A DNA stretch of 64,000 nucleotides from Mesostigma viride (Eukaryota; Streptophyta; Mesostigmatophyceae; Mesostigmatales; Mesostigmataceae). Both the position numbers and the translations under genes were made by a program. The stretch is from the NCBI GenBank assembly GCA_009746045.1, contig RPFO01002283.1, positions 109,741 to 173,740 on the forward strand, in the 5' to 3' direction. How positions within the stretch are numbered: position 1 is the stretch's first letter; each line of letters begins with the position of its first letter. Under the pieces are notes generated by a model. It saw only the letters and a list, made by a program, of their open reading frames with translations. It had not been told where the DNA came from and ran no database searches. Positions 1 to 64,000 of this stretch are shown here, piece by piece.

Positions 1-820
1 TGATGGAGAGGGTTGCGTCTTGCCATTCTCCATTTAAGAAAGGGCCTTGCGGTCAAGTGGCATCTGCAATGTCAAGGAAGTTCCAATGAACTGATTTCAA
101 TGAACCTGTTTGACATCTTTGTGCGCAGCATGCCGCGTTTTCATGTCGGCTGCCGGGATCTCCTCTGCTCCACCATAGATTAGCGGGCTCATGATCATTG
201 CGTTGGTGACCTTCATGGTGAAGGGTGGCAAGACATAAGGTCCGCAAGCGGAGGAGGGGCAAGGTATTTTTTCAGCGGAGGACGGCGGGTTGGCGGGCAG
301 TCGGGCGCTGTGGCTGGGCGGATGCCCACTACAGTTGCCAATGGCGGGGCTGTCCCGAGAATGTTGACATGGTGGCACCAGCCCAGGTGCTGAGGCAATA
401 GATGAGGCATGCTTGGGGCGTTGTTGTGTGGGGCAGGTAAAGGCCACTAGGTGCCCTTGGCGCTTGTGACCACATGCCGTTCACGTCATGAATTTCCTGA
501 CATGGAGTTTCTACACGGCATTGGCGCCCTCCTCGGCTGCAGGCCAATTCTAGGAAGCCAGTTTGAGCTGTGCTGTGGGGTTGGGTGAGGGGTGCCGGCC
601 GCATGCAGTGGGGTGTCGGCAAGATGACCCCCGGGAGCGCCAGAACTGTCTGCGTTGTAGCACAAAAAGCTCTATTATGATTCATGCATATTAAGGTGAG
701 GGTCCTATGCCAGACCCCCCAAAACCATAATATGGAATAACATGCAAAGCTGGCCTGGGGGAACCCAAACCATTATTTTTCCATGTAAATGGGATGTATG
801 GGGGTCCATCCCACCCACTG
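1..820. other. No recognisable gene
   Basis: Both strands hold only short overlapping open frames without family motifs. I see no tRNA, splice-bounded exon or transposon end here. The stretch ends at the AT-rich 3' tail of a LINE fragment. Confidence 0.5.
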
Positions 821-1178
821 ATATTAAATTAAATTAAATTATAACATGCCTCCGTTGGGAGGTCATGTAGCACATATTCCTTGATGGATGGGTGGAGTGG
901 AGGGAGCTGCGTACCGTAGTCGTCAAGATCACTTTGCGACGAACCTACTTTGCGACAAAAAAAAAGGGTGAAATTTATATTTTGCGACCCAAAATGAAGG
1001 CAAAGTTTTAGGTTTGCGAGCCCATCGACTTGTTTATGGTCAGTGGCTGGTACCCAGCTTAATGAATGATTAGGTACTCGCCTACCCAAGTGTTTCGACT
1101 CATCATGCACTGATTAGTCTGATTAGTTATGATATAGGGCCCGGTGCGGCCATGGAAGGTGAGCCCATGTACTTCATG

Positions 1179-1723
1179 AGGACCTGTACCAGGGCATGCC
1201 ATATATCACCAGCACCATTAAGCAGCGGCGCCTGCAGCTAGTAGGGCACCTAGCTCGCACCAACCAGGTAGACACCTCACGTGGCCCCCCCGCAGGACTG
1301 CGACCAGCTCAGCCTGGCCGGCACCTCCTGACGTGGGCCGGGCCCCCTGATGTTAGACGCCGCAAGGCCCGCACCTTCAAAGAACAGCTAGTAGAGGACA
1401 TGGGGGGCCTAGGCCTCTCCGTGATTTGGAAGAAGATGATGGACAAGGCCAAGTGGGCCCAGGTCATAGAGGACAACGAGCCCCCCCCAGTGGGGAAGCG
1501 CCCGCGTGTGCAAACCCGTGGGAGGCACGCCAGACAGCTCCCCTAGGGCATCGTTAGGCTGTCTAGATAGATGTTGTAGTTAGAATGCTGTTAGATAGAT
1601 GCGTAGGTAGTTGATGTAGATAGATTAGACCGGTAGGACTGTTTGCACCCATCCATCCATCCATCGGGGTTAATGCTCCGTGACTCCCCAACGGGAGCAC
1701 GAGTCTAATTAATTAATTAATTA
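1179..1723 (+). mobile_element. LINE-C 3' fragment with 12-bp TSD
   Basis: The insertion is flanked by the direct repeat ATGTACTTCATG at 1167-1178 and 1724-1735. It ends in an AATT-type microsatellite tail preceded by a hairpin around CTCCCCAACGGGAGC, and carries the end of a reverse transcriptase frame at 1196-1546. The 5' truncation, tail and duplication of this size are standard signs of LINE retrotransposition. It lies inside the TA-target transposon, so it is the youngest layer of this nest. Confidence 0.75.
1196..1546 (+). pseudogene. LINE-C reverse transcriptase C-terminus
   Basis: The frame gives 116 residues with the pattern RRLQLVGHLAR near residue 11, followed by basic and tryptophan-rich stretches. 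This block (R-R-L-x-x-x-G-H-x-x-R) is typical of the region after the RT domain in many LINE ORF2 proteins. The catalytic RT core and the endonuclease are missing through 5' truncation, so the product cannot be active. The downstream part (Q-L-V-E-D-M, W-K-K, K-W, P-P-P-V-G-K) resembles the LINE-B C-terminus, suggesting related elements. Confidence 0.6.
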
Positions 1724-2431
1724 ATGTACTTCATGCGAACCTGTCTACTTGGGGCGGTGCGGCACGGCGCAGGCGCGACGCGGTAACATTTGAACTTTGC
1801 GACCCAAAATGAAGCCCATGAAAAGCAGTTTGCGAGGTCGATTCGCAAAGTAGTTCGTCGCAAAGTGATCTTGACCACTGCGGTAATCGAACTAACCTAA
1901 CCCTAAGCTATCTAGTCTAGAAAAATCCTAACTCCATGCTCACTACTCATGCATCAAAACGCCGCCTCCGCTTGGGGGGACGTGGTGCCCGTATTACGCA
2001 AAAACGGACAAAAGACGCTACTTTAGGGGCATATCCCCTTAGTAGCCCCTAAATGGGCCAAGATCCTGCCGATAAATCGGCTGTAACTTCACAATTTTGC
2101 AAACCAGATTCCATCCAACCTACCCATATCCAATGGCTGTCCTTGGGGACCAAGCATGTCCATGAGTTGCCCTTCGGGTTGGTATATCACAACCTTACAT
2201 ATATTCATTGAGAATGATAAATTACGGAGGTGAGATTGGCATGCACCATAAGGAAAACCCCCGAAAAGAAGAAGAACCCTGAAGAAATTAATAGTAATCT
2301 GACACGGACATCCAAGGATCACGTGCGCCAGCTGCACAAGGTACAAGTAACTACATCACAAAACTACGACACGCAGCAACATCGCTGCCGGCCCACCATG
2401 CAGGCCTAGCTGGAAGGGATCTAGACCGCAT

Positions 2432-2842
2432 TAAATTAAAAAAAAAAAATTAAATTATAACATGTCTCCGTTGGGAGATCATGTAGCACATATTCCAGGT
2501 TGGATGGGTGGTGTGGAGGAAGCCGCGTAATCGAACTAACCTAACTCTAAGCTATATCTAGTCTAGAAAAGCCTATCTACTCTACTCATCAAAACGGCTC
2601 CTCCGTTTGGGGGGAGGCGGCTTGCCCACAGGGGCTGGCGTGTGCGCCTTGACAATCTTCTTCCACCGCGTCTTGTCTTGCATGGCAGTCCAAAGACGGG
2701 AGAGAGAGTGGATGCGGTACTCAAACTGGGCTGGGACCACTAGGTCGTCCAGCAACATCTGGGTATAGGTCATGGCATGTTTCCCTACCTTTTTAGGAAT
2801 GTTCTTGGGGCCAGGCCAGGTCAAAATGTGCCGCCCCGGTTG
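2432..2842 (-). mobile_element. LINE-B insertion inside LINE-A
   Basis: The left end is an A- and TAAAT-rich tail, then the CTCCGTTGGGAG hairpin, then the LINE-B 3' untranslated region and coding end. The interrupted LINE-A sequence is continuous at 49870-49885 in the longer copy. A short duplication, GCAT, lies at 2428-2431 and 2843-2846. The copy is 5'-truncated. Confidence 0.75.
2582..2824 (-). pseudogene. LINE-B ORF2 C-terminal fragment
   Basis: About 80 codons end in a basic tail (PPPPKRRSRFDE) and contain the segment LLDDLVVPAQFE followed by SLSRLW and DKTRWKKIVKAH. A nearly identical frame occurs at 7902-8126, so this is the conserved C-terminus of the LINE-B protein. It lacks RT and endonuclease cores. 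Assignment to a LINE rests on the attached 3' hairpin, the microsatellite tail and the resemblance to the LINE-C C-terminus. Confidence 0.55.
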
Positions 2843-2847
2843 GCATG

Positions 2848-3118
2848 GGTCGCGACAAAGTCGGCCCGGGTGCAGCGGAATAACACATCAGCCACGGTGC
2901 GAGTGAGGGCGAGTGACAGGCGTAGCTGCTGCCAATACGAGGACCATGTGCGGGCAGACCACGGGGCGGTCTGACCCTCGAGCTAGGTCGAGGCGGTCTT
3001 CACGGCGCTGGCAGCACTCATGGAAAAACTCCGCTGTCTTGGGGCCCATGGCCCCGAACTCCTCAAGGACAAAAGGGATGACCCAGTGGGGCCCCACATC
3101 GCCGTAGGAGGCAAACTT
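2848..3118 (-). pseudogene. LINE-A endonuclease C-terminal fragment
   Basis: The minus-strand frame reproduces the last ~90 residues of the LINE-A protein (SYG.VGPH, FVLEEFGAMGPKTAEFFHECC, then R-R-E-D-R-L-D-L). Small indels shift the frame near 2960-2985, after which the remaining similarity continues in another frame. The catalytic PD...D part of the restriction-like endonuclease lies upstream and is absent. Confidence 0.75.
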
Positions 3119-3123
3119 GCACA

Positions 3124-3486
3124 GGTCGGACAAATAAAATAAATATTTGCATATTTACCCATATTTTATTTAATATTTATAAATAATGAATATTTATTCC
3201 CCTAAATATTATTTGCTGCGTTCGACTAACTTAGGGGAAAATATTTAAATGTATTTATGACGGAGCTGCTTCATGCAGGCGGAAAAATATTTAAATATAT
3301 TTGTCCAGAACTCTCTTTCGGCGGAAAAATATTTAAATATATTTGCAGCTAGCGGATTGGCCTGTAGGGCTAACTATTTAAACGTATTTAAATACTTTTT
3401 AACTGTATTTAAGTACTATTTAAATAGCAGGTATTTATGAATGTATGTGTGTATCAGTATATTTTTGACATTTAAACATTTAAATA
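3124..3486. repeat. AT-rich palindromic repeats with variable spacers
   Basis: A motif close to GGAAAAATATTTAAATATAT recurs around the TTTAAA centres at 3244, 3290, 3332, 3377 and 3387. The first four centres are 46, 42 and 45 bp apart, and the 19-25-bp spacers between them are GC-richer and unrelated to each other. A block of the same design lies at 27600-27958. The edge carries GTCGGACAAATA, which also occurs inverted at the edge of the other block. No coding sequence is visible. Confidence 0.65.
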
Positions 3487-3892
3487 CATGCCTGTCCTAG
3501 TTGCGCCTTATCCGGAGCGCCCTCCCCCCTTCCCCGCCGTCCGTCACCCGTAAGGCCGAAGCCCCTCAGTCACGTTTGCTCTCGAAGCTTCATGATCAGC
3601 TTGCGCAGTACCGCGCCTATCTAGATCAAGATCAATATCGAATCTAGATTAAGGGGAGGGTCCCATGGAAATGTATCAAAACTGAAGCCCCCTAATAACT
3701 ACAGAAATGCAACTGACAACCACTGAATGATGTTTGGGGACCATAAACATGATGTTTGGGCATGCATACGTATCAAGTTTCGTTGAAGTGACCAGCCGGA
3801 GCGGCTGCTTAGGTTTTAGCGGACAAGTGTTCGAAGCGCGTCATTGGTGAATTACTTGGGAACTTGGGTTTCCCCGCGAAACTCCAACCGCA

Positions 3893-4202
3893 CGTTCAGA
3901 TTTCCAAATCTCAAGTAAAGTTCGGCGCAACTTTCTGAACGGGGGCAGTTGACGAGCAGCATTCCTCCGGACGAATGAATTGCGTTCCATACTTGCGCAA
4001 AATTTTGAAAGGTAGCTTGCGTGCAGCCCTACTAAAATTTGCGCGGACGTTCAGATTTCCAAATCTCGGGTAAATTTCGGCGGAACTTTCTGAACGGGGG
4101 TAGTTGGCGGGCAGCGTTCCTCCAGACGAATGAAATGCGTTCCATACTAGCGCAAAATTTTGAAAGGTAGCTTGCGTGCAGCCCTACTAAAATTTGCGCG
4201 AA
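3893..4202. repeat. 155-bp tandem duplication
   Basis: Two copies, 3893-4047 and 4048-4202, each begin CGTTCAGATTTCCAAATCTC and end in ACTAAAATTTGCGCG. They differ at scattered positions, so the duplication is not very recent. Confidence 0.85.
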
Positions 4203-4203
4203 G

Positions 4204-4312
4204 TGTGGGACTGAAAATTCGTAACGGAAACTTTTTGGTAGTTGCCGTCAAGTCTTTTGTGCAAACGTGTGGGAGTGAAAATTCGTAACGGACCCGCTAG
4301 AATTTGGGTGGG
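4204..4312 (+). repeat. ATTCGTAACGG repeat modules, left copy
   Basis: The sequence GAAAATTCGTAACGGAAAC followed by TTTTTGGTAGTTGCCGTCA occurs here and, without its second half, again about 70 bp later. The same modules lie in the same orientation at 7290-7410, on the far side of the piggyBac-like element. They may be subterminal repeats of the enclosing element. Confidence 0.6.
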
Positions 4313-4335
4313 TCCTCACATCTGGCGGCACCCCC

Positions 4336-4977
4336 ATGACGAAGTGCCTTTTCGAGTACACGGCAGACTGGGGATACCGGCTACTTCTACATAAAAATCA
4401 TAGGATGCACCCGGGTCGCCTGCGCTGGCACCCCGAGTGGCCGGGCTACACCTGGATCAAGAACATTACCTTGGCAGTTGATCACCCATTGGTTGACAAA
4501 CGGGCCACCGACGTCCAGCACCTGCTTATGCATCGGGCCATCGGGGTCAATTCCCAATTGCACCACCGGTACTCCCACGCGGCGGCGTGCTTATGCAACT
4601 TTCCAGATGAAACAATTGAGCACAGATTTCTGGACTGCCAACTCGCCGGGGTTTGGCAATGGCTGCTGGGTATATGGGCCAAGTGGATGGCTATTACAGC
4701 TCCCCCCACCACCGTCACACTATCTACGGTTATTTTCGGCATCACGGGATTACGGGACGCGAGCCTCACAGCCAACCAGATGGCATGGATATGGCTACGC
4801 ACGACGATGCTTCACACCATATGGCAAGTTCGCAACGAGACCGTATTCACGTTACGTGCCGCGTACACGAGAGGTGCCGTGGTCCGCCGGTTTATCTCCT
4901 CTTGGAACCTGGCTATGCGTCGTTCATTACTGGCTCCTGGCGACGGAACAACACAAAGTATGGGACCCGGGCCCTAA
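4336..4977 (+). pseudogene. LINE ORF2 C-terminus with zf-RVT-like domain
   Basis: 213 codons resemble the zinc-binding region after the RT domain of plant-type LINEs: a lead-in with LRWHPEWPGYTW and LLMHRAIGVN, then C-x-C and D-E-T-I-E-H-x-F-x-x-C around residues 85-103, followed by a W-rich stretch and, near residue 174, W-x-V-R-N. This matches the zf-RVT family pattern (C..C, ET..H.F..C, W). The RT core is absent, so it is a fragment. No poly-A or microsatellite tail follows directly. A host gene with a similar zinc motif is less likely. Confidence 0.55.
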
Positions 4978-5175
4978 CAATGACACCCCCAGCCCCCTGG
5001 AAGTCTTCCATGCACTCATGGGCATGAACCAGGTCTTTACACGTATGCCGGATGACGATATATCTACAGTACAATGGCTACCTTGGTCGCAGGGCGCGCC
5101 TTATTAATGCGGGCACCCCAATTTAGGCAAAACTAGGCATTTCAGGCTATTTTTGGCATACCTGGGTCACCTTAA

Positions 5176-7258
5176 CCCTTGGATCGTGCTGTCCCCTATT
5201 TATAGTGGCCAGTTCAACTCGCCCCTACGAATAGGGGACAGATGGGAAGCGGCGCGGCGCGAATGCCAGTAGACATTTCCGTGATATTTTTAGGTCTGCT
5301 GCTAGAGCTAGATGTGTTCTACGCCCTGATACCGGACATCACTATGTTCAGACCAGGTTTACAGGGACTAATTCAGGGCCAAAGTACAGGGGGTACCCAG
5401 GTCCACCGGGACGAAAGTGAATGTAAAATAATTACGTACATGCAAATTCGAGGCTATGGCGGTGCAGAAAACTGATTGGTGTAGGAGCATCGATGCATGG
5501 ATTCGTTCAAAATTTTGTAGGCATGATTTATACGTTATAAAGATGCTATAGCCGCAGTCGCGCAACAACTACGGCTTCGCGCAATCATCTTGGACTGGGT
5601 TTTACTGCGTCAATGCGCGTTTATTGTGACGGGAGTGACGATGAAGCTAGCACTTGTTATAAGCGGCTTTGTCACTGAATATTTCTCATCGAGTACATTT
5701 CTTACGATGTATTTCGAATATTTCATTAGTGTCGTGGGCCAGGAAAGTCTCAACGCATCGGTCCTGTCGTCAGCTTGCTAGCTGTCCGTTAGCCTTATTT
5801 TTGCGGTTTTGACCTGGCGCAGTTTAGTGTCCCTGCGGTTACCGTCGACAAGGTTAAGTCGTCCTATCATTCGGTAAGTAATCTAGGACTCATTGTCGAA
5901 GGTTTGGGATGTCAAAGTCGCTTCTTTACCACTTTTCTGTAATGGTTTGTGGTAGTGGTTGCGCACAACCATTACGGTCAGATTTTCATCCGTTTTGTTC
6001 ATGATTGGCTGCGTCTGTACCAAATATACTATAATAATGAATTTTGTTACATGAAAATAAGTTCTATATGGTATCAAGATGGTTTGCACAGCCTAAATTA
6101 CTCAGAAAGATGGTGTCCTGGCCAGTTTTTTGTTAGCCTTTTGGCTTTGTTTGTAATGCAGTTGTGCAGCCACCCCATCTGTCTTCATGTAACACCTGTG
6201 GAGTCCCCAGTGCCTTGCTTGCATACAAAAGAAGGTCAATGCAGTGTCTCTGTGTGTTTTCACCTTAAGCAAGCATATGGAGGTCATTTGTTATGTTGTG
6301 GATGCATGGGTTACGTAGCCCCTTGCACACCCTTGCTATGCATGCATTTGGGCCTTGGCACAGTATACCTGCTAGTAGACATTGGTAGCCACCACATGGT
6401 GGTGTTTTTTTTACAACATCATGAAGTATATAGTTCAAGCTGCGTGTTAGTGATCATTTTGAGCATTACCCTGCAAGTAACAAGCACCATGTTCACACCT
6501 ACCGTTGTAATGCCTCTTAGTGCCAAGTTGTCGCCCCATAGCCAGTTAGCAGCCAATATGATGAAGCCCAGCATATGAGGAGCTACAGTAGCATTGCCAA
6601 TGATGTAGGCTTACTTTACCTCATTTAGTCTAGCATTGGCATGTTAGAAAAACTGTGCATGTGGTAGGTTTGTGTGGTGGGTAGTCTTTGGCCTTCCCAT
6701 GCCATGATACGCACGAATGTGACTGTGCATTGGCATGGCTACCTATGTTTAATTGCTGTTATGGATGTTCTGCAGGCTGAAATTGATTATATAATGCATG
6801 TTTGATCATCAATTATGTTTTTTGTTGCTATGGGATAAGAATTCTGAGTTGTAATGTCACCAGCCAAACTGGACCCTATTTGTAGTGGCCAGTTATTTTT
6901 AGATAGTGCAGCTGGGTCCCTGGGACAACCCATGATGTCAGTGTTCAGAAGCCATGCCTGGCTACCCAAGCAACTGCCTGAAAAATATTGGGAGCAACGG
7001 AATTGTTTTCAGGTGTAATAATGCAGAATACATGTGTTTTTTTTCGCACTCGCGCACCCCCCTGAGGGTGGTGCTATATTTAGCACCCATAGGACATTGC
7101 AACATGACCAATGACATGACCCCCATTTAAATCAATATATGTGTGGGCTTTGGTCCAAGTATGGACAGTAAAATTGTTTTTAGGTTGGTTTGTGGGCATT
7201 ATCTTCCAAAGTGCAACTGGCCCCTATTTGTAGTGGCGAGTTGGACACGATCCAAGGG
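5176..7258. mobile_element. piggyBac-like non-autonomous element
   Basis: The left end CCCTTGGATCGTG and the right end CACGATCCAAGGG are exact inverted repeats, each abutting TTAA (5172-5175 and 7259-7262), the target always used by piggyBac transposons. A subterminal motif close to CCCTATTTGTAGTGGCCAGT occurs near 5205, 6875 and 7222 and inverted near 5220. The longest interior frame, about 209 codons at 5949-6578, shows no transposase motif, so the element appears non-autonomous. A fragment of the same left end is inserted at a TTAA at 42856-42979. Confidence 0.72.
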
Positions 7259-7289
7259 TTAACTGTTATAAAATAAACTAACACCCATT

Positions 7290-7410
7290 TCACCGGAAAA
7301 ATTCGTAACGGAAAATTTTGGTAGTTGCCGTCACTTCATTTTGCGCGAGTGTTGGGCTGAAAATTCGTAACGGAAACTTTTTGGTAGTTGGCGTCACTTC
7401 CTTTGGTTCG
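7290..7410 (+). repeat. ATTCGTAACGG repeat modules, right copy
   Basis: Two modules of the AAATTCGTAACGGAAA type with TTGGTAGTTG(C/G)CGTCACTT repeat the sequence at 4204-4312 in the same orientation. They are followed by short ATTCGCTGA repeats. Confidence 0.6.
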
Positions 7411-7901
7411 ACTGAAAATTCGCTGAAATTCGCTGAATTCGTACCGTAGCCTAATTTTTAGTACCTCGAAGTGACGGGGCACCTAAAAATTTGCCCACAA
7501 GTACACTTGGCAGCGCGCTCACTGGGAAAAATTGTACAGCCGCTCCGGCGGGCCACTTGAACGAATTGTAATTGGCACCACTTGTTGGGGGTACTACCTG
7601 TCAGGGTTTTGACCCTATGATCATGTGCCCAACTGCCTATGTGAGATAGTTGTGTTTGTGGCCATCCTGATGTACACGGAGGTATTAGGGTTTGCGTCCC
7701 TAATAATCGCACCCGCCTGCCGTATATCTGGCCGATATAATTAATAGGCTAAGTAGGGCTTGCCGTGATATTTCCGGCACAGTTTGTAGCACTGAAAATA
7801 GTGCCGTATAGCAAATTAAGTTACAGAGTGCCGAAGTTGTAATTCCGGCACAATACTTTTCGTACCTACGGTGTCAGAATTACTTGGATCATGGCTTGCG
7901 T

Positions 7902-8126
7902 AGGGAAACCTTGCGTAGGGTAGGGAAACCTGTCACCAACTACGTTCAGATGTTGCTGGACGACCTAGTGGTCCCAGCCCAGTTTGAGCACCGCATACAC
8001 TCTCTCTCCCGTCTTTGGACTGTCATGCAGGACAAGACGCGGTGGAAGAAGATTGTCAAGGCGCACACGCCCGACCCTGTGGGCAAGCCACCTCCCCCCA
8101 AGCGGAGGAGGCGTTTTGATGAGTAG
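7902..8126 (+). pseudogene. LINE-B ORF2 C-terminal fragment
   Basis: The frame ends in KPPPPKRRRRFDE and contains YVQMLLDDLVVPAQFE and KTRWKKIVKAH, nearly the same as the frame at 2582-2824. It stops at TAG just before the 3' untranslated region. It has no start of its own; upstream codons are LTR sequence. Confidence 0.6.
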
Positions 8127-8261
8127 TGTAGTTAGGATTTTCTAGATAGCCTAGCGTTAGTATAGTTCGATCACGCGGCTTCCTCCACCCCATCCATCAT
8201 GGAATATGTGCTACATGACCTCCCCACGGAGGCATGTTATAATTTAATTTAATTTAATTTA
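7902..8261 (+). mobile_element. LINE-B insertion in an LTR
   Basis: The empty site survives in the other LTR (around 18581-18595). The duplication ATGGCTTGCGT lies at 7891-7901 and 8262-8272. The insertion ends in the CTCCCCACGGAG hairpin and four AATTT-type tail units and begins inside the coding region, so it is 5'-truncated. A short GCGTAGGGAAACC duplication sits at its 5' junction. Confidence 0.92.
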
Positions 8262-8655
8262 ATGGCTTGCGTGGCTGTGTCCATAAATGATACTAGCGGA
8301 CGCCCAACCAAGGCGTGACAAAATGTTTAAGTTGAGCCGTATGCACTTGTGGAAAGAAATCTGATATACTAGGTAGAGTACCAAGTGCTGGGCGCCGCGC
8401 CCTTCACCCATGTATGGGCCAAATGCATCCAACGCCCACGAATGCGCCGCTCCTAACTGGACGGCCAATACTGCATGCGTGGTTTTGTGACTTGCCAGCT
8501 TTCAGGCAGGCAACGTAGCATTTAACCTTTGGGTTGTCTCCTTAACAATTATGCCTCAGGCTCCGCAATAAAAACTGGCTATGGTAACAAAGTTGAGATG
8601 AGTTACACATGCAATATATAATTTCGAGACGACTCCTAGGTCTATTTTCTTGACA

Positions 8656-8670
8656 TGGTATCGGTCTGAG
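8656..8670 (+). promoter_or_regulatory. Primer binding site of element X
   Basis: TGGTATCGGTCTGAG directly follows the 5' LTR. TGGTATC is the start of the usual initiator-methionine tRNA complement in plant-type LTR elements; the rest deviates from the common form. Confidence 0.7.
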
Positions 8671-8676
8671 GGGGGA

Positions 8677-9457
8677 TGTAACAAGCAAAAATGACTTTGT
8701 TGTTACATCCTTTGTTTTGTGAATGTTTGGCTTTTATTTGAGGACTTTTGGATCAGTATTGAGAAAGTTATGAGGTTTCTAAGACGACGGTACTTGGAGC
8801 TGATACTTTGTCAACCAACTGATAGGAACCCTCATTGGTCGTGGCCTGATCCACGTAGGGTTGTAGTTTGTTGGCTGATACTACTGATAGGAGCCCTCAT
8901 TGGTCGTGGCCTGATCCACGTGGGGTTGTAGTTTGTTAGTTGGTACTATTGAGTCTTAAATGCTCCTTTGGGACTTCAGTGCTTACGACAGATTTAGGAT
9001 CTCATGGAAAGATTCTGCCAGGTTGTGTGTGTGGTGTTGTTCTGTTCTGTGTGACTAGGATGGATACGAAGATCTTGTATAGAATCCCATGGTTCTGATT
9101 GGTTCTCTTCAGGCTAAGGTTGGAGCAAGTTCGACAAGCACGTCGATATCAAGGACGTGGGGTCGCCATTGTTGCTACGTTGGTTTTGATTCACCATGGT
9201 ATAATAAAGCTTGTCTTTGTTGTCCATCCATAAGAGCCCCTTGGCTATAGACGTCCTTCAGTTCCACAGAGGTCGTCTATACACGAGCTTGTCTTTGTGT
9301 CTACAAGGGGTTGTGATTCCCTAAATCACGTGCTGTGGAATTTCCATCTCAACGTTGCTCGGATACTTGAAGTTCTGCGACTCAGGAAAGCAACCCAGGT
9401 AAAAGATCTTTCATATTGGACTGTGGATGATGTTGATGATCATTTTTAGTCGTTACA
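8677..9457 (+). repeat. 5' LTR of element Y
   Basis: 781 bp, nearly identical to 16000-16778. It contains an internal tandem duplication of about 65 bp (8821-8948) with the repeated CATTGGTCGTGGCCTGATCC. The sequence GGTATAATAAAG near 9198 could serve as a TATA-like or polyadenylation signal. Confidence 0.92.
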
Positions 9458-9472
9458 TTGGTATCGGGGATC
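9458..9472 (+). promoter_or_regulatory. Primer binding site of element Y
   Basis: TTGGTATCGGGGATC begins one base after the LTR end. TGGTATCGG again suggests priming by an initiator-methionine tRNA, as in element X. Confidence 0.75.
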
Positions 9473-9684
9473 TCTACTTTGGTGTTTCTCTTGAAGTCGC
9501 AACCTTCCGGGTAGTACAACGTTGATCAGATGTCTGTCATCCGAGAAGATTCATAGAGTTGCGGAAAACTTACGGTGTTACAGACTGAGACACATCCTGA
9601 TGTGACTGTCTTGCTCTGTAACACTAGAAGTCAGCCGTAACCGTTGTCTCTACTAGGCAGACGATCGCGACTCCATGTGGAAGT

Positions 9685-9918
9685 ATGAGTAGTTCGAAGA
9701 CACAATCACCTTTACCCCCTACTAATCAAGGTTTGGGAGATCCGTCATCATCTCTGGAACCCATTGCTAGGGAAGGTGCTGAGACAACTACTCATACTCC
9801 ACGGCGTCAACTTAATTTCAATCGTACTTCTATGACTGAAGTGAGGCGGGTTACACAATCACCTTCATCCCTACGGAACCAGGTGTGGGCGACCTTCTTC
9901 TCCTTCACCTCTCCCTAG
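9685..9918 (+). pseudogene. Short leader ORF of element Y
   Basis: An ATG-started frame of 77 codons, rich in S, T, P and Q, lies 230 bp after the primer site, where gag is expected. It has no gag motif or zinc knuckle and ends early. It may be the remnant of a gag N-terminus, but no family match can be claimed. Confidence 0.35.
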
Positions 9919-12900
9919 AAAAGGGTGTTGCATAAGCCATTATTAACGCACCACTAAGTCACCGTCCCTTTCTTTAAATTCGTGCAATATTTCATTGACA
10001 AGCGTCCTTACTTACGGGCTTTCGGCTGGCTGGCCGCATCGTGCTGAAGTCCGACCACCGCCCTGTCTGTCGTGGCTGCTGACGCCGCAGTCTCTGCCTA
10101 GCTCCAAACATCTTTATATATCGGCATTACGCAAGTGTTGCTACGTTTCGAGCAGGGCATGCGGAGTGTTGGGCCAGTAGCTCAGCAGGTCCGGCTCCAG
10201 AATCCTGCTAGGAGCTGTCTTTTTTCCCTGCAGGCTCTGTTTTCGGCCAGGCTGACATGGCGCTACGGGTTATGGCTGAGCCGACGCACTGTTGCTGCCG
10301 ACGGCACCTATCACCCGGTTTCCGGGTTGCGGCTGCACGCACGACCACCACCGCGACCGCCTGACGACGTCGCCGTCTAAGGTTGTTTTTTTTTCCCGGT
10401 GCTGCTTTTCTTTGACGACATTTTTACGGTGTGGCTCAGGTTACACCTCGTGTCTTTTGAGGGTGGCTCCGGATGAGCGGACAGTAGGGATTCATGGCTG
10501 CCTTTTTACGCAAGGTTCCTTTTGCACTCACTTGACAATCTTTCAGGATCCTTTTCTTCGGTGCATGGGCAGCCTACCCTTGCTGTTTAAGGACTGTGGC
10601 ACGTCCTTAATTCACGCGTCGCCAAACATTTGTTTCAGTTGTGGGGGAAACTCTTCCTTTTCTTGTTGAGCATCATGACAGTGGAGGCGTTCTAGGTTGA
10701 GCTTTGGTTCCTCCCACGTGTATGGTGGTTTGGTTTTGGTGGGGAGGAGAACAACGGCATTTGTGTTGTTCCCACTATCATCATGGTACTATGGGTAGGG
10801 CGAGCTCCCTAGGAGTTGTCCAGATTGGTGGCAGCTACGTCTGGTTACCCTGAGCAATTTTTTGCGGGGGAGTGGACATCCTGGATGTCTGCAATGTAAT
10901 TTCCAGACGGCATCACACATGCCAGGGCAGAACAACAGCATTTACGGGGTTTCCACTATCATACTTGGACAGCTGTGTCTAGTTACCCTGAGAAAATTTC
11001 TGCGGGGGAGTGGATATCCCAGGTCTGCCAAAGGGTGCCAGATGCTATCATGGAGGCATATGGCATGGTAGATGCCACCACATCAGGGGACATCGGGATA
11101 CCTGCAGTGGGTTGTCCCCTAGAGGGTATCACACGTGCACCCATGAGTTGCCAGGTGTCTCTTGCATGGGTTGCCCACTTGCTAGACGGTGTCCTTTGAC
11201 ACATGTTCCCAGAGGGGGTGGACCACTTGCTTGACAACGTCCCTTTACAAGTGGGGTGTGGGTCACTTGCCAGTTGGGGCCCTTACCTGCGCCAGACCAT
11301 TGTGACCACGCATTTACTTCTCCCAGGACATGATGGTTACCACTGCTTGTTGGCAGATGGTCCCTGTTGGGCCTAGGAGGTGCACTAGGACAGCAAGTAT
11401 GGACACCAGGGCTGCTGTCATAGTTCTTATCTGTGAATATATCTGATATAGTTCTCAGATCAGAATTTTTGACACTGGTCAAGGCGTTTTTAGGCCCATT
11501 TTTTCGATTTTTGGGCAATTCTGCTGGCTGTTGGACCACCTCAGGCCCTTGTGCTCCTCCGGCTTAGGAGTTCTGGCTACCTGGCACTTGGTAGTAGCCC
11601 TGTTCGAGTCTGCTATCTTAATAGGTTGGCAGTCTGTGGCTTGCCTACTAGGCAGTTTTCTGAGTGCCATAGTGAAGAGTGCTGGCTCCTTCCTGCAGCC
11701 TGATTGACGTTTAGTCCGGGCAGTTGACAGCATGTGGTCCTTCTTCCAAGCAGCTTCTGGAGCCAGGCTCATTGGTGTCCGTCCCAGGCCTCCATAAAGC
11801 AGCTTAGTCACTTCCCCATAGCGTGATCGGCGCAAGCAGCTAGTCTTGGTTGTCCAGTCAGGCAACAGCTGTGTTGGATACCCACATGTGGGGGTGGTCC
11901 AACGCTGATTGGGCGTGGTGGCAGTAGCCTCTTGGGGGCTTGAGGCCAGTGGGGGATTGGAAACATGTCTATGGCGGGCATGGTGCATGGAGGCTACGTT
12001 GGAGAGTACCCTGGTAGTGGACTAGTGCTGTTGGTGGCAACTGCAAGCACTCATGGTGACGAGTGCCAGCACTCCTGGTGGCGACTACCAGCACTCATGG
12101 TGGGGCCTGAGAGCACTCGTGGTGGCGACTGCAAGCACTGCATGGTGGCCGCTGGCGACTCTGGTGACTTGGGGACGCCCAAGTGACGAGTATCTGTAAT
12201 GCTGGTGCCTGCTCCTGACGCAGTGCTGGGTCCTGCCTGCTGGTGGACATCAAGCCAGCCTTGTGCAGATGAGTAACCTCCTACCCTTGCTTTGCCCTGC
12301 TATGGACTTATTCTTGCTTGCATGGTGCCAGGATGGCTTGTTGTCTTGATAGTACACCATCCGCCCTTGAGCTGATTGCTTGCACAGCATGATGGTTGTA
12401 TGAATGGGACTGCTTGCACGGGGGGTCTGGCATCATGTTTGCGTGGGTAGGATGTCCTTGTTGGTTGGATGATGGGCGGGATCAACGGAGCTACAACTGT
12501 GGGGCAGGCTGGAATCTTTGGCATGACAGTGATGACAATGATGCCCACTCCGTTGACTCTTAATTGAGGAGTTGGACTACTTGGTGCTGGGCGGGGGCTC
12601 ACATGAGCTTAGAGGTGTGGGTTAGTTGGGGGACCCATTCAGCCCTCTACCACCCTTACAACCTGCCTCATGTGCATCAGTATCCGTGGTACACTGACAT
12701 TAATACCATTTGGCAGTCTACGTGGTCCACGGACATGGATACTACTTTCCATGCTTTGACTAGGGGGACATGGTTCAGTCTACTTGCTAGGGCCCTGCCA
12801 AGCTGAGGGTGTATCTGTTTGATGACTGATGGCCTCATCCAGCATACCCTTACGCTGCCCTACTTGTGCAACCTTGTCTTGGGCTCCTTCGATCCTAATG

Positions 12901-13965
12901 CCCACATTACCTTGCATGGTAGTGCCACCTGGATGGATGCGGGGAGTGATTTTTGTTGCTGGGGCCCTGCCAAGCTTGGGCACATCAGTTGGCTGATTGG
13001 TGATTGCTTTCAGTCTGCTCTCAAGCTGCCTTGTATGCAACTCTGTCTTGGATGCTGTAGTTCCCACCCCATCTTTAGTCATGAGGTGCATAGGACGTCT
13101 TAATAGAGCGACCCTGCAGGCCACCAGTGGTTTAGTGGGCTGAGAGACTTGCCTCCCCCACCCTTCTCTGGTTGGCTGGGCCTCTGTCTTCATGCGTATC
13201 CCATGGCGTTTGTTCCTGCTAGGTCATGCTGTCAATCTTGGGAAGCTGATACCAGGATTATTACAGCTTATTCTACGCAGAGGGGTGGAATTATTAGGCA
13301 TGCTGGTAGTCTCCAGTTTACCAGTTATGCTGAGGGGGATTTGTGTGGGGAGCAGGGCGTGCAGGGGATTGGGCTGCACCTAGCCCTTGCATGGGGGTAG
13401 CGTGTGCTACGATTTACAAGTTGGGGCATACCGTTCATAATGCTGGTGAGGCATTACTGATCTTCTGCTATCCCTCTCAAGGCTGTGGATGGTTTTCCCA
13501 GGCATCTTATGGAGAAATAGTGTGCCTTGTGATTATCATAGGCCACTGGCTATGGGTTTGAGTGTACTAGCTACTAAGGAGATGTGGCTTTACCTCACTC
13601 TCACTCCTTTGGTGCGACTGGAGGGGGGGAATTTTGTTCTGGTGGGGAGGAGATCTGTGAGGATCATAGCGTGGATTCACCCTGGGATTTCAGTTCATCC
13701 TGTCGGGCTCACCTCATAGATCCCTGACTATGTGGTATCCTGGTTTCGCTGGCCATCGGTGGGCTATTTTGGCTGTGCTTTGTGGCACCTCCCCAACCTG
13801 CTGACGGGTACCCACTGGTGACAACCCTGTCCACGGCCTCTCTTCATCATGGGTGTACTTCTGAGATACCCTTGATCTTCCTGAGGCGACCCTGTTGGCG
13901 ACGTCTTCCTGCTGGATTGCTCCTGCCTCTTGGTGACTGCACTTCCACCTGGGGCGCTGTTGACG
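9919..13965. other. Decayed interior of element Y
   Basis: Only short frames broken by stops occur on both strands. 10751-11015 holds an imperfect duplication (AACAACGGCATTT... and AACAACAGCATTT..., both with TTACCCTGAG and TGCGGGGGAGTGGA). The longest minus-strand frame (11479-11988) shows no motif. No zinc knuckle, protease or RT core could be read. Confidence 0.6.
12035..12175. repeat. Short 22-24-bp tandem repeat
   Basis: About five degenerate units of the form GCACTCATGGTGGCGACTGC follow one another. It lies in the decayed interior of element Y. Confidence 0.7.
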
Positions 13966-14103
13966 TTTCCTCGTTCCAGTTTGCGTGGACTGACGGGTGT
14001 CAGCAGGCCTTGGACTTGCTGCAGCAGAAGCTCACGCCAGCCCCTGTGTTAGGATTGAGCATTCTTGGAATCCACCCAGCCTGCTATGACCTGTTGGTGA
14101 TCT
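13966..14103 (+). pseudogene. Ty3/gypsy RT to RNase H junction remnant
   Basis: The frame reads F-Q-F-A-W-T-D-G-C-Q-Q-A-L-D-L-L, then QKLTPAPVL, which follows the hallmark F-x-W-T-x-x-C-x-x-A-F-x-x-L-K-x-x-L-x-x-A-P-V-L that joins RT and RNase H in Ty3/gypsy polyproteins. The expected P-D and T-D-A-S motif downstream is missing and stops follow soon. This is the only clear coding sign in element Y and it sets its superfamily. Confidence 0.55.
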
Positions 14104-15999
14104 GAGGGAGGTCCCCAGTTGGGATGGATTGGGGATTTATTATGGCTCGGTTACCTGCCACTCTGTTGTGGTGATACAGCATCTGTCCCTGACTACCTCT
14201 TCCCTTGAGAAGGGCTGGAATCTTTGGGTGTGCTGTGGTGACTAGCTTTGATGAGCCTTGGACCCTGGCAGCCCAGTTAGTTTGGGGGTTGCTGTATAGA
14301 GGGTTAGCCTTGCTACATGACACTCTGCTTCCTGCCCTGATCAAGCAGTGAGAGTTGTCAGTATTTCGTGGCATGGATCCCTGTGGATGACCCGTTATCC
14401 CTGGGAATGTCAGGCTTGTCTTTCACCCGTGGACTCTAGCTGAGGGAGGGTGGTGTCCCAGAACATGGAGTGGCCTCGCCTTGTTTGGCTTAGGTGCCTT
14501 GATCCTGTTTACTCCTTCTTGGATTCATGTGGACTCATTGAATCCGACGGGGATCTGAGTTGAGTGGGATGGACTCTGGTGGGAGTTTGGTTGGACTAAG
14601 CTGAGATGACATCCAGATTTTGGTGACCAGTTTCTGAGGATGGTTGAGGGGATCTGAGCTTGGATGGCACATGGAGAGTGACTTCTGTGTTGTACCCTCG
14701 ACATATGGAGTGGTTCACCTAGGGCTTGATTCCTGGTATGATTAAGACACGTGGGTCATGTTCTGCATGCACGTCTTCGTGTACCAGACCAATAGTATAT
14801 ACCTGGAGGTTTCTACCTTGGTGCTGCTGAGTGGCCTATGTGGATCATAGGAACTGCACGGGCCCCTGTGACCACTATGAGACTTTGGCCAAGGCGTTGG
14901 CTGCACTCAACAGAGAGGAGGGGGAGGTGAGCTCTGAAGGCTATGTGGAGGAGGTCCTATCTCAGCTGCACACAAGCCTGTATGAGAGTGGCTCCCCTTT
15001 TTGTGGCTCATCTGCTGCATAGGATGTATGCATTGTCACCAGGACCTGAGATTGACATGAGGCCTGCTGAGGGGCCGGTCATGCTGGCAGCCTTACCTGA
15101 GGCCTTGAAGGAGGCATTTACTCAGTTGCAGCCAGTGAGTATGGGAGAGGCTTCCTACATGGAGCTGTTGGAGTTTTCAGTTCAGAAGGGTGACTTTGAT
15201 TTGGTTCCTTCTTCCTCCAGCTCTGCCAGAAGGTGTTTTCCTTTGGAGACTTCTAACCTCTTTTGCATCCAGGGTTGCCCAAGTACACTGTGGAACTTAA
15301 GTCCGTCAGACGCCACTAAGGGTGCTGGTGCCTCTGATAGGTGCTAAGTGGTCGGTGGTCAAGACCTTTCTGCAGTTCTGGTGGGCGTACAGATCATGGG
15401 TGAGCAGGCACAAGACGTCCTCTACTTGGGTGATGGACCCTGAGAGTCAGTCTGTGGTGCTCTCTCCTATCCAGGGGCATGCCTTCGCTATGCTGCCCAG
15501 ATGGTGGCAGGAGCTGCTGAGACTTGCGTGGTGTTGCAGGTCAGCAGGACTGGCCAGAGTTGGCCCACATGGTGGAGCAGTTTCCCATGTGTGGACTCAA
15601 GGGCAAGGATGGCCTGAATGGGGATTGGTATAGCCTGTGAGGAACAGGGCTGAGAAGGAAAGGGGGCTTTGGATTGTGGTGTGAGGGGGGGATTCCAGGA
15701 TGGATGATGGGGGGGCTCCAGTCCAGTTCTGATGTTCCAGTCCAGAGTTCCAGGTTCCAGGATGCTGAATGGAAGACCTTGTATTATGAGATGTGTTTAT
15801 CTGGATTTATAGTAGATAAGGTAGTGACTTGTCTGCTGTAGAAACCTGTGACTAGATGTTTATGAGATAGGAGGCCCTGTTTCCAGGGATGTAAAAACCC
15901 ATCTGCTTTTCCCAAGAGATGGTGGATTTCTGTTCAATGTTCCTCTGCCTTCAAGAGTTGGCTATTGGACCTGGGAGGTCCAGTTTTGAGGGGGAGATA
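14104..15999. other. Decayed 3' interior of element Y
   Basis: Open frames up to 134 codons exist (14831-15022, 14943-15347, 15322-15633) but carry no RNase H, integrase or chromodomain motif that I recognise. The end is the polypurine tract before the 3' LTR. Confidence 0.5.
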
Positions 16000-16778
16000 T
16001 GTAACAAGCAAAAATGACTTTGTTGTTACATCCTTTGTTTTGTGAATGTTTGGCTTTTATTTGAGGACTTTTGGATCAGTATTGAGAAAGTTATGAGGTT
16101 TCTAAGACGACGGTACTTGGAGCTGATACTTTGTCAACCAACTGATAGGAACCCTCATTGGTCGTGGCCTGATCCACGTAGGGTTGTAGTTTGTTGGCTG
16201 ATACTACTGATAGGAGCCCTCATTGGTCGTGGCCTGATCCACGTGGGGTTGTAGTTTGTTAGTTGGTACTATTGAGTCTTAAATGCTCCTTTGGGACTTC
16301 AGTGCTTACGACAGATTTAGGATCTCATGGAAAGATTCTGCCAGGCTGTGTGTGGTGTTGTTCTGTTCTGTGTGACTAGGATGGATACGAAGATCTTGTA
16401 TAGAATCCCATGGTTCTGATTGGTTCTCTTCAGGCTAGGGTTGGAGCAAGTTCGACAAGCACGTCGATATCAAGGACGTGGGGTCGCCATTGTTGCTACG
16501 TTGGTTTTGATTCACCATGGTATAATAAAGCTTGTCTTTGTTGTCCATCCATAAGAGCCCCTTGGCTATAGACGTCCTTCAGTTCCACAGAGGTCGTCTA
16601 TACACGAGCTTGTCTTTGTGTCTACAAGGGGTTGTGATTCCCTAAATCACGTGCTGTGGAATTCCCATCTCAACGTTGCTCGGATACTTGAAGTTCTGCG
16701 ACTCAGGAAAGCAACCCAGGTAAAAGATCTTTCATATTGGACTGTGGATGATGTTGATGATCATTTTTAGTCGTTACA
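16000..16778 (+). repeat. 3' LTR of element Y
   Basis: 779 bp, about 99% identical to 8677-9457, and followed by the GGGGA duplication of the target in element X. Confidence 0.92.
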
Positions 16779-16995
16779 GGGGAGAACATCTTCGAAATTT
16801 TTAAAAATTGCAAATTCGTACAAACCTGAAATCAACAAACCTGGAATCAACTCCCTTTGCTGCAGCCAGTCAGTTTTTAATCCAAGAGTTCCGGCTCCTT
16901 GACGACAGCCTGTATTTCGTCTTTGTAGTCGTTGACCATCGTTGCTACCTCATCGCCATTTTATTGTCCTGAACTTTCTCTTTTTTTTTTCAAGA

Positions 16996-17910
16996 ATGGC
17001 AACTGCAACTGTGGCAGCTACCACCAAGGCTACCAAGGACCTCAACCTGATTACCGCCTGCAAGAGCATCACTCCTTTCAATGGCTCCGACCCCAGCAAA
17101 TGGCCGGGAGGACACGAAAATTCCGCTTGTAGCAATAATTTGTGGCCGCTTTTGGCATGCTCAATATTCTGTTGGGCGTGGAAGATGATGAGCAGCGTGA
17201 CTTTATTCTTTTTGCTGCTCTGACGCAGTGCCTACTAGTGGGCCCGGCTCTTAAGCTCGTGAATAATGTCCCCCAGAAAGTTGGGAGCATTGCCTATAAA
17301 CGTCTATGCGAGGAATACGAACAGCCAAAGCTTTTAATGAGCAATCGTCGTGCCCTTAGACGCAAGATTAACAGAATGAAACTGGAACGGGGACAGACCA
17401 TGCGCCAATTTCTCACGCAGGGCGAGATGGACCACGCTGACCTACAAGCTGCCGGTGGCCACATGGCCGAAGAAGACCTGGCTGAAAACTTTATTGCTGG
17501 CGTGCCTGATGATTTACTGCCTGCACTTGCTTCTCTTAACCTGGCTGACAAAGTGACGCTTCAAGAAACCAAGGCCGCTCTTCTCAAGGCCTGGGATATT
17601 GTTCACGGCACCAAGTCTGCCGAGGAGGCGCACTCAGGCACCGCCTACCACACCCACCGTGGCCGCGGACGCGGGGGCGGGGGCAACCGCGGGGGACCTA
17701 CTCGTGATGCATCTGTCAAGTGCACCCACTGTGGCCGCTTCCGGCTCTCACGAGGCGGATACCTGCTGGCACAAGTACCCTCACCTGCGTCCCACCCGTG
17801 CCAATCACACCGACGGGGGACAGCCAGCAGCCCATCTTACCTTCATCGGCACCACGGACACCACTCCCCCTGGCAACACCATGGACATCCCCTATGGGTT
17901 CCACACCTGA
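16996..17910 (+). pseudogene. gag of element X, frameshifted
   Basis: The frame starts at an ATG (MATATVAATTKATKD) after a T-rich stretch. It contains F-N-G-S-D-P-S-K-W, the usual start of copia-type gag, then a helical UBN2-like region (RTLARRK-type basic stretch, MRQFLTQGEMDHADL, LAENFIAGVPDDLLPALASL), an RGRGRGGGG linker and a zinc knuckle C-x2-C...H-x4-C. The reading frame changes near 17105-17140 and again inside the knuckle near 17740, so this copy is inactive unless these are sequence errors. Protease, integrase and RT do not follow. Confidence 0.75.
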
Positions 17911-18287
17911 GACAGCACGCAGTAGCTTCAGCTGCCAGCTGCACCCAGCGACCAGACGTGGCGTCTTGAGAGCTGCAGCAGCACCTGAGCACCCCTGTCT
18001 CTAGGCATTGCCGCAGTCACCCACCCCGACCAGACGTGGCGGGCAGGAGCAGAAGTAACTGCCAGCATATCTGCCTCATCAGTGACAAGTACCAGTCACC
18101 AGCAACCAGTACCAGAAATCACCGGCTGTAGCGCACTCCCAGGGACACTTGGGGGCTCCAGTCATCTTTGTGTTTGTAACAACCGTCTTTTGGTCCCTGT
18201 CTGTCCTTAACATCAGGATAGCCGTGCAAGGGGGTGGTCAGGGAACCTGTTGTATACCCGGCTACCCGGCTAGTTGAGCAAGGGGGG

Positions 18288-18973
18288 TGTCAGGGTTTTG
18301 ACCCTATGATCATGTGCCCAACTGCCTATGTGAGATAATTGTGTTTGTGGCCATCCTGATGTACACGGAGGTATTAGGGTTTGCGTCCCTAATAATCGCA
18401 CCCGCCTGCCGTATATCTGGCCGATATAATTAATAGGCTAAGTAGGGCTTGCCGTGATATTTCCGGCACAGTTTGTAGCACTGAAAATAGTGCCGTATAG
18501 CAAATTAAGTTACAGAGTGCCGAAGTTGTAATTCCGGCACAATACTTTTCGTACCTACGGTGTCAGAATTACTTGGATCATGGCTTGCGTGGCTGTGTCC
18601 ATAAATGATACTAGCGGACGCCCAACCAAGGCGTGACAAAATGTTTAAGTTGAGCCGTATGCACTTGTGGAAAGAAATCTGATATACTAGGTAGAGTACC
18701 AAGTGCTGGGCGCCGCGCCCTTCACCCATGTATGGGCCAAATGCATCCAACGCCCACGAATGCGCCGCTCCTAACTGGACGGCCAATACTGCATGCGTGG
18801 TTTTGTGACTTGCCAGCTTTCAGGCAGGCAACGTAGCATTTAACCTTTGGGTTGTCTCCTTAACAATTATGCCTCAGGCTCCGCAATAAAAACTGGCTAT
18901 GGTAACAAAGTTGAGATGAGTTACACATGCAATATATAATTTCGAGACGACTCCTAGGTCTATTTTCTTGACA
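18288..18973 (+). repeat. 3' LTR of element X
   Basis: 686 bp; the uninterrupted version of 7599-8655. It is preceded by the tract AAGGGGGG and followed by the target duplication CTACC. Confidence 0.92.
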
Positions 18974-18978
18974 CTACC

Positions 18979-20215
18979 CCCAGCCATACACCGGCTATGA
19001 GCTAAAAATAGAAAAAAAACGCTGTCCGGGGCACATCTTGCCCAGAACAGTGGGAGAACCAGTTGCATGAAAAAAGCACAACCCATATAAAAATGTCATG
19101 GGACATGGTTTCTACCTAATTGGATCAACAAAATCAGCACATCCCTTTGAGTTATTAATTTTTGGGCCAAAAATACGCTTTTTTAGGCGGGGCGTCCCCC
19201 TACACACTCATAACACATCAATTAGGCCTAAAAAGTGATAGTCAAATTCTGTCATATGACCATAGAAGGCACTGTCAAAGTTTGGTGGCATTCTGAGCTC
19301 AGCTGTAGCAGGTATTAATTTTTGCAGTTGGCCACCTGTGCAGGCATTAGTGAGCACACTAACACTTCCTATGCCATCCAAAAGGCTCCTGACCATGCCC
19401 AATTCGACCACAATGTACAAGGAGGTGGCTGGGCACGTCATGTGCCCTTGCCTTACCTCGACACGGGCAACCTGTTGCGTGTGTGCACAACAATGAGGCA
19501 GGTAGCTCTACATGCCTAGCCGACACTTCTAAAGCATATTCCAGGTTTATGGTGTGGGCATCATCCCAAAACCAAGCTCAAACACACCCTAGAAAGCCAT
19601 ATATCCACTAATTGCCCAACAAGGGTAACAACAGACAGTCCACAGAGAAAGCAGAATTATCATACATGCTGATTGCCAAGGCTTCTCACCATGGTTACCT
19701 TGCCTTGCTAGCATATGAATTAGGGCTCTCCCATTTTAGTGGGAGAAAGGCCAACAAGACAACGATAACCCCTACCTACGTGCAGTTCCACCCATGCAGT
19801 ATGCCCCTCAGAAAAACCACTGCCACCTTTCTTTCCAGCGCAATTGTTTGCCAAGAAACAAACTCATGCTTGTGAGCCTCTAACCACAATGAAGCCTCTG
19901 CTAAGAAAGGCCGCGTCAATATTCACACAAAACTGAGTGCTGTTAGCAATCTCCTTCCAAGAAACCACTCAGCAAATCCCTGACAACTTGACGATATGCC
20001 ACGGTCACGCTTTGACACGTCCCAGCCATGCAACGTTACTACATAAAAACCACTGAAAGGTGCCAGGAATCTGGCGATGCGCAGCACGGAATGGCATTAT
20101 ACCTGGCGCTAACAACTGCACGGAAAGAAGCCAAAAGCTTGCGTTGATAACCCATAAAGGAAGCGAAACATTCATAGGGTCACGCTGAGCACACGATCGT
20201 ACCATTACCGGCATT
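18979..20215. other. No recognisable gene
   Basis: AT-rich and mixed sequence with short frames only. I see no transposon ends or RNA genes in it. Confidence 0.45.
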
Positions 20216-20549
20216 GTCCTTCGCCCAGCGGCGCAAGAAAGAACAACCTTCCATGGAATAATAAGACGCGCATCCCGCGATCGAGCCTGGAGAGTGTCTT
20301 ACCGATCATGACGGAAATCTTGCCGAAACCCATCAAATTTTTTGAAGCTTTACCAATAACAATTTACACGCATCCTTGACGCTAGGTAAAGCCCATAAAA
20401 CCTGACAATCACCGCCGCCAGCGTGCATTCTAATTTATTCCTCTCGACGAAATTAAACATCAGATTGGACCCCCGTGGCGATGGTCATCAATAAAATCAT
20501 CGACACTGCAAAAAACGCGAACTCCGCTACGAAGTAGTATCATTTACTC

Positions 20550-20737
20550 ATCGTCTTTAAGATTCGCTCAGTTTCTCTGCATTCCGCGAGCTATCTTTTT
20601 CTACTCTGCCTGAAAGCACGTCGCCATGGCCAGCTCCGGTAGGGGTGCGCGCACCGTGCACCACTTTTTCACGGTATGGACGGGTACCGCGAATTTTTCG
20701 GCGCCAAAAATATTCGCGCCGGGACCGTCCCCTTAAC
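20550..20737 (+). repeat. Left arm of imperfect inverted repeat
   Basis: 20620-20737 matches the reverse complement of 23533-23646 at roughly 85%. Weaker similarity continues outward on both sides, while the inner border is sharp at TTAA. Both arms contain a well-placed ATG (GTCGCCATGGCC) and begin M-A-(S/T)-S-x-R-G-A-R-T-V-H. It may be a duplicated gene start or a transposon end. Confidence 0.6.
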
Positions 20738-20984
20738 CCAAGTATTATCAAGTATCGATGCCTCGACGGCACGACCTGGACAGCCGGGAAGAAACTAATT
20801 AATTTGTTAAGTCATGAGAATTGAGACAATCACTAAGTTACTAAATTAAATTATTAAGTGAAGAGAACTCAGTTGATGGGCAAGCTAGGGCAGGTATTCG
20901 ATTACTTATTATTACACGACGTGTGACCGCGTTAATGGCATTCATAGCGATTCGGGCCGCGGTGCCCACACCCCTGTAACTAGG

Positions 20985-21116
20985 ACCTAGATAGCTTACA
21001 CCATCCATTCCATCCCATGTTCCCCTCCCACTGAGGACTTATTCTCACGTGACGCAGTCATATGTCTATTAATTAATTAATTAATTAATTGATTAATTAA
21101 TTAATTAATTAATTAT
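20985..21116 (+). mobile_element. LINE-D 3' tail
   Basis: The 3' end consists of CACGTGACGCAGTCATATG, a stem-loop-like sequence, followed by a long ATTA microsatellite. The same stem, perfect, with the same kind of tail lies at 26492-26530 in the other orientation. The body is too short or decayed to show coding sequence. Confidence 0.55.
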
Positions 21117-21204
21117 TACACGAGACTAATCACTGAGTTACTTAAATTAAATGGGCGAGGGCAGTTCATTAATTTAAATACCTATTGAGCCGGGGTATTT
21201 ATTG

Positions 21205-21566
21205 AAGTCGCATCGCGGCACAGCTCAAGCAACAAGCACTCGACCTTCGCGAGGAGGCCGACATCACCCAGGGCAGCCACAATGTTATCGTCAAGCACTT
21301 CGACCAGCCGGTAGGTGAGACCTCGACGACTCTTCTCGCGGCATTTAAGCGCGACATTCTTGTCCCCATGCAACTCACTGGTGAGCTGCGGATGTCGGCT
21401 GTCCGCCTCCTCCGCGCGCGGGGCAAGGCTGGCCGGGCACCTGACAGTGCTCCTCACCTTTAAGTACATATGGCGGACAAGCTGTCGTTCCTTCAATGCC
21501 GCAAGAAGCTCTCGGGGTCTCACTTCACGCTGGACGACGACTTGACCCTGGTGGCTCACACCCAAC
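21205..21566 (+). pseudogene. LINE ORF1-like fragment, 5' part
   Basis: One frame reads REEADITQGSHNVIVKHFDQP then AAFKRDILVPMQLTGELRM, and after an internal stop FLQCRKKLSGSHFTLDDDLT. This resembles the RNA-binding part of LINE ORF1 proteins, where a (R/C)RKKL stretch is followed by a short loop and D-D-L-T. The homologous part of 26894-27510 reads FLSRRKKL...DDDLTPAQQQQRR. A short segment (VLLTFKYI) sits in another frame, so it carries at least two frame errors. It continues at 23306 after a 1.7-kb interruption. Confidence 0.55.
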
Positions 21567-21568
21567 AG

Positions 21569-21589
21569 TTTTGTCCTCAATTGAGGACA
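21569..21589. repeat. 21-bp direct repeat, left copy
   Basis: Contains the palindrome TGTCCTCAATTGAGGACA. The identical sequence lies at 23282-23302. Together they bracket the 1.7 kb that separates the two halves of the ORF1-like fragment. Confidence 0.75.
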
Positions 21590-23281
21590 GTGCAATGCTG
21601 TTAATAACTCTCACTCACAAAAAAAATTAAATATGGGGCTTTGAACCATGATCATTTATGATGTGTTTGAGAGTTCCAATGCTTAACATCATCCATATGT
21701 GCGCATTTCCTATTTAATTATGAATTGTTACGTGCAGGGGGGCCTGCATCGGCAACCAAGGAAAACCCTCCACTATAATGCACGAGAGAATGAGACACAC
21801 AGACCATGCTTCCAAGGACCACAAGCGGTCACCAAACCCATAGGACACCTCCCTAACATGTGGCAGCCACCCCGGGGCTGCCCATGCTTGGCCACCCCAC
21901 GGACAGCTATGACGTATGGCCAGGAACCCGATACGAGCAACTGCACTTGGCAGAGCACAAGGAAAGCTAGCTAAGCCAAACTAGGGTAAGGACAGGTTTT
22001 CAGTGGCCGAGTAAGGTCCTAGGTCTTCGTAGGACGCTTAGGTGACACCATGGTGCTTTAGCACCCTAAGTAGAGCCATGCATGCAATATAAAGGGCTCA
22101 TTATAGGTATCGCAAAGACGAAGAGGCTATCACAGCAGCAGAGTGCCAACATGACAAGGTCAACTCCTCTATCTAGCTCCCTCTAGAAAAAGGGTTATAT
22201 GTCAGAAACCATATAGGCAAGATCCCAGAAAGCCTGGGAAAAACTTTCAGCAACAAGGCAGCAACAAGAAACTATCCACACGTACGCTTACCATAGCAAG
22301 CAAGGCATTGCTTCTAACGCCAGCGTTGGCCATGCAGATAACGATTACCTTTGCATTGACGGAACGGAAGGAAAAAACGGTGGCCAGCTAACACTCGCCT
22401 CTCCCCATTCAACAGCGGCATGAAAATGAAGGGGCTAGGCATAATACACAATCGAAATCATACAATGTAATCGAATAACAACCTACGACATGTGTTGTCG
22501 TAATTTATATGAAGAAACGGATGCGGATGATGTCCGGAGAGGGCTTCTCGACGTGCTCCCAGCCGGCCAGATGCGCGGAAAGGCTCGAAAATTATAAAAG
22601 AAAGCATGGGGACGCGCGGGCAGCACCCAGCCTTGCGGCAAATGAAATCTATGGCTCGCGCCCACCGCCGTCGTCGCCAGGCGCAACGACGATCTGACGA
22701 CATAAAAACTGGGTATATTTAACGCTTCCAACCGCCCAAAATACTTGTACCCAGAACTCGCCCTTGAACCCGAAAGCGTAACAATACCCACCCTCACGGT
22801 ATCCGTTGCTAATGTCAAGAAAAAAGCGCGCATCACAGAGCAGTATACCGGCTTGTCATGCAATCTACGTCGCCTCCCGTTTTTCTGCAAACTAGACAAA
22901 TTCCGTTCATCAAAGAATTTTTTAGAGAATCAAAAGCGACTGCCCCCCAAAAACAGCTTGGGCGGAAGCTCTAGATGTCGATCTATAATTCTGTCTTGGT
23001 CCGGGGCAAAACGATCGCCTGTATAGTTCAGGCAAGCCTCGGACCTGGCTCGACCCCATAGCCGCAATTTGCGGGAACACACGCACGCATTGCAACGTTC
23101 CCACCAAAATAGGTACTTTTCTCCACCACATAATTTACAGGTACGGACGGGTCCTGTCGACCCCAGTACCGCGCCGCGCCGGGTACCGAGTCCATTTTCG
23201 CGGGAAAAGGGTCAGATGACCGTTGGGACCAAGGTTTCGCGCCAATACCTGCTGCTGAAGGTGCTGTCCTTATTGGGAGGA
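21590..23281. other. Sequence separating two ORF1 halves
   Basis: No transposase, RT or other family motif is visible in frames up to 138 codons. Because the ORF1 similarity stops before and resumes after it, and because 21-bp direct repeats flank it, it is probably an insertion of unknown type. Confidence 0.45.
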
Positions 23282-23305
23282 TTTTGTCCTCAATTGAGGA
23301 CATGT

Positions 23306-23430
23306 GAGTTTGGGGCACTGGCCCAGCAACAGCGGCGACGCGAGCTATGGCCGACCTACCTTCGATCAGCTCCGGCAGAGCGCAGGGGGGAAGCCTGTAT
23401 ACTGGAGGGGGGCGATCATCCACGTTGACC
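23306..23430 (+). pseudogene. LINE ORF1-like fragment, 3' part
   Basis: The frame reads LAQQQRRRELWPTYLRSAP, close to LTPAQQQQRRDQWPDY at the end of the ORF1-like protein on the minus strand of 26894-27510. It completes the fragment at 21205-21566. Confidence 0.5.
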
Positions 23431-23532
23431 ACAAGCCATGGCAGGCCCCTCCTGCCACCTCAGACTAGGGAATATATACCAGTAGTGTATATTAGTCAGG
23501 CTTAGCCTAGCATGTGGCCCACGCACATTAAT

Positions 23533-23720
23533 TAAGGGGACGTGGCGCGCCGAATATTTTCCGCGCCAAAAAATTCGCGGTACCAGCCGTACCGTGAAAA
23601 GTGGGTGCACGGTGCGCGCACCCCTTGCGGAAGTGGCCATGGCGACTGCGTTTAGGCGAAACTAGCGATGTAGGGCTAGAGAAATGCAAAAAAATTGCTC
23701 GAATGTTGAAGACGATGATG
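23533..23720 (-). repeat. Right arm of imperfect inverted repeat
   Basis: Reverse complement of 20550-20737 with about 85% identity in the inner 115 bp. A minus-strand frame from the shared ATG at 23640 runs 74 codons to 23416; the left copy ends after about 37 codons, so the downstream frames differ. Confidence 0.6.
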
Positions 23721-24059
23721 TAATGATGTTGGATTGTGGCGGCAAGTAGCTGGTTTACAATCTCGCCGCTTTCTTTTACTGCCATCGGCATGGGGGGCAA
23801 ACTGCAGTTTTTGGTCGCGCGGAATAAAATAGAATTCGTGATAGCGGCAGTAAATTCGCAGTTTGGGGGGGCTTTTTGACCGTGAAGGATGCATTCATAT
23901 CGGTAGCATTGAATTCCAAACCGAACTGGTGCTTTTTGCTACATTTTCGTCCATTCTCGGTAAGTAATTCTTCAGGCCTGCGCAGTGCATGTCGGAACCT
24001 TCCATGGAAGAACGGCCGTTGTTGCGCGCCTGAGCGAGGGATCTGCGAGGGCAATGTAT

Positions 24060-25797
24060 AGATTTGTCGCGAATGTTATGTGCTATCAGTTCTTTCTTCT
24101 ATGAGCTCATCGTTCGAAGTTTTTTGCGTTCTTTTTGGGCAGTTTCCGCCAGCTAGCTCGCCGTTGCTTGCCGAATACCTGGCAGCTTTAGATTGTTTTC
24201 GTTGATGTCGTGGTCAGGGCCGCTTCAGTCCAAGCCTATAGCTTCTCGGGAAGGTTTAAGGCATTTCATAAAACGTGTTCTGGCAAGGATGGTGTGCGTA
24301 TGGACGCTTCTTGTTGTGTGAGAGTGACGCACCCTCTCTTCGCAGCGGCATCACAGCGCTCATGCGCTGGAGGGCCGCCAATGGTTTCTTTCCATTTTAT
24401 CGTGCAGGGGAGGAAGTGTTTTATTGACGATCATGTTGGAGATATTGCATTTGTGTGACTGCATGTAGATAGCTGCCACCATTGGTTTATTTGAGCTTTC
24501 CCTTGATATGATGATGTGAAAAGACTGCGATGTGCTGAGCCAACCATGGTTGACAAGGTTGACTGCATGCAAGCTTTGTATGCCATGATCTCCTCGGTTC
24601 CTTGCCCTCCATAGTTCCAGTTTGTTGCCCATCTCAGGTAGGGCAGTGAAGGAGTTGTTGCTGTGTTGATTAGCTTGGTTGGCATAAACCTTGCACTCTA
24701 ACCTGGGAGAAACATAGATAATGCTGGTTAGGCATTTTAGTGCCATCATCATTATTGCTATTCACATGCTTATATATCTGGCCATGCTCGAGGGACGGTG
24801 AAGGGGTATGAGGTGTGTGGCCACCCCTTTGTGCTTCATAACATATTCAGCATGTATTTGATGCATGTTGAATGGCATGTAAAGTGTAATTGTATTAACT
24901 TGGTTACTGAGTGGTCCTTAGCGCCTGTCAGGTGGTCGTCTAGGGAACCCATCAGTGCGTGTCACAGTGACCCCAAACCGTGAGCATGTGTCGTCATCAG
25001 TGTGCTAGAGTTATTTATATGTGCTTTTGGTCATAAATTTGCTGAGTTGTAATCATGAAGTTTACGAGGTAACCTTGGGTTGACTATTGTGTATGCTCTC
25101 TTGGCATGTATGCCTAACGATCGTGTTGCTATGCTTGGGCTGGCAAGGTTGGCCATGCTGAGGGCAGGTGAGGGCAGATGAGGTGCCTAGCTGTTTGCTT
25201 ATGTTTTGTGATCGAGTAGGGCATGCTTTCAGGCTTTTTGGATGGAAAACATCATGCCTAACTGGCCTTGTACAAAGAAAAACCTCCTTTAGCTTGTGTT
25301 CAGGTTTTAGCACGTTTAACTTTATAACTTGAGCTAGACTTGTCGGAATGACCTGGGACTTGGAAGACAGTTGTCCCCCTGTTAGACGGATTTTCGCTGC
25401 AGAAAAAAGTATTTTTTTGACGTGTTTATAAAAAGTTATTCCCAATGTCCGGTAAAAAAGGGGTCGTTTTGCGGGGAAATTAATAACTGTTCGAGGTTTT
25501 GCCCTTTCCATGATGTAAATAGCTCGGCAAGCTACAAACTCAGGGAACTAAAAACGCTGCAGACAGTTTTGCAAATAAATGTGTGCATTGACTGGGGCGT
25601 ACCCAGCCCTAATTAGCGTCTTTTGCTATTTATAGCGCATTATTGGCGTATATATGGGGGTAGTACCCCCAACAAGTGCATGGACAACTCACTAGAGATG
25701 TTATTTAGTGCCCACAATCATAACTTAGCATTGTGCAAATGAATTTCAAGTGATATTAGCATAGGTCAATTTTTAAGGTTTTTGGGGTGCCACCTCC
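24060..25797. other. No recognisable gene
   Basis: Frames of up to 149 codons (for example 25062-25511, minus) occur but have no motif I recognise. No tandem repeats or transposon ends were seen. Confidence 0.4.
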
Positions 25798-25851
25798 CCT
25801 TAATTAATTAATTATCAACATCACTCCGTTGGGAGTAGATGTAGCACATAG
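25798..25851 (-). mobile_element. LINE 3' tail, hairpin type 1
   Basis: An AATT microsatellite precedes the hairpin ACTCCGTTGGGAGT and TGTAGCACATA, the LINE-B type 3' end. Almost no body remains before the foldback element begins. Confidence 0.6.
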
Positions 25852-26491
25852 CCCTGAGAAGGGGCATATGGCTTTTAATACATTCTAGGCTACTTCATGC
25901 AAGGGTGGGAATGTAAGCTACCCCTGCTCTAGGTGCACCAGGGCACCCGCACCCTCATGGTCTATCACGCTATGCCCGGGTAAGGGGGGAGCATGCCTGT
26001 GAGGGGGAAGATCATCATGGCTAGACAAAAACTAGAGCGTGGCATCTCAGCAGAGAGCAGCTCTCTGCATGGGCACAGCATTACTAAATAAAACTAGGCA
26101 TCGTCTGGAGTGTGGCTCATCATAGGCACACATGTACATGACTAAAAAGGCTACCCACGCACATGTGCGCCCATAATGGCCCCCCATGGATGATGCCTTC
26201 AACATTTAGCCACGCCATGCCTATAATGGGACCTCCCATGGATGTTGCATTAAGAATTTAGCCATGCTATGCCTATGCAGAGAGACGCTCTCTGTTGAGA
26301 AGCCATGCCCTAGCTCTTGCATAGCTATGATGATCTTCCACCCCCATGCCGGGCACCCCTTAGTTGGGTCGAGCCCGAGACAGCATGGTGGTGCAGGTGC
26401 CCTTGGTGCACCTAGAGCAAGTGTTGTTTACATCCCACCCTTGCAGGAAGTAGCCCAGAATGCATTTTAAGCCATATGCCCCTTTTCAGGG
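25852..26491. mobile_element. Foldback element
   Basis: The two halves are inverted copies: CCCTGAGAAGGGGCATATGG at the left end and its counterpart ending in CCATATGCCCCTTTTCAGGG at the right. Further matching blocks follow inward, including CTCTAGGTGCACC and the CAGAGAG...CTCTCTG segment. The centre holds two direct copies of about 52 bp (GGATGATGCCTTCAACATTT and GGATGTTGCATTAAGAATTT). No coding sequence and no convincing target duplication are seen. Confidence 0.7.
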
Positions 26492-27524
26492 ATTAATTAA
26501 TTAATAAGCACGTGACTGCGTCACGTGGGTGGCCAATACAGAGTAAAGGAACCTTCAACCCTATATACACAGCGAGAAGGAGGGAGGGCGCCCTAGCTTC
26601 TCTCACTGCCGCAAGTGGGCAGGCCACAGAGCGCTCTCTCCATGGCATGGTGCATCATGCCGGGGCGCAACACTGTGGGTGCAATACAACCAGTGCAATA
26701 CCATAGGTAGGCTGACGCATAGCTTATGCTACAAATGTGAGGTGGCCTCAAGACGTCGGCTAATTAAGGCGCAAGCTGATGGCCACAAAGTGCCAGAGCT
26801 AATTAAAGGTACTATAACGCTGTGCGCTAATATCGTTTCAAGTGCTGTAATGCCTAAGCTATTCCATCATCGATTGCCCCCATCTAGCTACAACTAGCTG
26901 GAGTGCTCTATCCCGGGGAAGCCCGGGGGGGCTTCCACAGTTTCTTGTTGACATAAAGGTCCCCGCCCCGCCCGTACACATGGGGCTTCTCGGGGTTGGT
27001 CTTGTGGCGGATGTACATAGTCGGGCCACTGATCGCGGCGTTGCTGCTGCTGGGCTGGCGTCAGGTCGTCGTCAAGCGACCAGGAGGTGTCCACCAGCTT
27101 CTTGCGGCGAGAGAGGAACCGAACTCGGGCTGTGATGTCGCTGAAGGTGAGGACCACTGGAGGGGGCCCAGCCTTGGCCCGTGGATGGGGCAGGCGGTAG
27201 GCGCCCTGCAGTGCCGCACCTGGCAGCTCCATGCACGCCAAGAGCTGTTTCTTCAGCTCGTCGAGAAGAGAGTCTGGGGTCTCCTCCAGCTGCATGTCGA
27301 AGCGCCTGCATGACCCGGCAGCGGCGACGGTCGCGGTCAGCGGCCTCGCGGCGCGTGTCTTCCAGCTCCTGGCGCTTGGTGGTGATGGCGGTCGTGGTAG
27401 AGGATGCCTGGCTCTTGAGCAGGTCCGCCCAGGAGGCGCGAGTCGAGGGGTCATCGCTAGCCCTACCAGCAGGTTGGGCGGCGATGGTGGCCGTTCGCTC
27501 GGCGATCTCGGGGACCTGCGTGGC
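26492..27524 (-). mobile_element. LINE with ORF1 but no ORF2
   Basis: Reading on the minus strand, an ORF1-like frame (about 27510-26894) is followed by about 360 bp of non-coding sequence, the perfect stem CACGTGAC...GTCACGTG and an ATTA microsatellite tail at 26492-26505. RT is absent. The simplest reading is an internally deleted, ORF1-only LINE, though two adjacent fragments cannot be excluded. Confidence 0.45.
26894..27510 (-). pseudogene. LINE ORF1-like RNA-binding protein, frameshifted
   Basis: The N-terminal part (frame of VPEIAERTATIAAQPAG, SWADLLKSQASS and a charged coil ITTKRQELEDTRREAADRD) is in one frame; the C-terminal part (LEETPDSLLDELKKQLLACM, PPPVVLTFSDITARVRFLSR, DDDLTPAQQQQRRDQW) in another, so a frame error lies near 27300. 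S-W-A-D-L, a coil, an RRM-like V-x-L-x-F...R-V-R-F-L-x-x-R-K-K-L and D-D-L-T-P-A-Q are the layout of L1-type ORF1 proteins, which coat the element RNA. The antisense strand is also open but lacks any motif. Confidence 0.55.
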
Positions 27525-27590
27525 CAGGGATATGTGCTACATATACTCCCAACGGAGTTATGTTCCTAATTAATTAATATTAATTAATTG
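27525..27590 (+). mobile_element. LINE 3' tail, hairpin type 1
   Basis: ATGTGCTACAT and the stem ACTCCCAACGGAGT are followed by an AATTAATT-type tail. Only about 65 bp of the element are present, inserted in the 5' part of the minus-strand LINE. Confidence 0.6.
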
Positions 27591-27599
27591 AAGTGAGAT

Positions 27600-27958
27600 A
27601 ACTATTTAAATTGATTTACTAATGAAAGGGTATTTAAATATCAAGTAAACTAAATATATTTAGTTTTCTTGATATTTATAAATATATTTAAATATATTTG
27701 CCTCGAGGGGCCCTTTGGCAGAATTTATTTAAATGTATTTGTCACGAAAGGTAGCTGCATTGGAAAATATTTAAATGTATTTGGCATGAAGCCCCCTAGC
27801 GCAGAAAAACATTTAAATATATTTGCCTTGCTCCCCAGTTTGTGTGAAAATATTTAAATGTTATTTGACCTTGTTTTGGTACCTGCCAAAAGTATTTAAT
27901 GTTATTTATATAATATTTGTCCGACGGTCGGTTAATATTTGTCCGACGGTCTGTCCTG
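27600..27958. repeat. AT-rich palindromic repeats, 42-bp period
   Basis: Five repeats of about 21 bp near AAATATATTTAAATATATTT (first at 27681-27700) alternate with GC-rich spacers of 20-21 bp that share no sequence (27701-27720, 27742-27762 and on). The period is 42 bp over four units, which keeps one reading frame open (27669-27857). The design equals that of 3124-3486. The right edge carries TATTTGTCCGACGGTC twice. Confidence 0.7.
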
Positions 27959-27959
27959 T

Positions 27960-29463
27960 GCATCGAACTTGTCGCGCTCAGCAGTTAGGAAACGGGAACG
28001 AACGACGTAGTATGATGCTTGAGAGCACTGAAGGTTGTGAGCAATGAATTGCTTGGTTCATTAGAAAATAGGTTTACCCTTTATCAACGTTGCTCTCACT
28101 GGCCGCGCCGCCAGTGACCGTTGGGTGCAGACCGTTGGCCCGAGGCCGCACGATGACAGGTAGCAGTCTAGTCACTGCATCGTGTGATCACAGATCAATA
28201 CACGCTGCAGTACGGTCCCTATCTAGGATACTCTAATACCGTCCAATGACAGGACACTACGTATACTGGGTACTGACATCTGTCACGTACCCCAGTACCC
28301 AAAGTACCTATCTAGGGAAACGTATGCGACTCGACTAGCATTCCTATCTGCATAGCCCACGTGGTATTTTGTTGAACATGGTATTGGAGGAACGATCTTT
28401 CCAATTATAAAATAATGTCGTATTAAAACACATTACTTGCAATTGTTCCGAGACTCACAACCCCCAGACTCCATGGCTGGAATCCAGTGGTATAAATTTC
28501 GTGAGAACTGGAGCATCGTGCACAAGTGCATCGCTTTTGTCCAAGGTGCATGTGTGGCGGCTGAGCACTTTTCACCGTCGATATAAAAATCTACGGCTCA
28601 TCATACAATATAAGTGCGGAGCACCACAAGTGCCGGCGCGCTCACACTGGTAGGTGGCGCGGCGTACCAAAATCAGGACTAGTAGAATGCAATGTATGAT
28701 ATGCTGGAGCAAAGTCACAGCGCCTCCAAGGCAGCATCAAACATAGAAGGTGTGGCGCAACGCACCTACACAGAGGTACACTTTTCTCTAACGGTACAGT
28801 CCAAGGTAATGCGCGAAGCGCGGATCCCTTTAGACATCACAACGGCTAGTAGTCAAAGACACAAACGGCACAGAAAATTCAAAGTAGGAAAAACGCACAA
28901 GTCCTAGAGAACGGCAAAGTACCCTAGTCTGCACAAAGGTCGTGCGAGCCACTACCTCGTGCGTTTTCATTCCGTCAAACATATCGGAATCAAAATATTC
29001 CGTCGGACTCTCAGATACGAAGCCCTCACAGTATCATGGGCACCGGAATATCTCGTAACATTTCACATATGGTCTCGACACTGAAAATAATAACAATGCG
29101 TCTAGTGAAGTGGTCCGTATAGCATCTCGAACCTGAAAACGCAGCGCTAAAATTCGTCACACGAATTAAATAGCCTGGAAAGAGTACATTAGTGCCGTCC
29201 CACTAATTCCGCAAGCTGTCAGCCAAAAACTAGTGCCGACCAGGTTTGTCACATTCCGGCTGACACCCCCCTTGGGACAAACCGGAAAAACGATGTCTCA
29301 TACAAAGCATGGTGGCCAGGGTGCCCCTGGAGCAACGCACCACGGAACAGATACTACAGTTGATCAGCGGGAGCCTCCACCCCAGTGTGGAAAACAAAAC
29401 CAGGGGGCACGTCCAATGCCTCCTGAGCAGGGGTGGACGTCAAGTTGGCCTGCGCCTTGGCTT
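27960..29463. other. No recognisable gene
   Basis: Short frames only. Palindromic stretches such as CCCAGTACCC near 28310 occur. A frame at 29233-29463 (MSHTKHGGQG region) runs into the palindromic element but has no known motif. Confidence 0.4.
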
Positions 29464-29510
29464 CACTATACTATAAACTTACGGCCCGTACACGTATACG
29501 GGCCCCGTAT

Positions 29511-30207
29511 AGTTAACGTTCTTCGCACACGCAATGTGAAGGATATGGTTGCAATGCAGCAATGTGTGAATATGGTTGGAAACGGAGCTTTGTTAAATCG
29601 GATAATGTTTACAGCGCTCAACACTTGAGGCTTGCACACGAGCTTGCCAAGTCAAGGCACAACACGTGAGGCGGGCTCGCAAGAGATGCCCATTTGGCAC
29701 TGGCCTATTGTTTATATACTTGTGCACTGTGCTTGCTAGTCCTGAGCAGCCTAGGAGGCCTGCTCAGTAATAACACTCCCGGTACAGTATTCACTACCTG
29801 TACAGCGCCCAGCTCCTATACAGTAGGTCTGCCATACAGGCACAGTGACCACAGAGTACAGTCACCACAGTGATTATTGCATCTGCACCTAGAAGTCCAG
29901 GACTAAGCCTGCGGTACCAACAGACCACAGGTTAAGGTTCCTATTTCCTGCGTACGACGTATTAATCCAATACCGTCGTAGGTACAGCACCTAATTCCTG
30001 TCAGCCCAGGAATTACTGTCGACCCCATATGTCGTCGGCAAATATTCACGTCCGACTTAGAAGAACAGCCGGCTCGCGCTCGCGCGCGACCGGGAAGTCG
30101 GAACGCCATAACTTTCTTGATACTTGTCGGAATGAACTCGTTCCGGTGCCGCTGGAATCGCAGAGATATGCCGAATCAGGATCACGCCAATGCGCTTGGC
30201 GTTAACT
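29511..30207 (-). repeat. 3' LTR of Copia-A
   Basis: 697 bp, AGTTAACG to CGTTAACT, about 99% identical to the other LTR. Contains a hairpin CTGAGCAG...CTGCTCAG near 29743-29768. Confidence 0.93.
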
Positions 30208-30226
30208 CCAATCCTTTCTTTTCTTG
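30208..30226 (-). promoter_or_regulatory. Polypurine tract of Copia-A
   Basis: On the minus strand the sequence is AAGAAAAGAAAGGATTGG and lies immediately before the 3' LTR, where plus-strand DNA synthesis is primed. The same position of Copia-B has a similar purine run. Confidence 0.75.
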
Positions 30227-30750
30227 AGCTGTAGCAGCTCACACAAGTCTACATACAAACACACACAATGGGTACTGGATATCCTCCCCAGACTACAAGT
30301 CACAACCCGCTGGGCATGACAGTCAGCTTGGATTCCTTATTATATGTACATAGCACCCATACTGGCTCAGGAGCACAAACAAATTACAATGAGTCCCTAT
30401 CCCTTCACGGGAGGCTCGTTGTGTTACCCATGTACAAGAGGTTGGCCAACTGTGGCAGCCCATAGGTGTTCAGTTAAGAACTTGAGAAGTATGTACAACC
30501 TTCAGGACCTTAGGCGAAACCCCACAGATCACCCACAACAGCTCATCAGAAAACATTGCTGACCCCCAGACGGGAGTCGGCGCCGGTCTGCTGCCCCTTA
30601 TCGAACCAGACACAACATCTACGCGAAGCACATGCAAAACACAAGCTCCTCTACTCGTTCCAACCGTGGAAAATCAGGGGACCTGTCGCCACCTCACCAG
30701 CATGGTGGATGGGTCAGCCAGTCCGTGAAACTCCGCCTTAAGACGGCACC

Positions 30751-30766
30751 AGGGAATCGAACCCCG
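30751..30766 (-). other. tRNA T-arm / box B-like motif in Copia-A 3' UTR
   Basis: The minus strand reads CGGGGTTCGATTCCCTG, which folds as a 5-bp stem with a 7-base TTCGATT loop and contains the box B consensus GGTTCGATTCC. A matching motif lies at the same place in Copia-B. No full cloverleaf could be drawn. Confidence 0.4.
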
Positions 30767-30955
30767 CCCACAAACCACAGATCTGGGGAAACCTCAGACT
30801 GAGATGAAAACCCCAGATAGACATCTCTCCATCAGAGACAATGTCAGACATTCCCACACCAGAGACATGTCTCACCCCTCAAGGTGTGCTCAGGATTATG
30901 TACAATCAAGCTCCCAGCCTGATATCCAGAGACTTAAGCACCCAGCTCTCAGCTT

Positions 30956-33900
30956 TTAGACAGATAGACCGACTTGACAGTCAGCATTCATGAGCTTCCT
31001 CAGTACATTGTACTGGGCTGGGGCCTTGTGTGGCAGCTTTGTCAATGCATCAGCAGGGTTCTCCTCGCCAGGGATATGCTTCAAGTCAACCAAACTGGCC
31101 AACTCCTTCAGCAACAAATAATCCAGGTCCCGGCTCCTGGCCAGCTGCTTGTGAACAAACTGGACCATACCCATGCTGTCTGTTAGCAACAACGTCTCCA
31201 TCTGCAAGGTCCAAGGGGTAACTGAAGCCAGCTCCAGCATTAACTCCTTTATGTACAGGCTGGACTGGATCCCCTCGCATATGGCCCTGCATTCTGCCAC
31301 ATCTGAACTGATACAGACCCTCTTCTGCAGTCTGCTGTACCAGCTGAACAAACTTGCCCTGCTCTGATAAAAAGCAAACAGAGCAGCAGATCTCCCCCTG
31401 ACCTTGGTAACCTGGCGAGCATCCATGGAACTGTCAACAAAGATCTCCAAGGTGATAGGCTGGGTAAAGTCAATCCCAGACAAAATCAGATCAGGGGTAC
31501 TCTCCACCAACCGGGCTATGACTCGAGGCTTCTCATCCTCAAGCACCTCATCAGGCATTCTGCTATGGACCATCAAAGACGGACCACAGATGCTGGCAAA
31601 CCAGGCCCACATGCCTCTCAACTCAGGTCCTGCAGCCTGGGTGATCTTCTCTGGCAAGGCCTTCACAATGGTCTGTTTATAATCTCCTCCAGCCTGAAGC
31701 CTGATACTCCACTCCCCGTCCCTCCTGAACAGGGTAGCCTGCATTCCACAGAACACTACAGGCTTGTTGGGCTCCTGCCACAGCTCCTTGCCCAGTGAAA
31801 ACTTGCCACTGATGACAGGAATAAACTTCTTCAGCCAGGTCGTGGGGGCTAGCAAATGCAGATCATCTCCATGCAAACTAGCATACACTGGCAGACCCTC
31901 CCATTGGGCCAGCAGCAAACAGGGATCAACTGAAGACACTCTCAAGCCACACTCACTGATCAGAGCTTCCTGCAGCGTGAGTCTCCAGATGATTGGGCTC
32001 GACCTGAGTCCTTCCAGGCCCTTCAGAATAACCAGGAATTGTTGATGCAGCTCCAGCTTCCAGATGGCAGGCACCTCAACACAGTAAGGCTCATCCTGCT
32101 TCCACACCCTCCTGGCCACTTCTGGATCAGATTTTAAAAATGCCCTCTTGAAGTCCAGCAGCACTGATGACATAGCTGCTCCCCTGTTCAGCAACCCCAC
32201 GTAGAGACATAGCAAAATTCTCCATGTGTCGTGTAGCATCCCTGGCGTGTATAGCTCCTCTCCTGGCAGACTCCCCGTGCCGTGATACTCATTCAGGACA
32301 GGCCTGACATGGGGCACTGATACCTCATCCACAACCTTCCTCTTCAGCACAAATCTCAAAGCAAGCTTCCTTGATGCTGGGGGACGTCTGTCTGTTGGTG
32401 CAGCACACTCAAACTGCAACCACTCCTCCAATGCCTTGGAGAAGGCGAGCTTCCAAGCCTCAAACAAAGTAGGCGAGCTCATCTCTTGGACCAGCTGGTC
32501 ATATGTCAAAGGAGAGTGTGCAGCAAGGCTCCTGTGAGTTATGCCAATACTGCTGGGGTGCAACACAGCTGGAATCACCAAACTGGCCGCTGGGGGCACC
32601 TCCCCTTCATCCCATTTTACACCCTTGACCGGCTTGGCCCTGCACCTGACTGGAAATGTTGTCCTGAAATTTTCTAGGGGAATCATCCCCCAGCCATCTC
32701 TTCTCAGAGCTGTAGCTCTGATAGAAATCCCAGGATTGCCCAGAAAATTCTGACCCAAAATCACAGGGCCATCATAGTCCTCTAGGACAAGGAAGGTCAC
32801 ATCCACACCCATGACAGGGGCAGTAACCTCTCCCAACACCCTTAGATGCGTCCTACCACTGAAATCAGACACCCAGGGGCAACTTGGTTCTCCGACCAGC
32901 AGTTCTCCTGTATGCTGAGGTCCCATGACAGAAACCTGTGCATTGGTATCTATCTCCATGGCAGCTACCTCAGGTTCATCCAACTGGACAAGCTTGGACA
33001 CCTTAGGCTCCTTCTTGGCTCTTTGCAAAGCCTGTACAATATCTGATAGACGCACACCCCTAGGCCTGGTGTCGGGCCGTTCCGGAGGTGCAGCCTGTCC
33101 GCCTGCTTGCCCAACCACCGTATGTGAAGGTACCCCAGGGGCCGGGCCAGGGTCACCCTGAGGGCTCGATACAGCTGTAGCACCCTGATCAGGAAGCTCC
33201 ACGTCACCCCCGCCTTGTACACCAGCGGGCACCTGGAAGAGGTCTCCTTGATTACCTCCCCGGGGACGGATCTTTGACCAGGACAGACGGTGCACTGCTT
33301 GGGAGCCATCAATGGCCACCCAGCACTTATGGCCAGCGGCTTCTACTCGGGTCACCACCCCATCATGCCAGCTGCCACGTTTCCCTGGAAAGCTTGGTTC
33401 CTTCCACACAACAACCTGTTGTCCAACGTTAGGTTCTAGGACACTCCAGCCCTTGTCTTTCTGCCTCAGCTTGAGGAACTTGGCCTCTAGCTTCTCCTTC
33501 CATGCCTGCTCAGCATCAGCTGGCAGCATCCTGGTATGCAGCATAAGAGGATTGATGGCAATGTCACCAAAGAACATGGGAGTCCTCAGGTTCAGCCTGT
33601 CCTCCACAGAACGTAGCCATGCAGATGTCACAATGGCAGATGACGTCCTTGGAATCCTCTCCACCAGCAGCACAGTCTTGATCTCTTGGATGGCTCTCTC
33701 CACCACCCCTTGCTGGCCGTGGCTCTCCCTGGGTGTAATCAGCAACTCTGGAAACTCTGGCAGGTTCTCACAGCACTCAAACTGAATGTCACACTGCAAC
33801 AACTCCAACCCAGGGTACCTGCTCCTTGTCAACTTCAGAGCAGCAATCAATGTAGGCTTCTCCATGTCAGGCAGGATCTCTAGGGTCTTGTACTTGGTAT

Positions 33901-34552
33901 ATCTGTCCACTGCCACCAGCAGCTTCAAACCCCTGATTCTCTGAATATCTACCTGCACATGGCCTGGCTGCAAAATAGGAGTCCTGGCATGAGACTGCTT
34001 GGGCTTTCTAGCAACTAGCCTGCACTTGCAAGCTTGAGCAACCTGTTGGCAGATGGAGTACAACTCACTTCCTCCCAGCCGTCTAGCAACTTGCAAAGAC
34101 TGAGCTGCATGGCCAAACATGGTATGCAACCTTGAGGCAATGTCATACAAGAGAGAAAACCTTTTATTGTCATTATTAGCACTCAAGGTATGTACAGATC
34201 CCTTATGTACAGGAGGCACCAGGGTCGTGCCTGTCAGACTGTCTCCAGCCCTATCCTCATCCTGACCATCCTGTGCCAGTCCTGCACGGTCAGAATGCTT
34301 CTGAGATCCACCTGGGTCCACATCACCAGGTCCTACCTCAGGCTCAGCACCGCCATGGCGGGCACGTTGGCGAGTAACCACTGCAGCTACAGCTGGCATA
34401 CTCTCTGTGGTAACCAAGCTTGCCCCATCGTGTCCAATAGGCTCTTTCACTAGAGCATGGGGCTGCCCCTCACTGCTGTCACTAGCAGCTTCATTACACA
34501 CCCCTGGGGGCACCCTCCAGGGTTCAGGGATGTGTGCAGGCTCAATCAATGA
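30956..34552 (-). CDS. Copia-A pol polyprotein (IN-PR-RT-RH)
   Basis: The frame opens at 34552 after a stop and runs 1197 codons from 34549. Residues about 140-430 are integrase: H142, H147, C174 and C176 as a degenerate zinc site, then D201, D254 and E284 (GVVER) and a basic C-terminal part. Residues about 530-605 look like a retropepsin (EIDTNAQVSV, later VILGQNFL). Residues about 690-945 are a copia-type reverse transcriptase (VRPVLNEY 748-755, LDFKRAF 798-804, GLEGLRSSPIIW, HGDD 893-896). Residues about 1035-1170 are RNase H (D1039, E1086, D1124, D1167). It makes and integrates the element's DNA. The frame starts 4 bases before the gag stop, in the -1 frame, with no ATG, so a -1 shift or reinitiation is implied. 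Confidence 0.9.
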   Translation of the reverse strand, partial: SLIEPAHIPEPWRVPPGVCNEAASDSSEGQPHALVKEPIGHDGASLVTTESMPAVAAVVTRQRARHGGAEPEVGPGDVDPGGSQKHSDRAGLAQDGQDEDRAGDSLTGTTLVPPVHKGSVHTLSANNDNKRFSLLYDIASRLHTMFGHAAQSLQVARRLGGSELYSICQQVAQACKCRLVARKPKQSHARTPILQPGHVQVDIQRIRGLKLLVAVDRYTKYKTLEILPDMEKPTLIAALKLTRSRYPGLELLQCDIQFECCENLPEFPELLITPRESHGQQGVVERAIQEIKTVLLVERIPRTSSAIVTSAWLRSVEDRLNLRTPMFFGDIAINPLMLHTRMLPADAEQAWKEKLEAKFLKLRQKDKGWSVLEPNVGQQVVVWKEPSFPGKRGSWHDGVVTRVEAAGHKCWVAIDGSQAVHRLSWSKIRPRGGNQGDLFQVPAGVQGGGDVELPDQGATAVSSPQGDPGPAPGVPSHTVVGQAGGQAAPPERPDTRPRGVRLSDIVQALQRAKKEPKVSKLVQLDEPEVAAMEIDTNAQVSVMGPQHTGELLVGEPSCPWVSDFSGRTHLRVLGEVTAPVMGVDVTFLVLEDYDGPVILGQNFLGNPGISIRATALRRDGWGMIPLENFRTTFPVRCRAKPVKGVKWDEGEVPPAASLVIPAVLHPSSIGITHRSLAAHSPLTYDQLVQEMSSPTLFEAWKLAFSKALEEWLQFECAAPTDRRPPASRKLALRFVLKRKVVDEVSVPHVRPVLNEYHGTGSLPGEELYTPGMLHDTWRILLCLYVGLLNRGAAMSSVLLDFKRAFLKSDPEVARRVWKQDEPYCVEVPAIWKLELHQQFLVILKGLEGLRSSPIIWRLTLQEALISECGLRVSSVDPCLLLAQWEGLPVYASLHGDDLHLLAPTTWLKKFIPVISGKFSLGKELWQEPNKPVVFCGMQATLFRRDGEWSIRLQAGGDYKQTIVKALPEKITQAAGPELRGMWAWFASICGPSLMVHSRMPDEVLEDEKPRVIARLVESTPDLILSGIDFTQPITLEIFVDSSMDARQVTKVRGRSAALFAFYQSRASLFSWYSRLQKRVCISSDVAECRAICEGIQSSLYIKELMLELASVTPWTLQMETLLLTDSMGMVQFVHKQLARSRDLDYLLLKELASLVDLKHIPGEENPADALTKLPHKAPAQYNVLRKLMNADCQVGLSV

Positions 34553-35806
34553 TCAGCAGCCTTGCCCTTGCCCTTGTCCTGGGATGGACCAGCCTTGTCC
34601 TTGCTGCCACCCTGAGCTGGCTTGCTCTGACCTTCCTGCCTCAGGTACGAGGGACACTCATTCCTGAAGTGACCCTTCCCCTGGCAGAAATAACATTCCA
34701 CCTGACTGATGTCCCGTGAGGTCCCACTGCTGGGCCCAGCCTTGGGAGGACCACCCACCCTCTTGAAGTCAAACTGGGACTGTGGATGTCCCGACTTCGG
34801 CGGGGTCCCCCGTCCAGCCCTTCTGTCACGCCCCCTCCTGGACCTTCCTCGACCCCTTGAAGAGGTCTCAGGCCCTCTCGAGGACGCTGGGCCCCCGTGG
34901 CCCGATCCCCTCATGGACTTAACCGTGGGTTCAGTGGCCTCCTCATCATTCTGACGAGGGCGCTTACCACCCACGTACTTGCCGCTGAAACACTCATACA
35001 ACTGGTCCGTCATGGCTGCCCAGCCATGGACCTGTCGCATGTGGATGGTCACATTATCCATGGTGACCGGATCCAGTGCAGCGACTTGAGAAAGTCGCCC
35101 ATGGCCATCCGATCTGCGACGAAGAAGCCCTTGGCCATGGCGTCCTCCCTCAGCTTGACGAAGTCTTCAAAGGCGTGGACCACTAGCTGCCCCTTGATGG
35201 GCTTGTAGTCCAGGTATTCTTGCTTCAGGTGGGACCCATCTATGGTCCTCTTGTCACTCAGGAACACCTGAGTCGCGTCATAAACGCCGCCCAGGTGTCC
35301 CCCGCCGCGTGTCGCTCCCGAACAAACTTGAACAGCCGCCTCGCCGACTGCCGTATGTAGGCACTAGACGCCAGGATGCGAAGCTTGTCACCGTTGTATA
35401 TCTCCGTGTACAAGTTCATGTCCTCTAACATCCTCTCAGCATCCCGGGGCTGCCAATTGTCCTTGATGGACTGAAACTGGCCTAGCACCGCGTACCCCTC
35501 AGCAACGGTTGGTCGCTTAGGCGCCGCTTGATCTGCGGCTGGCGCGTGCTGCCCGCCCTGCGATCCTTGGCTCTGATTATCTGGCACCTCAGCCTGGTCT
35601 CCCAGCGCCTGGCCGTCCCCGCGTCCATCGCGTCCACCGCGTCCATCGCGTCCATCTCGTCCATCCAGCCCAGCGCCGCGCCGCCGAAGCCCATAAAGCC
35701 CGCTTGTTGGTTGATAGCTCCATCCTCCATGATGGCCTCTGTTCAGATCTGCTACAGCCAGCCAAGTGGCCAAGCAGCAATTAAAGCAATATAAGCTACT
35801 GAACAA
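34546..35806 (-). pseudogene. Copia-A gag, frameshifted
   Basis: Three adjoining frames (35806-35258, 35267-35049, 35061-34546) together resemble gag. The first has the helical capsid part (YAVLGQFQSIKDNWQPRDAE, RRLFKFVRERHAAGDTWAAF), the second FLSDKRTIDGSHLKQEYLDY, the third a basic RG-rich linker and the zinc knuckle C-Y-F-C-Q-G-K-G-H-F-R-N-E-C (CX2CX4HX4C). The product packages RNA. Frame changes near 35280 and 35085, and a possible one in the 9-bp GCGTCCATC repeat near 35640, break it, although pol is intact. The likely start is the ATG at 35730, which has a different frame. Confidence 0.75.
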
Positions 35807-36190
35807 GAAAGGAAAGTGCCAAGTGTTACCACTCAGGCAAGACCACCACGGCTGGCCCCAGGCGCGTCCTGGTTCTCCTTGTCGCTGTCGTCGTCGCTGT
35901 CGCTCACCACAATCAGCTCTGGTACCCTGCTACCTGCTGCGCCGTCGTCGACCCGCTGTCGGCCCGCGATGACTGAATCGTCACCGTTGGTAAAGTAGAC
36001 AGGTGACAACCCGTCGTTGGCACCTCGCGGATTGTACGTTGGCACCTCGTGGTCGCCAAGTGCCTCGTCGCCTAGCCCAGCGACACCCCCTGCTCCTACC
36101 TCAAGGTCACTCTCGTACCAAGAGGTGCAAACTCCTCCCAACGCGTCACACGAACGCGAAGGGGCGGGGGCAGCTCCTGAAAAGGAACTC

Positions 36191-36751
36191 TTACTCGCTC
36201 TGGAAACCTGCCGACTCTTGTCGCGCGCTGTCCTCCGGCGATGGCTTCCGCTGTCGCCCCGACCTCTGCAAGCCGCCTGTGATGCTCCGCTCCGCGTCGT
36301 TCACGCCTAACTGGCCCGCTGCAACACCCTCGTCGCCGATGCCGCCTGCGAAAGCACGTGGTACTCCCGCGCCCGCTACTGTCGGCACAAACTCGTGTCG
36401 CCCTGCGCCAGCTGCCTCCGCAACCTCGCCTCGCCTTGCTGCCAACTCCGTCCGCACTCGCTCTGCTACTGCAGTAATCACCGTCTGGATGCCGACCAAC
36501 CCGTGAAGCTCCTGCTCAAGGTCGTCGATGCTCCGGTGCTCCGGAATGACGATGGTTTGTACGTGTCGCAGAATTCGCTCCCAATCTTCGACCTGGTCGT
36601 CGACGAATTGCACGAAGCTGCGATTTACAGGCGGACGATCTGCAAGCAACAAAGATAGATCCCGAACGACACGGCGTAATTCAGGAGAAATCGAACCCCC
36701 AGCAGACTGCCGAAACCGGAAATCCTGCTGCCGTTGTTCCTCCTGCACCAT
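36191..36751 (-). CDS. Copia-A upstream ORF of unknown function
   Basis: A true ATG at 36751, 93 bases inside the 5' LTR end, opens 186 codons. The protein is Q-, R- and E-rich at the start, contains ELRRVVRDLSLLLADRPPVN and a helical region (DDQVEDWERILRHVQTIV, DDLEQELHGLVGIQ), then an A/G-rich tail. It could be the N-terminus of gag separated by later frame errors, or a separate ORF before gag. The relative at 45395-45673 also has an ORF here with LRRLAEFLDQLTPEQP, weakly alike. Confidence 0.45.
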   Translation of the reverse strand: MVQEEQRQQDFRFRQSAGGSISPELRRVVRDLSLLLADRPPVNRSFVQFVDDQVEDWERILRHVQTIVIPEHRSIDDLEQELHGLVGIQTVITAVAERVRTELAARRGEVAEAAGAGRHEFVPTVAGAGVPRAFAGGIGDEGVAAGQLGVNDAERSITGGLQRSGRQRKPSPEDSARQESAGFQSE

Positions 36752-36844
36752 TCACCACCGGACGAGCTCCTCTCGTCGTCAAAGCTGCACACCGCAACCG
36801 GCAACGACCCTCCTGGCCGTTCCGCTGAGACTGGTTGTAATTTG

Positions 36845-37540
36845 AGTTAACGTTCTTCGCACACGCAATGTGAAGGATATGGTTGCAATGCAGCAATGTG
36901 TGAATATGGTTGGAAACGGAGCTTTGTTAAATCGGATAATGTTTACAGCGCTCAACACTTGAGGCTTGTACACGAGCTTGCCAAGTCAAGGCACAACACG
37001 TGAGGCGGGCTCGCAAGAGATGCCCATTTGGCACTGGCCTATTGTTTATATACTTGTGCACTGTGCTTGCTAGTCCTGAGCAGCCTAGGAGGCCTGCTCA
37101 GTAATAACACCCCGGTACAGTATTCACTACCTGTACAGCGCCCAGCTCCTATACAGTAGGTCTGCCATACAGGCACAGTGACCACAGAGTACAGTCACCA
37201 CAGTGATTATTGCATCTGCACCTAGAAGTCCAGGACTAAGCCTGCGGTACCAACAGACCACAGGTTAAGGTTCCTATTTCCTGCGTACGACGTATTAATC
37301 CAATACCGTCGTAGGTACAGCATCTAATTCCTGTCAGCCCAGGAATTACTGTCGACCCCATATGTCGTCGGCAAATATTCACGTCCGACTTAGAAGAACA
37401 GCCGGCTCGCGCTCGCGCGCGACCGGGAAGTCGGAACGCCATAACTTTCTTGATACTTGTCGGAATGAACTCGTTCCGATGCCGCTGGAATCGCAGAGAT
37501 ATGCCGAATCAGGATCACGCCAATGCGCTTGGCGTTAACT
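36845..37540 (-). repeat. 5' LTR of Copia-A
   Basis: 696 bp, same ends as the 3' LTR, followed on the coding strand by CAAATTACAACC. No standard methionine-tRNA primer site was found at this junction. Confidence 0.93.
37045..37052 (-). promoter_or_regulatory. TATA box in the 5' LTR
   Basis: TATATAAA on the coding strand, in the middle of the LTR, as expected of an RNA polymerase II promoter at the U3/R border. The 3' LTR has the same box. Confidence 0.5.
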
Positions 37541-37789
37541 CGTATACGGCCCGTAAACGTATACGGGCCCCGTATACGGCCCGTAAACGTATACGGGCTC
37601 CGTATACGGTACGTAAACTTTACTTCAATATACGACGAAAAGTATATGGGCCGTAAAGTTTACGGCCCGTATACTTTTTGTCGTATACTTTAGTAAAGTT
37701 TACTTTAGTATACGAAAAAAAGTATACGGGCCGTAAAAATTACTACCGTATACTTTTTGTCGTATACTAAAGTAAAATTTACTTTAGTG

Positions 37790-39563
37790 TTAATCCTCCC
37801 ACGGTCCTAAATTTAGGACTTTGTCCTAAATCGTCCTAGTGGTCACTAAAACCGAGGTACCGGGGGGGGGGGGTCACTATATGGACCGTACCCCATGTCC
37901 ACCGTACCCGGCATGATGTACCCGACCCGTGGTACCGGCACATGGTACCCGGATTCCGTACCCGGGTACCGGGTATAATGGCGGGAAAGTAGGTACCTCG
38001 ACCAAAAATATAACCGATTTTGGAGCGAAAAAGTGGGTGCGGGAATGAAGTCAGGTGGATATGGCGACCTGACAATCGTGGCCGGCGTTTTCACGTGCGT
38101 TTATCATTTCGGGCGCCCAGTAGCAAAAACGAAAGGTTGTTAGTTATGCTTAAAGGCTGTGAATATTTTCTGCGCAAGTTTTTATGTGTAGCGCTGTAGC
38201 ACAGCGGCACAACACAAATGGGTCGCAGATCGCCTGCTCGCGGAGGGTCGATTTTGGCACAAACATGTTAGTGTATTAGCAATGGTGGTGCGAATCAAGC
38301 CAGGAAATTTTTGTGGACGATTTTTATTATAGTCTGGAGTTTAGAAACGGAGTATTTGACATGGGAGCGCCTGGGCCGTGATATTCTTGCCCGATTTCCA
38401 TTGTCGACCATGTTTTAGGGACGTTCAGGCTGGGCAGCGAGCGCACCTTATAGGTCTTCACTTTCGGTATTTCTTGGACCTAGAACGCAGCACAAGCGTG
38501 GTTTATATCATTGTCGAACCGGTTGGCCAGCTTTGGTGCGCTCAGCTCTCGGAAAGCTGTCCTCGCTGCGGATTTCAGCGACTTTTTTGCAACCATCTGG
38601 AATGAGGCGACGTAAGTAGCAGGTACGTGCCGGGTTGTCCTAGATCATGAGTGTAACTGGCAACGCTGTCGTGGTGTTTTGAGTCAGCCAGCTATGCCTA
38701 AAAAGAGGGGACGCTCTCTGTGCACATAACTGTCACACATAGTTGGTTTACGTCATACAATTTTTTACGTCTCTATCTTCGTCGTCCGCTGCAGCTACAA
38801 CACACATGCGTAAGAGCAGTTTTACTCATGTGTTAGTTATAAACCATGGTCCTATGGCCTGCAGTCGTTCAGGGTGTTCTCAGACAGTATATACAGTATG
38901 GTTTACGTGTTACATGCACCCTGAATTCGCTCACAAAGCGTTGCATGTTAGCACACCGTTGTTTTGTAACTTGATTTGGCTGCATTCATGTGTTAGTTGC
39001 AATGCAAATGCATTGTTTTTTCATCGCTGGGTGGTGGCCAGCATGTCCGTGATGTCAAAGAAGGTTTGGCATATGCTTAGAGAAAGTTTACCGCAAGGGG
39101 TGGGCCATGTTCAAGCCGGGCAACCTCAGCAACCATGCAACCGTATATTGCATTACCTGCACCATCTGTGACACCGTTAATCACGCGTATATATAGAGGC
39201 AGCCACAGCAGGGTATGGCCTTGTTTTACGCTGCCCCGCCATCCCAAGGCCTCGTAGGGTCCCCTAGCGCTTGTAAGATGCTCAAGGGACCGTGTGGATA
39301 GCATGGTCATGCGTTGACACTAATTGGTCCTAATGGTCCTAAAACCCACATTTTGGCCAAATTCGCGCTTTGAGGTCTGGCAGGTGGCAGGGCCCATTCA
39401 TGCACTAAATGTAATTATTTGACCCCAGGTTTTTGATAGAAACTAAAAAAGTGTGTTATCTGTCATGGGCACGAATGCCAGGGTCAAATTTTAATGTTTG
39501 CATATATATATTTTAATTCCACTTGGTCCTAAATTTAGGACTTTTACTGGGAAGATGGTCATT
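37790..39563. other. Unclassified spacer with short repeats
   Basis: GGTCCTAAATTTAGGACTTT occurs at both edges (37803 and 39525). 37855-37985 is dense in GTACC/GGTAC palindromes and holds a run of 13 G. Frames up to 142 codons (38743-39171) have no motif I recognise. Confidence 0.45.
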
Positions 39564-39712
39564 AGTATACGACAAAAAGTATACGGGCCGTAAACTTTAC
39601 GGCCCGTATACTATGTGTCGTATGCTGCAGTAAATTTACTACCGTAAACGACACAAAGTATACGGGCCGTAAAATTTACGGCAAGTATACTTTGTGTCGT
39701 ATGCCTTACAGG
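39564..39712. repeat. GTATACGG palindromic modules
   Basis: Alternating AGTATACGGGCCGTAAA and its inverse with GTCGTAT links, as in 37620-37789. It contains a near-perfect hairpin centred near 39600 with arms AAAGTATACGGGCCGTAAA. Confidence 0.7.
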
Positions 39713-39829
39713 CCATTTTTTACGTCCACTTGGCGTCCACTAGAATTAATGTCACGCTACGTACACGCCGCGTACACCGAACCGAGCCTAGTACGGGGCC
39801 GTAACCGAAACGGACCCCGGTTACGGTCT

Positions 39830-40110
39830 TGTTGTTGTTGTTGTTGTTGTTGTTGTGTCCCACGCCGCACATGGGCAGCAGAGAATCTATACTGGCCGAT
39901 ACGGTCTTGTACTTGTCCCGTTCTAGGTACGGCACAGAGCGGTTGCGTGTTGTTCTTGTTCTTGTTCTTGTTCTTGTTCTTGTTCTTGTTGTTGGTTCCC
40001 ACGCCGCGGAAGTTAGTTAGTTAGTTAGTTGAATCCCACGCCGCGGAAGTTGTTGTTGTTGTTGTTGTGTCCCACGCCGCGGAAGTGCAGCAGAGATTCT
40101 ATATTTGCCC
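39830..40110. repeat. Microsatellite cluster on a common anchor
   Basis: The anchor TCCCACGCCGC occurs at 39858, 39997, 40034 and 40070, each next to a different or renewed microsatellite: GTT units, TTCTTG units, TTAG units and GTT again. The flanks GATTCTATA and CGGTTGCGTGT are duplicated at 39890-39950 and 40100-40240. Confidence 0.75.
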
Positions 40111-41184
40111 ACCTTCATTAGGATTCGCTGATACTCATTTCCCCTCTCACCTCTTTGGTACATAATTGGCTAATAAAATATACCCATTTCCCCGAAAAAG
40201 ATTCTATATTTGCCGAGGGCCGGATAGAACGGTTGCGTGTACGGGACTGGTTTCAGGAACGCCCCCGTACCTGTGCTAGTCGAGTTTGCAGGTGGGGAGT
40301 TGTGAACCGCCGCGCCGGGCGAGAACGATTTTTCGAATTTATCAACGATCACAAGCGTCTGCCCTTGCAACGCTTGCCTCATAATTAGCCGGCCATGCCG
40401 ATTTGCAGTCGCCAGCCGGTCAGTAGTGGTGAAAGAATATTTGGTCTAAAAAAGAATCGCGGGCTTATTGCGCCTGAAGAAGAAGAAAGCCAAAGGCGCA
40501 CTAGAACAAGCCTTTGGAGCCGCAGTTTAGCATGATTGAGTTATCATTTTTCCAGCCATCTACAGCGCTCTCTCCGATACAGCTAGCCTACCATGGCGTA
40601 GTCCTTAGCCAGCTACATCAATTTGTTCGTCTTTGTTCCTAAAGGAAATTTAAATTTCGTGACATCGTGCGCATGCGGCATTTCACGAAGCTACTGCAAT
40701 CGCATTACGCTAAACAAAGTAAGCCAATGTTCCTAATCAGCGCCCGCATATGCATGCCACGTTTAGTCGCAAGGAGTCGCATAGGCTATCTGTCTCACAC
40801 TTTGTTAATCATCGCTCATTTGCTTACTGCTCCATGAGGGGAGCTGTGTACTACTGATTCTCTATCTTTTATGTATGGCAGTCGACTTAATGTCTTTTGC
40901 CATTCTTCAGGTTTCCACTCGTTCCCGTCGCTTGACAGGCTACTAAAGATGCCTTTGAGTTACGCGACATTTTCGGCCTCGTTTACTCTACACCCGGCAC
41001 ATCTGGGCTACTCATTATGTGCCGATGTCCACCGTAAGTTATTCAAGTTTTTTGCCTTGCATGGTTGTCAGTTTTGCTGGGCAATTTCTCCCCACCGAGA
41101 TCTCTTTTTTCGCTTTGGCAACGCCATGCTATTGTATGGTATGCCTTCGTGCCATGCTAGTGGGTAGGTAGGTTCACGTGCTTG
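40111..41184. other. No recognisable gene
   Basis: One stretch, 40910-41031, looks exon-like: it follows a pyrimidine-rich TTCTTCAG, holds ATG at 40950 and ends at CACC/GTAAGT. The peptide (MPLSYATFSASFTLHPAHLG) matches no family I know. Confidence 0.35.
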
Positions 41185-42495
41185 TTCGTTGTCAAGAGAG
41201 GAATGCGTGTGGGTGGGTGGGTGAACGCACTTTTTCCCTGTCAAGGGAGGGATGCATGTGGGGTGGGTGAGTGCAAGTGCTTTTTCCTGTCAAAGGAGGG
41301 ATGCATGTGGGGTGGGTGGTTGCACGTGCTTGTTCCTTGTCAAGGGAGGGATGCACGTGGGGTGGGTGGTTGCACGTGCTTTTTCCTTGTCAAAGGAGGG
41401 ATGCATGTGGGGTGGGTGAGTGCACGCGCTTGTTCCTTGTCGAGGGATGCATGTGGGGTGGGTGGGTGCACGCGCTTGTTCCTTGTCAAGGGAGGGTTGC
41501 ATGTGCAGTAGGTGGGTGCACGTGCTTGTTTCTTGTAAAGGGAGGACTGCATGTGGGGTGGGTGGCTGCATGCGCTTGTTCCTTGTCAAGGGAGGGATGC
41601 ATGTGGGGTGGGTGGGTGCATGCGCTTGTTCCTTGTCGAGGGAGGGATGCATGTGGGGTGGGTGGGTGCACGTGCTTGTTCCTTATCAAGGGAGGGATGC
41701 TTGTGCATTAGGTGGGTTCACGTGCTTGTTTCTTGTAAAGGGATGGATGCATGTGGGGTGGGTGGGTACACATGCTTGTTCCTTGTCAAGGGAGGGATGC
41801 ATGCGCGGTGGGTAGGTGCATGCTCTTGTTCCTTGTCAAGGTAGAGATGCATGTGGGTGGGTGGGTGCATGAAATTGTTCCTTGTCAAGGGAGGGACGCA
41901 GGTGGGGTGGGTGGGTGCACATGCTTCTTCCTTGTCAAGGGAGGGATGCATGCGCGGTGGGTGGGTGCATGTGTGTGTTCTTTATCAAGGGAGGGATGCA
42001 TTGCAGTAGGTGGGCCCACATGCTTGTTTCTTGTAAAGGGAGGGGTGCATGTGGGGTGGGTGGGTGCACGTGCTTGTTCCTTATCAAGGGAGGGATGCTT
42101 GTGCATTAGGTGGGTTCACGTGCTTGTTTCTTGTAAAAGGGAGGGATGCATGTGGGGTGGGTGGGTACACATGCTTGTTCCTTGTCAAGGGAGGGATGCA
42201 TGCGCGTTGGGTAGGTGCATGCTCTTGTTCCTTGTCAAGGTAGAGATGCATGTGGGTGGGTGGGTGCATGAAATTGTTCCTTGTCAAGGGAGGGACGCAG
42301 GTGGGGTGGGTGCACATGCTTCCTCCTTGTCAAGGGAGGGATGCATGCGCGGTGGGTGGGTGCATGTGTGTGTTCTTTATCAAGGGAGGGATGCATTGCA
42401 GTAGGTGGGCCCACATGCTTGTTTCTTGTAAAGGGAGGGGTGCATGTGGGGTGGGTGGGTGCATGCGCTTGTTCCTTGTCGAGGGAGAGATGCAT
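41185..42495. repeat. 50-bp G-rich minisatellite
   Basis: About 26 units built on GGGAGGGATGCATGTGGGG and TGCTTGTTCCTTGTCAA. The period is 50 bp (for example 41591 to 41641). A block of eight units is itself duplicated with a 398-bp period (TTGTGCATTA at 41701 and 42099). Open frames in this array are by-products of the repeat. Confidence 0.9.
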
Positions 42496-42508
42496 GTGGG
42501 CCGCTAGC

Positions 42509-43690
42509 TTCCCTCCCCTCCCCTCCCTTCTTAGCTTCCCTCCTTCCTTGCATTACTTAAGTTCCTATAGCTTCCTTCCCCTCCCCTCCCATATCCCATA
42601 GCTTAATGCCCTTCCCTTTCCTCCCTCTCCCTTAGTAGCTTTCCTCCCCTCCCTTGCTTAGCTTCCCTCCCTCGTTGCATTACCTAAGTTCCTTTAGCTT
42701 CCTTCCTCTCCCCTCCCATCCCTGAGCTTCCCTCCCCTTTCGTCCCTCTCCCTTCTAAGTAGCTTTCCTCCCCTTCCCTTTGTTAGCTTTCCTCCTTCCT
42801 TGCATTACCTAAGTTCCTTTAGCTTCCTTCCCCTCCCCTCCCATGTCCCATAGCAGACCTAAAAATATCACGGAAATATCTACTGGCATTCGCGCCAGCT
42901 CGGTTCTAAAACTGGTCACTATTTGTAGTTACGAGTAAAATTAGTAACTAGAAATAGGTACCAGTACCATCCAAGGGTTAATGCCCTCCCCTTTCGTCCC
43001 TCTCCCTTAGTAGCTTTCCTCCCCTTCCCTTTCTTAGCTTCCCTCCTTCCTTGCAGCACCTAAGATCCTTTAGCTTCCTTCCCCTCCCCTCCCATCCCTG
43101 AGCTTCCCTCCCCTTTCGTCCCTCTCCCTTAGTAGCTTTCCTCCCCTTCCCTTTCTTAGTTTCCCTCCTTACTTGCATTACCTAAGTTCCTTTAGCTTCC
43201 TTCCTCTCCCCTCCCATCCCTTAGCTTCCCTCCCCTTTCCTCCCTCTCCCTTCTAAGTAGTTTTCCTCCCCTTCCCTTTCTTAGCTTGGGGGCTTCCTTG
43301 CATTACCGAAGTTCCTTTAGCTTCCTTCCCCTCCCCTCCCATCTTAGCTTCCCTCCCCTTTCCTCCCTCTCCCTTAGTAACTTTCCTCCCCTTCCCTTTC
43401 TTATCTTCCCTCCTTCCTTGCATTACCTAAGTTCCTTTAGCTTCCTTCCCCTCCCCTCCCATATCCCATAGCTTAATGCCCTTCCCTTTCCTCCCTCTCC
43501 CTTAGTAGCTTTCCTCCCCTCACTTTCTTAGCTTCCCTCCTTCCTTGCATTACCTAAGTTCCTTTAGCTTCCTTCCCCTCCCCTTTCATATCCCATAGCT
43601 TAATGCCCTTCCCTTTCCTCCCTCTCCCTTAGTAGCTTTCCTCCCCTCCCTTGCTTAGCTTCCCTCCCTCGTTGCATTACCTAAGTTCCT
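42509..43690. repeat. 125-bp polypyrimidine minisatellite
   Basis: Nine units of 120-129 bp, almost pure C and T on the plus strand, can be counted by the anchor GCATTACCTAAGTTCC (42550 to 43676). Many units carry CCCATAGCTTAATGCCC. One unit is interrupted at 42856-42979. Confidence 0.88.
42856..42979 (-). mobile_element. End fragment of the piggyBac-like element
   Basis: The sequence is the inverted relative of 5172-5297, up to the terminal ATCCAAGGG, and abuts TTAA followed by TGCCC. Elsewhere in the array the same position reads AGCTTAATGCCC, so the insertion used this TTAA. The other end is truncated and lacks its TTAA. Confidence 0.7.
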
Positions 43691-44249
43691 TTGGCTACTT
43701 GGGAGCGGCGGGAGCGATGCCGACGAAAGGGCTGGCTGCGGCAAGAACGTCGTCCAGCGACCGGGTTTCTGGGGCGGCAGGTGTTGTTGGGCCTCCATAG
43801 CTACGGGGAAGATGTCGAATGCTGGGGCGGGGGGCGCAGGCGTGCTATTCACGAAGGGAATGCCGCCATATCGAGTCGAAAATAGCGATATCTGCTGGGC
43901 AGGCCGAGGTCGAGAACGTACGAAATCGGGGACGATAGCTGCCGGAAATTATACCAGCGTGTTTGTCATCAGAAGACGAGTCGAATGCAACAAACCCGAC
44001 TAAATTTCATGGCCTGAGTCGAAAGTTATGAGCATTCTCGGCAGCCATAGCTCGGCATATTTTCGCGTACGTCGTGGAGCTGATGCTCTGGGAAATTTGA
44101 ATGACTGATAAGGGTTAGTTCAACTAGTGTGTTTCTTAGTAGTATAATGTGTTTCTTCATTAATTTGAATGATTGATAGTTGATTAATTAATTTGAATTA
44201 TTGCCACATGATGTTTCCATGAAGTCAAATGACAACGCAAATCACAATA
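43691..44249. other. No recognisable gene
   Basis: GC-rich at first, then AT-rich. Two opposite frames near 43655-44003 (65 and 63 codons) are open but neither shows a known motif. Confidence 0.4.
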
Positions 44250-44587
44250 CACTAGGTTGGACAAATCACAAGGTTACGGCCCGTATACTTGTCCAGTATA
44301 CTGGCCGTAAACTTTTACTACCGTATACTTTTTCTAGTATACTGGCCGTAAAATTTACTACCGTATACTTTTTCTAGTATACTGGCCGTAAAATTTACTA
44401 CCGTAAATTTTTTCTCGTATACTGGCCGTAAAGTTAATAAATTTTACGGCCAGTATACGAGAAAAAATTTACGGTAGTAAATTTTACGGCCAATATACGA
44501 GTGGTAAGTATATGCGTACGAACGTAAAATTTACGGCCCGTAAAAATTTCCGTATACGTGTACGGGCCGTAAATTTATAGTATAGTG
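44250..44587. mobile_element. GTATACGG palindromic element in a gag gene
   Basis: Repeated units of TACTACCGTATACTTTTTCT and AGTATACTGGCCGTAAA lead to a large hairpin around 44435. The right end, TATAGTATAGTG at 44576-44587, is the inverted version of the left end of the element at 29464. The left end is uncertain. It cuts off the gag frame at 44588. Confidence 0.6.
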
Positions 44588-45398
44588 TTCTCCGTCCTTC
44601 CCCCCCTTGCGAAGATGAGGGTGCTTCTTGTAACACGTTGCGACCTTGTGTCCCTGTTTGCCGCAGTGGAAACAGCCTCCCTTCTTCCCGTCATCCATCG
44701 CCAGGGTAGCAAAGACGCCAGCCAGAGAACTAGTGTCCCTGGTGTCCCCCTGCTTCCCCCCGCCTGTGTTGCGCATGATCGATGGCCGCCTGGGCCTTGA
44801 TGCTGTCCTCAATCCTCAGCACACGTGCCTTGTACTCATCCCACGTGAGTGTGGTGATGCGTACATCCTGCGCTGCCATCATCACCCGGATCGCGGCGGA
44901 CATGAGATCATGAGTAGAGAGGACCATGTCCTGGTCGTCAAAACGCCCGTCCAGCTCCTGGACGTACTCCTCGCGCGTCAGCTCCCTCGCTGCCAGAAAC
45001 TCATTGAGGAGCTTGTCCACTGGGGCAGGCTCCTTGGAACGAAGCTTGCGACGCAGTTCATCCTGATAGGTCTCAGTTGTACGGTGGTGACCAAATCTCT
45101 TCATCAGGAGCTCCCATGCCTGTTTTGCACTGGTCACATTCTTGACCAGCATAAGAGCCAGGCCATCTAAAAAGATGCCCATCGCGGCCTGAACTGCCGC
45201 GTCCTTGCCATCGTTCTCGATCTCACCCGTGATTACCCCATACAGGTTAAAGGCTTTCAGCAAACGGGTAAAGCGGACATTCGTCGCCTCCCACTTACGG
45301 GGATCCACACCATCAAACTTCGGTAACTTATCAGCAGCACTAATGAAGGCCCCAATGCTGGTAGCCGCTGCTACTGCTGCGTTGGCTGCCATTGTCAC
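44588..45398 (-). pseudogene. Copia-type gag, 3' truncated
   Basis: The main frame (45398-44730) starts MTMAANAAVAAATS and has F-D-G-V-D-P-R-K-W, a helical UBN2-like capsid (MGIFLDGLALMLVKNVTSAK, WELLMKRFGHHRTTETYQDE, ELTREEYVQELDGRFDDQD). After a frame change near 44790 it continues to a zinc knuckle C-F-H-C-G-K-Q-G-H-K-V-A-T-C (CX2CX4HX4C) and KKHPHLRKGGKDGE, where the palindromic element cuts in. The neighbour on the right is a leader ORF and an LTR, so this is the 5' part of a copia element on the minus strand. Confidence 0.75.
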
Positions 45399-45673
45399 TC
45401 CTCACCAGCAGGACGAATTGTAGGATTCTCAGGGACAACAGTAGGCTGCTCTGGTGTAAGCTGATCCAGAAACTCCGCCAAACGGCGCAGAGTCCTAGGG
45501 GTGCAAACGATTTCCCAATTAAAACAGGTACCCCTGTACTGCACTTCAACAAATGCTATGTTAGGAGAAGGAGGTACCCCTTGATGGCCAGTATTGTAGT
45601 CAGGATTCGGAATAACAACAGGGTCTCCAGCAGCTCTGGGACACCAAAATGCAGTGGTCAAATCCCTCTGCAT
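45395..45673 (-). CDS. Small ORF overlapping gag by ATGA
   Basis: From ATG at 45673 the frame runs 92 codons and stops at TGA (45397-45395), which shares ATGA with the gag start at 45398. The protein contains TTAFWCPRAAGDPVV, YRGTCFNWEIVCTPRTLRRL and EFLDQLTPEQPT. It matches no family known to me. The tight overlap suggests coupled translation, or one gag broken into two. Confidence 0.45.
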   Translation of the reverse strand: MQRDLTTAFWCPRAAGDPVVIPNPDYNTGHQGVPPSPNIAFVEVQYRGTCFNWEIVCTPRTLRRLAEFLDQLTPEQPTVVPENPTIRPAGEE

Positions 45674-45699
45674 ATACAAGTTTCTCCCCACTGAAAATG

Positions 45700-46346
45700 A
45701 GTTAGAAAGAGCTCCCAACGTATGTGAGCTCTTGGTCTTTCACAGCGCGTCTTAGCCAATGTTGCAAGGCAGCAACCTTAAATCTGTTCACCAGGCCACG
45801 ACCACAATGGGCACTTCCACGACCATTAGGTGGCACCCACGGTTCGTGCTTTCCGAGATAGCTGGTCATCCCCCATGACCAAGCTATATCCTTTGCGTTG
45901 TTCCTCGTTCCCATCGGCATGACGAGGCACGTGCAGGCGTGCAAGTAAATCCACAACGTCCACTGGCATCAGTGCAGAGCCAGGACGTACTGGATTTGCC
46001 TAGACTCTGCAACCTAGGAAGTACAGGACCTGTCACAAGCCTGCAAGGCCTAGTATCCTTGCAGCCCTGTGCCAGCTCCAGTACCCTACTAGTCACAGGC
46101 TGCTGCTCCTCCTGGCCTACGTGGACCACAGTCACGTGATAGACAGGCTAAGCCTGTGCAGACACGGCCTGCCACGTGTCCTGTCCACTATACCAGAGGA
46201 CTGCACCCTAGTCGGCCACGGATGGCTAGGACTTCGGGACTTGATATCTTTCTCGTCCCTTGTCTGTTTCAGGCGGTCAGCACGGCGTTGGAAAGGTCTT
46301 TCCAAACTGCATCCACTTAGCATATTGGTTGCCCAAAATGCTAACT
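45700..46346 (-). repeat. LTR of Copia-B type
   Basis: 647 bp beginning AGTTAG and ending CTAACT, short inverted ends like the AGTTAACG/CGTTAACT of Copia-A. On the right a purine tract (sense GAAGAAAGGGTTGG) abuts it, as expected of a 3' LTR of the pol to its right; on the left a leader and gag follow, as expected of a 5' LTR. No second LTR is in the window. Confidence 0.6.
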
Positions 46347-46854
46347 CCAACCCTTTCTTCTTTTGGAGCTGGACCAGCTTGAAACAAGCCTAACCTTGCT
46401 TGTGCCCACTCAGCCACAGACCGCTTGGTCCCTTGGGGTTGATCAGACCTGATAGGGCCCAGGGTCCTGCCTCCTTTTGGGTAACAACATATACGCCCTT
46501 GGACCAGGCTAGGTGTTAACTGGCCAGTGAATCAGAGGTCACCCCAGGTTATCCCCTGACCCCTTGGTCAGCTCCCAACCTTTCCTTGGGAACTTGGTGT
46601 TAGATTAAAGTCAAGGCACATTACCTAGTCCAATGGCTGGGATTAAAGGATGCCAAGAACGTATTATTGTGAGTTCCTGATCTTTCACAGTTATCACAGG
46701 CGCCCGTTCTTATGGCGCCCGCCTTGGCCAGCCTTTCCCTTTTATGCTCAAAGAGACTCAGGTAGCACCTATACAAATACTGCCTTCTTGGGGAGCCCAT
46801 GTCTTCACTGGGTGTTAAGCCCAGGAATCACTCATGCCAGGCTGTGGCTTTGCT

Positions 46855-46870
46855 GGGGAATTGAACCCCA
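46855..46870 (-). other. T-arm-like motif in Copia-B 3' UTR
   Basis: The minus strand reads GGGGTTCAATTCCCC, a perfect stem with a TTCAATT-type loop. It corresponds to the motif at 30751-30766 of Copia-A. Confidence 0.4.
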
Positions 46871-47360
46871 CCCCAACCTCCAGGTTTATAGGTGACCTGG
46901 AACTTTACACAAGAGAAACATTACAACCATGGGAACAACATGAGAATGACATGACATGGTTATGTTTTATTCAAGCATTATATAACCCAGAATGTGGTTC
47001 CCTGGCAACCATGTTCCACATGGTCACACAACCAGGTTCTTTATTAGCAACAGGTTGGAAACAAGCACTAGAAAACATATATACAGCAACCTGTAAGAAC
47101 CAACATTCGGGTTGCCCTTGCATGGCCTAACTGTTTGAGGCCAAAGGCGTCGACTTAAGTCCTGGCGACTCTTCTGAACCCCATGGGGAGGGCCAGGCAT
47201 GATTCTCAGCTGGTAGGAGTGACATTCCACACCAACTCCTGTCCAGGAGGGTGTACCTAACCCTGAAGGACCGGCCGTCAACCAGTAAGCACCAGTCACC
47301 ACTTGGTACTTTGGTCAAGCAGCCCACTGGGGGCATCCAAGCTGAAGCAAGGCCTGGTCT

Positions 47361-48881
47361 CTATGGCCGCCCGTGTAAGGGGTCCATGAGCCCACGGAGC
47401 AGGGGGTACTGCCTCTCCGCCTTCTCCTCCAGCTTGGTGAGGGCATCTGCAGGGTTGTCCACACCAGGCACATGTTCAATGTGAGCTAGGTAGGACATCT
47501 CCTTGAGCAACAAGTAGTCAAGGTCCCTGCTCCTGGCCAGCTGCCTGTGCACAAATTGCACCATGCCCATGCTATCTGTCCTCACCAGTGTGTGCAGCTG
47601 CAACCTACAGGAAGCCACTTGACATAGCTGGTAGAAGAGCTCCCTCAAGTAAAGAGCAGTATGCAGCCCTTCACAGATTGCCCTGCACTCAGCAATATCA
47701 CTGCTGGGTGTAACCCTGTTCTGCAACCGACTGTACCAGGTAACAAGTGAGGTGTGATCTTGCTCCAGGGTAACTAATGCTGCTGCCCTGCCCCTGACCT
47801 ATGTGACCTTCCTATTATCCATAGAACTGTCCACATAGAGAACCATGTCAAGGGGCTTGTACAAATCCACAGGACCCAGTATAAGAGGGGGAGACATCAT
47901 GACAGCCTGCACCACACTCTCAGCACCCACCTCAACCAGCTGGGAATCAGTAAGTCGACTCAAAACCAGCAAGTCAGGGGCACATATACTTGCAAGCCAT
48001 GCCAGCATGCCCCTGATGGTAGCACACCTAGCCTGCGTGATGGGCTCCTGCAATGCATCTACAATCTGCTGTGGGTAGTCCTTACCACCCTCCATCCTGA
48101 TGAACCACGAGCCCTTGGCTTGGAACAACGTAGCCTGCATGCCACAGAAGACCATAGGCTCATTCTCCACCATGTGCTGTATCTTACCCAGCTCAAACCG
48201 CTTCTGGATCTTAGCCAAGACAGCCTCAACCCAGTCTGGTGGACCTATGAGATGCAGGTCATCACCATGCAGTGAGGCAAAGACAGGAAGGCCATTGTGG
48301 GACCCTTGGAACAAACAGGGATCCACTGGAGACACAGAAAACCCACAAGTATTCTTCAAGAATTTCTCTAGGCTCTTTCTCCAGATAATGGGACTGGACC
48401 TGAGACCTTCCAACCCTTTCAGAATTCTCAGGTACCTGGCCTTTATCTCTGCTCTCCATACAGCAGGTACAGTCACAAAGAAAGGAGGGATATCTCTCCA
48501 AGTCTGCCTAGCCTGATCTTGGTCACCCTTGAGAAAAGCCCTCTTGAAATCAATCAGCACAGAGCTATAGGGCACACCCTTAACCAGAAAAGACAGAAAT
48601 ACACACAGCAGAATCCTCCACGTGTCATGCAGCATCCCTGGAGTATAGAGCTCCTCATCTAACAACTGGCCAGTGCCATGATACTCGGTTACAACTGGTC
48701 TGACATGTGGCACCTGGACACCATCTACCTCCTTGAGCTTGAGGACAAACATCAATCTGAGCAGCTGGTGAACTTCTGGCAGCTCATCCACAGGCTCTGC
48801 ACAGTTGGAAACTATCCACTCATGCCCAGAAGCAACAAAGCCAAGAGTCCATGCCTTAGCCATCTTGGGGCTTTGCATCAT
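47361..48881 (-). pseudogene. Copia-B reverse transcriptase and RNase H
   Basis: One frame except for an in-frame TAG at 47801-47799, at a position where Copia-A has AAG (lysine). RT motifs are VRPVVTEYHGTG, LIDFKRAFLKGD, LKGLEGLRSSPIIW and ASLHGDDLHLI; RNase H motifs are LYVDSSMD, PSSDIAECRAICEG, RTDSMGMVQFVH and NPADALTK. It shows the same HGDD as Copia-A. The stop makes it inactive unless read through. Confidence 0.85.
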
Positions 48882-49492
48882 CTCGACTAGTAGCTGGCGC
48901 CAGGGAATAGGACTGTGAGCAGCTACTGATCTGGTACCTGTTTACCCCTAACTGCCGTGGATCAAAGGTGGTTGGGATTATCAACAGGTCCTCAGCTATG
49001 GGCTCCTGACCTTGAGGACCCTCAGCTGGCTGACTCCTAACAGCCTTGACCGCCACTGCAAGACCCTGGGAATAGTGATATCTTTCAAGGGGGACTGAGG
49101 CTGCCCCTGCCTTCTAGTGCCAACTCATCAGAGGTCAAAGTAACCCCTGGCATGCACAAGAAGTTCTGACCCAGAATGGCAGGCCCGGCCCTGATAGCCC
49201 TCTACCACACAGAACGTGGTGGGCACCCCTAAGATAGGCACACTCACTTCCCCAAGGATCTTTATGGACACCTTTCCTGAGAAATCAGACACAACAGCAA
49301 GGCAACTGGGATGGGACATCTGTAAGCCTACAGCATCCTCTTCCCTGATGACAGACACCTGTGAGTTGGTATCTACCTCCATCAGTTGTAGCTGCCCAGC
49401 ACGACCCCCACCCCGTGAGCTTGGATACCTTGGGATCATGTTTGCTGCGCATGAGTGCTCGGATGACGTCCGCCATGAGAGCCCCCCGGGCC
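48882..49492 (-). pseudogene. Copia-B protease region, frameshifted
   Basis: Fragments in two frames match Copia-A: ADVIRALMRSKHDPKVSKL, then MEVDTNSQVSVI, VSDFSGKVSIKILGEVSVPI and a damaged form of the ILGQNFL segment. The active-site triplet is DTN, as in Copia-A. Frame changes lie near 49420 and 49150. Confidence 0.7.
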
Positions 49493-49864
49493 TTAGCCCC
49501 TAAATGGGCAGAAATACTGCCGATGCATCGGCTGTAACTTCACAATTTTGCAAACCAGATGCCATCCAACCCACCCATATCCAATGGCTGTCCTTGGGGG
49601 CCAAGCATGTCCATGAGTTGCCCTTCGGGTTGGTATATCACAACCTTACATATATTCATTGAGAATGATAGATTACGGAGGTGAGATAGGCATGCAACAT
49701 AAGGAAAAACCCGATAACTGGGAGAATAACCCTAAAGAAATTAATAGTAATCTGACACAGACATCCAAGGATCACGCCAGCGGCACAAGGTACAACTAAC
49801 TAGACATCACAAAACTACACGCAGCAACAGCGCTGCTGGCCCACCATGCAGGCCTGGAAGGGAT
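49493..49864 (-). other. 3' untranslated region of LINE-A
   Basis: Nearly the same sequence occurs at 2035-2425. It contains the palindrome CCGATGCATCGG near its end and stops close to CATTTAGGGGCT. It is probably the part recognised by the reverse transcriptase. Confidence 0.65.
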
Positions 49865-52800
49865 CTAGACCGCATGGGTCGCGACAAAGTCGGCCCGGGT
49901 GCGGCGGAATAACACATCAGCCACGGTGCGAGTGAGGGCGAGTGACAGGCGCTGCCGCCAATACGAGGACCACGTGCGGGCCGACCACGGGGCGGTCTGA
50001 CCCTCGAGGTCGAGGCGGTCTTCACGGCGCTGGCAGCACTCGTGGAAAAACTCCGCTGTCTTGGGGCCCATGGCCCCGAACTCCTCAAGGACAAAGGGGA
50101 TGACCCGGTGGGGCCCCACATTGCCGTAGGAGGCAAACTTGTCGCGCTCAGCCACAGTGGCAGCAGCGCCGGCATCCACAGCCGCCCGGAGGATGTGGCG
50201 ACCGGAAAGCGGCCGAGCCACGGAGACATCGATGAGCAGGTGGCAACCCTGCCCGTCGTAGTCAAGCACGGTAATGTCGGGGCGGTGGTTGGGTGAGTAG
50301 AGGGCGGCCCCATCCGCGTCCTCGCACTTGATGGTGGAGTGGGGAAAGACCGACCGAACCATGGCACACACCACCCGGAGGAGAGCGGTATGGAGATAGA
50401 GGAACCAGTTCTGGTTCTGCTGGCCACCCATGCACGCGATGTAGTGCGTCCCAGTAGTATCCAGAGCAAGCCCGCAGCTGCCGCAGGACGCACCCGCCGT
50501 GATGAGAGGTTGCGGGGCAAAGAGCTGGTGGCGGAGAGCGATGGCGTAAAGGGCCGGAACCAGTGTGAACAAAGGGCTCATGGGGAGGGCGCGCAGGAAT
50601 GCGGACCCCACGCTCCCCTCAAGGGAAACGGAGTGAAGCCAAGCCTTCCCCTGATCGTTCAAGCTCGCATGCAGACCCATCCAGTCGGCACAGTGTAGTA
50701 TACCCGCGTAGGTCTTTTGTTGTTTTTCATGAACGCAGGCAGGGAAGACACTAGGACTGACGACAGTGGACACGCCGGGCGTGCCCCGGGGCAGGCGACG
50801 GTGGACGGCCTGAGCGGGGCGGACGAGGTCGCAAGCCTGCTGGATCCCGAGGTAAGAATCCTGCACAGCCTGCACAAAGGGGAAGGGGGATGGGGTGACC
50901 AAGTCGGGAATGGCGCTGACGGCGCTGGGGACCAACCGGCGGATCTCCGCCCAGGCCTGAGCAACAGAGCCAAGGAAGGCGGCGGGGGCGAGGCGGGCGG
51001 CGCGGGTGAGCCCACACCCGCCCATGCGGCAGGGGAGGGTGGCCAAGCGCATGGAGTGAGCTGGCAGGCTAGGGCCGGGGAGGAGCACCTGCAAGGCGGC
51101 CTGAATGCGCTCGTCATGGCCTTCCGCGGCAAGCCGCACCAAGTGGGGGGGAGCGCCACGGAGCCAGTGAACCACCCGCGGGTGGGCGCAAAACCACAGG
51201 AGGAGCCCTTTGGTCTGGGGGTCCTTGAGGCGCGCCCAAGTCTCGAGGACATGGGTGCGCTGTTCCACGGTGGCCCGGAGCTCCTCTTCGACGTAGTCAG
51301 GGTCACCCACAGGGACGCCCAGGCACGAGAAACCACGCGCCCGCGCCAATGCCCCCGGGATAGCCGCGGGGAAGCCAGAGCAGTCCCCCTGGGGCGAAAA
51401 GACTGCACACTTGGGGAGGGTGAGCCGAAGGTTGATGGCCGCCATGGCCACTTCAAGGGCAGCCAGGGCGGCAACCACAGCGTCGGCCGGGCCAAGGGCA
51501 TGGATATCGTCCATATAGGCGAGGAGCACGACATCCGGGTGCGCAGCGTGGACACCTTGGAGAGCCTTGTGCAGCGGGGCAGACAGGTAAAAGGGGCCGA
51601 GGGGGTCACCTTGCTGGGTTCCCGTGCGGGAAGCGATGTCGGCGAACGTCCCATCCTCCATGAGGAAGGAGAGTTGAGTGGGTTCGCCGTAGCAGGCTGC
51701 TGTCCACGCAAGAAGGTCAGGGAACGCCTCGCCGACGGCCTCAAAGATGCTAGCCTTGGTGACAGCATTGAACGCATTGTGGCAATCCACCTTCAGCGCC
51801 ACATGGGTCGGATGCGTCTCGAGGTAGGCCTGAACTGTGTGCACGATGATGTCGCTGCCCCCTTTGGTGGCGACGCCAAGCTGGGCCGCGACGGACTCCT
51901 CAGTATCACTCCGGTTGGGGCAGAAGTAGGCGCGAAACTCGGGGGCCTTTTGGCGACAAATGACCTTACTCACCAGCTTGCGTAGGACCTCGCCGCAAGC
52001 AATGGGACGAACGCGGCCAGCAGGCGGGGGACGTCGTCTTTCAGGAGGGCAATGAGGCGTGCCCCAGCCAGCCAAGGGCGCGCCGCGGGGGCCAGGGACC
52101 CCGCGGCCAAGTCGGCGGCAGCCTCAAAGAGTGCGGTCGCCCCGCCATGGCCCGCCATCACGGAGAGGTGCTCGTAGCGCCAGCCTGAGGGGCCGGTGGA
52201 GGAGGCGTTCGGCAGATCCTTCAGCACAGCCGTGAAGATGTCCAGGTCCAGGACAATAGGCGGGGGCGGGGGGGTGGCCGGGGCGGGCACCGCAAAGGCC
52301 GGTTCGTCGGGGTGAAGGTCGCGCAAAGCCTGCAGGGTCGGGGGAGTGGAGGGAGCCAACGCGGTCAGTTCAAGCTTTTGCATGGCCCGGCTCAATTCAC
52401 CTACCTTCACCAACCGCATGACGTCAGCTTCCACCCGGGCAAAGGAGGCGGCCCCCGACACCCGGGTGGAGGCCGGAGGCTGCAGCGCCCACAGCCCTTC
52501 CCAATCCCCGAGGAGGAACCGCCGGCAGCGAGCGATGACCGCACCCTGTACGCCACGCACGCCCCGCTCCAACGGCGCTAAGAGGAGCCGGGGGGTGACG
52601 AGAAACAGCTTGTGGCCGAGTTCGTCGAGAGGGTGACTATGCATCCGGGCCAGGGAAAGCAGGGCGCAGCGCGTAAACAAGCTCCGGGCGCGGTGAGGGA
52701 CGTCCGGGAGCGTCATGCAAGGGTTGCGCGCACAGGCGGCAAAAGGGAGCGTGGCCAGGAATGCCCAGCCTGCCGAGAGGTCCCCCGGATCGCTCGTACC

Positions 52801-55070
52801 CTGCGATGCCGGTGGAGGGGCAGGGGCCGACCGAGGGGCCGCCCCGGACCGGGAGGCCGGTGCGGCCGCCGGGCCGCCGGGCAGGCCGTTCTGGGGGGTT
52901 TGGCGGCGGCACTGCCGCTCATGCTGGTACCGCCCGTGGATCGAAAAAATCCGCTGGCAATGGGCTGCCGGGCAGCGGTAGCAGTCCATGGCGCGCATGG
53001 CGGCCTCCGTGATGTGGGGGTGGGAAGCCCGAATGTGCACCAGCAACGAATTCCGGTTGGGCAGGCGCGCGCCACACGGGTCACCAAGGGGACCATCGAC
53101 TTGGCAATAATGGAAGCCATCTGAGGGGGTGCGCCCACCCGGTTGGGCCGGCCCGGGTCGAGAGGGGGAGGGGTCGGGAGCACCCTCAGCCAGAGGAACT
53201 ACAGCTGCAGCGGAACCCAGGGCGGGGCCGGCCGCCGGGCGGTCAGCAGGGCTCGTGGCAGCCGAGGACAAGACCGGCGCGGGGACGGCCCCCACGGCCG
53301 GGAGGGGGGCGCTGGAGGAGGCAGCCAAGCCGGCGCGCGACCCACGACCACGCACAGGGGAGGCAGGTGTCGGGGCAGGCGCGTGGGACTGGCGGCGCAC
53401 GGACACGGGCGAGGGCCCCAGCGGGAGAACGCCAGGAGGCAAGGGGGAAAGGACCGCGGCCCGGCAAAGGGGGCAGGTGGCGGAGGTCGCGTGCAAGCTC
53501 GTGGCGATGCAAGCTTGATGGAAGACGTGGCCGCAAGCAGGGAGGCGGCAGAGACCGTCACCAGGGCGAGGCAGGTCCAAGCAGATGGGGCAGGAGGGGC
53601 CGCTGGCAGTGACATCCACCAAGTGGGCCGGCCCGTAGTGGGCGGGCGCCGCGTCCCACCCCAGCTCCCAGCTCGGCAGTCGGGCGATCTCATCGGCGGA
53701 GAGAAGACGGCGGCGCGGACCAGCAGGGTGCCAGACATGGGGGATGCCCGCAAGCTCGAGCACATCGTGCAAGATGGCGGGCACGGCCGCACCCGCGCTC
53801 AGCTCAAGAACACGCCCCCCCCCGCATCGTACAGAACCAGGTCGCCGGCGTGCACGGTGACAGGAGCCCCGAAGTCAACGCGCAGGCGGGCGGCTTGCGC
53901 TGGGGTGACCGCCGTAGTCAAGCGCCCGTGGGCCTGCGCAACAAGGCCGGCCGAGCCGGGCCCGGCAGAGGCAAGAAACGTGTGCAGCTGAGGGCGATCG
54001 AGCAAGGCGTGGTCGGTGGCCCCCCCAGCGAGATATGTCGCACGGGCGGCCTGCTGGGCCTGCACGGCAAGCCCTGTAGCAAAGAGCACCACCGCCTGCG
54101 CCACTTGAGCGTCCAGATTCAGGAGCCATTCTTGGCGCACCGCGGGCAGGTGCCAAGGCAGGCGGCCGCCGGCATGGTAGTCCTCGAGGACAAACCCCCA
54201 AAGCGTGGAGGCAAGGACAGGGGGGGAGGCTGCCTGCAGCATGTGCCGGACACGAACCACAAGGGCACTAAATTCAGGGGGCCGTGGGAGCGTAGGAAAC
54301 GCCGCGTGCAAGCCGACAGCGTCCAACAGCAAGGGGCAATACAGCCAAGAGAACGTGGCGTGCCGGAGCGCGCTGACGCCCGCAATGTTGGTGGGGGGCC
54401 AAACGGAGAAGTCGTGGGACCCAAGCGCGGCCGACCAGGGGCCCACCACAGGAGTCGCCGCAGGGTGTCCCACAGCCTCAGGGAGGAGAGCCGCCAGGGA
54501 CCCCTCAAGCACAGGAGGACGCAGGTCAGTGGCCACCGCCGTGCTGGCCGGAGGTGGATCCCCAGAGCTAGGCGGGGCAGGGCCAGGGGACCCCGCGGAG
54601 GGGCCGGACGTGACGGCGCGGGGAGAGCGGGAGCACGGTGTGGAACCCTCCACGAGGGCCGCAAGGCCCAGGAGAGGGTCCAGCGAGGGGCTGCGGGAGG
54701 GGGCGCGGGCCGAATGGGATCCCGGGGTCGACACGGCCGCGCGTCGGGAGCCTAGGGACGGCCGAGGCGGGGCCACGCAATGAGGGCACGCCCAAGGACC
54801 CGGGGGAGGCAGCCGGAAGAGGGGCGGGACCAAGCAGCGCGTGTGCCAGCCGCATTGGCACGAATCACACACAAGGAGACGGGGGGCATCCTCACCACTG
54901 TGGCAGACCTCGCACACAAGCGAGAGTGGCACAGGGGCGCCACGACCGCCGTCGTCCAGGTCGCCCATCTCCTGCAGGTGCGCCGCGATGCGTAAGGACC
55001 GACGCGGCGCAGGGGCGCCACTAGGCAGCGCATCCCGCGCCCGGGAGGTGCGGCGTCGTGAAGGAGGCAT
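49865..55070 (-). pseudogene. LINE-A protein: PHD, RING, RT, endonuclease
   Basis: Starting at ATG 55070: a PHD finger (CEVC...CDSC..GWH..C...CPHC, about 54925-54790); a RING-H2 finger (CPIC...ACGHVFHQAC...CPLC, about 53605-53465); C2H2-like fingers (YCQVDG...H...H and CPAAHCQ...H..C, about 53115-52905); RT (KDLPNASSTGPSGW, VDCHNAFN, TGTQQGDPLGP, YMDD at 51517-51506); a CCHC knuckle (CGSC...H...C, about 50485-50430); and a restriction-like endonuclease (RPD, LIDVSVARP, K at 50284-50138). It would copy its RNA into a nicked site. Frames break at a run of nine G (53815-53823) and near 52025 inside RT; one base lost or gained at each restores one ORF of about 1,735 codons. Confidence 0.87.
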
Positions 55071-55126
55071 GGGGGAGGTGCGTAAAACAACGGAACCGGA
55101 AGCGCGGGGGGAGAGCGAGATGCGGA

Positions 55127-55192
55127 CGCGGGGGGTTTGGGGGGCGTGCCCCCCAAGCGGGGGGTTTGGGGGGCGGCAGCCCCCCAACGCGG
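55127..55192. repeat. G-rich inverted and direct repeats at the LINE-A 5' end
   Basis: Two direct units of about 30 bp, each GGGGGGTTTGGGGGGCG followed by CCCCCCAA, lie between the LINE-A start and the first satellite unit. They can form hairpins or, on the plus strand, a G-quadruplex. Confidence 0.7.
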
Positions 55193-55195
55193 GGC

Positions 55196-58100
55196 GGCCG
55201 CGGTGCCGCACCTCGGCGCAGGTTTTTTCAGCTGTGCATGGAGAAAAAAACGTGTCTCAATCCAGGAACCCCCGTCGGTTCATCATGTCAGCCTAGAAAA
55301 CTGGAGCGGTGGAGCCACAACTAACGGGAAAGCCGCATTCAAATTCGCCTAGCCCACGGGTCACAATTGGCCGACAGGTAGATGCAGCCAGCCCCGGGCG
55401 TGTCGCAGACAGTAATCACTACGTAGGCCGCGGTGCCGCACCTCGGCGCAGGTTTTTTCAGCTGTGCATGGAGAAAAAAACGTGTCTCAATCCAGGAACC
55501 CCCGTCGGTTCATCATGTCAGCCTAGAAAACTGGAGCGGTGGAGCCACAACTAACGGGAAAGCCGCATTCAAATTCGCCTAGCCCACGGGTCACAATTGG
55601 CCGACAGGTAGATGCAGCCAGCCCCGGGCGTGTCGCAGACAGTAATCACTACGTAGGCCGCGGTGCCGCACCTCGGCGCAGGTTTTTTCAGCTGTGCATG
55701 GAGAAAAAAACGTGTCTCAATCCAGGAACCCCCGTCGGTTCATCATGTCAGCCTAGAAAACTGGAGCGGTGGAGCCACAACTAACGGGAAAGCCGCATTC
55801 AAATTCGCCTAGCCCACGGGTCACAATTGGCCGACAGGTAGATGCAGCCAGCCCCGGGCGTGTCGCAGACAGTAATCACTACGTAGGCCGCGGTGCCGCA
55901 CCTCGGCGCAGGTTTTTTCAGCTGTGCATGGAGAAAAAAACGTGTCTCAATCCAGGAACCCCCGTCGGTTCATCATGTCAGCCTAGAAAACTGGAGCGGT
56001 GGAGCCACAACTAACGGGAAAGCCGCATTCAAATTCGCCTAGCCCACGGGTCACAATTGGCCGACAGGTAGATGCAGCCAGCCCCGGGCGTGTCGCAGAC
56101 AGTAATCACTACGTAGGCCGCGGTGCCGCACCTCGGCGCAGGTTTTTTCAGCTGTGCATGGAGAAAAAAACGTGTCTCAATCCAGGAACCCCCGTCGGTT
56201 CATCATGTCAGCCTAGAAAACTGGAGCGGTGGAGCCACAACTAACGGGAAAGCCGCATTCAAATTCGCCTAGCCCACGGGTCACAATTGGCCGACAGGTA
56301 GATGCAGCCAGCCCCGGGCGTGTCGCAGACAGTAATCACTACGTAGGCCGCGGTGCCGCACCTCGGCGCAGGTTTTTTCAGCTGTGCATGGAGAAAAAAA
56401 CGTGTCTCAATCCAGGAACCCCCGTCGGTTCATCATGTCAGCCTAGAAAACTGGAGCGGTGGAGCCACAACTAACGGGAAAGCCGCATTCAAATTCGCCT
56501 AGCCCACGGGTCACAATTGGCCGACAGGTAGATGCAGCCAGCCCCGGGCGTGTCGCAGACAGTAATCACTACGTAGGCCGCGGTGCCGCACCTCGGCGCA
56601 GGTTTTTTCAGCTGTGCATGGAGAAAAAAACGTGTCTCAATCCAGGAACCCCCGTCGGTTCATCATGTCAGCCTAGAAAACTGGAGCGGTGGAGCCACAA
56701 CTAACGGGAAAGCCGCATTCAAATTCGCCTAGCCCACGGGTCACAATTGGCCGACAGGTAGATGCAGCCAGCCCCGGGCGTGTCGCAGACAGTAATCACT
56801 ACGTAGGCCGCGGTGCCGCACCTCGGCGCAGGTTTTTTCAGCTGTGCATGGAGAAAAAAACGTGTCTCAATCCAGGAACCCCCGTCGGTTCATCATGTCA
56901 GCCTAGAAAACTGGAGCGGTGGAGCCACAACTAACGGGAAAGCCGCATTCAAATTCGCCTAGCCCACGGGTCACAATTGGCCGACAGGTAGATGCAGCCA
57001 GCCCCGGGCGTGTCGCAGACAGTAATCACTACGTAGGCCGCGGTGCCGCACCTCGGCGCAGGTTTTTTCAGCTGTGCATGGAGAAAAAAACGTGTCTCAA
57101 TCCAGGAACCCCCGTCGGTTCATCATGTCAGCCTAGAAAACTGGAGCGGTGGAGCCACAACTAACGGGAAAGCCGCATTCAAATTCGCCTAGCCCACGGG
57201 TCACAATTGGCCGACAGGTAGATGCAGCCAGCCCCGGGCGTGTCGCAGACAGTAATCACTACGTAGGCCGCGGTGCCGCACCTCGGCGCAGGTTTTTTCA
57301 GCTGTGCATGGAGAAAAAAACGTGTCTCAATCCAGGAACCCCCGTCGGTTCATCATGTCAGCCTAGAAAACTGGAGCGGTGGAGCCACAACTAACGGGAA
57401 AGCCGCATTCAAATTCGCCTAGCCCACGGGTCACAATTGGCCGACAGGTAGATGCAGCCAGCCCCGGGCGTGTCGCAGACAGTAATCACTACGTAGGCCG
57501 CGGTGCCGCACCTCGGCGCAGGTTTTTTCAGCTGTGCATGGAGAAAAAAACGTGTCTCAATCCAGGAACCCCCGTCGGTTCATCATGTCAGCCTAGAAAA
57601 CTGGAGCGGTGGAGCCACAACTAACGGGAAAGCCGCATTCAAATTCGCCTAGCCCACGGGTCACAATTGGCCGACAGGTAGATGCAGCCAGCCCCGGGCG
57701 TGTCGCAGACAGTAATCACTACGTAGGCCGCGGTGCCGCACCTCGGCGCAGGTTTTTTCAGCTGTGCATGGAGAAAAAAACGTGTCTCAATCCAGGAACC
57801 CCCGTCGGTTCATCATGTCAGCCTAGAAAACTGGAGCGGTGGAGCCACAACTAACGGGAAAGCCGCATTCAAATTCGCCTAGCCCACGGGTCACAATTGG
57901 CCGACAGGTAGATGCAGCCAGCCCCGGGCGTGTCGCAGACAGTAATCACTACGGTAGGCCGCGGTGCCGCACCTCGGCGCAGGTTTTTTCAGCTGTGCAT
58001 GGAGAAAAAAACGTGTCTCAATCCAGGAACCCCCGTCGGTTCATCATGTCAGCCTAGAAAACTGGAGCGGTGGAGCCACAACTAACGGGAAAGCCGCATT

Positions 58101-61100
58101 CAAATTCGCCTAGCCCACGGGTCACAATTGGCCGACAGGTAGATGCAGCCAGCCCCGGGCGTGTCGCAGACAGTAATCACTACGTAGGCCGCGGTGCCGC
58201 ACCTCGGCGCAGGTTTTTTCAGCTGTGCATGGAGAAAAAAACGTGTCTCAATCCAGGAACCCCCGTCGGTTCATCATGTCAGCCTAGAAAACTGGAGCGG
58301 TGGAGCCACAACTAACGGGAAAGCCGCATTCAAATTCGCCTAGCCCACGGGTCACAATTGGCCGACAGGTAGATGCAGCCAGCCCCGGGCGTGTCGCAGA
58401 CAGTAATCACTACGTAGGCCGCGGTGCCGCACCTCGGCGCAGGTTTTTTCAGCTGTGCATGGAGAAAAAAACGTGTCTCAATCCAGGAACCCCCGTCGGT
58501 TCATCATGTCAGCCTAGAAAACTGGAGCGGTGGAGCCACAACTAACGGGAAAGCCGCATTCAAATTCGCCTAGCCCACGGGTCACAATTGGCCGACAGGT
58601 AGATGCAGCCAGCCCCGGGCGTGTCGCAGACAGTAATCACTACGTAGGCCGCGGTGCCGCACCTCGGCGCAGGTTTTTTCAGCTGTGCATGGAGAAAAAA
58701 ACGTGTCTCAATCCAGGAACCCCCGTCGGTTCATCATGTCAGCCTAGAAAACTGGAGCGGTGGAGCCACAACTAACGGGAAAGCCGCATTCAAATTCGCC
58801 TAGCCCACGGGTCACAATTGGCCGACAGGTAGATGCAGCCAGCCCCGGGCGTGTCGCAGACAGTAATCACTACGTAGGCCGCGGTGCCGCACCTCGGCGC
58901 AGGTTTTTTCAGCTGTGCATGGAGAAAAAAACGTGTCTCAATCCAGGAACCCCCGTCGGTTCATCATGTCAGCCTAGAAAACTGGAGCGGTGGAGCCACA
59001 ACTAACGGGAAAGCCGCATTCAAATTCGCCTAGCCCACGGGTCACAATTGGCCGACAGGTAGATGCAGCCAGCCCCGGGCGTGTCGCAGACAGTAATCAC
59101 TACGGTAGGCCGCGGTGCCGCACCTCGGCGCAGGTTTTTTCAGCTGTGCATGGAGAAAAAAACGTGTCTCAATCCAGGAACCCCCGTCGGTTCATCATGT
59201 CAGCCTAGAAAACTGGAGCGGTGGAGCCACAACTAACGGGAAAGCCGCATTCAAATTCGCCTAGCCCACGGGTCACAATTGGCCGACAGGTAGATGCAGC
59301 CAGCCCCGGGCGTGTCGCAGACAGTAATCACTACGGTAGGCCGCGGTGCCGCACCTCGGCGCAGGTTTTTTCAGCTGTGCATGGAGAAAAAAACGTGTCT
59401 CAATCCAGGAACCCCCGTCGGTTCATCATGTCAGCCTAGAAAACTGGAGCGGTGGAGCCACAACTAACGGGAAAGCCGCATTCAAATTCGCCTAGCCCAC
59501 GGGTCACAATTGGCCGACAGGTAGATGCAGCCAGCCCCGGGCGTGTCGCAGACAGTAATCACTACGTAGGCCGCGGTGCCGCACCTCGGCGCAGGTTTTT
59601 TCAGCTGTGCATGGAGAAAAAAACGTGTCTCAATCCAGGAACCCCCGTCGGTTCATCATGTCAGCCTAGAAAACTGGAGCGGTGGAGCCACAACTAACGG
59701 GAAAGCCGCATTCAAATTCGCCTAGCCCACGGGTCACAATTGGCCGACAGGTAGATGCAGCCAGCCCCGGGCGTGTCGCAGACAGTAATCACTACGTAGG
59801 CCGCGGTGCCGCACCTCGGCGCAGGTTTTTTCAGCTGTGCATGGAGAAAAAAACGTGTCTCAATCCAGGAACCCCCGTCGGTTCATCATGTCAGCCTAGA
59901 AAACTGGAGCGGTGGAGCCACAACTAACGGGAAAGCCGCATTCAAATTCGCCTAGCCCACGGGTCACAATTGGCCGACAGGTAGATGCAGCCAGCCCCGG
60001 GCGTGTCGCAGACAGTAATCACTACGGTAGGCCGCGGTGCCGCACCTCGGCGCAGGTTTTTTCAGCTGTGCATGGAGAAAAAAACGTGTCTCAATCCAGG
60101 AACCCCCGTCGGTTCATCATGTCAGCCTAGAAAACTGGAGCGGTGGAGCCACAACTAACGGGAAAGCCGCATTCAAATTCGCCTAGCCCACGGGTCACAA
60201 TTGGCCGACAGGTAGATGCAGCCAGCCCCGGGCGTGTCGCAGACAGTAATCACTACGTAGGCCGCGGTGCCGCACCTCGGCGCAGGTTTTTTCAGCTGTG
60301 CATGGAGAAAAAAACGTGTCTCAATCCAGGAACCCCCGTCGGTTCATCATGTCAGCCTAGAAAACTGGAGCGGTGGAGCCACAACTAACGGGAAAGCCGC
60401 ATTCAAATTCGCCTAGCCCACGGGTCACAATTGGCCGACAGGTAGATGCAGCCAGCCCCGGGCGTGTCGCAGACAGTAATCACTACGTAGGCCGCGGTGC
60501 CGCACCTCGGCGCAGGTTTTTTCAGCTGTGCATGGAGAAAAAAACGTGTCTCAATCCAGGAACCCCCGTCGGTTCATCATGTCAGCCTAGAAAACTGGAG
60601 CGGTGGAGCCACAACTAACGGGAAAGCCGCATTCAAATTCGCCTAGCCCACGGGTCACAATTGGCCGACAGGTAGATGCAGCCAGCCCCGGGCGTGTCGC
60701 AGACAGTAATCACTACGTAGGCCGCGGTGCCGCACCTCGGCGCAGGTTTTTTCAGCTGTGCATGGAGAAAAAAACGTGTCTCAATCCAGGAACCCCCGTC
60801 GGTTCATCATGTCAGCCTAGAAAACTGGAGCGGTGGAGCCACAACTAACGGGAAAGCCGCATTCAAATTCGCCTAGCCCACGGGTCACAATTGGCCGACA
60901 GGTAGATGCAGCCAGCCCCGGGCGTGTCGCAGACAGTAATCACTACGTAGGCCGCGGTGCCGCACCTCGGCGCAGGTTTTTTCAGCTGTGCATGGAGAAA
61001 AAAACGTGTCTCAATCCAGGAACCCCCGTCGGTTCATCATGTCAGCCTAGAAAACTGGAGCGGTGGAGCCACAACTAACGGGAAAGCCGCATTCAAATTC

Positions 61101-64000
61101 GCCTAGCCCACGGGTCACAATTGGCCGACAGGTAGATGCAGCCAGCCCCGGGCGTGTCGCAGACAGTAATCACTACGTAGGCCGCGGTGCCGCACCTCGG
61201 CGCAGGTTTTTTCAGCTGTGCATGGAGAAAAAAACGTGTCTCAATCCAGGAACCCCCGTCGGTTCATCATGTCAGCCTAGAAAACTGGAGCGGTGGAGCC
61301 ACAACTAACGGGAAAGCCGCATTCAAATTCGCCTAGCCCACGGGTCACAATTGGCCGACAGGTAGATGCAGCCAGCCCCGGGCGTGTCGCAGACAGTAAT
61401 CACTACGGTAGGCCGCGGTGCCGCACCTCGGCGCAGGTTTTTTCAGCTGTGCATGGAGAAAAAAACGTGTCTCAATCCAGGAACCCCCGTCGGTTCATCA
61501 TGTCAGCCTAGAAAACTGGAGCGGTGGAGCCACAACTAACGGGAAAGCCGCATTCAAATTCGCCTAGCCCACGGGTCACAATTGGCCGACAGGTAGATGC
61601 AGCCAGCCCCGGGCGTGTCGCAGACAGTAATCACTACGTAGGCCGCGGTGCCGCACCTCGGCGCAGGTTTTTTCAGCTGTGCATGGAGAAAAAAACGTGT
61701 CTCAATCCAGGAACCCCCGTCGGTTCATCATGTCAGCCTAGAAAACTGGAGCGGTGGAGCCACAACTAACGGGAAAGCCGCATTCAAATTCGCCTAGCCC
61801 ACGGGTCACAATTGGCCGACAGGTAGATGCAGCCAGCCCCGGGCGTGTCGCAGACAGTAATCACTACGTAGGCCGCGGTGCCGCACCTCGGCGCAGGTTT
61901 TTTCAGCTGTGCATGGAGAAAAAAACGTGTCTCAATCCAGGAACCCCCGTCGGTTCATCATGTCAGCCTAGAAAACTGGAGCGGTGGAGCCACAACTAAC
62001 GGGAAAGCCGCATTCAAATTCGCCTAGCCCACGGGTCACAATTGGCCGACAGGTAGATGCAGCCAGCCCCGGGCGTGTCGCAGACAGTAATCACTACGTA
62101 GGCCGCGGTGCCGCACCTCGGCGCAGGTTTTTTCAGCTGTGCATGGAGAAAAAAACGTGTCTCAATCCAGGAACCCCCGTCGGTTCATCATGTCAGCCTA
62201 GAAAACTGGAGCGGTGGAGCCACAACTAACGGGAAAGCCGCATTCAAATTCGCCTAGCCCACGGGTCACAATTGGCCGACAGGTAGATGCAGCCAGCCCC
62301 GGGCGTGTCGCAGACAGTAATCACTACGTAGGCCGCGGTGCCGCACCTCGGCGCAGGTTTTTTCAGCTGTGCATGGAGAAAAAAACGTGTCTCAATCCAG
62401 GAACCCCGTCGGTTCATCATGTCAGCCTAGAAAACTGGAGCGGTGGAGCCACAACTAACGGGAAAGCCGCATTCAAATTCGCCTAGCCCACGGGTCACAA
62501 TTGGCCGACAGGTAGATGCAGCCAGCCCCGGGCGTGTCGCAGACAGTAATCACTACGTAGGCCGCGGTGCCGCACCTCGGCGCAGGTTTTTTCAGCTGTG
62601 CATGGAGAAAAAAACGTGTCTCAATCCAGGAACCCCCGTCGGTTCATCATGTCAGCCTAGAAAACTGGAGCGGTGGAGCCACAACTAACGGGAAAGCCGC
62701 ATTCAAATTCGCCTAGCCCACGGGTCACAATTGGCCGACAGGTAGATGCAGCCAGCCCCGGGCGTGTCGCAGACAGTAATCACTACGTAGGCCGCGGTGC
62801 CGCACCTCGGCGCAGGTTTTTTCAGCTGTGCATGGAGAAAAAAACGTGTCTCAATCCAGGAACCCCCGTCGGTTCATCATGTCAGCCTAGAAAACTGGAG
62901 CGGTGGAGCCACAACTAACGGGAAAGCCGCATTCAAATTCGCCTAGCCCACGGGTCACAATTGGCCGACAGGTAGATGCAGCCAGCCCCGGGCGTGTCGC
63001 AGACAGTAATCACTACGTAGGCCGCGGTGCCGCACCTCGGCGCAGGTTTTTTCAGCTGTGCATGGAGAAAAAAACGTGTCTCAATCCAGGAACCCCCGTC
63101 GGTTCATCATGTCAGCCTAGAAAACTGGAGCGGTGGAGCCACAACTAACGGGAAAGCCGCATTCAAATTCGCCTAGCCCACGGGTCACAATTGGCCGACA
63201 GGTAGATGCAGCCAGCCCCGGGCGTGTCGCAGACAGTAATCACTACTACGTAGGCCGCGGTGCCGCACCTCGGCGCAGGTTTTTTCAGCTGTGCATGGAG
63301 AAAAAAACGTGTCTCAATCCAGGAACCCCCGTCGGTTCATCATGTCAGCCTAGAAAACTGGAGCGGTGGAGCCACAACTAACGGGAAAGCCGCATTCAAA
63401 TTCGCCTAGCCCACGGGTCACAATTGGCCGACAGGTAGATGCAGCCAGCCCCGGGCGTGTCGCAGACAGTAATCACTACGTAGGCCGCGGTGCCGCACCT
63501 CGGCGCAGGTTTTTTCAGCTGTGCATGGAGAAAAAAACGTGTCTCAATCCAGGAACCCCCGTCGGTTCATCATGTCAGCCTAGAAAACTGGAGCGGTGGA
63601 GCCACAACTAACGGGAAAGCCGCATTCAAATTCGCCTAGCCCACGGGTCACAATTGGCCGACAGGTAGATGCAGCCAGCCCCGGGCGTGTCGCAGACAGT
63701 AATCACTATCGTAGGCGCGCGTGCCGCACCTCGGCGCAGGTTTTTTCAGCTGTGCATGGAGAAAAAAACGTGTCTCAATCCAGGAACCCCCGTCGGTTCA
63801 TCATGTCAGCCTAGAAAACTAGCGTGGAGCCACAACTAACGGGAAAGCCGCATTCAAATTCGCCTAGCCCACGGGTCACAATTGGCCGACAGGTAGATGC
63901 AGCCAGCCCCCGGGCGTGTCGCAGACAGTAATCACTACTCGTAGGCCGCCGGCTGCCGCACCTCGGCGCAGGTTTTTTCAGCTGTGCATGAGAAAAAAAA
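55196..64000. repeat. 230-bp satellite, about 38 copies
   Basis: Units start at GGCCGCGGTGCCGCACCTCG and repeat every 230 bp from 55196 (next at 55426) to the window end. Internal copies are identical apart from an extra G near the unit border in five copies (231 bp), one lost C (229 bp, near 62404) and one ACT duplication (233 bp, near 63243). The last two or three units have several indels. The 72-81-codon frames in each unit shift frame between units and are not genes. Confidence 0.97.

Follow-up and report, generated by a model that had tools for sequence, protein, structure and literature searches.

Organization of the Copia-A element

An LTR retrotransposon, named Copia-A, occupies positions 29511-37540 on the minus strand of the window (the whole stretch of 64,000 nucleotides that was analysed), where it is delimited by two LTRs and a 5-bp target site duplication. 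The earlier note had placed the element at 30956-34552; that interval does hold the pol frame, but the element is larger and also includes the LTRs, a gag region with a zinc knuckle and a frame upstream of it. According to the LTR-LTR alignment, the 5' LTR is located at 36845-37540 (minus strand, 696 bp, with the ends AGTTAACG...CGTTAACT) and the 3' LTR at 29511-30207 (minus strand, 697 bp). Both LTRs are identical in 694 of 698 aligned columns, with three mismatches and one gap of a single base, and the final column possibly corresponds to the first base of the target duplication. The insertion is recent. The target site duplication reads CGTAT on the plus strand, with its downstream copy at 29506-29510 and its upstream copy at 37541-37545, the latter where a 30-bp tandem repeat begins.

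Between the LTRs, a polypurine tract (AAGAAAAGAAAGGA; 30212-30225, minus strand) was read from the sequence near the 3' LTR. The LTR termini are AG...CT, the usual TG...CA not being found, and the triplet TGG is absent where the internal region begins, although priming by other tRNAs or by an internal part of a tRNA may be used. The coding part starts with an open frame of 186 amino acid residues (36191-36751, minus strand) that precedes gag and shows no Pfam match up to an E-value of 1. The gag region (34546-35929, minus strand) is distributed over several frames and contains a CCHC zinc knuckle, corresponding to the nucleocapsid (34648-34698, minus strand), which matches Pfam zf-CCHC above the cut-off (4e-05).

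All genome-wide counts refer to the 440-Mb eukaryotic assembly, which has 2243 contigs. Chlorophyll a/b antenna proteins are encoded in it, with 33 Pfam matches genome-wide; one of two such genes that were fetched was compared with the PDB, where a multi-domain LHCI chain matched best and LHCII chains came next, several of them named siphonaxanthin chlorophyll a/b LHCII, and the host is therefore interpreted as a green alga. The LTR start AGTTAACG was found 999 times, starts with a G nine bases upstream being left out of the count. Among the 36 of these 999 starts that were listed, 22 correspond to the internal side of an LTR and 14 abut flanking DNA; all 14 flanks are different, which supports the LTR boundary. 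Preferential insertion into the tandem repeat next to the window copy was also considered and is unsupported, with these 14 listed flanks all unlike.

Domain order of the Copia-A pol

The pol open frame (30956-34552, minus strand) extends over 1198 codons with no stop and is offset by -1 from the frame of the zinc knuckle. It encodes, from the N-terminus onward, three integrase parts (HHCC-like block, core and SH3-like tail), then a retropepsin-like block, a copia-type reverse transcriptase (RT) and an RNase H (RH), with the integrase motifs at residues 141-290, DTNAQ from residue 534, ILGQ from residue 597 and the RT/RH motifs from residue 798. The frame terminates soon after RNase H, and no integrase is found behind it. 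The first 120 residues, approximately, are weakly conserved in relation to those of Copia-B, a second family that is described below (20 of 120 identical).

The N-terminal HHCC-like block of the integrase (LHTMFGH ... C-x6-C-x-C; 34016-34129, minus strand) was assigned by eye, and its residues are kept in Copia-B, as are D201, D254 and E284 (D-x52-D-x29-E) of the integrase core (33662-33958, minus strand). The Pfam family rve matched with 0.057 in A and between 0.0045 and 0.15 in B, depending on the piece submitted. The C-terminal block of the integrase (33254-33442, minus strand) is SH3/Agenet-like, with an Agenet match of 0.0067 which is below the Pfam cut-off, and its predicted strands reach a pLDDT of about 57 in a model of the A integrase region whose overall value is 36.9. 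When the whole pol of A was submitted, Agenet (0.077) was the sole Pfam match.

The retropepsin-like block (32675-32974, minus strand) lies in the interval between integrase and RT. It contains the active-site motif DTN, which replaces DTG (32942-32950, minus strand), and the motif ILGQNFL (32741-32761, minus strand), which is identical in B. It is followed by the copia-type RT, with LDFKRAFL and LHGDDLH (31550-32512, minus strand), and by the copia-type RNase H (31037-31441, minus strand). DTNAQVSV at about residues 534-541 and ILGQNFL at about residues 597-603 are therefore placed where the earlier note had described them, between integrase and RT, and its proposal of an integrase upstream of a copia-type RT/RNase H is borne out by the motif order in the open frame and by the same order in the B loci.

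Copia-B, a second family with the same order

The window also contains a broken copy of Copia-B (47364-49499, minus strand), with the protease block at 49188-49391 and RT plus RNase H at 47364-48941, the latter with a stop inside. The earlier note had described the same protease-to-RT arrangement in Copia-B; the order protease, RT and RNase H is kept, but the frames are broken and no integrase is recognisable in 47364-49499, so that the window copy by itself did not show the order integrase, protease and RT (IN-PR-RT), and the full order was found in other loci. In ten of the 30 Copia-B loci fetched, one open frame contains the integrase motif, then QVSV and ILGQNFL, and then the RT motif. In one B copy, on contig C557 (loci L069 and L043), the sequence was followed to the beginning of pol, whose open frame of 1190 codons encodes integrase, a DTNSQVSV...ILGQNFL block, RT and RNase H; locus L057 is identical to this pol over 1021 residues. 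Genome-wide, the 108 B RT matches that were scored, which are the best candidates only, are all 98-100% identical, and some of these best candidates have open frames near 1190 codons.

Sequence identity between A and B is 58% in the RT core and 48% in the aligned protease block. Since IN-PR-RT-RH is found in two families which differ at about half of their residues, this order is not the rearrangement of one copy.

The mid-pol block as a putative retropepsin

We consider it likely that Copia-A is an LTR retrotransposon, probably green-algal, with a copia-type RT/RNase H and a pol ordered as integrase, aspartic protease, RT and RNase H. The DTN block would be an active retropepsin that processes the gag-pol polyprotein, and this putative assignment is drawn from the motif and its spacing, from weak Pfam matches and from the absence of a retropepsin signature upstream.

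Clan AA retropepsins show an active site of the form D[TS]G. Both A and B have DTN at this position. The pattern D-T-N-x-Q-V-(mostly S or T)-V gave 943 genome-wide matches versus 2 for the reversed control, and the 100 of these 943 that were listed are all of A or B type. With 943 DTN motifs and the 999 LTR starts, the Copia-A/B lineage is a high-copy one. The pattern D-T-G-x-Q-V gave 28 matches versus 13 in the control. The active-site Asn is present in all eight A loci and in 29 of the 30 B loci fetched, the remaining B locus being without both motifs, and no DTG form of the family was found; the Asn thus appears fixed in both families. Asn might then be able to substitute for the active-site glycine.

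The replacement of DTG by DTN in both families, together with the lack of resemblance to the A/B family in all 28 DTG-x-QV matches, would also be consistent with a block that derives from a retropepsin but is inactive, acting as a dimerisation or spacer module in a polyprotein that is cut by a host enzyme or left uncut. We regard this as unlikely, given that Asp, Thr, QVSV and ILGQNFL are conserved across two diverged families and that it would be unusual if an element present in hundreds of copies, many of them near-identical, had lost its sole protease. Furthermore, the pN between A and B is as low in the block (0.35) as in the integrase (0.39 and 0.37), with 0.33 in RT and 0.56 and 0.53 in the flanking linkers; pS ranges between 0.56 and 0.89, synonymous sites being near saturation, so that pN/pS ratios do not test selection cleanly.

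Sequence searches with the block all scored weakly. The intact B block matched the retroelement aspartic protease family gag-asp_proteas of Pfam with 0.046, covering positions 12-90 of the 92 in the profile, and this was its only Pfam match. In A the same family gave 0.2 over profile positions 69-91 only, which correspond to the ILG end, level with the 0.16 of an unrelated family, DUF6898. No Pfam match was obtained with the broken B block of the window, and the 1021 residues of pol B matched RVT_2 (1.2e-4) and rve (0.15) and no protease family, the E-values for both pol proteins varying with the piece submitted. The HMM search against protease families that the earlier note had put forward thus recovered gag-asp_proteas, weakly, with the blocks of A and intact B, but not with the longer pol sequences. 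A profile comparison of the block with classical proteases aligned 21 columns in the right register, at a probability of 1.9% (P 0.025). The A+B block model against eight classical proteases gave a best E-value of 0.028 and values of 0.27-0.51 for the others, and a model of the classical proteases scored best on the DTN block of pol B (E 0.62) and on the RNase H of pol A (E 1.5). Some of these profile tests are at noise level, and a profile search of the PDB with the A+B block returned unrelated, chance-level chains only. AlphaFold modeled the block with a pLDDT of 35.7, from an alignment of two sequences only, and with such a low-confidence prediction a retropepsin fold is unproven.

These weak scores, the low-confidence structure and the parity of DUF6898 with the protease family in A would suit an unrelated domain, or a tail of the integrase, whose resemblance to a retropepsin is due to chance. 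This explanation is nevertheless very unlikely, because the sole Pfam match of the intact B block is a retroelement aspartic protease family and because the spacing of the two motifs fits and is rare in shuffled sequences. The signature made of both motifs and their spacing has a single occurrence in each of A and B, in both cases at the mid-pol block, and appeared in 3 of the 20000 shuffled versions of pol A; it matches seven of the eight classical proteases that were fetched from this genome, several of which are near-identical. As it accepts N as well as G, the signature is partly post hoc.

A true but divergent protease might instead be encoded upstream, in gag or in the frame that precedes it, which would leave a classical PR-IN-RT-RH element with an extra block. 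Such a protease could be hidden in the gag and upstream frames, where Pfam gave chance-level matches only, apart from the zinc knuckle. The two-motif signature is, however, absent from the three minus-strand frames of 34546-37540 in A and from the three coding-strand frames of the 2.4 kb that precede pol in the B copy, and the weakly conserved residues 1-120 of pol also argue against it. A single match to a hydrophobic residue followed by D[TS]G, ADSGS at 35963, was found in the minus-strand frames of 34546-37540, and a less strict pattern, applied to 34001-36844, also picks up GDSGS at 36258; examined by eye, both lack a protease-like context. The explanation of an upstream protease seems less probable still; the earlier note had seen no DTG/DSG motif in gag or in the first 140 residues of pol. 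That the order is an artefact of assembly or recombination in single copies has a negligible probability, since the 39 pol A copies scored (best candidates only) all match at 100%, starting at residue 1 or 2 and reaching the end, and the ten B loci described above carry their motifs in this order within a single frame.

Relation to Ty1/copia and other LTR retrotransposons

A profile of the A and B RT sequences compared with the canonical copia RT of the same genome gave a P value of 0.0022, and that of RNase H gave 9.7e-6; the RT value was 1.9e-6 when four sequences were used, of which two are nearly identical. According to Pfam, the RT of B matches RVT_2 with 1.1e-5 and 25.6 bits, which is below the curated cut-off of 31.6, and the RT of A alone has no RVT_2 match. 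The A+B integrase profile showed no meaningful match to the canonical copia integrase of the same genome, and no relevant entry was obtained when the PDB was searched by sequence with pol A, the A integrase or the A+B RT. RT identity to the canonical copia elements sampled in this genome is 24-28%. Judged from these comparisons, both RT and RNase H belong to the copia type, at a large distance from canonical copia. One canonical family, L014, has integrase followed by an SH3 domain and then RT, and the stretch of about 260 residues that separates SH3 from RT gave no protease match; the locus is too short upstream to give the position of its protease.

LTR retrotransposon superfamilies are told apart by the order of their pol domains, which is PR-IN-RT-RH in classical Ty1/copia (Pseudoviridae). 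The Ty1/copia domains are named in this same order in PMC8515867, which also describes a primer site complementary to a tRNA, usually the initiator Met. Copia-A resembles this superfamily in its copia-type RT and RNase H, the integrase upstream of RT, the CCHC gag, the LTRs, the 5-bp target duplication and the polypurine tract, whereas it differs in a protease-like block located between integrase and RT instead of before the integrase, in the DTN active site, in the AG...CT LTR ends and in that the usual primer site was not seen. The order PR-RT-RH-IN of Ty3/gypsy (Metaviridae) is not that of Copia-A or Copia-B.

Two other systems are comparable in part. The Gmr1-type elements (Goodwin and Poulter 2002) are described, in PMC2774666, as a Ty3/gypsy lineage with the integrase placed as in copia; they share with Copia-A and Copia-B a domain order unlike the one typical of their RT-defined superfamily, although in Gmr1 it is the integrase of a gypsy element that has moved and here it is the protease, next to a copia-type RT. 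According to PMC12440569, the ends TG...CA are usual for LTR retrotransposons and not strictly defining, and Troyka is proposed as a new superfamily on the basis of LTR ends other than TG...CA and of phylogeny. Troyka is similar in having such ends, but according to that source it has the order PR-RT-RH-IN, its duplications are 3 bp long, its LTR ends are CG...CG and its zinc knuckle is longer. A published IN-PR-RT order was not found by title or abstract opening, in a literature that consisted mostly of papers outside subscription journals.

The earlier note had suggested a separate lineage, and a divergent and self-consistent one is indeed seen, as the RT identities reflect, but not a proven superfamily. 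We therefore describe the element as a variant of Ty1/copia-like LTR retrotransposons, neither a proven member nor a proven superfamily. A green-algal lineage at the superfamily level and sister to Ty1/copia, with IN-PR-RT-RH, a DTN retropepsin, AG...CT LTRs and hundreds of copies, still or recently active, is conceivable although doubtful. Scans with two short peptides each found no relatives in viral contigs or genome contigs, and since these collections are prokaryotic and viral they say little; a DNA search found none in plasmid collections, which are not meant for eukaryote genomes. If the preferred reading of a mid-pol aspartic protease is true, a working copia-type element would show that domain order can change while function is kept, and would offer natural tests of a retropepsin acting with Asn for the active-site Gly and of the release of a protease sited between integrase and RT.

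Gag-pol junction and predicted expression

In A, the zinc-knuckle frame overlaps pol by 4 bases, with pol in the -1 frame, in all eight copies fetched as best pol matches. In the B copy that was read to its start, gag and pol lie in one frame with a single stop between them, in the context CAG TGA CTA GCT, which we take to be a readthrough context. The -1 overlap of A versus the stop of B would represent different recoding routes in sister families, both of them putative. Genomic RNA would be translated to gag first, and recoding at the end of gag would yield gag-pol, in which the mid-pol protease may dimerise and then cleave the polyprotein. RT-RNase H would copy the RNA between the LTRs, and the integrase would insert the copy, making the 5-bp target duplication.

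Frame breaks also occur further upstream, in the capsid part of gag, and these were considered as a programmed frameshift in the window copy; the explanation was rejected because their positions vary between copies. A 339-codon gag frame is intact in three of the eight A copies fetched, where the capsid part of the window copy is broken.

Gag-pol junction, RT active site and upstream frame of families A and B

The two sister families of LTR retrotransposon, A and B, differ at the junction between gag and pol. In family A, pol is offset by -1 from gag with a 4-base overlap, whereas in the family B copy whose pol was read to its start (L069:352-363), sequence reading shows both genes in the same frame, separated by a lone TGA directly followed by CTAGC. 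A TGA followed by CTAGC is a context that favours readthrough of the stop. The RT active site (window 31859-31873 in family A) is LHGDD in both families, in contrast to the VHVDD of the canonical copia sequences fetched from the same genome.

Both families also show an additional open frame preceding gag. In family A it encodes 186 aa (window 36191-36751), and in the family B locus L078 (1-948) it has at least 316 codons and is still open at the edge of the locus; a Pfam search gave no convincing match for either frame. The capsid part of gag in family A (window 34546-35929, compared with eight fetched genomic copies, L001-L008) is broken in ways that vary from copy to copy, while pol is intact; a 339-codon frame is found in this part in three of the eight.

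Other coding features and repeats in the window

Two open frames, 17142-17969 and 44733-45398, show weak matches to the copia-type gag Retrotran_gag_2 (0.0026 and 0.037, respectively) and are possibly gags of further copia elements. In a GC-rich block (65-71%) on the - strand, 49868-55211, three adjacent frames carry a non-LTR type RT (Pfam RVT_1, 8.1e-13) together with RING and PHD fingers. This block is directly adjoined by a tandem array of 38 copies of a 230-bp repeat with 99% matches (55196-63999), which reaches the end of the window.

Long direct repeats between 7599 and 18879 form an outer pair (7599-8561 and 18288-18879) enclosing an inner pair (8676-9325 and 15999-16646), with 100% identity between the listed 300-nt copies; this nested arrangement probably represents nested LTR elements. 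Finally, a 50-bp minisatellite of 27 copies (41162-42500) adjoins a 127-bp pyrimidine-rich tandem array (42517-43696).
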